This document shows positions 1-36,199 of a stretch of DNA of 36,199 nt, piece after piece. Origin of the DNA: Streptomyces viridosporus (GTDB lineage: Bacteria; Actinomycetota; Actinomycetes; Streptomycetales; Streptomycetaceae); NCBI RefSeq assembly GCF_002078235.1, contig NZ_MSGP01000202.1, forward strand, positions 360 through 36,558, given 5' to 3'. The notes under the pieces are model-generated. The model saw only the letters and a program-made list of their open reading frames with translations, ran no database searches and was not told the DNA's origin. The position numbers were made by a program, and so were the translations under genes. Each line of letters opens with the position of its first letter. Position 1 is the stretch's first letter.

Positions 1-963
1 ATCGGGTCGGGCAACATCGGCACCGACCTGATGATCAAGATCCTGCGGCTCTCCGACTCCCTGGAGATCGCCGCCCTGGCCGGTATCGACCCCGACTCCG
101 ACGGACTGGCCCGCGCCCGCCGGCTCAAGGTCGCCACCACCCACGAGGGCGTGGACGGCCTGGTGGAACTGGACGAGTTCGCGGACGTGTCCCTCGTCTT
201 CGACGCCACCTCCGCCGGTGCCCACCGCCGCCACGACGAGGTGCTGCGCGCGCTGGGCCGCACCGTCGTGGACCTCACCCCCGCCGCGCTCGGCCCGTAC
301 GTCGTGCCGCCGGTCAACGGCGACGCCCACCTGGACGCGCCCAACGTCAACATGGTCACCTGCGGCGGCCAGGCCACCATCCCCGTCGTGGCCGCCGTCG
401 CCGCGGTGACGCCGGTGCACTACGGGGAGATCGTCGCCTCGATCTCCTCGCGCTCGGCCGGCCCCGGCACCCGGGCCAACATCGACGAGTTCACCGAGAC
501 CACCTCCGCCGCCATCGAGCAGGTCGGCGGCGCCACCCGCGGCAAGGCCATCATCGTCCTCAACCCCGCCGAGCCCCCGCTGATCATGCGGGACACCGTG
601 CACTGCCTGGTCGGCGACTGCGACGACGCCGCGGTCACCGCCTCGGTGGAGGAGATGACCGCCCGCGTCCAGGACTACGTCCCCGGCTACCGCCTCAAGC
701 AGAAGGTGCAGTTCGAGCGCGTCGCCGCCGACGACCCGCTGCGCTCCCTGCTCCCGGCCGGCTCCCGCTCCGGCGAGGCCGCCAAGGTGTCCGTCTTCCT
801 CGAGGTGGAGGGCGCCGCCCACTACCTGCCCGCCTACGCCGGCAACCTCGACATCATGACCTCGGCCGCCCTGCGCACCGCCGAACGCATGGCCGCCCGC
901 CCCCACGCTCGGCTTCGCTCGAGCGGGGGGACCCCCATCACCCCGGAGGTGGTCTCCCGATGA
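1..963 (+). CDS. mhpF: Acetaldehyde dehydrogenase (acylating), 5' end outside window
   Basis: Converts acetaldehyde, NAD+ and CoA to acetyl-CoA, the last step of meta-cleavage pathways (MhpF/DmpF/BphJ/HsaG family), normally in a channelled complex with the aldolase encoded next. The reading frame is open from base 1 and begins inside the Rossmann motif GSGNIGTDL, so only about ten N-terminal residues are missing; the ATG at base 31 is internal. The acyl-enzyme cysteine lies in [11 protein letters not shown], codon 361-363. The stop overlaps the aldolase ATG as ATGA (960-963), indicating translational coupling. The last roughly 20 residues are unusual: [13 protein letters not shown] is encoded by a dispersed repeat (901-939) that appears to have extended the C-terminus. 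Family assignment is secure. Which upstream pathway it serves (steroid, phenylpropionate or other) cannot be told from here. Confidence 0.95.
901..939 (+). repeat. Streptomyces-type short GC-rich dispersed repeat, translated in frame
   Basis: A 39-base block holds two nested inverted repeats: GCTCG/CGAGC around GCTTCGCT, and GGGGG-GA-CCCCC. I recall near-identical blocks as dispersed short repeats in many Streptomyces genomes, usually near gene ends. Here it is an exact multiple of three and is read through as [13 protein letters not shown] at the end of the acetaldehyde dehydrogenase. The internal palindromes are seen directly; the dispersed-repeat identity is from memory and has not been searched. 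Confidence 0.6.
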
Positions 964-1994
964 CCGCGAACAAGCAGGCGACCCACCTGTACGTCCAGGA
1001 CGTGACCCTGCGGGACGGCATGCACGCCGTCCGCCACCGCTACACCGTGGAGCAGGCCCGCACCGTCGCCGCCGCGCTGGACGCCGCCGGGGTCGCCGCG
1101 ATCGAGATCGCCCACGGCGACGGCCTGTCCGGCTCCAGCATCACCTACGGCGTCGGCGCCCACACCGACTGGGAGTGGATCGAGGCCGTCTGCGACGCCG
1201 TGACCCACGCCGTGCCCACCACCCTGCTGCTGCCCGGCATCGGCACCCTGCACGACCTGAAGCAGGCCCACGCCCTCGGCATCCGCTCGGTGCGCGTCGC
1301 CACCCACTGCACCGAGGCCGACATCTCCGCCCAGCACATCGACGCCGCCCGCGGCCTCGGCATGGACGTGGCCGGGTTCCTGATGATGTCCCACATGGCC
1401 GAGCCCGCCGAACTCGCCCGCCAGGCCAAGCTGATGGAGTCCTACGGCGCCCACGCCGTCTACGTCACCGACTCCGGCGGCCGGCTCACCATGGACGGTG
1501 TCCGCGACCGCGTCCGCGCCTACCGCGACGTCCTCGACCCCGCCACCGGACTCGGCATCCACGCCCACCACAACCTCGGCCTGGGCGTGGCCAACTCGGT
1601 CGTCGCCGTCGAGAACGGCGTCACCCGCGTCGACGCCTCCCTGGCCGGACAGGGCGCCGGCGCCGGCAACTGCCCCCTGGAGGCGTTCGTCGCGGTCGCC
1701 GACCTCATGGGCTGGGCACACGGCTGCGACCTGTTCCCGCTGATGGACGCCGCCGACGACCTCGTCCGTCCCCTGCAGGACCGCGAGGTCCGCGTCGACC
1801 GGGAGACCCTCACCCTCGGCTACGCCGGCGTCTACTCCAGCTTCCTGCGCCACGCCGAGGCCGCGGCCGCCCGCCACGGCCTGGACACCCGCGCGATCCT
1901 GGTGGAGGTCGGACGGCGCGGCATGGTCGGCGGCCAGGAGGACATGATCACCGACATCGCCCTGGACCTGGCGAAGGCCCCGGCAACCGGCTGA
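960..1994 (+). CDS. dmpG: 4-hydroxy-2-oxovalerate aldolase
   Basis: Cleaves 4-hydroxy-2-oxovalerate to pyruvate and acetaldehyde and passes the aldehyde to the preceding acylating dehydrogenase (DmpG/MhpE/HsaF family, divalent-metal TIM barrel). The 344-residue length is normal. The N-terminus carries [12 protein letters not shown] with the catalytic Arg-Asp. The metal-binding stretch [13 protein letters not shown] and the glycine-rich [18 protein letters not shown] typical of the family are intact. The start overlaps the upstream stop (ATGA). A strong hairpin begins at the stop codon, so this is the last gene of its operon. The missing upstream genes should include a 2-hydroxypenta-2,4-dienoate hydratase. 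Confidence 0.96.
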
Positions 1995-2048
1995 CCCGGT
2001 GCGGGGCCGCCGTGCGGGGCCGCCGAGCGCGGTGGCCCCGCACCGGGT
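1994..2048 (+). terminator. Inverted-repeat terminator after the aldolase gene
   Basis: Perfect 15-base arms at 1994-2008 and 2034-2048 (ACCCGGTGCGGGGCC and its complement) flank a 25-base loop. The first arm starts on the last base of the aldolase stop codon. There is no T tract, as is common for actinobacterial terminators. Confidence 0.7.
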
Positions 2049-2366
2049 GGTGACGGTCGTGCCGGGAGATCCGTGGGCCGGTTCCCGCCCCGTACGAGGT
2101 CGTCCCGGGAGTCCGGCCCCGGGACGGCTCCGTCGTCGGCCTCGCGCGTCTCGCCGGGCGGTTTCCCTACGGGGGCTCTCCCTGCGATCGTGCGCCTCTG
2201 CTCCGTCTCCACGGGTACGGGAACCGTGCCGGCGCCGGGCCCCTGTCCGCCGCGCTCGCAGCGGCGTGGGGCGCACGGTCGGACCGGCCCGGCGCGGTGG
2301 AGCCGCTGCGGCGGCGTGCCCGCGCGCTCCTCCCGGTCGGCGACGAGCCGGGGCCCGTGGGAGCAC
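2049..2366. other. Non-coding gap between convergent genes
   Basis: About 320 bases lie between the aldolase terminator and the stop of the minus-strand cupin gene. Open frames cross it but show low-complexity Arg/Ala/Pro/Gly composition and no recognisable domain. I see no convincing terminator for the cupin gene and no RNA gene. Confidence 0.5.
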
Positions 2367-2888
2367 TCAGTGCCAGTCGTCGTCCCCCGGTAGCAGCACC
2401 ATGTTGTGCGCGCCGAGGACGTCCACGAGCTCGTTCAACTTCTCGTCGGACCAGGGCTCCGGAGCGCGGTCCGTCTCGCCGTGGGCCAGGAAGAACGACT
2501 CGGGTCCGGCGGGCGTGTAGAAGATCAGGAGCCGGGCCGCTTCCCGCCCCAGGTTCCTGAAGCCGTGCCGTGTGCCCTTGGGGATGTAGACGAAGTCCTC
2601 GGGGCCGGCCGTGAACCTCTCGGACCCGTTGATGAACTCGAACTCGCCGGACAGGACGTAGAAGGCCTCGTCCTCCTTCGAGTGGATGTGCGGGACGTTG
2701 CCGTGGCCGGGCTCGATGAGTCCGTCCATGAACGCGAGGGCACCGTCCGTCTCCTCCCCCGTGACCTTGACCGACATTGTCTCGTGCCCCGTGAGCCGGA
2801 CGACCCCCTCGTCCTTGCGGACGACGAAGCCGTTGGCGGACGTCCAGACCGGGTCGTCCTCGGCGGGGAGCGGTAAGCGGAAAGCCAT
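2367..2888 (-). CDS. Cupin-domain protein
   Basis: A 173-residue single-domain cupin. The conserved cupin motif 1 is visible as the metal-binding GHGNVPHIHSKEDEAFYVLSGE (shown here in part: PHIHSKEDEAFYVLSGEFEF), with two His and one Glu. Motif 2 follows as FVYIPKGTRHGFRNLG with the fourth ligand His. This arrangement resembles quercetin-2,3-dioxygenase-like or pirin-like small cupins, but the substrate cannot be inferred. The gene is monocistronic and divergent from a TetR regulator across 169 bases holding a perfect palindrome that overlaps its likely -10 box, so repression by that TetR is the simplest reading. The start ATG at 2886-2888 follows a GAAGGGA-type ribosome site. Confidence 0.85.
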   Translation of the reverse strand: MAFRLPLPAEDDPVWTSANGFVVRKDEGVVRLTGHETMSVKVTGEETDGALAFMDGLIEPGHGNVPHIHSKEDEAFYVLSGEFEFINGSERFTAGPEDFVYIPKGTRHGFRNLGREAARLLIFYTPAGPESFFLAHGETDRAPEPWSDEKLNELVDVLGAHNMVLLPGDDDWH

Positions 2889-2930
2889 GTCGCGGTCCCT
2901 TCTCGCGGCGTCGCCCGGGCGGCATGCCGC

Positions 2931-2951
2931 GACTTACGTTGAATGTAAGTC
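2931..2951. promoter_or_regulatory. Palindromic operator, probable TetR site
   Basis: A perfect inverted repeat GACTTAC-N7-GTAAGTC lies between the divergent cupin and TetR genes. It overlaps the predicted -10 element of the cupin promoter. A second imperfectly nested repeat, CATTGA...TCAATG, follows at about 2952-2974. Location and symmetry fit autoregulation plus cupin repression by the adjacent TetR protein; binding is inferred. Confidence 0.65.
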
Positions 2952-2971
2952 ATTGAACGGCGATCAATCAA
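2942..2971 (-). promoter_or_regulatory. Candidate cupin promoter
   Basis: Reading the minus strand, TTGATT (2971-2966) and TACATT (2947-2942) are separated by 18 bases, a reasonable sigma-70-type pair. The -10 hexamer lies inside the 2931-2951 palindrome. Confidence 0.4.
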
Positions 2972-3057
2972 TGGTCCCGGGGCAGGCGGTCGCCCGGTCC
3001 TCGCCTACGCTGCTGGATCACAGATCGTCGTCGCCGTCATCGCCGGGAGGAACGGAC

Positions 3058-3768
3058 GTGGCCCCGCCCGAAGCAGCCAAGCCGCCGACCCGGCGGCAGG
3101 CGGCCGCCCAGGAGACACGCCGGAAGCTGCTGCACGCGGCGCTGGAGAACTTCTCCCGGCGTCCGTACGGCGAGGTCACCGTGGGGGACATCGCCCGGAC
3201 CGCGGGTGTCGCGCACGGGCTGCTGTCCCACCACTTCAAGGGCAAGGAGAGCCTCTACGCGGAGGTCGTGCGGGAGATCGACCAACGGCTGCGGGCCGCC
3301 ACGGAGTTCGCCTCCGAAGGCCCGGTCGTCGACCGGCTGCGGCAGCACTTCACCGCGCATCTGCGCTTCCTGGCCGCACACGAGGACGTCGCGCTGAACC
3401 TCGTCCTGCGCCGTGCGCAGGTCACCGACCTGGCGTCGGCGGCCTTCGAGGCGACGCGGGAGGAAGGGGTCCGGACCATCTGCGCGGTGCTCGGCCTCGA
3501 CGCCGACGACCCCGCCCTCCTCCTGGCCATGCGGGGGTTCGGCGCCGCCTGCGACGAGATGTCCCTCCTCTGGCTGAGGAACGGCCGTCCCGTGGAGGCC
3601 GGCGCGCTGGCCGAGGCCTGGATCGCCCTGCTGGCGGGCTCCCTCCGGGCCGCCCACGCCCTCGCCCCGCGCCCCGCCCTGCGCGAGGCGCTCCGCACCC
3701 TCGGGCGGGAGGACGCCGCGTCGACGGCGGACCCGTCGCCGGAGGAGACACCGGGCAGCCGGAGCTGA
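3058..3768 (+). CDS. TetR/AcrR family transcriptional regulator
   Basis: A 236-residue regulator. The N-terminal helix-turn-helix spans roughly residues 40-65 (VTVGDIARTAGVAHGLLSHH followed by FKGKESLYAEV), the typical TetR layout, with an alpha-helical ligand domain after it. The GTG start at 3058 is chosen because GGGAGG precedes it by about 9 bases. The frame is open further upstream to 2686, but that part runs antisense through the cupin gene and the palindromic operator and is not credible. It is transcribed divergently from the cupin gene and probably controls both. The ligand is unknown. The last 25 residues are Ser/Pro/Glu-rich and likely disordered. Confidence 0.88.
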   Translation: MAPPEAAKPPTRRQAAAQETRRKLLHAALENFSRRPYGEVTVGDIARTAGVAHGLLSHHFKGKESLYAEVVREIDQRLRAATEFASEGPVVDRLRQHFTAHLRFLAAHEDVALNLVLRRAQVTDLASAAFEATREEGVRTICAVLGLDADDPALLLAMRGFGAACDEMSLLWLRNGRPVEAGALAEAWIALLAGSLRAAHALAPRPALREALRTLGREDAASTADPSPEETPGSRS

Positions 3769-3878
3769 CAGCGGGCCGAGTCGGTACGGCTGGCCCGGAG
3801 CCCGCCGAGGAGCGAGTGACGAGCGGCCGGTCGCACCTCCCGGAGTCGAGGGCCGTGGGGGCCCGACGCGGTGACGAC

Positions 3879-3908
3879 GCGGCGGAGGACCGTGCGGTGT
3901 TCCGCCGC
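3879..3908. terminator. Hairpin between convergent TetR and flavin reductase genes
   Basis: GCGGCGGA at 3879-3886 pairs with TCCGCCGC at 3901-3908, and a second inner stem ACCG-TG-CGGT lies in the loop. It sits about 110 bases after the TetR stop and could end that transcript. Confidence 0.45.
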
Positions 3909-3963
3909 CGCCCCGGCCCGCACGAGGACGTCTGCCGCCGGGTGCGCGCACGGTGCGGAGCAG

Positions 3964-4005
3964 CGGGGACCGGAAACGGGGCAGTGGCCGCCGCGCCGGT
4001 CCCCG
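3964..4005 (-). terminator. Inverted repeat just after the flavin reductase stop
   Basis: Arms CGGGGACCGG (3964-3973) and CCGGTCCCCG (3996-4005) are perfectly complementary over 10 bases. The structure begins 7 bases beyond the stop of the minus-strand flavin reductase, so it is the probable end of the P450 operon. Confidence 0.5.
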
Positions 4006-4011
4006 GCCCGC

Positions 4012-5181
4012 TCAGGGCTGGAGCACGGGCTGCTCTGCTTCCGCTTCCCGGGTCAGGCGGCACAGTTCGGCGGCCAGGGCCTCGATCCGGGATCCGGAGG
4101 CCGGCGGGAGCTGGCACAGCCGGAGCATGAGTTCGCACCGTCCGTGCTCGTTCCGGATGGGGGCCACCAGGCTCGCGCCCTCGTACTGCCTCTCCGGTTC
4201 GAGGGCGACCGGCCGGAGGTCCTCCACCGCCACCCGGAGCATCGCCTGGATCTCGCGTTGTTCCGCCGGGGTGACCCCGGCCACGCCGTACTCGGTCAGG
4301 GCGGGGAAGAGCAGCCCGTCCCTCGTGTCCCCGGCGTAGGAGCCGGCCCAGCCGTGTGTGCGCGCGTGCTCCAGGCGTTCCCGGGAGATGCTCAGCAGCT
4401 CCTCGCCCGCGGTCCTCGCCCGGTCCGTCCACTGCTCGACCTCCGCCTCGGGAGCGCCGATCAGGAACACCTCGCCGAAGGGAGGCGTGAGCGGCAGCTT
4501 CGAGCCGAGGATCGTGGAGGTCGGCACGTTCGGGCCGGCGACCGTGGCCACGGCCACGGCGTGGTCGTTGACCCTGGCGTAAGCGGTCACCTCGCCGCGG
4601 GCCGCGTGCGCGAGGCGCTGCATGCCGTCGCGGATGTGCTGCACGGTCCGCACGCTCTCGGCCACGATCGCGTCGCTCGGCGCGACGAAGGACCCCGGGA
4701 CGAAGCCGCCGAACCCTCCCTGGAAGAACAGCAGCGGGGCGACCGGACGACGGATCTCCAGGCTCTCGACGAAACCGGTCACGAAGTAGTGGTCCCCTGC
4801 CGGGGTGCAGGACTCGAGGCTGCAGTCGATGCTGCACACCACGTCCGGGAGCACCGGCGACCCGTTGCCGGAAGGCGACCACTCCAGTCCCTCGAACCTC
4901 CTGTCCGCGGGCCGGGACAGCGCCCTGCAGAGGTGTTCCTGGTCGTGGGCGAGGATGCTGACGGTGAAGCGCCCCGACTTCCTGATCGCGGCGAAGCTCG
5001 AGGAGCCCCGTGCGGGCAGGAAGCCGACGAGGGGCGGGTCGAGGGACACCGAGGTGAAGGTGCCCACGATCAGCCCGACGGGATCCCCGTCCTCGTCGGT
5101 ACTGGCGACCAGGGCCACGCCCGTGGGGTGGTGCCCGAGGGCCTGCCGGAAGGCGGCGGAGTCCACCGCGCGGCCGCTCAC
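4012..5181 (-). CDS. Flavin reductase fused to an IclR-type effector domain
   Basis: Residues 1-163 form a flavin reductase domain of the HpaC/DszD type: FRQALGHHPTGVALV at the start, FTSVSLDPPLVGF around 42-54, and the family signature GDHYFVTGFVESL near 129. These reductases use NAD(P)H to supply reduced FMN or FAD to two-component monooxygenases. About 220 more residues follow (170-389) that are absent from simple reductases. Their layout, including LPLTPPFGEVFLIGAPEAEV, resembles the ligand-binding domain of IclR regulators, without a DNA-binding HTH. By analogy with the C1 reductase of Acinetobacter p-hydroxyphenylacetate hydroxylase, whose C-terminal domain senses the substrate, this may be an aromatic-gated reductase. 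The likely partner is the monooxygenase at 16205-17485. The start is GTG overlapping the thioesterase stop (GTGA). Confidence 0.82.
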   Translation of the reverse strand: MSGRAVDSAAFRQALGHHPTGVALVASTDEDGDPVGLIVGTFTSVSLDPPLVGFLPARGSSSFAAIRKSGRFTVSILAHDQEHLCRALSRPADRRFEGLEWSPSGNGSPVLPDVVCSIDCSLESCTPAGDHYFVTGFVESLEIRRPVAPLLFFQGGFGGFVPGSFVAPSDAIVAESVRTVQHIRDGMQRLAHAARGEVTAYARVNDHAVAVATVAGPNVPTSTILGSKLPLTPPFGEVFLIGAPEAEVEQWTDRARTAGEELLSISRERLEHARTHGWAGSYAGDTRDGLLFPALTEYGVAGVTPAEQREIQAMLRVAVEDLRPVALEPERQYEGASLVAPIRNEHGRCELMLRLCQLPPASGSRIEALAAELCRLTREAEAEQPVLQP

Positions 5182-5618
5182 GGGTGGCTCGCTTCGGGCT
5201 CGGAGGCCGTGGCCAGCGCGCGAATCTCCTCCGGCCAGGGCGTGGCCCGACCGCTGGAACGGTCGGTCAGCACGAAGACGGCCCGGGACGAGGCGACCAG
5301 CCGCGTGCCCACCAGCATCCGCTGCGTGAGCCCCAGCGAGCTGCGGCCGACCCGGTCCAGACGGGTCTCGGTGGTGAGCGTCGCGGGGTGGTGGACCTGA
5401 CCCTTGAAGTCCACCTCCAGCCGGGCCAGAGCGATGATCGGATCGAATCCCACCACCGGCCTCACCCGCTCGGTCAGGAACGTGTAGCGCGCGTTGGCGA
5501 GGATGTCGGTGAACGCGGTGTTGCCCATGTGGCGTTGGAAGTCGAGGTCGCTCACCCGGAGCGTGTCCTCGACGACGTGTGCGGCGGGCCCCGAGGGCCC
5601 GGTGCTCGACTGACCCAT
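5178..5618 (-). CDS. Acyl-CoA thioesterase, hotdog fold
   Basis: A 146-residue single hotdog protein of the 4-hydroxybenzoyl-CoA thioesterase/YbgC type. The opening VSDLDFQRHMGNTAFTDILA matches the family helix motif; the usual catalytic Asp in a D-x-x-G-H-x-N/V-N pattern appears as DFQRHMGN. It would hydrolyse an acyl-CoA made by the ligase or transferase of this locus, or rescue CoA from dead-end esters. It lies 11 bases after the crotonase gene, preceded by GAGGAC, and its stop overlaps the flavin reductase GTG. The substrate is not evident from sequence. Confidence 0.85.
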   Translation of the reverse strand: MGQSSTGPSGPAAHVVEDTLRVSDLDFQRHMGNTAFTDILANARYTFLTERVRPVVGFDPIIALARLEVDFKGQVHHPATLTTETRLDRVGRSSLGLTQRMLVGTRLVASSRAVFVLTDRSSGRATPWPEEIRALATASEPEASHP

Positions 5619-5629
5619 GATCGGTGTCC

Positions 5630-6403
5630 TCAGCCGGCCTGAGCGGCCTTGACGGAGGCGCCGAACTCCTTCAGCGCCTGGGCACGGTACTCACGCATCT
5701 CCTCGTTCGCCTCACGGCCCCGCACGAGACCCTCGGCCAGCGGCAGGTCCGCGACCGCGTGGAACAACCGCTTGGTGGCCTGGAGCGACATGGGCACCTG
5801 TCCCGCCAGGGCCTCGGCGATCCTCATCGCCTCGGTGAACTCCTCGCCCTCCGGGACGACCCGCGTGACCATGCCCATCCGCTCGGCCTCCTCGGCGTCG
5901 ACCAGGCGCCCGCTGGCCACCAGCTCGAAACCCGCCTTGCGGCCGAGCTGCTTGGTCAGGTTGGCCATCACCACCGCCGCGACCAGACCGTGCTTGATCT
6001 CGGGGTAGCCCATGCGCGCGTTGGCCGACGCGACGGTGATGTCGCAGGCCAGGGCCAGCCCGCAGCCGCCGCCGACGGCGTACCCGTGAACGGCCGCGAT
6101 CACCGGCTTGGAGATCTCGGGAATGGTCTTGTGCAGACCGTAGGTGAGCCCGGCGCGGTACTCGACGCGTTCGGTGTTGTCGGGCGTGAGCTCGGCGAAC
6201 TCACCGGTGTCGGCGCCCGTGCAGAAGGACGTCCCCGCCCCGCGCACGACCACCGCACGGACCTCGTCGTCCCGGTCGGCTCCCCGCAGCTCTTCGATCA
6301 GGCGCTCGTAGAGCGCGCTGTCCATGGCGTTGAGCTTGCGGGGACGGTTGAGGGTGAGCACCCGCACATGGCCCAGGCGCTCGACAAGGAGGTTTTCTTC
6401 CAT
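5630..6403 (-). CDS. Enoyl-CoA hydratase/isomerase family protein (crotonase)
   Basis: A 257-residue crotonase-fold protein acting on acyl-CoA esters. The oxyanion-hole segments are present (SFCTGADTGEF near 59-69, and HGYAVGGGCGLALACDI at 106-122). One of the two glutamates used by true hydratases (rat Glu144, in GGGCELA) is Gly115 here, while the second (Glu164 equivalent, in GYPEI) is kept as Glu135. This pattern suggests isomerase, lyase or another crotonase chemistry rather than simple hydration. The ATG at 6403 has GAGG eight bases upstream; the longer open frame reaching 7624 runs through the dioxygenase genes in the wrong frame. It is fifth-from-first in the P450 operon order, 20 bases after the PcaG-like gene. 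Confidence 0.88.
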   Translation of the reverse strand: MEENLLVERLGHVRVLTLNRPRKLNAMDSALYERLIEELRGADRDDEVRAVVVRGAGTSFCTGADTGEFAELTPDNTERVEYRAGLTYGLHKTIPEISKPVIAAVHGYAVGGGCGLALACDITVASANARMGYPEIKHGLVAAVVMANLTKQLGRKAGFELVASGRLVDAEEAERMGMVTRVVPEGEEFTEAMRIAEALAGQVPMSLQATKRLFHAVADLPLAEGLVRGREANEEMREYRAQALKEFGASVKAAQAG

Positions 6404-6423
6404 GGTTCGGCCTCGTTCGTGTT

Positions 6424-6930
6424 CTAGTCGATGGAGAAGAAGACGGACTCGCGCTCGCCCTGCAGCCTGATGTCGTACCGCAGGTGCCGCTCGACGCCGG
6501 TCGGCTGCGCGATCAGGAGGGGACGCCTGGCCTCGGGGACCTGCCGCAGGATCGCGTCGGACCGGTTGGCCTGTTCCTCGTCGGGGAAGTACACCTTCGT
6601 CACCAGCGGCCCCGCCAGACCGCGCGTGAAGAGGAAGATGCTCAGGTGCGGCGCCAGCCGGTTGCCGCCCGGCAGCGTCACCGGTTCCGGCTTCCGCACG
6701 ACGGCGCGGAACCGGCCCTCGAGGGTGCGGACACGGCATGCCTGCTCCCGGCTCCAGAGCTCGAGGAACGCGCCGTAGTCGACATGGTCCCCCCGGCCGT
6801 CGAGGACCATGCCCTCGAGCACGACGGCGGCCGGGTCGTCCTCGGCGACGGTCCGGGTGATGTCCGGCGGGGTCATGGCGAAGCCGAACAGGGGACCGCA
6901 GGTCTGCGCGGGTGTGAGAATCATGGCCAT
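6424..6930 (-). CDS. Intradiol dioxygenase alpha subunit, PcaG-like and shortened
   Basis: It resembles the non-catalytic alpha chain of protocatechuate 3,4-dioxygenase: TPAQTCGPLFGF at the start, APHLSIFLFTRGL in the middle, VTKVYFPDEEQAN and the end LRYDIRLQGERESVFF. At 168 residues it is about 30 shorter than Pseudomonas putida PcaG (about 200). Most of the loss is in the loop that normally reads VWQADANGEYQD, here compressed to FLELWSREQACRV. The alpha-chain tyrosine that lines the active site (Tyr16 in TAGPYVHIG) is Leu. It starts 3 bases after the beta gene stop, so the two are co-translated. I call it an intradiol dioxygenase subunit but would not assume protocatechuate as substrate. 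A second possible ATG lies two codons in. Confidence 0.85.
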   Translation of the reverse strand: MAMILTPAQTCGPLFGFAMTPPDITRTVAEDDPAAVVLEGMVLDGRGDHVDYGAFLELWSREQACRVRTLEGRFRAVVRKPEPVTLPGGNRLAPHLSIFLFTRGLAGPLVTKVYFPDEEQANRSDAILRQVPEARRPLLIAQPTGVERHLRYDIRLQGERESVFFSID

Positions 6931-6933
6931 CCC

Positions 6934-7719
6934 TCACTCGAACGGGGTCGCGGCCGAGCCGCGGAGCACGATGTCGAACCGGTACGCCAGCGCCGAGGGG
7001 TTCCTGGTCAGCAGGGCGCCAGGGTCGGTTCGCCGCGGGGGGTGAACGACCGCGCCGCTGCCGTCGACGGTGGGGAGGGCGCGAGCGGGACCGAACGACT
7101 CCGCGATGGAGTTCTCCTCGTCGAGCACGGCGATCAGGCGCTCCTGGCCCCGCCGGTCCGGGATGGCGTTGATCATGCGGTCCATGCGGATCAGCGGGTC
7201 GCCCTCGAAGTACATCTGCGTGACGAGCCGGCTGGAACACCCGGCACCCAGGACCGAGAAGTGGATGTGGGACGCCCGCCAGGCACGCGCGCCGTCCTTG
7301 AACATCGCCGGGTACGGGCCCGGACGGATCGTCAGGAAGCGGTAGTGGCCCCGGCTGTCGGTCAGGCAGCGTCCCGCGCCGTAGAAGTTGGCGTCGAGCG
7401 GAAAGCCCGACACGTCCATCGAGTCGCGGTAGCCACCGGCGGCGTTGGCCTGCCAGATCTCGACCAGGGCGTTCTTGACCGGGACGCCGCCGCTGTCGGT
7501 GACGGTTCCGTGCACGATGACCCGGGTGCCGATGGGCTCCGAGACGCCCTGCACCGTGAGGTCGTGGTCGAACGCTCCGAGCTTCAACTGCCCGAAGGCG
7601 GGACCCGGCAGGTGGTGGAACCACTCCTTGTCCAGGTGAACCGGCGCCGCCAACGGCACGCGCAGGGTGCTGACGCTGGAGTTGGAATCCGCCAACGGCG
7701 GATCGAACGATTCGATCAT
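6934..7719 (-). CDS. Intradiol dioxygenase beta subunit, PcaH-like (iron-binding)
   Basis: The catalytic subunit of a protocatechuate 3,4-dioxygenase-type enzyme, 261 residues, cleaving a catechol between its hydroxyls with non-haem Fe(III). All four iron ligands can be placed: Tyr97 (NAAGGYRDS), Tyr136 (RPGPYPAM), His151 and His153 (SHIHFS), plus the catalytic-pocket Arg148. The family end YRFDIVLRG is present. Differences from P. putida PcaH are a two-residue insertion between Tyr136 and His151 and loss of the pocket tryptophan that follows Tyr447 (PYPW becomes PYPA). The start is ATG 7719, overlapping the reductase stop as ATGA and preceded by GGGAGAGGG. No cycloisomerase, decarboxylase or enol-lactonase gene accompanies it. 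Confidence 0.9.
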   Translation of the reverse strand: MIESFDPPLADSNSSVSTLRVPLAAPVHLDKEWFHHLPGPAFGQLKLGAFDHDLTVQGVSEPIGTRVIVHGTVTDSGGVPVKNALVEIWQANAAGGYRDSMDVSGFPLDANFYGAGRCLTDSRGHYRFLTIRPGPYPAMFKDGARAWRASHIHFSVLGAGCSSRLVTQMYFEGDPLIRMDRMINAIPDRRGQERLIAVLDEENSIAESFGPARALPTVDGSGAVVHPPRRTDPGALLTRNPSALAYRFDIVLRGSAATPFE

Positions 7720-8954
7720 GAGGTTGCCCTCTCCCATGCTTGTGCGGCGATGGTCCTGAGGCCGAGGCTCTCGTCCGCCAGGTCGGTGCGCGGGGGACTC
7801 GCGCCGCGGTCCAGGAGTCTTCTGGCGGTCAGGAAGGCGCCGGGGTCGTTCAGCGCCTCGACGGCGATCAGGCGGTCTTCGCGGTAGTGCCACAGGGAGA
7901 AGCCCGCGCCGTCCTCGGCGGTTCTCCTGATGACGCGGTCGCCGTCGCCGGACAGGCCGACGAACTGCAGCCGGACGTCGTACTGGTCCGACCAGAACCA
8001 GGGCGCCGGCCGCGGGGGCACCGCGCGCCCCGCGATGTGGGCCGCCACCGCCCGTGCCATGTACTCCGCGTTCTGGACCGACTCCAGGCGGAGCCGGCCG
8101 CCCCGCCAGGGGAAGTTGGCGCAGTCGCCCACCGCGTACACCGACGGGGCGCTGGTCCGGCCGAGGCCGTCGACGGTGATGCCGTTGTCGACCGTGAGGC
8201 CGGCCCCGGCGGCGAGTTCGGCGGCCGGTTCGGCGCCGATCCCCACCAGGACGAGATCGGCCTCGATCCGGGTCCCGTCGGTGAGCACGCCGGCGACCAC
8301 GCGGCCGTTCTCACCGGCCAGTGAGCCGAGCTCGCGCCCTTCCAGGACGTCGACCCCGTTGCGCAGGTGCTCCGAGCGGAGATGGTCGGCGGCTTGCTCG
8401 CTGACGACCCGCTGGAGCAGGCGGCCGCGCTCGACCACGGTGACGCGACGCCCGAGGCGAGCCGCCACCGAGGCGAACTCGAGGCCGATGAAGCCGCCAC
8501 CGAGAACGAGGACCGCCTTCGCCTCGTCGAGCGCCGCGCGCAGGCCGTCGGCATCGGCGAGCGTCCGCAACACGTGCACGCCCTCCAGCCCGTCGACCAG
8601 CGCGTCGGGCAGTCGTCGTGCACGGGCACCGGTCGCCAGGACCAGATGGTCGTAGCGACGGGTGCCTCCGTCCGCCGTGACCACGACCTGCCGTGCGACA
8701 TCGATCCGGTCGACCTGTTCGCCGGTGCGCAGGTTCACCTCGGGCTTGACGCGGCCGGCGGGCGTGCCCAGCCTGAGGTGCTCCGCTTCGACCTCGCGCA
8801 GCAGGTAACGCTTGGACAAGGGCGGGCGCTGGTAGGGGACGGCCGGTTCGGCGCCGACCAGGGTGACCGGAGCGTCATAGCCCGCGGCACGCAACTGCAT
8901 GGCCGTGGTGTGGCCGGCCTGTCCGGCGCCGATGATCACGGTTCCGTGTTCCAT
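7716..8954 (-). CDS. NAD(P)H:ferredoxin reductase, FAD-dependent
   Basis: A 412-residue putidaredoxin-reductase-type flavoprotein that passes electrons from NAD(P)H to the ferredoxin encoded just upstream. The FAD Rossmann motif GAGQAG is at 9-14, followed by PYQRPPLSKRYL, a hallmark of this family. The NAD(P)H motif GGGFIG is at 152-157, and the second FAD motif YAVGDCANF is near 273-281. The C-terminal reductase domain is present and the length is typical. It lies 9 bases after the ferredoxin stop and overlaps the PcaH-like gene. Its role is almost certainly to power the P450 of this operon, though it could also serve another oxygenase. Confidence 0.93.
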   Translation of the reverse strand: MEHGTVIIGAGQAGHTTAMQLRAAGYDAPVTLVGAEPAVPYQRPPLSKRYLLREVEAEHLRLGTPAGRVKPEVNLRTGEQVDRIDVARQVVVTADGGTRRYDHLVLATGARARRLPDALVDGLEGVHVLRTLADADGLRAALDEAKAVLVLGGGFIGLEFASVAARLGRRVTVVERGRLLQRVVSEQAADHLRSEHLRNGVDVLEGRELGSLAGENGRVVAGVLTDGTRIEADLVLVGIGAEPAAELAAGAGLTVDNGITVDGLGRTSAPSVYAVGDCANFPWRGGRLRLESVQNAEYMARAVAAHIAGRAVPPRPAPWFWSDQYDVRLQFVGLSGDGDRVIRRTAEDGAGFSLWHYREDRLIAVEALNDPGAFLTARRLLDRGASPPRTDLADESLGLRTIAAQAWERATS

Positions 8955-8963
8955 GGCGCGACG

Positions 8964-9278
8964 TCACCCGGCCGGCGGTACTTCGACGGTGATGCCGTCC
9001 AGTTCGGACCGGGCGGAGATCTGACAGCTCAGGCGGCTGCAGTCGCGTCGCGGCGCGTCGCCGAAGTCCAGCAGATCGGCCTCGATCGGGCCGGGCTCAC
9101 CGGTCGGGTGGTCGGACACGACGTAGACGTGGCAGGTGGCACACATCATGCCGCCACCGCATTCACCGACGATGCCGGGAACGCCGTTGGCCACGGCCGC
9201 CTCCATCAGCGTGACGCCGTCGCCGACCTCGGCGGTGATGCGCTCACCGTCAGCAGAGATCCACGTCACCTCAGCCAT
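8964..9278 (-). CDS. [2Fe-2S] ferredoxin, putidaredoxin type
   Basis: A 104-residue plant/adrenodoxin-type ferredoxin. The cluster ligands are Cys40, Cys46, Cys49 and Cys85 (C-X5-C-X2-C then C), in GECGGGMMCATCHVY and CSRLSCQI; this is the putidaredoxin arrangement. I chose the ATG at 9278 because GGAGG precedes it by 8 bases; an in-frame ATG five codons upstream would place the start inside the ribosome site. It overlaps the P450 stop by 8 bases. With its flanking genes it forms a complete class I P450 electron chain. Confidence 0.94.
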   Translation of the reverse strand: MAEVTWISADGERITAEVGDGVTLMEAAVANGVPGIVGECGGGMMCATCHVYVVSDHPTGEPGPIEADLLDFGDAPRRDCSRLSCQISARSELDGITVEVPPAG

Positions 9279-10536
9279 GATCAGAACCTCCAAGCCGGAC
9301 CTTCAGACTCTGCGGGCCGCGGTGGGCCATCGTCCTTGTCCATTCGGGTTGTTGTCCCTCCACCAGCTCCATGCCGGGGAAGGCGTCGACGAGTTCTTCC
9401 AGCACGATCCGCATTTCCGCGCGTGCCAGTGGTGCGCCCATGCACACGTGGATGCCGTATCCGAAGGACAGGTGGTCCCGTGCGTTGACGCGATGGATGT
9501 CGAAGTCCGACGGCCGTGCGTACCGGTCCTCGTCGTGATTGGCCGAAGCGAGGCTCAGCAGGACCTTGCTTCCCGCGGGGATGGTCACGCCACTGAGCTC
9601 GACGTCCTCGAGGGCCTTGCGGCGCCAGGTCAGGACCGGGGTGCTGTGCCGGAGGACCTCTTCGACGGCACGAGGGATCAGTGCCGGGTCCGCGACCAGT
9701 TCCTCCCAGGCCTCGCGGTGCTCCAGCAGCGTGAGGATGCTGATGGTCAGACCGTTGGTCACGGCCTCGTGACCGGCCAGCAGCAGCGCGAACACCAGGC
9801 AGACGATCTCGTTCTCGGTCAGCACCGAGTCGTCGTCACCGCGGAGCTCCAGCAGCCTGCTGGGGTAGTCGTCGCGCGGTGCCCGCTTGCGGTCCTCGAC
9901 GATCCCCTTGCAGAAGTGGAAGAAGTCGTTCAGCTCGTGGCCGGCATCGATCATCTCCTGCCTGGTCGGCTTGCCCCAGATCATCGTGGCGCGGTTGAGC
10001 GCCCATCGCTTGATCAGGAGCGGGTCGACGTCGTCGACGCCGAGGAGCATGAACACCACGCGCGCGGGCATCTCGTGGGTCAGTTCGGCGACGATGTCGA
10101 CCTCGTCCTTGCCGCGCAGGCCGTTCACGTACTCCTGCACCAGTGCGCGGATCCGCGGCTCGTAGTCGCGGTAGCGCTTGGGGTTGAGGAACTGGCCGGC
10201 GCACTGCCGGATCCGGCTGTGCTTGGGCCGGTCGGTGTTGGACTGCACCGGCTCGACGGTGAAGCCGTTGTCCGCGAGGAACCGGGTCAGCTCCTCGGGG
10301 TGGGCCTCCAGCGGGTCCAGGACGTTCGCGGCCGAGAACCGTGCGGGGTCCTTGAACACCGAGAGGACGTCCTGCCGTCTCGTCACGACCCAGTAGTCGG
10401 TCTCCTCGTTGTAGAACACCGGAGCCTCGTGACGGGCGAGCGAGAAGAACTCGTAGGTGCCGTCCTGGTCGAACGGCTTGAACCCGCTGGTCATGGGACA
10501 TCGCGCGGCCGTCGGCCGCTGGTCCACCACCGCCAT
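9271..10536 (-). CDS. Cytochrome P450
   Basis: A 421-residue soluble bacterial P450. The haem-binding loop SFGYGIHVCMGAPLAR has the thiolate Cys365; the ExxR pair is Glu293/Arg296 (EEVLRH). The I-helix reads AGHEAVT (254-260): the conserved threonine of the acid-alcohol pair is Ala258, as in EryF (CYP107A1), where substrate helps proton delivery. It is the first gene of the operon, ahead of its own ferredoxin and reductase, and two TTGTTG-N6-CAACAA-type operators precede it. The ATG at 10536 follows GGAGAAGG; the frame stays open upstream but crosses the operators. Substrate unknown: aromatic O-demethylation or hydroxylation would fit the ring-cleavage genes downstream. I do not assign a CYP family. 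Confidence 0.93.
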   Translation of the reverse strand: MAVVDQRPTAARCPMTSGFKPFDQDGTYEFFSLARHEAPVFYNEETDYWVVTRRQDVLSVFKDPARFSAANVLDPLEAHPEELTRFLADNGFTVEPVQSNTDRPKHSRIRQCAGQFLNPKRYRDYEPRIRALVQEYVNGLRGKDEVDIVAELTHEMPARVVFMLLGVDDVDPLLIKRWALNRATMIWGKPTRQEMIDAGHELNDFFHFCKGIVEDRKRAPRDDYPSRLLELRGDDDSVLTENEIVCLVFALLLAGHEAVTNGLTISILTLLEHREAWEELVADPALIPRAVEEVLRHSTPVLTWRRKALEDVELSGVTIPAGSKVLLSLASANHDEDRYARPSDFDIHRVNARDHLSFGYGIHVCMGAPLARAEMRIVLEELVDAFPGMELVEGQQPEWTRTMAHRGPQSLKVRLGGSDHG

Positions 10537-10571
10537 CCTTCTCCACCCTCCTCGGCGGCCGAAGCGACCGC

Positions 10572-10589
10572 TTGTTGTTTTGTCAACAG
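10572..10589. promoter_or_regulatory. Operator box 1 (TTGTTG-N6-CAACAG)
   Basis: TTGTTG-TTTTGT-CAACAG is one of four related palindromes in the window. It lies 36-53 bases upstream of the P450 start, over or just past the predicted transcription start, where a bound repressor would block initiation. Confidence 0.7.
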
Positions 10590-10596
10590 GTGGCCG

Positions 10597-10625
10597 AGTG
10601 TGTCTGGCGCTTGTTGCTTTGTCAA
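10597..10625 (-). promoter_or_regulatory. Candidate P450 operon promoter
   Basis: On the minus strand TTGACA (10625-10620) and CACACT (10602-10597) are 17 bases apart. The -35 hexamer is embedded in operator box 2, and the expected start near 10590 abuts box 1. Confidence 0.5.
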
Positions 10626-10628
10626 CGG
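10611..10628. promoter_or_regulatory. Operator box 2 (TTGTTG-N6-CAACGG)
   Basis: TTGTTG-CTTTGT-CAACGG, centred 39 bases from box 1. It contains the TTGACA -35 element of the P450 promoter on the minus strand. Confidence 0.7.
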
Positions 10629-10870
10629 GTGCGGAGGTGCGACGGCCGCGGTTCTGGAGCAATGGCGCATTCGGGCCGGTCGGCGGGTGTCGAAGTCGGT
10701 CGGCGGCCGGACGCGGGGGCGCGTGGCGTCGCCGCCCTGCGTGCCCGCCGCGAGTGCGGGCGGCCCCGGCGGTGCCGCTGTGACGGCCTGAGCAGGGCGA
10801 ATCCCTCACCGGTCGAGATCGACGGCCGTCGTGAAAGTGAGTCGCCTGTTCGAGGAGTTGTCAAACTGAC

Positions 10871-10886
10871 TCTTGACAGGTCAAGA
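10871..10886. promoter_or_regulatory. Palindrome upstream of the MHS transporter
   Basis: TCTTGA-CAGG-TCAAGA is a perfect inverted repeat with 6-base arms about 145 bases before the transporter ATG. It contains TTGACA (10873-10878); a weak -10, CACCGT, lies 18 bases on. It differs from the TTGTTG boxes, so the transporter may have its own control. Confidence 0.4.
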
Positions 10887-10928
10887 CGGATCCGGCCACC
10901 GTGTGCTCTTGATCACTCAACATCCCGT

Positions 10929-10964
10929 CGAGCCGCCTTGTCCCGGATGCGGCAGGGCGGCTCG
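10929..10964 (+). promoter_or_regulatory. Stem-loop in the transporter leader region
   Basis: CGAGCCGCC (10929-10937) pairs with GGCGGCTCG (10956-10964) around an 18-base loop, about 67 bases before the transporter ATG. It could be an untranslated-leader hairpin or attenuator; no riboswitch class is recognised. Confidence 0.35.
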
Positions 10965-11030
10965 TTCCACACGGCTCGAGTGCCGAGCGGCGGCACTTTC
11001 GTAGCCGCACCCCCGTCGAGAGAGGACGCC

Positions 11031-12386
11031 ATGGGAGCGAAACAGACTGCTGAGCCCGATGTGGCGGTCGCCGTGGCGGCCGACCGCTCTCCGGAGAGCG
11101 AGGAGAAGCAACGCAGACGGGTCGCCTACGCCACGCTGGTGGGCACCACCATCGAGTGGTACGACTTCCTGATCTACGCGCAGATCGCGGCCCTGCTCTT
11201 CGGCGACCTGTTCTTCAGCGGGCTCGGCCAGTGGAGCCAGCTCACCGCCCTGGCGACCGCCGGGGTGAGCTTCTTCTTCCGGCCGCTCGGCGCCATCGTC
11301 TCGGGCTACCTGGGTGACCGGTTCGGCCGCCGCATCGTCCTGGTGCTGACGCTCGGGCTGATGGGCGTCTCGACCACGCTGGTCGGTCTTCTGCCGACGG
11401 CCGCGGCGATCGGGATCGCGGCTCCGATCCTGCTCATCCTCCTGCGTTGCCTCCAGGGGCTCTCCGCCGGCGGCGAGTGGGGCGGCGCGGCCATGCTCGC
11501 CGTGGAGCACGCCAGGGCCGGTCACCGCGGCCGGATGGGAGCCTTCCCGCAGATGGGCGTTCCGCTCGGGATGATGCTCGCCATCGTGGTGATGGGCGCC
11601 TTCAACGCCATCCTCGGCAAGGCCGCGTTCGACGAGTGGGGCTGGCGCCTGCCGTTCCTCTTCTCCGTCGTGCTGGTCGTGGTGGGGCAGTACGTGCGGT
11701 CCAAGGTCGCCGAGTCGCCGGTCTTCACCGAGCTCGAGGAGTCGCGGACCAAGGCGAAGACGCCCCTGCGTGAACTGCTGAGTGCGCACCGCGGCAAGGT
11801 TCTGGCCGCCGCCGCCACGATGGTGGGCAACATCGCCGCCGGCTACATGATCGTCGGCGGCTTCGCCCTGGCCTACGTGACCAGCGCCCACGACCTTCCC
11901 CGCGCGCACGTGCTGACGTTGCTCTTCGCGGCCAGCGCCGTGTGGATCGGGTGCACCTACGTCGGCGCGTGGTGGAGTGACCGCTCCGGCCGCCCGATCG
12001 TCTACAAGGTCGGTTACGCGACGCTGTTCGTGCTGCTCCTGCCGCAGTTCTGGCTTCTCAGCCAGGGCACCGCGCTGAGTGTCGGCGTGGCCCTGCTGAC
12101 CCTGGCGGTGCCGTTGGGCCTGACCTACGGCCCCCAGTCGGCGCTCTTCGCGGAGATGTTCCCCGCCAGGATCCGGCTCTCCGGGGCGTCGCTCGCCTAC
12201 GCCGTCGGCGCCGTCCTCGGTGGAGCGTTCGCGCCGATGATCGCCGAGGCGCTCACCCAGGGATTCGGCACGGTCCTCGCGGTCGCGCCGTACCTGATGG
12301 GGATGGCACTGGTCAGCCTGGTGACGGCCTTCTTCCTCACGGACCGCTCCGGAGGGCCGCGGGAGGAGCCGACGACCTCCCCTTGA
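11031..12386 (+). CDS. MFS transporter, metabolite:H+ symporter (MHS) type
   Basis: A 451-residue, 12-helix membrane protein of the MHS family (ShiA, ProP, KgtP, CitA relatives), which import organic acids with protons. Family marks seen: GTTIEWYDFLIYAQIAALLF in helix 1, the GYLGDRFGRRIVL loop between helices 2 and 3, and LQGLSAGGEWGGAAMLAVEH in helix 4. The last cytoplasmic loop reads PARIRLSGASLAYAVG, as in MHS proteins. The ATG at 11031 follows GAGAGAGG. The frame is open upstream to 10572 but that stretch holds operators and no transporter sequence. It lies between the P450 operon and the CoA-transferase operon and probably imports the substrate of locus 1; an aromatic or organic acid is likely but not identified. 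Confidence 0.9.
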   Translation: MGAKQTAEPDVAVAVAADRSPESEEKQRRRVAYATLVGTTIEWYDFLIYAQIAALLFGDLFFSGLGQWSQLTALATAGVSFFFRPLGAIVSGYLGDRFGRRIVLVLTLGLMGVSTTLVGLLPTAAAIGIAAPILLILLRCLQGLSAGGEWGGAAMLAVEHARAGHRGRMGAFPQMGVPLGMMLAIVVMGAFNAILGKAAFDEWGWRLPFLFSVVLVVVGQYVRSKVAESPVFTELEESRTKAKTPLRELLSAHRGKVLAAAATMVGNIAAGYMIVGGFALAYVTSAHDLPRAHVLTLLFAASAVWIGCTYVGAWWSDRSGRPIVYKVGYATLFVLLLPQFWLLSQGTALSVGVALLTLAVPLGLTYGPQSALFAEMFPARIRLSGASLAYAVGAVLGGAFAPMIAEALTQGFGTVLAVAPYLMGMALVSLVTAFFLTDRSGGPREEPTTSP

Positions 12387-12462
12387 GCGGGACGGCTGCC
12401 GCGCAGTGTCCGGGGCGTCTCTCCGGGTCGGAACTCCGACGCGGCGATGAGGCGCCCCGATG

Positions 12463-12480
12463 CTGTTGACAAGACAACAA
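12463..12480. promoter_or_regulatory. Operator box 3 (CTGTTG-N6-CAACAA)
   Basis: CTGTTG-ACAAGA-CAACAA matches the boxes in front of the P450 operon. It contains the TTGACA -35 element of the CoA-transferase operon promoter. Confidence 0.7.
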
Positions 12481-12494
12481 GGTGACCCGAGGAT
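12466..12494 (+). promoter_or_regulatory. Candidate CoA-transferase operon promoter
   Basis: TTGACA (12466-12471) and GAGGAT (12489-12494) are 17 bases apart. The expected start, near 12501, falls in operator box 4. The geometry mirrors the P450 promoter: one box over -35, one over the start. Confidence 0.5.
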
Positions 12495-12514
12495 GTTGTT
12501 GACACCACAACAAC
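12495..12514. promoter_or_regulatory. Operator box 4 (GTTGTTG-N6-CAACAAC), best copy
   Basis: A perfect palindrome with 7-base arms around ACACCA, centred 33 bases from box 3 and about 60 bases before the CoA-transferase GTG. It is the most symmetric of the four copies and probably the closest to the regulator consensus. Confidence 0.72.
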
Positions 12515-12572
12515 TTGATGGGTTCGCCCCGGGTTTGTCTGTGCCCGGGCCACACGCCGCTAGGAGAAAGCC

Positions 12573-13760
12573 GTGGGAGTTCAGGGAAACGAGGGAGCGG
12601 GCAAGCCGCTCGGCATGCTTCCGGGCCTGAAGGTCGTCGAGATGGGCCAGAACCTGGCCGCCCCGTACGCTTCGTTGATCCTCGGTGACCTCGGCGCCGA
12701 CGTCATCAAGGTCGAGAAGCCCGGGGGGGACGACGCGCGCGGCTGGGGCCCGCCGTTCGTGGGCGACAGCTCGGTCAGCTTCCACATGATGAACCGGAAC
12801 AAGCGGTCCGTCGTGCTGTCGCTGGACGAAGAGGCCGACTACAAGGTCTTCCTCGACCTCATCCGCGACGCGGACGTCTTCATCCACAACCTGCGCCCGG
12901 GCGTCGAGAACAAGCTCAAGGCCGACGCCGAGACGCTCAGGGCCGTGAACCCCCGGCTGATCTACTGCTCGATGTCGGCGTTCGGCCACACCGGTCCGAT
13001 GGCGAACCGCCCCGGCTACGAGCCGCTGCTGCAGGCGTTCTCCGGACTGATCGCCATCAACGGGGACCCGAGCGGCCCGCCCTCCCGGGTGGGACCGTCG
13101 GTCGTCGACCTCGGAACGGGCATGTGGACCGTGATCGGTGTCCTCGCCGCGGTCCTGGAGCGCCAGAGAACGGGCGTCGGCGGTGAGGTGAGGACCTCGT
13201 TGCTGGAGACGGCCGTCAGCTGGGCGGGACGGCACATCGCGGACTACGGGGCGACCGGCACCATCCCGCCGCGGGTCGGCACCGGCCACAACTCGCTGAC
13301 TCCCTACGGTGCGTTCGAGGCGGCGGACGGCCCGTTCATCATCGCCGCGGGCAACGACCGCCTGTTCGCCAAGCTGGCCGCGGCGCTGGAGAGGCCCGAG
13401 TGGGTGAGCGACCCCCGCTTCGCCACGAACGCCGCGCGCAACGAGCACCGGGCCACGCTGCTGCCGCTCATCTCCGAGCTCGTCGGCCGCAGGACCGTCA
13501 CCGACTGGATCGCGTGCCTGGAGCGCGCCGGCGTGCCGTGCGCACCCATCCACTCGATCCCGCAGGTGCTGGAGCACCCCCAGACCGAGGCCATGGACAT
13601 CGTCCTGGACGGCGCCGACGACCGGCTCAAGCTCACCGGACTGCCGCTGAGCATCAACGGCGAGCGAGCGGGCTTCGGCACCACGGCGCCCGCGCTCGAC
13701 GAGTACCGCGGCGAACTGGTCGACTCCGCGTCCGCACCCGAGCCGGGGAACGCACGATGA
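12573..13760 (+). CDS. CaiB/BaiF family III CoA-transferase (locus 1)
   Basis: A 395-residue family III CoA-transferase, moving CoA between acyl-CoA and a free carboxylic acid through an aspartyl-CoA anhydride. Features seen: LGDLGADVIKVEKPGGDDAR after the first strand, FIHNLRPGVENKL, and RVGPSVVDLGTG with the predicted catalytic Asp179. The GTG start at 12573 follows AGGAGAAAG. Its stop overlaps the ATG of the citryl-CoA-lyase-like gene (ATGA), so the two are probably translated together and may act consecutively. It shares this pairing with a second copy at 22115-23320. The acid substrate is unknown; a citrate-like acid is suggested by its partner only. Confidence 0.9.
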   Translation: MGVQGNEGAGKPLGMLPGLKVVEMGQNLAAPYASLILGDLGADVIKVEKPGGDDARGWGPPFVGDSSVSFHMMNRNKRSVVLSLDEEADYKVFLDLIRDADVFIHNLRPGVENKLKADAETLRAVNPRLIYCSMSAFGHTGPMANRPGYEPLLQAFSGLIAINGDPSGPPSRVGPSVVDLGTGMWTVIGVLAAVLERQRTGVGGEVRTSLLETAVSWAGRHIADYGATGTIPPRVGTGHNSLTPYGAFEAADGPFIIAAGNDRLFAKLAAALERPEWVSDPRFATNAARNEHRATLLPLISELVGRRTVTDWIACLERAGVPCAPIHSIPQVLEHPQTEAMDIVLDGADDRLKLTGLPLSINGERAGFGTTAPALDEYRGELVDSASAPEPGNAR

Positions 13761-14533
13761 CCGGCGGCCGCACCCACATCGCGACGTCCGACGCGACCTC
13801 GATCACCGTCCGCGGGAAGGACCTGTGCGAGGACCTGATCGGCCGGCACAGCTTCACGGACATGATCTACTTCCTGTCCGTCGGCCGGATGCCCACGCCG
13901 CCCGAAGCACGGGTCCTCGACGCCTGCCTGGTCACGCTCATGGAGCACGGGTGGACCCCGACGTCGATCATCACCAGGCTGGCGGCCGACAGCGTGCCGG
14001 ACGACGTGCAGGTGGCGATCGCCGCGGGGCTGCTCTCGGTCGGGCCGGTGTTCGCCGGAACCATGGAGGGCTGCGCCGAGCTGCTGGTGGAGGGCGTCGA
14101 GAGCGGGGAGGACCCGGACGCCTACTGCAAGCGCGTGGCGCAGGAGTACGTGAGCGCCAAGCGGCCGGTGCCGGGATTCGGGCACCGCCTGCACAAGCCG
14201 GACGACCCGCGCGCGGTCACCCTCCTCGAGGTGGCCGAGCGGAACGGGATCAACGGCCGCTACGTCGACCTGCTGCGGAGGCTGAGCCGCGAGGTGGACG
14301 CGGCCCGGGGCGGCCGTCACCTCACCATCAACGCCACGGGTGCCATCGCCGCGCTGTTCCTGGAGATCGGGATCCCGCTGAAGGCCGGCCGCGGACTCGC
14401 CGTGGTGTCCCGGGCCGGCGGTCTGCTCGGCCATGTGGTGGAGGAGTTCGCCCAGCCCTCCGCCCGCACCATCTGGCAGCTCACCCGGGAGGGCATCCCG
14501 TACTCGGACCCCCAGGAGACCCCGTATGACTGA
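13757..14533 (+). CDS. Citryl-CoA-lyase-like protein, catalytic residues altered (locus 1)
   Basis: A 258-residue citrate-synthase-fold protein of the kind often named citryl-CoA lyase. The substrate loop PGFGHRLHKPDDPR is intact with His143. The segment that is LHGGA in citrate synthases reads VFAGT (99-102 region), closer to the FGGA of ATP-citrate lyase. Where citryl-CoA lyases have the catalytic Asp (N-x-D-G), this protein has INATG with Thr194. So acid-base chemistry must differ, or the reaction is not a normal citryl-CoA cleavage. It begins inside the CoA-transferase stop (ATGA) and its end overlaps the ligase ATG by 8 bases. Likely function is carbon-carbon cleavage of a CoA ester; this is inference. 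The longer open frame from 13400 is not used. Confidence 0.8.
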   Translation: MTGGRTHIATSDATSITVRGKDLCEDLIGRHSFTDMIYFLSVGRMPTPPEARVLDACLVTLMEHGWTPTSIITRLAADSVPDDVQVAIAAGLLSVGPVFAGTMEGCAELLVEGVESGEDPDAYCKRVAQEYVSAKRPVPGFGHRLHKPDDPRAVTLLEVAERNGINGRYVDLLRRLSREVDAARGGRHLTINATGAIAALFLEIGIPLKAGRGLAVVSRAGGLLGHVVEEFAQPSARTIWQLTREGIPYSDPQETPYD

Positions 14534-16136
14534 GGAGTCGGGCGATCGGTACACCTCGGCCGAGGTGCTCGCCCTCTACCGGGAGCACGGCGGCACCCTG
14601 ATCGACCTCGTGGCGAGCCGGGCCGAAGCGGATCCGGACCGTCCGATGATGGTGTGCGGTGAGCGTTCATGGACGTGGGCCGAGGCCGCCGACGCCACGC
14701 GGCGACTGGCCGGTCACCTCCGGCACAGGGGGGTGGAGGCCGGGGACCGCGTGCTCGTCATGGGCCGCAACAGCGACTGGCACGTACTCGCCCTGCTGGC
14801 CGCCGCCGGGCTGGGGGCGGTGTTCGTGCCCGTCAACCCCGATTTCAAGGTGGAGGAAGCGGCCTACGTGCTCCGTCAGTCGGAGGCCCGGGCGATCCTC
14901 TGCGACGAGGCCGCCGAACCGGTCGCCGAGGCCGCACGCGAGGAGGTCCACGGCTCCGCCTGGATCCAGCGGCTCGGCGACGAGCTCCTCGACGCCGAGC
15001 CGGCCGAACCGGTCGGCGGTGACCGGCGGGCTCCGTGCGTGATGATCTACACCTCGGGAACCACCGGATTCCCGAAGGGCGTCCTGCACAGCCAGCAGAG
15101 TGTGATCGCCGCGGGGGAGAGCTTCGTGGAGCGGGTCCGCCTGCAGCCGCACGACCGGGTGCTCACCGTCCTTCCGCTGTTCCACGTCAACGGCCTGCTC
15201 TATTCGGTGGCCGGAGCGCTCGCCGCCGGTGCCACGCTCCTGCTGGAGCCGCGCTTCTCCGCCTCGGGCTTCTGGCCCACGGTCAAGCGGCTCGGCGCGA
15301 CGCAGGTCAACATGATCGAGGCGATCAGTGCGATCCTGCTGAACCGGCCTCGCGACGAGTACGTGCCCGACCACGGCCTGCGCAAGATCTACGGGATCCG
15401 GCAGGCGAGCACGCGGGCGTTCCGGGAGCGGTTCGACGTCCCCCACCTGGTGGGCGGGTACGGCATGACCGAGATCCCGGGCGTCCTGAGCACGCCCTAC
15501 GACGCCGAGGCCAGGCCGGGCAGCATGGGCCGGCTCTGCCGGCACCCTGATCCCGCACGGCCGTGGGCGCGGTGCCGCATCGTGGACGAAGCCGGTGCGG
15601 ACGTTCCCGACGGCGAGGTCGGGGAGCTCTGGGTACGGACGCCCCTCGTGATGCTGGGGTACTTCCGCGAACCCGAGCAGACCGCCGACGCCTTCGAAGG
15701 CGACTGGTTCAGGACCGGCGACCTGGTGCGACGCGACCAGGACGGCTGGTACTACTTCGTCGCGCGGAAGAAGGACATCATCCGCCGACGGGGCGAGAAC
15801 GTCTCCGGGGCCGAGCTCGACCGGGTGGTCGCCGAACACCCGGAGGTGGTGCTGGCGGCCGCGGTCGGGGTGCCGTCCGAGATGGGCGACGAAGACATCC
15901 TGCTGGTCGTCACGCCCCGTGAGGGCTCCCTCCTGACCGAGCAGGAGGTCGCGGACTTCTGCGGTGCCCGGCTGGCCCGGATCAAGCGGCCCCGCTACGT
16001 CCTCCTCACCGGGGACATGCCGCTCACGCCGACCGGGAAGGTCGCCAAACACCTCCTCAGGGCGGACGCCGCCCTGCGGGACCGGGCCCGCGAGGTCGAC
16101 GTCCCCGTCGAGCAGCGGCCGGCCGGGCCCAGGTGA
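14526..16136 (+). CDS. Acyl-CoA ligase (class I adenylate-forming)
   Basis: A 536-residue AMP-forming acid:CoA ligase. ATP-binding P-loop YTSGTTGFPKGVLHS, GGYGMTEIPG, the hinge region TGDLVRRDQDGWYYFVARKK and the C-terminal catalytic lysine in LTPTGKVAKHLL are all present, so it should be active. It is nearest in style to crotonobetaine/carnitine- or aryl-acid CoA ligases; substrate not determined. It begins at ATG 14526, 8 bases inside the preceding gene. Having both an ATP-dependent ligase and a CoA-transferase in one operon suggests two different acids are activated, for example the imported substrate and a ring-cleavage product. Confidence 0.9.
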   Translation: MTEESGDRYTSAEVLALYREHGGTLIDLVASRAEADPDRPMMVCGERSWTWAEAADATRRLAGHLRHRGVEAGDRVLVMGRNSDWHVLALLAAAGLGAVFVPVNPDFKVEEAAYVLRQSEARAILCDEAAEPVAEAAREEVHGSAWIQRLGDELLDAEPAEPVGGDRRAPCVMIYTSGTTGFPKGVLHSQQSVIAAGESFVERVRLQPHDRVLTVLPLFHVNGLLYSVAGALAAGATLLLEPRFSASGFWPTVKRLGATQVNMIEAISAILLNRPRDEYVPDHGLRKIYGIRQASTRAFRERFDVPHLVGGYGMTEIPGVLSTPYDAEARPGSMGRLCRHPDPARPWARCRIVDEAGADVPDGEVGELWVRTPLVMLGYFREPEQTADAFEGDWFRTGDLVRRDQDGWYYFVARKKDIIRRRGENVSGAELDRVVAEHPEVVLAAAVGVPSEMGDEDILLVVTPREGSLLTEQEVADFCGARLARIKRPRYVLLTGDMPLTPTGKVAKHLLRADAALRDRAREVDVPVEQRPAGPR

Positions 16137-16204
16137 ATCCCTCACACGTCCCGTCAGTGGACCTGTCACAGCAGCCTTGCACGACTGCGGAAAGGAACGC
16201 CCCC

Positions 16205-17485
16205 ATGACCGAGCTTCTCGCGCTGCCCCCCGACCGGTTGACCGGCGACGTCGAACCGACCGGAGAGGTCCACGCGTTCCTCCTGGGCGACTTCGGCGCC
16301 TCGCCGATGGTGCGGCGGGCCCGGGACCTGGTCCCGGTCCTCAAGGAGCGAGCGGCCCGGCAGGCGCAGCACGACCGGCTGCTGCCCGAGACGATCGCGG
16401 ACATGCAGCGGGCCGGCTTCTTCCGGATGCTGCAGCCCCGTGCCTACGGGGGGTACGAACTCACTCCCATCGAGTCCTTCGAAGTGACCTCCGTCCTCGC
16501 CGAGGGCGACCCCTCGGTGGGATGGGTCCTGGGCGTGATCGGCATCCACCACTTCCACCTGGGTTTCTTCGACGAACGCGCGCAGTCCGATGTCTGGTCC
16601 TCGGACCCGACCGCCCTGATCAGCTCGCCGTACGCACCCCAGACGGCCAGGCGGGTGGACGGCGGGTACCGCCTGTCCGGGCGGTGGTCGTTCTCCTCCG
16701 GCAGCGACTACTGCGACTGGGCACTGCTCGGGGCCAACGTCGAGGGTGAACCGACCCCCGGACCGGGACCGGTCGGCAGCCACGTGCTGCTGCTCCCGCG
16801 CGAGGACTACGAGATCGTCCACAACTGGGACGTGTCCGGTCTGCGGGCCACCGGCAGCAACGACATCGTGGTCGAGGACGCGTTCGTTCCCGACCACCGG
16901 AGCCTGACCTGGACCGAGGTGCACCAGGGAACCGCACCGGGCCTGGCGCTCAACAAGGGGCTGCTGTTCAAGCTCCCCTTCTTCCAGGTCTTCTCACGGG
17001 CCACCCAGGCGCCGACGGCGCTCGGCGCCCTGAAGGGCATGGCGGACGCCCTGGTGGAGTTCCACCGGAGCAAGCGCCGGGCCAGGATCGACCCGGCCAC
17101 CGCCCTGGCGTTGGCGGAGGCATACTCCTTCGTCTCGGAGGCGAAGGGGCGGCTGTACGCCAACTACGCCGCGATGCTCTCCGAGGCCGGCGGAGGTGCC
17201 GCGGTCGGTGACGAGCGGCTGGAGGAGTTCCGCTTCCAGTCCGCGCACATCCCCGCACGCGCGGCCCGGTACGGCACCGAGTTGTACCGCGTCGCGGGCG
17301 GCACCGGCATCTACAACGCACAGCCGTTCGGACGTTATCTGACGGACCTCATGGCGACGCAGACCCACGCGATCAACAACTACCAGGCCCGGGCGATGGA
17401 CTGGATCGGCCCGCTCCTCGACACCACGGGGACCGTCGTGCCGACACCGCTCGGAGTGGTCAAGGAGCAGGAACGTCCTGCCTGA
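16205..17485 (+). CDS. Group D flavin-dependent monooxygenase, oxygenase component
   Basis: A 426-residue acyl-CoA-dehydrogenase-fold protein of the HsaA / p-hydroxyphenylacetate hydroxylase C2 type, which uses free reduced flavin to hydroxylate a phenol ortho to its hydroxyl. Seen: LPETIADMQRAGFFRMLQPR with YGGYEL, EGDPSVGWVLGVIGIHHFHL, LSGRWSFSSGSDYCDWALLG, and WDVSGLRATGSNDIVVEDAF, all typical. A histidine-rich C-terminal segment (ATQTHAINNY) matches the family. I chose ATG 16205 because AAAGGA precedes it; a GTG at 16133 overlaps the ligase stop (GTGA) and would add 24 residues. The obvious electron partner is the flavin reductase at 4012-5181, in the divergent operon with the same operators. 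It is the last gene before a strong bidirectional hairpin. Confidence 0.87.
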   Translation: MTELLALPPDRLTGDVEPTGEVHAFLLGDFGASPMVRRARDLVPVLKERAARQAQHDRLLPETIADMQRAGFFRMLQPRAYGGYELTPIESFEVTSVLAEGDPSVGWVLGVIGIHHFHLGFFDERAQSDVWSSDPTALISSPYAPQTARRVDGGYRLSGRWSFSSGSDYCDWALLGANVEGEPTPGPGPVGSHVLLLPREDYEIVHNWDVSGLRATGSNDIVVEDAFVPDHRSLTWTEVHQGTAPGLALNKGLLFKLPFFQVFSRATQAPTALGALKGMADALVEFHRSKRRARIDPATALALAEAYSFVSEAKGRLYANYAAMLSEAGGGAAVGDERLEEFRFQSAHIPARAARYGTELYRVAGGTGIYNAQPFGRYLTDLMATQTHAINNYQARAMDWIGPLLDTTGTVVPTPLGVVKEQERPA

Positions 17486-17497
17486 GGCAGCGTTCCG

Positions 17498-17535
17498 GCC
17501 GGGGCCGGCGCCCTTCCCGTGGCGCCGGCCCCGGC
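17498..17535. terminator. Bidirectional terminator between monooxygenase and MarR genes
   Basis: Perfect 15-base arms GCCGGGGCCGGCGCC (17498-17512) and their complement (17521-17535) with an 8-base loop. It lies 12 bases after the monooxygenase stop and 6 bases past the convergent MarR stop, so it can serve both. Confidence 0.85.
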
Positions 17536-17541
17536 TCGTCG

Positions 17542-18045
17542 TCAATCCGGCAGGTTCTCGGCGTTCTCGCCGAAGAGCCTGAGCATGTGGTTGAACTTCT
17601 CCACGTCCTCGGGGGTGAATCCGGCGAGCACCTGCTTGTGGCGTTCCAGCGCCGACCTGAGGATCCGGTCGTGGAGCTCGTAACCCGCGGGCGTGAGGTG
17701 CCACAGCCGATTGCGGGGATTGCTGCCGATGACCTTGGCCTCCGCCAGGCCCAGCTTGGCGAGCTTGCTCAGGGACCGGCTGACCGCGCCCTTGTCGTAG
17801 CCCACGGCGGGGCTGGCGGCGGTCACCGGGACGTCGGGTTCCTTGCAGAGCATCACCAGCATCCGCCACTCCATCGCGCTGATGCCGAACTCGTTCTGGT
17901 AGTGCCGGGAGAAGCTCCGGTTGAAGCGGTTGGCGGCCCACACCAGGAGGACTGTCGGGTTGTCGGCCAGGTTCAGCGTCTTGGACTTCTTCCCGTCACC
18001 CACCTCGACCTCCTCGACAATGAACTCATCGAGTTCGTCGCTCAT
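17542..18045 (-). CDS. MarR family transcriptional regulator
   Basis: A 167-residue winged-helix regulator. The HTH is around residues 72-97 (VTAASPAVGYDKGAVSRSLS), followed by the wing (LAEAKVIGSNPRNRLWHLTP). The N-terminal 25 residues are acidic and not part of the fold. MarR proteins commonly repress aromatic-acid pathways and release DNA on binding the acid or its CoA ester. It is convergent with the CoA-transferase operon and is the nearest regulator to the four TTGTTG-N6-CAACAA boxes, whose size and symmetry fit a MarR dimer. However, its own upstream region carries a different palindrome, so that assignment is unproven. Confidence 0.9.
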   Translation of the reverse strand: MSDELDEFIVEEVEVGDGKKSKTLNLADNPTVLLVWAANRFNRSFSRHYQNEFGISAMEWRMLVMLCKEPDVPVTAASPAVGYDKGAVSRSLSKLAKLGLAEAKVIGSNPRNRLWHLTPAGYELHDRILRSALERHKQVLAGFTPEDVEKFNHMLRLFGENAENLPD

Positions 18046-18069
18046 GGGGTGGCCTCCCGGGGTCTCGTC

Positions 18070-18093
18070 GATGCGAGACGGCTGTCTCGCATC
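18070..18093. promoter_or_regulatory. Perfect palindrome upstream of MarR
   Basis: GATGCGAGAC-GGCT-GTCTCGCATC, 10-base arms with a 4-base spacer, 25 bases before the MarR ATG. It is a candidate operator for autoregulation, or a stable leader hairpin. A partial third repeat, GGATGCG, follows at 18097-18103. Confidence 0.6.
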
Positions 18094-18328
18094 CGTGGAT
18101 GCGCAGTCTCTTGCTCGGCGAACAGTCTAGGCAGGCCATGGAGCCCGCCCCGCTCACCCGTTGTGGTGATCATGCCGCTCCCGGGGCGGCCGTGTGAAGG
18201 ACCCGGTCGTGACCGGTGTGCCGGGTCCCGGGGGGCGACGGTGCCGAGCGGGCTCGGGGCGGTGGGCCGGCGGCGGGGGAGCACCGGACCCCGACGGCTC
18301 CGATCCGCCCCGTCGCGGCCCGACGACG

Positions 18329-18364
18329 AGAAGTCCGTGCGGGCAGTGACCCGCACGGACTTCT
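18329..18364 (-). terminator. Terminator after the MmgE/PrpD gene
   Basis: Arms AGAAGTCCGTGCGGG (18329-18343) and their complement (18350-18364) form a 15-pair stem with a 6-base loop, beginning 7 bases beyond the stop of the minus-strand MmgE/PrpD gene. No T tract. The rest of the 326-base gap (18046-18371) holds only the MarR upstream palindrome. Confidence 0.82.
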
Positions 18365-18371
18365 TCTCCGC

Positions 18372-19832
18372 TCACGCCGCGCGACTCCCGGGAGCCCCCA
18401 GGGGGACCGCGCTCGGACTGATCAAAGCGGACACGACAGCACGGACGTCCTGGACCTCGGCGAGATCCGCGGTCATCCTCTTCAGGTCCTGCACCTGCTC
18501 GGGCCGCAGACTCCAGGGCGCGTAGCCCACGCAGTCGTCGAACCCGTGCATGTGCTCCTCGGGAGTGAGCGGGTTGCCCGGATATCCCGGGCCGATCTCG
18601 AGGGTTCTGACCCACCGGCCCCCGCCGGCGGTGTGCAGTTCGAACCGCGACGCCGAATGACCGGTGAGTCCGGGATCGAAGTGCACGTGGATCCGCGAGA
18701 GCAGGGCGGAGGCGCTCAGTTCGGCGACCTGTTCGGGTTCGAAGTGCCTGAGCGACGACGATCCCCGCTCCAGGGCGTTCGCCGCGCAGTACTGGGCACT
18801 GAACTGGGCATTGACCCGCGGGTTGGTACCGGCCTCGAACGGTTTGCCGATGAGCTTGAAGGCGAAGTCGGGGAGGAAGACATCCACCCGCTCGATCTCC
18901 TGGGCGTTCACCGACTCGTCACTCAGCGCCAGCAGGGCCGACTCGGTGATCCCCTGGGTGAGCCCGCAGCTCGGGTACTTCTTGAAGAAGATTCCCTCCA
19001 GGCCGTAGTGACGGCCGAGCCGGTCGGCGAACGACTCCGCGGAGCGCTCGCCCCGCGCGTACAGGCGCGCGTACCCGAACGGGCCGGCGATGAAGTGGCG
19101 GGGCCCGGTCAGTCCGGCCCGGGCGAACTGCACGCTCTGCACGGCCGAGGCCGCGGTCCAGCCCTGGATGAGCCGCACCGCCAAGGACGCGTCGACGTTG
19201 CTCTGGAAACTCGCCGCGCACCGGTTGAAGGAGAGCGCCAGCGCGTGCAGCGTCCGCTCCGCGTCGAGACCGGCGGCCCGCGCCGCGGCGGCGGTGGCCC
19301 CCATCAGGCCGGCGACGCCCGTCGGATCCAGCCCGCCGTACTGTTCCTCGGTGAGGTTGAACCGCACACCCGTCTCCAGACCCACCGCCAGCGCGGCCAG
19401 GAACTCGGCCCCGGTGCAGCCTCCACGCAGCTCCGCGGCGGCGAGCGCGGCGGGCACGACCGAGGACCCGAGGTGAAGCCCGGGCACCATGGTGTCGCAG
19501 TAGTCCAGCGCACGCGCCATGGAGCCGTTGAGCAGCGCGGCGCTCTGGGCGGGCAGGTGGTCCCCGTGGACGAAGGACCTGGCCTCCGCCCGCCCTCCCT
19601 GGGTGACGACCAACTGCCGGAGTTCGGCGATCCCGTCCTGAGCGGCTCCCGCGACCGCGGTACCGCACACGGTCCGCAGGACCTGGTGGGCGGTGCCGAG
19701 CACCTCCGCGGGGATCTCGGCGGCCCGGGTGTGCGCCACGAAGCGGGCGATCCGCTCCTCGGGACCGAGGGCGGGGTCGGGCGGCGCGAGGGGGCGGTCC
19801 CGCTCGACGCCGCCCGCCGTGGTGTTGCCCAT
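18372..19832 (-). CDS. MmgE/PrpD family protein
   Basis: A 486-residue member of the family that contains 2-methylcitrate dehydratase, cis-aconitate decarboxylase and iminodisuccinate epimerase. Seen: MARALDYCDTMVPGLHLGSS (residues 105-124) with the family Asp/His pair, and FKKYPSCGLTQGITE near 283-297. In most relatives the last motif reads T-H; here it is T-Q, so a residue often considered catalytic is changed. It follows the MHS transporter by 15 bases and shares with it an identical 14-base ribosome-site/start block. With the divergent aconitase and citryl-CoA-lyase-like genes it points to metabolism of a tricarboxylic or similar acid. Dehydratase, decarboxylase or epimerase activity cannot be told apart by reading. 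Confidence 0.87.
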   Translation of the reverse strand: MGNTTAGGVERDRPLAPPDPALGPEERIARFVAHTRAAEIPAEVLGTAHQVLRTVCGTAVAGAAQDGIAELRQLVVTQGGRAEARSFVHGDHLPAQSAALLNGSMARALDYCDTMVPGLHLGSSVVPAALAAAELRGGCTGAEFLAALAVGLETGVRFNLTEEQYGGLDPTGVAGLMGATAAAARAAGLDAERTLHALALSFNRCAASFQSNVDASLAVRLIQGWTAASAVQSVQFARAGLTGPRHFIAGPFGYARLYARGERSAESFADRLGRHYGLEGIFFKKYPSCGLTQGITESALLALSDESVNAQEIERVDVFLPDFAFKLIGKPFEAGTNPRVNAQFSAQYCAANALERGSSSLRHFEPEQVAELSASALLSRIHVHFDPGLTGHSASRFELHTAGGGRWVRTLEIGPGYPGNPLTPEEHMHGFDDCVGYAPWSLRPEQVQDLKRMTADLAEVQDVRAVVSALISPSAVPLGAPGSRAA

Positions 19833-19847
19833 GGGTTCTCCTCTCCC

Positions 19848-21179
19848 TCAGAGGTGGGGAAGTGACTTGGAGGCGGTCCGTCCCACCGAGGCGACGCTGA
19901 GCAGACCGATCAGTGCGACCAGGACGATCCACCCCGCGGGGCTGGTGTCGTGCCCGGTGCTCTGCACGAGGGTCTCGGCGATGAACGGCGCGGTTCCGCC
20001 GGCGACGATCGCCCCGAGGTTGTATCCCAGCGCGATGCCGGTGAAGCGGACCTTCGTCGGGAAGAGTTCGGCGACCAGCGCCCAGGTGGGCACCTGTACC
20101 CATCCACTGAAGAACATGAAGACGAAATAGACCAGGCCGATCGCCAGCAGGCTGCCCGTGTGGGACAGGACGAGGAACGCGGGCCAGGCGATCACCATGA
20201 AAGCGAGGTACGCGGTGACCAGGACGGGCTTCCGGTCGAACCTGTCGGAGAGCAGTCCGGGCAGCGGGTAGGTCATGGCCGCGAGCGCGATGCCGATGGC
20301 GGCGGTCCAGGACACCGCGGTGGGCGAGACGTTGCCCTTCAGCTCCAGGAAGATCCCGAAGTAGGTGAGCCCGATGTAGACGGTTCCGTTCAGGGCGATC
20401 GAGAGACCGAGCACGCGCAGGACCGAGACCGGGTGCTCCCGGATCACCGACATGAGCGGACGCTTCTCCACGGCCGCTCCGCCGAGACGCTCCTCGAGCT
20501 CCCTGAACTTCGGGCTGTCCTCGATGCGGAACCGCGCCCACAGGGCCAGGACGGCGAAGACGGCCGACAGCAGGAACGGGACCCGCCAGCCCCAGGACGC
20601 CATCGTCTCGGGACTCAGGCCGAGGCGGACGGCTCCCACCACGGCCGCGGCCACGGCGAAGCCGAGGGTCGCCCCGATCGCGGTCGAACTGCCGTACAGG
20701 CCGCGGCGGCCGGGAGGCGCGAGTTCGGCGACGTACGTGGCCGCGCCGCCGATCTCGCCGCCGGCGGCGAATCCCTGGACCAGACGGACCAGGACGATCG
20801 CCACCGTCGCCGCGATGCCGATGTCGGCGTGCGTGGGCAGCAGGCCCATGGCGACGCAGGCGGCGGACATGATCAGGACGGTCGCCACGAGCGAGAAGCG
20901 CCGGCCCCGTTTGTCGCCGAGGATGCCGAAGAACCATCCGCCGACCGGCCGCACCACGTAGGACGAGGCGAACAGGGCCAGCGCCGACAGCGTCGCCGTG
21001 GCCGGATCCTGCTGGGGGAAGAACAGGGGCGCCAAGGTCAGCGCCAGGAAGCCGTACACGCTGAAGTCGTAGTACTCGATCACCGTGCCGACACCGCCGG
21101 CGACGGCGGCTCGCCGCGCCATGCGCGGATCGCCGGCTTCGGTTCTGCGCTGTTCCTCGGGGGCCGAGGTGGTGGTCAT
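19848..21179 (-). CDS. MFS transporter, metabolite:H+ symporter (MHS) type
   Basis: A 443-residue, 12-helix organic-acid symporter of the MHS family. Helix 1 GTVIEYYDFSVYGFLALTLA, the helix 2-3 loop GILGDKRGRRFSL, and helix 4 LVQGFAAGGEIGGAATYVAE are characteristic. The late loop PTKVRFTGIALGYNLG is also typical. The ATG at 21179 follows GAGGAG; the frame continues 17 codons upstream but without a ribosome site. It is first in a two-gene operon with the MmgE/PrpD gene and divergent from the IclR operon, so it probably imports the acid used by locus 2. Family members carry citrate, tricarballylate, alpha-ketoglutarate or shikimate; I cannot say which here. Confidence 0.9.
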   Translation of the reverse strand: MTTTSAPEEQRRTEAGDPRMARRAAVAGGVGTVIEYYDFSVYGFLALTLAPLFFPQQDPATATLSALALFASSYVVRPVGGWFFGILGDKRGRRFSLVATVLIMSAACVAMGLLPTHADIGIAATVAIVLVRLVQGFAAGGEIGGAATYVAELAPPGRRGLYGSSTAIGATLGFAVAAAVVGAVRLGLSPETMASWGWRVPFLLSAVFAVLALWARFRIEDSPKFRELEERLGGAAVEKRPLMSVIREHPVSVLRVLGLSIALNGTVYIGLTYFGIFLELKGNVSPTAVSWTAAIGIALAAMTYPLPGLLSDRFDRKPVLVTAYLAFMVIAWPAFLVLSHTGSLLAIGLVYFVFMFFSGWVQVPTWALVAELFPTKVRFTGIALGYNLGAIVAGGTAPFIAETLVQSTGHDTSPAGWIVLVALIGLLSVASVGRTASKSLPHL

Positions 21180-21213
21180 GGGTTCTCCTCGTCGGCCTGA
21201 TCTGACCGCTGGA

Positions 21214-21229
21214 TGGTTCGAACGAATCA
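21214..21229. promoter_or_regulatory. IclR-type operator A (TGGTT-N6-AATCA)
   Basis: TGGTT-CGAACG-AATCA matches operator B with one change in the right arm. It lies 35 bases upstream of the MHS transporter start, placed to control that operon. Confidence 0.5.
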
Positions 21230-21305
21230 CCTGATGGTTCTGTGGCGTGTGTCACGGATGGAATCACGGGTCATCGACGACGTCAATGCATGTCGATCCA
21301 TTCAA

Positions 21306-21321
21306 TGGTTTACATGAACCA
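21306..21321. promoter_or_regulatory. IclR-type operator B (TGGTT-N6-AACCA)
   Basis: A perfect palindrome, TGGTT-TACATG-AACCA, overlapping the -35 hexamer of the IclR promoter. Size and spacing suit an IclR protein. A smaller palindrome, CCATT-C-AATGG (21298-21308), overlaps its left edge. Confidence 0.6.
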
Positions 21322-21345
21322 CCTGGTGGACCTATGCTGGCGGCA
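21309..21345 (+). promoter_or_regulatory. Candidate leaderless promoter of the IclR operon
   Basis: TTTACA (21309-21314) and TATGCT (21333-21338) are 18 bases apart, and the IclR ATG begins 7 bases after the -10. There is no ribosome-binding site before the ATG. The transcript probably starts at or next to the A of the start codon. Confidence 0.5.
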
Positions 21346-22118
21346 TGACACTGCCCTCAGCGGCCGCTGCAGCCGACGGCGGCGTACGGAGCGTGACTCG
21401 TGCCTTCGACCTTCTGAGAGCGTTCGACGCCGAGCACAAGGTCCGCTCACTGCGCGAACTCGTCGAGTTCACCGGCCTGCCCAAGTCGACGGTCGTCCGT
21501 CTGCTCGGCACCCTCAGCAACCCGGGGATCATCACCAGCCCGAGCGAATCGACCTACAGCATCGGCCCCTCGTTCCTGCGGTGGGTCAAGCTGGCCGAGG
21601 CGATGTGGGAGGTGGGCGCCGAGGCCCGGCAGGTGATGACGGCCCTGCGCGACGACTGCGGCGAAACGGTGAACATCTACATCCGCCAGGACCTGCACCG
21701 CATCTGCGTGGCCCAGGTCGAGGGCACCGCGACCGTACGGAGCGTGGTGCGGGTCGGTGAGCCCTACCCCATGACCGGGGGCGCCGCGGCCAGGGTGCTG
21801 CTCGGTGGCTGCCCGGACACCGTGCTGGAAGCCCTGTCCGCGCAGGACGCACGCGTCGACGCGAAGGACTTGCGCACCGCCGCCGCGAGCACGCGCGAGG
21901 CCGGCTTCGCCATCACCCACGGCGATCGTGAACTCGGTGCCTCCGCGGTGGCGGCGCCGATCGTGGCCGCCGACGGCCGCCTCCTCGCCGCGCTCTCCAT
22001 GAGCGGCCCCACCTCACGCTTCACCGCGGACCGGGTCGCCCGGTACGTCGACGCCGCAACCCATGCAGCCCGGCGGATCAGCGCCGTCGGGCTCGGCACC
22101 GTGGAGGCCTTCCTGTGA
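21345..22118 (+). CDS. IclR family transcriptional regulator (locus 2)
   Basis: A 257-residue IclR protein with an N-terminal winged HTH (RSLRELVEFTGLPKSTVVRL, about residues 31-50) and a C-terminal effector domain. The effector domain has VNIYIRQDLHRICVAQVEGT and the loop MTGGAAARVLLGG that replaces the usual H-x-x-x-x-G-K segment. It heads the operon IclR, CoA-transferase, lyase-like protein, aconitase, each overlapping the next, so the regulator is made in step with the enzymes. Operators A and B flank the divergent promoters. The likely ligand is the locus 2 substrate or an intermediate. Position suggests control of both operons; activation versus repression is not decidable, though B over -35 favours repression. 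Confidence 0.9.
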   Translation: MTLPSAAAAADGGVRSVTRAFDLLRAFDAEHKVRSLRELVEFTGLPKSTVVRLLGTLSNPGIITSPSESTYSIGPSFLRWVKLAEAMWEVGAEARQVMTALRDDCGETVNIYIRQDLHRICVAQVEGTATVRSVVRVGEPYPMTGGAAARVLLGGCPDTVLEALSAQDARVDAKDLRTAAASTREAGFAITHGDRELGASAVAAPIVAADGRLLAALSMSGPTSRFTADRVARYVDAATHAARRISAVGLGTVEAFL

Positions 22119-23320
22119 CCGCAGACCTGCTCGAGGGCGTTCGCGTCCTGGACATGACCAATGTGCTCGCCGGGCCGTTCGCCGGTTACCAACTCGCCCT
22201 GCTCGGGGCCGACGTGATCAAGGTGGAGACGGCCGGGAGCGGTGACCTGGCACGCCAGCTCGGCGCCGATCCCGAACTGAGCGCCGCACGGATGGGCGTC
22301 TCCTTCCTCGCCCAGAACTCCCAGAAACGGTCCGTGACGGTCAACCTCAAGACCGACGGCGGCAAGAAGGTGTTCGAGCAGTTGCTCGCCGATGCCGACG
22401 TGCTCCTGGAGAACTTCCGCCCGGGAGTCCTCCAGCGCCTCGGCTTCGGCTGGGAGCGGCTGCGGGAACTGAACCCCCGTCTGGTCTACTGCGCCGTCTC
22501 CGGCTTCGGCGCCACCGGGCCGATGCGCGGTCGCCCGGCGTACGACCAGGTGATCCAGGGCCTCTCCGGCATCATGAGCGTGACCGGCGACACCCGGTCC
22601 GCGCCGCTGCGCGTCGGCTACCCGGTGTGCGACAGCTTCGGCGGCCTCGCCGCCGCCATGGCCGTGTGCGCCGCCGTCGTCCGGCAGCGGCGGACGGGGC
22701 AGGGCGCCCACCTCGACACCTCCATGCTGGACGCGGCCCTCACCTCCATGGGCTGGGTCGTCTCCAACCACCTGGTGACCGGCCAGGAGCCCGTGCCCAT
22801 GGGCAACGAGAACATGACCTCGGCGCCGTCGGGCAGCTTCGCCACCGCGGACGGGATGCTCAACATCGCGGCCAACAAGCAGGAGCAGTTCGAGACCCTC
22901 TGCAAGGTCCTGCACCGCGAGGAACTCATCACCGATCCTCGCTTCGTCACCCGCGAGGACCGCAAGCGCCACCGCGAACTCCTGCGCGACGAGCTCGAGA
23001 TCTCGCTCAAGGAGAAGACCGCCGCCGAATGGGACGAGGTCCTGCTGGACACGGGTGTTCCGGCCGCTCCGGTGATGTCGGTCCCCGCGTCGCTCACCTC
23101 GGCACAGGTTGAGCACCGGGAACTGGTCTCCGAGGTGCCGATGCCCGCCGCACAAGCCGGAACGGTCCGGGTCCTGGGACTGCCCACCCATGTCGACGGC
23201 CAGGCGGTGAGACCCTCCTCACCGCCCCCCGCACTCGGCGAGCACACCGAGGAGATCCTGCTCGAGATCGGGTTCACCACCGAGCAGATCGAGGACTTCC
23301 GCGAGGAGGGAGCCATATGA
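22115..23320 (+). CDS. CaiB/BaiF family III CoA-transferase (locus 2)
   Basis: A 401-residue family III CoA-transferase. Seen: LLGADVIKVETAGSGDLARQ, LLENFRPGVLQRLGF, and LRVGYPVCDSFGGLA with the predicted nucleophile Asp173. The GTG start overlaps the IclR stop (GTGA), and its stop overlaps the next ATG (ATGA). It is clearly a paralogue of the locus 1 enzyme but not a recent duplicate: the two differ through most of their length. It would activate a carboxylate by taking CoA from a donor such as succinyl- or acetyl-CoA, giving the thioester that the downstream citrate-synthase-fold protein could cleave. The acid is not identified. Confidence 0.9.
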   Translation: MTADLLEGVRVLDMTNVLAGPFAGYQLALLGADVIKVETAGSGDLARQLGADPELSAARMGVSFLAQNSQKRSVTVNLKTDGGKKVFEQLLADADVLLENFRPGVLQRLGFGWERLRELNPRLVYCAVSGFGATGPMRGRPAYDQVIQGLSGIMSVTGDTRSAPLRVGYPVCDSFGGLAAAMAVCAAVVRQRRTGQGAHLDTSMLDAALTSMGWVVSNHLVTGQEPVPMGNENMTSAPSGSFATADGMLNIAANKQEQFETLCKVLHREELITDPRFVTREDRKRHRELLRDELEISLKEKTAAEWDEVLLDTGVPAAPVMSVPASLTSAQVEHRELVSEVPMPAAQAGTVRVLGLPTHVDGQAVRPSSPPPALGEHTEEILLEIGFTTEQIEDFREEGAI

Positions 23321-24266
23321 GAACCCGACCGGACGACACCGGCAGCACAGGTGCGGGCCGCAACGAGCCCGTGGAGCGGACCTCACCGGCACGCGCCGCG
23401 GCACTGGACGCCGTGACCTCCCGCGAGGTGGCCGACTGGTGGACCACCGAGGTGTCGGACATCGAGCCCGGCGTCATCCGGTTCCGCGGATACCCGGTCC
23501 AGGACCTCATCCGCCGGGCCACCTTCGTGGAGACCGTCTGGACCATGGTCCGCGGCGCGATGCCGTCCCCCGCCCAGGCGGCGCTCCTGGAGAAGGCACT
23601 CGTGGCCGCGGTGGACCACGGACCGCAGGCGCCCTCCATCGCGGCGGCTCGCATGGCCGCCACCTGCGGCGTGGGCCTGCACGGTGCGATGTCCACCGGT
23701 GTGGGACTGCTCGGGGACGTCCACGGCGGTGCCGGCCAGCAGTGCGTCGAACTCCTGCAGCGACTGGTCACCACGAGCACGGGCGGCGAGGGCGACGACG
23801 CCGGCTCCTCCGCCGCGGTCCCCCTGCGGGAGGCGGTGGCCGCCGAGATCGCCGCCCACCGCGAACGCCGGTCCTACATCCCCGGGTTCGGCCACCGCTT
23901 CCACTCCCACGACCCCCGCCGGGACCCGCTCCTCGAGTTCGTCCGGGAAGCCGTCGACGCCGGGGTCGTCGGGGGCCGTTACTTCGCCGCGGCCCTGGAA
24001 CTGGAGGCCCAGCTGTCGGCCGGCCGGGAGCGCCCCATCCCGATGAACATCGACGGCGCCACCGCCGTGATCTACGCCGAGCTCGGCTTCACCGCCGAAC
24101 TCGCCCGCGGACTCTTCATCCTGTCGCGGTCCGTCGGCGTGCTGGCCCACAGCTGGGAGGAGTCCCGGAGCGGCCGGCGCATCAAGGGCCCGATGCCCCC
24201 GCCGCTCCTGCCGACCTACACCGGCCACGCGGAACGGGCATGGACCGCCGAGACCGTGGACACGCC

Positions 24267-24270
<4 letters not shown>
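23317..24270 (+). CDS. Citryl-CoA-lyase-like / citrate synthase family protein (locus 2)
   Basis: A 317-residue citrate-synthase-fold protein, shorter than full citrate synthases (about 370-430) and near the size of stand-alone citryl-CoA lyases. The catalytic set is present: His136 in GDVHGGAGQQC, His193 in PGFGHRFHSHDPR, and Asp246 in PMNIDGATA. This contrasts with the locus 1 paralogue, which lacks the Asp and the first His. Residues 1-30 are a variable extension. It is locked between CoA-transferase (ATGA) and aconitase (GTGA). The most direct reading is retro-Claisen cleavage of a citryl-CoA-like thioester into acyl-CoA and a 2-oxoacid. Synthesis in the other direction is possible. Confidence 0.82.
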
Positions 24271-26918
<2,648 letters not shown>

Positions 26919-26988
26919 GCGGCCCGACGGGCCGCCGGTCACGCCCTCCCGGCCGACCCTCCGCCGCGGCGGACGGTCCCCGCGCCGA

Positions 26989-27022
26989 ACGGCTCCCTCC
27001 CGCGCACGCGGGAGGGAGCCGT
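26989..27022. terminator. Bidirectional terminator after aconitase
   Basis: Perfect 15-base arms ACGGCTCCCTCCCGC (26989-27003) and complement (27008-27022) with a GCAC loop. It sits between the convergent aconitase and DHA2 transporter genes. Confidence 0.85.
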
Positions 27023-27054
27023 CGTCCTGATGGGCGCGCCGGGGAGGCCGGCGG

Positions 27055-27080
27055 CCCGCCCGGTCCGCCTACCGGGCGGG
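27055..27080 (-). terminator. Hairpin spanning the DHA2 transporter stop codon
   Basis: CCCGCCCGGT (27055-27064) pairs with ACCGGGCGGG (27071-27080) around the stop codon (27069-27071). It may add to termination with the hairpin at 26989-27022. Confidence 0.45.
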
Positions 27081-28706
27081 AGCCGGCGCCGGGGCGTCGT
27101 CGCGCCCGGGTGACCGGGGCGCGGAGTCCGCGTCCCCGGCGGAGTGGTCGGAGCGGAGGCCGATCATGCCGAAGGCGGTCAGCGCCGCGGCGACGAGGGC
27201 CGCCACACCGCACACCAGGTAGGCGGTGCTGAAGCCGCTGCCCAGGGCGTCCAGGGCCAGGCCGTGCGCCGAGGAGCCCGGGGCGCCGGGCGGCAGGCTG
27301 TTCACCGCGATGGGCCCTCCGGCCCGGCCGATCTCCTGCGCCGCCGCCAGTTCCCCGGGCGTCAGGTCGGCGCCGGCCAGCTTCTCCCCGAACGCCGAGC
27401 CCGCGTTGCTGAGGGCGACCGCGCCGACGACGACCGGACCGAGCGCGAAGCCGAGGTCGCGCAGCATGTTGGTGGTGGCGCTGGCCATGCCCGCGAGGTG
27501 CTGCGGCACGCTGTTCAGCGCCACGGCCGTCACCGAGCTGACGGTCAGGGCGAAGCCGATGCCGATCAGCAGGGCGGGCGCGACGAACGCGCCGAGTCCG
27601 GTGTCGGTGACGTCCAGCCGGGTGCACAGCAGGCAGCCGATCGCCATCAGGACGAACCCGGAGGTCAGCAGCCAGGAGGCGGCGACCTTGTGCAGGAGCC
27701 GCGAGACGACCGGGATGAGCAGGAAGGCGGGTCCCTGGAGGAGCAGGAAGGGGACCGCGACGCGGATCGGGTCCTGGTGCTGCACCGGGCCCAGCCACAT
27801 GCTCGTCGCGAAGCAGGCGCCGAGGAAGGCGAGCATGCCGATGACCGCGACGACGGACGACACGGTGAAGGCCCGGTTGCGGAACAGCTTCAGGTCGAAG
27901 ATCGGGGACGAGGCCCCCAGCTCCACCAGCACGAACGCGGCGAGGAAGCAGGCGCCGAGAATGAAGGCGAGCAGGACGGGGAGGGTGGTCCAGCCCGACT
28001 CGGGTCCCTCGACGGCGCCGTACAGCACCAGGATGAGGCCGAGGGCGAAGGTGATCTGGCCGGGGACGTCGAGCGAGCGGCCCTCGGGCGCCTTCGACTC
28101 CGTGGCCAGCACCAGGGTGACCACCATGCTGACCAGGGCGAGGCCGACGAGCACCCAGAAGGAGCCGCGCCAGGACCCGACCTTGGCGAACATGCCGCCG
28201 AGCAGCGGTGAGACGGCGGCGCCGGCGGACAGGAAGCCGCTCCAGAGCGCCACCGCCTGCGCCCGTTCCCGGGCGGTGCGGGTGACGGCGGTGATCGCGG
28301 TCAGCGAGCCGGGGAACATGGCGCCGGCGCCCAGACCGTTGAGGGCGGCGCCGATCCACAGCACCTGCACGCTGGGCGCGAGCGCGGCCACGGCGCTGCC
28401 CGCGGCGACCAGGGCGGTGCCGGCCGCGACGAGCCTGCGCCGCCCGAAGAGGTCACCGAGGACACCGAAGGTGAACTCGAAGCAGACCACGGCGATCATG
28501 AACGCGGCGGTGATCCACGTGAGCTGGGATCCGTGGGTGTTCAGGTCCTGCTGGAAGAGACCGTTCAGCGAGGCCGGCAGCGCGTTCGCGACCTGGGCCA
28601 CGAAGACCGCGCCGCAGGCGGCAGCCAGTGTTCCCGCGTAGCCCGGCATCCGGGCGGCCCCCGCGGTTGGGCCCTGGGACGTCGTCGTCCCGTTGTTGAG
28701 CGTCAT
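27069..28706 (-). CDS. MFS transporter, DHA2 (14-helix) type
   Basis: A 545-residue major facilitator with the helix count and layout of the DHA2 drug:H+ family: the helix 2-3 loop GVLGDLFGRRRLVAAG, helix 5 motif C-like LSAGAAVSPLLGGMFA, and a long loop before the last helix. The C-terminal 25 residues are charged and disordered. The ATG at 28706 follows GGGGAG; 53 more open codons upstream lack a start site. It lies 238 bases downstream of the IclR gene on the same strand, next to the gentisate operon. It might import 3-hydroxybenzoate or gentisate, but DHA2 members mostly export; efflux of toxic aromatic acid is an equal possibility. Confidence 0.87.
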   Translation of the reverse strand: MTLNNGTTTSQGPTAGAARMPGYAGTLAAACGAVFVAQVANALPASLNGLFQQDLNTHGSQLTWITAAFMIAVVCFEFTFGVLGDLFGRRRLVAAGTALVAAGSAVAALAPSVQVLWIGAALNGLGAGAMFPGSLTAITAVTRTARERAQAVALWSGFLSAGAAVSPLLGGMFAKVGSWRGSFWVLVGLALVSMVVTLVLATESKAPEGRSLDVPGQITFALGLILVLYGAVEGPESGWTTLPVLLAFILGACFLAAFVLVELGASSPIFDLKLFRNRAFTVSSVVAVIGMLAFLGACFATSMWLGPVQHQDPIRVAVPFLLLQGPAFLLIPVVSRLLHKVAASWLLTSGFVLMAIGCLLCTRLDVTDTGLGAFVAPALLIGIGFALTVSSVTAVALNSVPQHLAGMASATTNMLRDLGFALGPVVVGAVALSNAGSAFGEKLAGADLTPGELAAAQEIGRAGGPIAVNSLPPGAPGSSAHGLALDALGSGFSTAYLVCGVAALVAAALTAFGMIGLRSDHSAGDADSAPRSPGRDDAPAPAPAR

Positions 28707-28836
28707 TGCTGTTTCTCCCCGGCTGGGAAAGACGGGCGTCCCGGGAACGGGAGCCTCGGGAGGGCGGAACGGCTCGACCCTGCGTGCGCGGTGGGGGGCG
28801 GGACGCGCACGGTACGGATCGGCCGCGATGCCGTGG

Positions 28837-28865
28837 AGAATGACACTCGCTTTACGCCGCGTCAA
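28837..28865 (-). promoter_or_regulatory. Candidate promoter of the DHA2 transporter
   Basis: On the minus strand TTGACG (28865-28860) and CATTCT (28842-28837) are 17 bases apart, about 130 bases before the ATG, in an unusually AT-rich patch. A small palindrome, ACAGC-CTT-GCTGT (28890-28902), and GCTTTA/TAAAGC arms (28850-28855 / 28881-28886 region) sit beside it and could be operators. Confidence 0.35.
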
Positions 28866-28944
28866 TGATGTGTTCGTGATTTAAAGCAAACAGCCTTGCT
28901 GTAAGTCTGACATCCTCACTGTCGTGTGATCGGGGGGGAACGGT

Positions 28945-29721
28945 TCAGTGCTGCTCGGCCAGGTCCTTCTCCAGGGCGCGCGCCGTGGTCTCCAGGACGG
29001 CGACCAAGGGCTGGAGGCGGTGCGGGTCGTAGCGCACGCCGGGCATCGACACCGACAGGCCGGCCAGCGCGGTGCCGTCCCGGTCGCGCACGGGGACGCC
29101 GACGGCGACGAGGCCGCGTTCGGAGCGCTCCTGGTTGACGGCGAACCCGTTGCGGCGCAGCCGCCTCAGCTCGGTCCGCAGCCGGGCGAGGTCCGGGCGC
29201 TCGGCCGGGCGGTCGCGGTAGCGCTCGGGGGCGTAGACCTCCTCCAGCTCCTCGTCGGTGAGCTCGGCGAGCAGGAGCAGCCCCGTCGTCGTGCGGTGGG
29301 CCGGGAACACCATGCCCTCCCGGGAGCCGACCCGCAGTGCCTGCCGGCACTCCACGCTGGCGATGAACCGGGTGGTGTCCCCGGTGCGCACGATCAGGTT
29401 GGTGGTCTCGTCCAGCAGGTCGACGACCCGGTGCAGATGGGGCAGGGCCGCCGCGCGCAGCCGCGACACCAGGGACTGGGAGTGCGCGGCGAGCTCCAGC
29501 ACCGGCCCCGCGCGGTAGACGCGGTCCTCGTCCTGCACGGCGAAGTCGCGGTAGACGAGCATCGCCAGGAGCCGGTGGGCGGTCGAGCGGGCGACGCCCA
29601 GCCGCTCGGCGATCTGCGACACGGTCGCGCCGCCCTCCATCTGCAGGATGGTCGCCGCCCGCAGCGCGTGGTCCACGCTGGCGATGGGGTAGGGCGGTGG
29701 GGTCTTCAGCGGTTTGTCCAT
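28945..29721 (-). CDS. IclR family transcriptional regulator (gentisate locus)
   Basis: A 258-residue IclR protein. The HTH is near residues 34-56 (TVSQIAERLGVARSTAHRLL), followed by the effector domain with TNLIVRTGDTTRFIASVECR and the AHRTTTGLLLLAEL loop typical of IclR ligand pockets. The ATG at 29721 is preceded by GGAGG. It is divergent from the gentisate dioxygenase gene across 71 bases containing two overlapping palindromes, the classic layout of a pathway-specific IclR regulator. It probably responds to 3-hydroxybenzoate, gentisate or a ring-cleavage product. It may also govern the transporter downstream. Confidence 0.92.
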   Translation of the reverse strand: MDKPLKTPPPYPIASVDHALRAATILQMEGGATVSQIAERLGVARSTAHRLLAMLVYRDFAVQDEDRVYRAGPVLELAAHSQSLVSRLRAAALPHLHRVVDLLDETTNLIVRTGDTTRFIASVECRQALRVGSREGMVFPAHRTTTGLLLLAELTDEELEEVYAPERYRDRPAERPDLARLRTELRRLRRNGFAVNQERSERGLVAVGVPVRDRDGTALAGLSVSMPGVRYDPHRLQPLVAVLETTARALEKDLAEQH

Positions 29722-29734
29722 GGCATGCCCTCCG

Positions 29735-29753
29735 GATTCTGCTCTCCAGAATC
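29735..29753. promoter_or_regulatory. Palindrome GATTCTG-N5-CAGAATC, probable IclR operator
   Basis: Perfect 7-base arms with a CTCTC spacer, 14 bases upstream of the IclR start. It overlaps a TAGATT -10-like hexamer on the minus strand (29755-29750), fitting autorepression. Confidence 0.6.
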
Positions 29754-29769
29754 TACATGTTCATCTGGA
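29745..29769. promoter_or_regulatory. Second overlapping palindrome TCCAGA-N13-TCTGGA
   Basis: Perfect 6-base arms with a 13-base spacer. The left arm shares CCAGA with the adjoining palindrome at 29735-29753, so a protein could occupy one or other register. It lies 24 bases before the gentisate dioxygenase ATG. Confidence 0.5.
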
Positions 29770-29792
29770 AGACACCAGGCACGCTGTGGCAC

Positions 29793-30953
29793 ATGGCTCA
29801 GTCCTCCTTCGCCCCAGACACCGTTACGGGTTCCCCGGTCCGGCTCCAGGCCGTCTCCGCGGAGGGACAACCCGAGGTCACCCCGGCGCTCGAAGAGCTG
29901 TACCGGGGTTTCGAGCAGGAGCTGCTCGTCCCGCTGTGGACCGAGATCGGCGACCTGATGCCGGCCCACCCGCGCTCGCGCGCCGTGCCGCACCTGTGGC
30001 GCTGGGAGAAGCTGCGGGAGCTGGCGGACCGGGCCGGTGACCTGGTCCCCGTCGGCCGCGGCGGTGAGCGCCGGGCCATCGCGCTGGCCAACCCCTCCCT
30101 CGGCGGGCGGCCGTTCGCCACCCCGACCCTGTGGGCGGCCATCCAGTACCTCATGCCGGGGGAGGACGCCCCCGAGCACCGCCACACCCAGCACGCCTTC
30201 CGCTTCGTCGTCGAGGGCTCGGGCGTGTGGACGGTCGTCGGCGGCGACCCGGTGCCGATGAACCGCGGTGACTTCCTCCCGCAGGCGGGCTGGAACTGGC
30301 ACGCCCACCACAACGCGACCTCCGAGCCGATGGCCTGGATCGACGGTCTGGACATCCCCTTCCAGTACGTCACCGAGGCGCAGTTCTTCGAGTTCGGCCG
30401 CGACGAGATCAGTGACGCCGAGCGGATCACCCCCGAGCGGTCGCGCTCCGAGCGCCTGTGGGGCCACCCGGGCCTGCGCCCGCTGTCGGCCGCCCCGGCC
30501 ACGCCGGGCAGCCCGCTGCTCTCCTACAAGTGGGAGTACACCAACGCCGCCCTGGCCGACCAGCTGCTGCTGGAGAAGGAGGGCTTCGGCGGCACCGTCG
30601 AGCCCGGCCACGCCGCGGTGCGCTACTCCAACCCGCACGACGGCTCCGACGTCCTGCCCACCCTCCGCGCCGAGTTCCACCGCGTCGCCCGGGGCGCCGA
30701 GACCGCGCCGGTGCGCGAGACCGGTTCCTCGGTCTACCAGGTCTTCGACGGCTCCGGCGTGGTGACCGTCGGCGGGAAGTCGTGGACGGTGACCCGCGGC
30801 GACCTGTTCGTCGTCCCGTCCTGGGAGCCGTTCTCCGCCAAGTCCGAGGCCGGTGCGACCGACTCCGACGAGGGCGCCCTCGACCTGTTCCGTTTCTCCG
30901 ACGCGCCCGTCTTCGAGGCGCTCAAGCTCGACCGCACCCAGAAGGACGCCTGA
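29793..30953 (+). CDS. Gentisate 1,2-dioxygenase
   Basis: Opens the ring of gentisate to maleylpyruvate with Fe(II). The 386-residue protein is a double cupin as usual for the family. The iron ligands in the first cupin are seen in EHRHTQHAFRFVVEG (His129, His131) and NWHAHHN (His170 region). The second cupin has GSSVYQVFDGSGVVTV and RGDLFVVPSWEPF. The ATG at 29793 best fits the family N-terminus (EELY near residue 35), but it has no clear ribosome site; in-frame ATGs upstream lie in the operator region. It is the first gene of the gentisate operon, 2 bases before the hydrolase ATG. Flow from the hydroxylase four genes on is clear. Confidence 0.93.
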   Translation: MAQSSFAPDTVTGSPVRLQAVSAEGQPEVTPALEELYRGFEQELLVPLWTEIGDLMPAHPRSRAVPHLWRWEKLRELADRAGDLVPVGRGGERRAIALANPSLGGRPFATPTLWAAIQYLMPGEDAPEHRHTQHAFRFVVEGSGVWTVVGGDPVPMNRGDFLPQAGWNWHAHHNATSEPMAWIDGLDIPFQYVTEAQFFEFGRDEISDAERITPERSRSERLWGHPGLRPLSAAPATPGSPLLSYKWEYTNAALADQLLLEKEGFGGTVEPGHAAVRYSNPHDGSDVLPTLRAEFHRVARGAETAPVRETGSSVYQVFDGSGVVTVGGKSWTVTRGDLFVVPSWEPFSAKSEAGATDSDEGALDLFRFSDAPVFEALKLDRTQKDA

Positions 30954-30955
30954 CC

Positions 30956-31783
30956 ATGAAGCTCGCCACCATCCGCACCGCCGACGGGACCCGGGCGGTC
31001 CGCCTCGACGGCGAGACCCTCGTCGACCTCGGGTACGCCGACCTCGGCGAGCTGTTCGCCGAGGCCGACTGGCAGGCGAAGGCCGCCGCCGCGTCCGGCA
31101 CCACCCACCCGGTCGAGGGCGCGGACTTCGCGCCGGTCGTCCCCAACCCGTCCAAGGTCATCTGCGTCGGCCACAACTACACCAACCACATCAAGGAGAT
31201 GGGCCGGGAGCTGCCGAACTACCCGACCCTCTTCCCGAAGTTCGCCGAGACCCTGCTGGGCGCGGGCGACGACATCGTCAAGCCGGCCGAGACCGAGGCG
31301 TTCGACTGGGAGGTCGAGCTGGCCGTCGTGATCGGCAAGGCGGTGCGCCGCGCCGACGAGCAGCAGGCCGCCGACGCCATCGCCGGCTTCACCGTCATGA
31401 ACGACATCTCGGTGCGCGACTGGCAGTTCCGCACCATCGAGTGGACCCAGGGCAAGATCTGGGAGGCCTCCACCCCGGTCGGCCCCTACGTCGTCACCCC
31501 CGACGAGGTCGGCGGCGTCCGCCCCGCCCTCGAGGTGAAGACGACCGTCGACGGCCAGGTCATGCAGCAGGACGACACCGGCACGCTGCTGTTCGACCCG
31601 GTCTTCCTGGTGCAGTACATCTCCACCGTCATCACCCTGCAGCCGGGCGACATCATCGCCACCGGCACCCCGGCCGGCGTGGGCAACGCCCGCGACCCCA
31701 AGGTCTTCCTGCTCCCCGGCCAGACCGTGGTCACCGAGATCGCCGGCCTGGGCGCCTGCACCAACAAGGTGGTCGAGGGATGA
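30956..31783 (+). CDS. Fumarylpyruvate hydrolase (FAA hydrolase family)
   Basis: Hydrolyses fumarylpyruvate to fumarate and pyruvate, the last gentisate step. The 275-residue protein has the FAH metal site Glu119 and Glu121 (WEVELAVVIG) and Asp150 (VMNDISVRDWQ), with CVGHNYTNHIKEMG before it. The family is broad and also includes acylpyruvases and 2-hydroxyhepta-dienedioate enzymes, so the name rests on operon context with gentisate dioxygenase and maleylpyruvate isomerase. The ATG at 30956 comes 2 bases after the dioxygenase stop; its own stop overlaps the isomerase start (ATGA). Confidence 0.9.
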   Translation: MKLATIRTADGTRAVRLDGETLVDLGYADLGELFAEADWQAKAAAASGTTHPVEGADFAPVVPNPSKVICVGHNYTNHIKEMGRELPNYPTLFPKFAETLLGAGDDIVKPAETEAFDWEVELAVVIGKAVRRADEQQAADAIAGFTVMNDISVRDWQFRTIEWTQGKIWEASTPVGPYVVTPDEVGGVRPALEVKTTVDGQVMQQDDTGTLLFDPVFLVQYISTVITLQPGDIIATGTPAGVGNARDPKVFLLPGQTVVTEIAGLGACTNKVVEG

Positions 31784-32412
31784 CCGGCACGCGGACGTTC
31801 GCCGACGCACGCGCGTGGGCCCGCACCGGCACCGAGCTGATGCTCGACGCCGTCGCGGGCCTCGACGAGGCCGCCTTCTCGGCCCCCAGCGTGCTGCCGG
31901 AGTGGACCCGCAAGCACCTCGTGGCCCATGTCGCCGCCAACGCCGACGCCCTGGGCAACCTGGTGCACTGGGCGGCCACCGGCGAACAGACGCCGATGTA
32001 CGCCTCCGCCGAGGAGCGCGCCGCCGGCATCGCCAAGGGGCCGACCCTGTCGGCCGACGAGCTCCGCTCCTGGCTGACGACTTCCGCGCACGAGCTCGCC
32101 GAGGGACTGGACCGGCTCACCGACGAGCAGTGGCACCGCGAGGTCGTCACCGCCCAGGGCCGCACCGTCCCCGCCACCGAACTCCCGTGGATGCGCGCCC
32201 GCGAGGTGTGCGTCCACGCCGTCGACCTCGGCACCGGGGTCGTCACCTTCGCCGACCTCCCGAAGGGCTTCCTGACCGCCCTGGTCGGCGAGATCCGCGC
32301 CAAGCGCGGACTGACCGAGCTCCCCGACGGCCCTCTGCCCGAGGTCGCCGCCTGGCTGGCCGGCCGCCCCCACACGCTCGCCGACGCTCCCGAGCTCGGC
32401 CCGTGGCTGTAG
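31780..32412 (+). CDS. Maleylpyruvate isomerase, mycothiol-dependent
   Basis: Isomerises maleylpyruvate to fumarylpyruvate with mycothiol as cofactor, as in Corynebacterium glutamicum. The 210-residue protein has the DinB-like helical bundle with zinc ligands His50 (RKHLVAHVAA), Glu142 and His146 (RAREVCVHAVDLG). These have the same spacing as His52/Glu144/His148 of the Corynebacterium enzyme. The C-terminal small domain ends in LAGRPHTLADAPELGPWL. It starts inside the hydrolase stop (ATGA). Mycothiol dependence supports an actinobacterial host. Confidence 0.93.
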   Translation: MTGTRTFADARAWARTGTELMLDAVAGLDEAAFSAPSVLPEWTRKHLVAHVAANADALGNLVHWAATGEQTPMYASAEERAAGIAKGPTLSADELRSWLTTSAHELAEGLDRLTDEQWHREVVTAQGRTVPATELPWMRAREVCVHAVDLGTGVVTFADLPKGFLTALVGEIRAKRGLTELPDGPLPEVAAWLAGRPHTLADAPELGPWL

Positions 32413-32427
32413 TAGAGGAGTGAAGTC

Positions 32428-33720
32428 ATGTCCCACCCTGATGTGATCGTCGTCGGCGGCGGCATCGGCGGCCTCGGCGCGGCGTTCTCGCTGACCCGCC
32501 AGGGCCTGAGCGTCCGCCTGCTGGAGCGCGCCCCCGCCTTCGGCGAGGTCGGCGCCGGCATCCAGCTCGCCCCCAACTGCACCCGCATCCTCGACGACTA
32601 CGGTCTCCTTCAGGAGGCCAAGAGCCTCGGTGTCGTCCCGGACGCGATGGTCATGCGCGACGCCGTCGACGGCGACGAGCTGACCCGGCTCGACCTGCGG
32701 GACCTGGAGAAGCGCTACGGCTACCCGTACATGGTCATCCACCGCAGCGACCTGCACGGCCTGCTGCTGCGCGCGTGCGAGCGCGCCGGCGTCGAGCTGA
32801 TCACCGACGCCCAGGTGACCTCGTACGAGAACACCGACGGCGGCGCCCGCGTGACCCTCGCCTCCGGCGAGACCCACGAGGCCGGCGTGGTGATCGCGGC
32901 CGACGGCCTGCACTCCGTCGCCCGCAAGCTGTTCGTCGACGACGAGCCCGTCTCCTCGGCGTACGTCGCCTACCGCGGCACCGTCCCCGCCGAGCAGCCG
33001 CGGGTGAAGTCCGTCGACCTCAGCGAGGTCGTGGTGTACATCGGCCCCGCCTGCCACTTCGTCCACTACGGCCTGCGCGGCGGCGAGCTGCTCAACCAGG
33101 TCGCGGTCTTCGAGTCGCCCAAGGCGCTGGCCGGCCGGGAGGACTGGGGCACGCCGGACGAGCTCGACGCCGCCTTCGCCCAGACCTGCGACTTCGTCCA
33201 GGACGGTCTGCAGTTCATGTGGCGGGACAAGTGGTGGCGGATGTTCGACCGCGAGCCGATCATGAACTGGGTCCACGGCCGGATCGCGCTGCTCGGCGAC
33301 TCCGCGCACCCGCCGCTGCAGTACATCGCACAGGGCGCGATCATGGCCATCGAGGACGGCTGGGTGCTGGGCGAGCACGTCGCCCGCAACCGCGCCGAGG
33401 ACGGCACGGTCGACTGGGGCGCCGCGCTCGCCGCCTACGAGGCCGTCCGCCCGGAGCACTGCCGCCGCGTGCTGACCACGTCCCGCAAGTGGGGCGAGCT
33501 GTGGCACCTCGACGGCGTCGCCCGCGAGCAGCGCAACGTACTGCTGCGCGCCCGCGACACCTACGACTACGCGTTCACGGACTGGCTGTACGGCCCGACC
33601 GCGCTGACGCCGGACGAGGAACCCCCCATGTTCACGCCGGTCCCGCTGTCCTCGGCGGCCGTCGAGGACGCCGGACGCGCCGGGGGCGAACCGCTGACGG
33701 CGGTGGGGGACGCCGCGTGA
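32428..33720 (+). CDS. 3-hydroxybenzoate 6-hydroxylase (FAD-dependent)
   Basis: Hydroxylates 3-hydroxybenzoate to gentisate with NADH and O2. The 430-residue protein is a group A flavoprotein monooxygenase: GGGIGG at 10-15, the DG motif VIAADGLHSVARK (Asp159), and the GD motif LLGDSAHPPLQYIAQGA (Asp291). The last motif, with PLQYIAQG, is diagnostic of 3-hydroxybenzoate 6-hydroxylases. His213 and Gln302 match, to within a residue, the catalytic His213/Gln301 known from the Rhodococcus enzyme. The ATG at 32428 follows GAGGAG. It sits fourth in the operon and supplies the substrate for the first enzyme. The adjacent thiolase begins in its stop (GTGA). Confidence 0.93.
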   Translation: MSHPDVIVVGGGIGGLGAAFSLTRQGLSVRLLERAPAFGEVGAGIQLAPNCTRILDDYGLLQEAKSLGVVPDAMVMRDAVDGDELTRLDLRDLEKRYGYPYMVIHRSDLHGLLLRACERAGVELITDAQVTSYENTDGGARVTLASGETHEAGVVIAADGLHSVARKLFVDDEPVSSAYVAYRGTVPAEQPRVKSVDLSEVVVYIGPACHFVHYGLRGGELLNQVAVFESPKALAGREDWGTPDELDAAFAQTCDFVQDGLQFMWRDKWWRMFDREPIMNWVHGRIALLGDSAHPPLQYIAQGAIMAIEDGWVLGEHVARNRAEDGTVDWGAALAAYEAVRPEHCRRVLTTSRKWGELWHLDGVAREQRNVLLRARDTYDYAFTDWLYGPTALTPDEEPPMFTPVPLSSAAVEDAGRAGGEPLTAVGDAA

Positions 33721-34910
33721 GCGACGCCTACCTGTACGCCGCGGTCCGCACCCCCTTCGGCCGGTTCGGCGGAGCCCTGGCCGGGGTGCGCCCCGACGAC
33801 CTCGCCGCCACCGCGCTGACCGGGCTGCTGGACAAGGCCCCGGACCTGGACCGCGCCGCGATCGGCGACGTGGTGTGGGGCAACGCCAACGGCGCCGGCG
33901 AGGACAACCGCAACGTCGGACGGATGGCGGTGCTGCTGGCCGGACTGCCGGTGAGCGTGCCCGCCACCACCGTGAACCGGCTGTGCGGCTCCAGCCTGGA
34001 CGCGGCGATCATCGCCTCGCGCACCCTGGAGTCCGGCGACGCGGACGTCGTCGTCGCCGGCGGTGTGGAGTCCATGACCCGCGCGCCCTGGGTGCTGCCC
34101 AAGCCGGAGAAGGCCTTCCCGGCCGGCAACGTCACGGCCGTCTCCACGACGCTCGGCTGGCGGCTGGTCAACCCCGCGATGCCGAAGGAGTGGACGGTCT
34201 CGCTGGGGGAGAGCAACGAACTGCTCCGGGAGAAGTTCTCGGTCTCCCGGGAACGGCAGGACGCCTTCGCGGTGCGCTCCCACCGGCTCGCGGACCGCGC
34301 CTGGGACGAGGGCTTCTACGACGACCTGGTCCTGCCCGTGGAGGGGCTCACCCGTGACGAGGGCATCCGCCCCGGCACCTCCCCCGAGAAGCTGGCGGCC
34401 CTGAAGCCGTCGTTCCGCCCGGACGGCACGATCACCGCCGGCAACGCCTCCCCGCTGAGCGACGGGGCGTCGGCGGTGCTGCTGGGCACCGGGGCGGCGG
34501 CCGACCGGATCGGACTGGCCCCGCTCGCCCGCATCGCCGGGCGCGGCGTGCACGCCGTCGAGCCGCAGATGTTCGGCCACGCCCCCGTGGAGGCCGCCGA
34601 GCGGGCGCTGCGCCGGGCCGGGATCGGCTGGGGCGACGTCGGCGCGGTCGAGCTGAACGAGGCGTTCGCGGTGCAGTCGCTCGCCTGTGTGGACGCCTGG
34701 GGCATCGACCCGGAGATCGTCAACACCCGGGGCGGCGCCATCGCGCTCGGGCACCCGCTGGGCGCCTCGGGCGGCCGGCTGCTGGGCACCCTGGCGAAGG
34801 TCCTGCGCGAGCGGCGCGAACGCTGGGGCGTCGCGGCCATCTGCATCGGCGTGGGCCAGGCCCTCGCCGTGGTCCTGGAGAACGTCACCGAGGAGGTGGG
34901 CCGGGGATGA
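33717..34910 (+). CDS. Thiolase, probable 3-oxoadipyl-CoA thiolase
   Basis: A 397-residue degradative thiolase. The nucleophile is Cys90 (VNRLCGSSLDA), with His346 (GGAIALGHPLGASGGR) and Cys376 (CIGVGQALAV) completing the site; the usual GGGQG loop is slightly altered to GVGQA. The PNANGAGEDNRNVGRMA-like N-terminal loop (GNANGAGEDNRNVGRMAVLL) is that of PcaF/PaaJ enzymes rather than of acetoacetyl-CoA thiolases. With the CoA-transferase A and B that follow, it completes 3-oxoadipate to succinyl-CoA and acetyl-CoA. The start is GTG, overlapping the hydroxylase stop. Gentisate breakdown does not need this step. Confidence 0.88.
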   Translation: MSDAYLYAAVRTPFGRFGGALAGVRPDDLAATALTGLLDKAPDLDRAAIGDVVWGNANGAGEDNRNVGRMAVLLAGLPVSVPATTVNRLCGSSLDAAIIASRTLESGDADVVVAGGVESMTRAPWVLPKPEKAFPAGNVTAVSTTLGWRLVNPAMPKEWTVSLGESNELLREKFSVSRERQDAFAVRSHRLADRAWDEGFYDDLVLPVEGLTRDEGIRPGTSPEKLAALKPSFRPDGTITAGNASPLSDGASAVLLGTGAAADRIGLAPLARIAGRGVHAVEPQMFGHAPVEAAERALRRAGIGWGDVGAVELNEAFAVQSLACVDAWGIDPEIVNTRGGAIALGHPLGASGGRLLGTLAKVLRERRERWGVAAICIGVGQALAVVLENVTEEVGRG

Positions 34911-35599
34911 CCACGACCATCGCCGCCACGGCCGACGAGGCCGTGGCGGGCGTCGAGGACGGCTCGACGGTCCTGGTGGGCGGGTTCGGACTGGCGGGCA
35001 TGCCGTTCGACCTCATCGACGCCCTCATCCGGCAGGGCGCCACGGACCTGACCGTGGTGTCCAACAACGCCGGCAACGGCGACGTGGGCCTGGCCGCGCT
35101 GCTCAAGGCCGGCCGGGTGCGCAAGGTGATCTGCTCCTTCCCCCGGCAGAGCGACTCCTACGTCTTCGACGACCTGTACCGGGCCGGCCGGGTGGAGCTG
35201 GAGGTGGTGCCGCAGGGCACCCTCGCCGAGCGGATGCGGGCCGCCGGGGCGGGGATCGGCGCCTTCTACAGCCCCGTCGGCGTCGGCACCCCGCTGGCGG
35301 AGGGCAAGGAGACCCGGGAGATCGACGGGCGCGTCCACGTCCTGGAGCACCCGATCAAGGGGGACGTGGCCCTGATCTCGGCGCACCGGGCGGACACCGT
35401 GGGCAACCTCGTCTACCGCAAGACCGCCCGGAACTTCGGCCCCGTCATGGCCACCGCGGCCACCACGGTCGTCGCCCAGGTCACCGAGATCGTGCCCGTC
35501 GGGGAGATCGACCCGGAGACCGTGGTCACCCCGGGCATCTACGTCGACCGCCTGGTACGGGCCGAGGCCCGACGGCTCACCGTGCAAGGAGCCCGCTGA
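34907..35599 (+). CDS. 3-oxoacid (3-oxoadipate) CoA-transferase, subunit A
   Basis: A 230-residue family I CoA-transferase alpha chain with the glycine loop GGFGLAGMPFDLIDALIRQG, the NNAGNGDVGLAALL segment and GAFYSPVGVGTPLAEGKE. It pairs with subunit B to move CoA from succinyl-CoA to 3-oxoadipate (PcaI/CatI type) or another 3-oxoacid. It starts within the thiolase stop (ATGA) and its end overlaps the subunit B start. Order thiolase-A-B with overlaps points to beta-ketoadipate use rather than acetoacetate use, but the sequence alone does not decide. Confidence 0.88.
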   Translation: MTTTIAATADEAVAGVEDGSTVLVGGFGLAGMPFDLIDALIRQGATDLTVVSNNAGNGDVGLAALLKAGRVRKVICSFPRQSDSYVFDDLYRAGRVELEVVPQGTLAERMRAAGAGIGAFYSPVGVGTPLAEGKETREIDGRVHVLEHPIKGDVALISAHRADTVGNLVYRKTARNFGPVMATAATTVVAQVTEIVPVGEIDPETVVTPGIYVDRLVRAEARRLTVQGAR

Positions 35600-36199
35600 T
35601 GACGGACACGAACACCACACCCGCCGCGGTCCCCGCGGAGCACACCGACCGGGGCCCGCTCACCACCGACGAACTCGCGGCCCGCATCGCGCGCGACGTC
35701 CCGTCCGGTTCCTACGTCAACCTCGGCATCGGGCAGCCGACCCGGATCGCCGAGCACCTGCCGGCGGACGCGGGGATCGTGCTGCACACCGAGAACGGCA
35801 TGCTCGGCATGGGCCCGGCCGCGGTGGGCGACGAGGTGGACCCCGACCTCACGAACGCCGGGAAGGTACCGGTCACCGAGCTGCCCGGGGCGGCGTACTT
35901 CCACCACGCCGACTCCTTCGCGATGATGCGCGGCGGCCATCTGGACGTGTGCGTCCTCGGGGCGTTCCAGGTCTCGCAGCACGGGGACCTGGCGAACTGG
36001 CACACCGGCGACCCCGACGCCATCCCCGCCGTGGGCGGCGCGATGGACCTCGCCGTCGGAGCGCGGCAGGTCCTGGTGATGATGAAGCTGTTCACCCGGG
36101 ACGGCGACCCCAAGCTCGTCCCCGCGTGCACGTACCCGCTCACCGGGGCCGCCTGCGTCCACCGGGTCTACACCGACCACGGCGTCTTCGTCCCCGGCC
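35599..36199 (+). CDS. 3-oxoacid (3-oxoadipate) CoA-transferase, subunit B, 3' end outside window
   Basis: The first 200 residues of the beta chain. The catalytic glutamate is Glu65 in LHTENGMLGMGP, preceded by YVNLGIGQPTRIAEHL. About 20 extra residues (MTDTNTTPAAVPAEHTDRGP) precede the normal N-terminus. It starts one base before the end of the subunit A stop (TGATG). The sequence stays in frame to the last base of the window, so only about 10-20 residues are likely missing. Further beta-ketoadipate genes may lie beyond. Confidence 0.88.
   Translation, partial: MTDTNTTPAAVPAEHTDRGPLTTDELAARIARDVPSGSYVNLGIGQPTRIAEHLPADAGIVLHTENGMLGMGPAAVGDEVDPDLTNAGKVPVTELPGAAYFHHADSFAMMRGGHLDVCVLGAFQVSQHGDLANWHTGDPDAIPAVGGAMDLAVGARQVLVMMKLFTRDGDPKLVPACTYPLTGAACVHRVYTDHGVFVPG

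Follow-up and report, generated by a model that had tools for sequence, protein, structure and literature searches.

Does one regulator govern both the P450/dioxygenase operon (operon 1) and the CoA-transferase/ligase/monooxygenase operon (operon 2) of this 36,199-nucleotide stretch of DNA, hereafter the window, and if so, which one? The two gene sets probably break down an aromatic compound, and a preliminary description had proposed that four TTGTTG-N6-CAACAA boxes, paired in the two operon promoters, place them under common control. Inspection of the letters bears out the boxes at 10572-10589, 10611-10628 and 12463-12480; the fourth is where it had been placed, with its core at 12496-12513, the extent of 12495-12514 first given to it taking in one extra palindromic base per side. 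They depart from the pattern at one, two, one and zero positions, respectively, and the centres within the pairs are 39 bases apart at the P450 promoter and 33 at the CoA-transferase promoter, as originally measured. Read toward their genes, all four are a single sequence, GTTGACA-N2-R-CAACAA, so that every box has the same orientation relative to its own gene and contains TTGACA. In each pair the -35 falls within the upstream box and the predicted start site at the downstream one, also as proposed; both -10 hexamers, CACACT and GAGGAT, are poor matches chosen by eye (Table 1). MarR operators are palindromes, some 16-20 bp long, that overlap promoter elements of their targets, and the boxes have this form with respect to the predicted promoter elements.

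Table 1. Boxes, predicted promoter elements and genes of the cluster (window coordinates)
Feature	Coordinates	Strand	Details
P450 operon upstream box CCGTTGACAAAGCAACAA	10611..10628	-	Contains -35 TTGACA (10625-10620)
P450 operon predicted -10, CACACT	10597..10602	-	17 bases from -35
P450 operon downstream box CTGTTGACAAAACAACAA	10572..10589	-	At predicted start site; 5/5 clusters
CoA-transferase operon upstream box CTGTTGACAAGACAACAA	12463..12480	+	Contains -35 TTGACA (12466-12471); 5/5 clusters
CoA-transferase operon predicted -10, GAGGAT	12489..12494	+	17 bases from -35
CoA-transferase operon downstream box TTGTTGACACCACAACAA	12496..12513	+	Over predicted start site; 5/5 clusters
Weak box before MFS transporter gene CTCTTGACAGGTCAAGAC	10870..10887	+	With TTGACA; 8.6 bits
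Second weak MFS transporter box CTCTTGATCACTCAACAT	10906..10923	+	36 bases downstream; 13.7 bits in window
Degenerate box remnant upstream of marR CTGTTCGCCGAGCAAGAG	18108..18125	-	Aligns with G174 CTGTTGACGAAACAAGAA; <8 bits here
Thioesterase-like protein	5178..5618	-	PF13279
Enoyl-CoA hydratase family protein	5630..6427	-	PF00378; true start probably inside
PcaG-like dioxygenase subunit	6424..6930	-	TIGR02423 8.8e-30, below cut-off; no Pfam match at 1e-5
PcaH-like intradiol ring-cleavage dioxygenase	6934..7614	-	Start approximate; PF00775 (scanned as 6934-7893); TIGR02422 below cut-off
Ferredoxin reductase	7716..8954	-	PF07992 and PF14759
2Fe-2S ferredoxin	8964..9275	-	PF00111 (scanned as 8964-9293); shorter start assigned by inspection
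Cytochrome P450 (leads operon 1)	9271..10494	-	PF00067 (scanned as 9271-10536)
MFS metabolite/H+ symporter between operons	11031..12386	+	PF00083; TIGR00883 below cut-off
Class III CoA-transferase of CaiB type (leads operon 2)	12573..13760	+	PF02515
Citryl-CoA lyase-like (short citrate synthase fold) protein	13757..14533	+	NF004868 above cut-off
Acyl-CoA ligase	14530..16136	+	PF00501 (scanned as 14433-16136); start by inspection, longest ORF from 14433
HsaA-like flavin monooxygenase	16133..17485	+	PF08028; NF045629 below cut-off; PDB 2rfq 2.2e-66
MarR-family regulator, proposed box binder	17542..18045	-	PF12802; MarR-family chain PDB 3nrv 2.8e-13
IclR regulator	21345-22118		

The bare pattern is moderately enriched: allowing up to three mismatches, the window has 7 sites against 1.9 expected (about 3.7 times the shuffles), a count reached in 1 of 100 shuffles. 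The full motif is far more confined. GTTGACANNRCAACAA occurs exactly four times in the 8.1-Mb genome, always within these two promoters, and at one or two mismatches it has 7 further matches, no excess over the 9 of a reversed control. The tandem form was found in one of 61 genomes searched, the present one, where it occurs twice. Across 276 genomes there were three same-orientation box pairs, two of them in the window, and no inverted pairs, numbers too small to judge an orientation preference of the downstream box.

Five clusters encode the MarR protein of the window at 75% identity or more: those of the window, G154 and G166 (Streptomyces) and of G174 and G814 (Rhodococcus). All five have box pairs at the same two promoters. 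The P450 upstream box of the four other clusters keeps its left arm and has CATC instead of CAAC in its right arm. The architecture of the two promoters had been called identical, which holds for the positions of the boxes relative to the -35 and the start and not for the spacing, which over the five genomes is 39-41 bases in one pair and 33-35 in the other. At 17-18 bases, the -10 is CACACT or CAGACT in the P450 promoters of the five genomes and GAGGAT or CAAGAT in the CoA-transferase promoters. One G166 promoter, with a box distance of 33, has an extra GTTGAC between its boxes. A matrix scan of a related genome ranked the four promoter boxes first: with a matrix built without G814, the two pairs were the top four sites in 40 kb of G814, at 30.2-32.9 bits, against a maximum of 16.8 bits in 10 simulated sequences of 36.2 kb, and the three weaker G814 sites (11.5-13.5 bits) stayed below that maximum. 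The MarR orthologue itself turned up seldom: once in a phylum-wide sample of 396 genomes (the present one; E 1e-25), and in 3 of 392 of the genus (E 1e-40; the same three in a sample of 150), 2 of 18 of the genus of G174 (E 1e-40) and 2 of 401 of the family of G174 (E 1e-30).

The boxes might be promoter repeats, or resemble each other by chance through a shared TTGACA, given that each contains this hexamer and that the bare pattern is only modestly above its shuffles. The chance of this is negligible: the downstream boxes are kept in every cluster though no -10 is seen after them, and the arms outside TTGACA are conserved as well. The exact motif count across the genome and the G814 matrix scan rule out chance and mere promoter elements.

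What ties the boxes to a MarR protein is the company they keep in other bacteria. We scanned named genomes for pairs of GTTGACAN3CAAC, a pattern that demands TTGACA in both boxes and in the same orientation, and obtained a sample of at least 117 loci, each a stretch of 8 kb or less, such that a MarR gene absent from the stretch may be present in the genome. A MarR ORF is present in 96 of the 117 loci listed and within 300 bases of the boxes in 85, whereas random positions in the same loci were near MarR 16.8 times on average and 31 times at most over 1000 trials. This control rules out that the link is a property of any stretch of the same DNA. The nearest MarR ORF is more than 300 bases from the boxes in 11 of the 117 listed loci, and there is none within the stretch in 21. 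Locus L096, for one, coincides exactly with a piece of the G166 contig, and the G166 MarR falls outside its stretch. As in the window, these promoters (in Clostridia, Kribbella, Mycobacterium, Paenibacillus and others) have TTGACA in both boxes and a -10-like hexamer after the upstream one. TANNNT follows the first TTGACA at 16-19 bases in 77 of the 117 loci listed and the second in 7, a bias that fits a -35 in the upstream box and a start site in the downstream box. The commonest centre distance elsewhere is 36, in 20 of 88 loci tabulated among the matches listed. The window differs from these loci in that its targets are operons distant from marR and not marR itself.

Outside the five clusters, the nearest relatives of the window MarR among the matches listed are 43-52% identical and come from two Ruegeria, one Roseobacter and one Nioella; the genes of all four overlap or touch tandem boxes. 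In the three of these Rhodobacterales loci that were followed further, marR and a P450 gene diverge, and the boxes lie at their 5' ends or between them. The base before CAAC is mostly T elsewhere (172 of 222 boxes, among the matches listed) and a purine in all four boxes of the window. It is a purine in 10 of 12 boxes of six loci with near relatives of the window MarR, which were chosen once the table had been viewed, a table that covers the 85 loci with MarR within 300 bases together with L107, L098 and L020. That table includes L107, with its MarR at 5 kb, and leaves out L109, which has a MarR relative (114 bits) 3.5 kb from its boxes; both L109 boxes have the purine, and with L109 moved to the near group the counts become 12 of 14 versus 47 of 220, among the matches listed.

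Conserved pairs in five clusters, a motif confined to the locus and the link to MarR genes thus lend strong support, at the level of sequence, to the proposal of one regulator for both operons. The preliminary description had named the MarR protein at 17542-18045, which is the best candidate to bind the boxes; given how the boxes are conserved, where they sit with respect to TTGACA and which genes accompany them, it is very probable that they are its operators. That the operons form one pathway becomes more likely. The protein scores 27.6 bits against PF12802, barely over the cut-off of 27, and has no NCBIfam match at 1e-10.

The cluster also encodes an IclR regulator, and the boxes could be its operators, with MarR serving something else. 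IclR is conserved in all five clusters, and in Rhodococcus the iclR/MFS2 gap holds a box-like site of 20.7 bits in G174 and 11.5 in G814. However, this gap also has different, GGTT-N6-AACC sites, one in the window, kept in G154 and G166, and two in G174. On the plus strand of the window, with spacers of 6-8, this putative IclR site matches at 21307, 29133 and 35707 and in neither operon promoter. In both Rhodococcus clusters the PrpD-MFS2-IclR-CoA-transferase block is found on the opposite side, whereas MarR remains at the end of operon 2. Finally, the box family accompanies MarR ORFs, and three Rhodobacterales 20-kb stretches with boxes by MarR have no match to the cluster IclR at 1e-8. Binding by IclR is accordingly improbable. 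We consider it equally improbable that the binder is encoded elsewhere in the genome. None of the three Streptomyces clusters shows a box above 8 bits at its marR promoter, only an aligned degenerate remnant, which would suit a foreign regulator; an operator in the promoter of its own gene is common for MarR proteins and not universal. Against such a regulator, the exact motif is found nowhere else in the genome, a second relative of this MarR was absent at E 0.001 (24 of 28 candidates scored), and in two genera the boxes accompany this marR.

With MarR as the binder, we infer repression, start sites and ligand as follows. In each pair, one MarR dimer on the upstream box would hide the -35 and another, on the downstream box, would occupy the start site. 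RNA polymerase would thereby be kept off both operon promoters and, less tightly, off the transporter promoter between them. A pathway metabolite, perhaps an aromatic acid or the CoA thioester of one, would release MarR, and the release would jointly switch on operon 2, for uptake, CoA activation and hydroxylation, and operon 1, for P450 oxidation and ring cleavage. MarR might instead bind the same boxes as an activator, or as activator and repressor both, and some members of the family, such as BadR and SlyA, do activate, according to PMC13118786. Repression, however, is what operators covering the -35 and lying at the start site would suit, and MarR activators usually bind further upstream than the -35 (PMC13118786), which leaves activation unlikely.

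The probable control by MarR through double operators is, on sequence comparison, a well-supported addition to a familiar type of regulation. BmrR of Bifidobacterium longum, a MarR-family protein, regulates the operon that encodes it together with ABC drug exporters, whereas the targets in the window are two catabolic operons. The BmrR operator reported in PMC13118786, ATTGTTG-N6-CAACAAT, has the six-base arms TTGTTG/CAACAA and the spacer of 6 in common with the window boxes (0-2 mismatches), a likeness of operator letters. The window further resembles the systems of HpaR, BadR, PcaV and AcsR, MarR-type repressors of aromatic catabolism, in having a MarR gene with aromatic-degradation genes. 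HpaR, BadR and PcaV use palindromic operators over promoter elements of aromatic-degradation targets. The same is described for AcsR, and the operator sequences of BadR and AcsR differ from the window boxes (both in PMC13118786). PcaV (PDB 4fht) is a distant match to the window MarR, at E 0.0014. Among the titles that came up for the cluster, the operator letters and BmrR we recognised none concerning this cluster or this operator; a CYP116B P450 of aromatic-acid catabolism is the reported subject of PMC8449657.

These predictions join about a dozen genes of an unassigned aromatic cluster into one regulon, making its pathway and inducer testable, and point to a promoter pattern that recurs across phyla, in which tandem boxes stand by MarR genes and the upstream copy incorporates the -35. 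Each of these is useful and overturns nothing. More tentatively, and with somewhat less than even confidence, the locus may be a mobile and compact regulon serving an aromatic-acid pathway that is new to the literature. One MarR would hold off all its steps through a double clamp on -35 and start site until an intermediate of the pathway releases them, and this clamp geometry would be a general MarR promoter design across phyla. The steps in such a reading would be CoA activation and ring hydroxylation (CoA-transferase, ligase and HsaA-like enzyme), P450 oxidation, PcaHG-like ring cleavage and citryl-CoA lyase-like cleavage.

The regulon is probably larger than two operons, because the transporter has a weaker pair of boxes and the Rhodococcus clusters have one box at marR and one in the iclR/MFS2 gap. 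The Rhodococcus marR box lies about 60 bases upstream of the gene in both clusters and scores 28.9 bits in G174 and 13.5 in G814. At the marR promoter of the window, 18070-18093 is a different palindrome, unique in the genome, in place of a good box. Of the two transporter sites, the second has no counterpart in the alignment with either Rhodococcus cluster, scores 10.4 bits in G166 and is aligned in G154 at less than 8 bits, and the first is aligned with sites of 13.7, 18.5, 17.7 and 12.4 bits in the four other clusters. This pair between the operons adds to the boxes that the preliminary description had listed.

The preliminary description placed paired operators upstream of two operons, and all four boxes lie where it put them (table). 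Every one matches GTTGACA-N2-R-CAACAA, in identical orientation relative to the gene. The loose pattern of that description, TTGTTG-N6-CAACAA, is by itself unimpressive, with seven sites in the window at up to three mismatches versus 1.9 expected, but the specific form is impressive: the whole genome of 8,097,217 bases holds exactly four copies, all in the promoters of these two operons. Allowing one or two mismatches adds seven genome matches, versus nine for a reversed control.

Genes and sites of the cluster in window coordinates. Operon membership is predicted from the order and spacing of the genes, and the models behind most specific family names score below their cut-off.
Feature	Position	Strand	Content
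Operon 1 (P450 operon)	starts 10494	minus	P450, ferredoxin, ferredoxin reductase, PcaH-like and PcaG-like intradiol dioxygenase subunits, enoyl-CoA hydratase, thioesterase
P450 gene	9271-10494	minus
P450 operon boxes	10572-10589, 10611-10628	minus	CCGTTGACAAAGCAACAA and CTGTTGACAAAACAACAA, read in gene direction
MFS metabolite symporter gene	between operons 1 and 2
Transporter box pair (weaker)	10870-10887, 10906-10923		TTGACA in upstream box
CoA-transferase operon boxes	12463-12480, 12496-12513	plus	CTGTTGACAAGACAACAA and TTGTTGACACCACAACAA, read in gene direction
Operon 2 (CoA-transferase operon)	starts 12573	plus	CaiB-type CoA-transferase, citryl-CoA lyase-like protein, acyl-CoA ligase, HsaA-like flavin monooxygenase
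First CoA-transferase/lyase-like pair	12573-14533
marR	17542-18045	opposite to operon 2	after operon 2
marR leader palindrome	18070-18093		GATGCGAGAC-N4-GTCTCGCATC
Genes past marR			PrpD, MFS2, IclR, second CoA-transferase, second citryl-CoA lyase-like gene
MFS2/iclR gap (divergent genes)	21231-21345		GGTT-N6-AACC at 21307
Second CoA-transferase/lyase-like pair	22115-24270

The MarR protein is rare, occurring in 3/392 genomes sampled from the genus Streptomyces: the window's and two others, here G154 and G166. (One stretch from our tandem-box survey, L096 of Streptomyces sp. NWU339, is identical letter for letter within the G166 contig.) In both, the cluster is present from the thioesterase through the second citryl-CoA lyase-like gene; the proteins compared are 85-96% identical. 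None of eight proteins tested from outside this block (window 1-5177 and 24271-36199) has an orthologue on the contigs fetched for G154 and G166; one matches only the cluster IclR, at 26%. On this comparison the thioesterase and the second lyase-like gene appear to be the limits of the conserved cluster. G154 and G166 keep both CoA-transferase boxes and the downstream P450 box; their upstream P450 box has the right arm CATC instead of CAAC. Among the matches listed in a scan of named genomes, Rhodococcus sp. HM1 (G174) has a MarR 76% identical to the window's, the same genes and the same box pairs, the upstream P450 box likewise with CATC.

A second Rhodococcus cluster, G814, was found through its MarR (77% identical) and served as a blind test. 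When 40 kb of it was searched with a matrix made from the 16 boxes of the other four clusters, the four expected boxes ranked at the top (32.9, 31.4, 31.3 and 30.2 bits). Next come sites scoring 13.5 bits upstream of marR, 12.4 bits at the transporter and 11.5 bits in the iclR/MFS2 gap. Ten simulated sequences of 36.2 kb averaged 0.5 sites above 8 bits but reached a maximum of 16.8, so what supports these three weaker sites is that they recur in matching positions, and not their score. G814 has all 17 proteins tested. In both Rhodococcus clusters the block from PrpD through MFS2, IclR and the second CoA-transferase to the second lyase lies beyond the thioesterase, versus beyond marR in the window, and marR retains its position at the end of operon 2.

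Beyond these clusters, the named-genome scan for tandem GTTGACAN3CAAC boxes gave at least 117 loci. A MarR ORF, sought with a profile built from the window's MarR and its relatives (21 proteins; E 1e-3), occurs in 96 of the 117 loci listed and within 300 bases of the boxes in 85, versus a mean of 16.8 and a maximum of 31 for random positions in the same loci (1000 trials). TANNNT follows 16-19 bases past the first TTGACA in 77 of the 117 and past the second in 7, so the window's promoter arrangement recurs widely beside MarR genes. The commonest centre distance is 36 in the 88 loci tabulated among the matches listed, which (L003-L119) include Clostridia, Paenibacillus, Kribbella, mycobacteria and Rhodobacterales. 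ATTGTTG-N6-CAACAAT is the reported binding site of BmrR, a MarR protein of Bifidobacterium longum (PMC13118786).

The claim that one regulator drives both operons is thus supported, by box pairs in five clusters and by tandem boxes beside MarR genes, and the comparisons point to the cluster's MarR as very probably that regulator. This would define a regulon for an aromatic cluster and give a testable inducer; the mechanism is not new.

The IclR encoded at 21345-22118 is an unlikely alternative binder of the boxes; it is conserved equally with MarR, and the Rhodococcus iclR gap also has a box-like site. However, the gap additionally holds GGTT-N6-AACC sites, one copy in the window, kept in G154 and G166, and two in G174, which are probably IclR operators, and three Rhodobacterales stretches with boxes (G175, G176, G177) have no match to the cluster IclR.

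Those Rhodobacterales stretches represent three of the four nearest MarR proteins outside the cluster among the matches listed (two Ruegeria, 51-52%; Nioella, 45%; Roseobacter, 43%), all at tandem boxes. In all three, the MarR gene and a P450 gene point away from each other, and the boxes sit at or between their 5' ends; in G175 the longest P450 ORF runs into a box. Such divergent loci (L165, L166 and L167, from one Ruegeria, one Roseobacter and one Nioella, their MarR 43-51% identical to the window's) are perhaps a small relative of the MarR regulon proposed here. A purine precedes CAAC in 10/12 boxes of six loci with near relatives of this MarR versus 49/222 elsewhere among the loci listed (p 2e-5; 12/14 versus 47/220 with L109 added). 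That p overstates independence, because the six are related to one another and were selected post hoc. The five clusters themselves have the purine in 4/4, 3/4, 3/4, 2/4 and 2/4 boxes.

At both operon promoters TTGACA lies inside the upstream box in all five genomes. It is followed, 17 or 18 bases on, by CACACT or CAGACT at the P450 promoter and by GAGGAT or CAAGAT at the CoA-transferase promoter, and the downstream box begins 7-9 and 1-2 bases past that hexamer, respectively. Box distances (window, G154, G166, G174, G814) are 39, 40, 40, 41 and 41 for the P450 pair and 33, 33, 33, 35 and 34 for the CoA-transferase pair. As aligned, the pair is seen to track the promoter rather than a fixed helix turn, an argument for two dimers, each of which would block its own promoter element, over a single rigid complex. 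The upstream transporter box aligns in all five clusters (8.6-18.5 bits), the downstream one in all three Streptomyces clusters (above 8 bits in two) and in neither Rhodococcus cluster.

In the Streptomyces clusters marR is without a good box of its own, and the site aligned with the Rhodococcus marR box, CTGTTCGCCGAGCAAGAG, has decayed too far to score. The leader instead holds a perfect palindrome unlike the boxes, one base different in G154 and G166, with no second copy elsewhere in the window's genome at up to three mismatches and not visible in the aligned Rhodococcus leaders. In Streptomyces, marR may itself have come under a different regulator. The G174 marR leader has a looser GGTT/AACC copy, with a spacer of 8, at 19760.

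The second CoA-transferase/lyase-like pair adjoins PrpD, an MFS symporter and IclR; with such a pair present twice, a tricarboxylate-like intermediate might be handled as a CoA ester. Against solved structures the P450 matches 5gwe best (1.4e-84), in a group that includes 6ro8 (6.8e-69), the P450 part of RhF; RhF is self-sufficient, whereas the window's P450 has its ferredoxin and reductase as separate genes.
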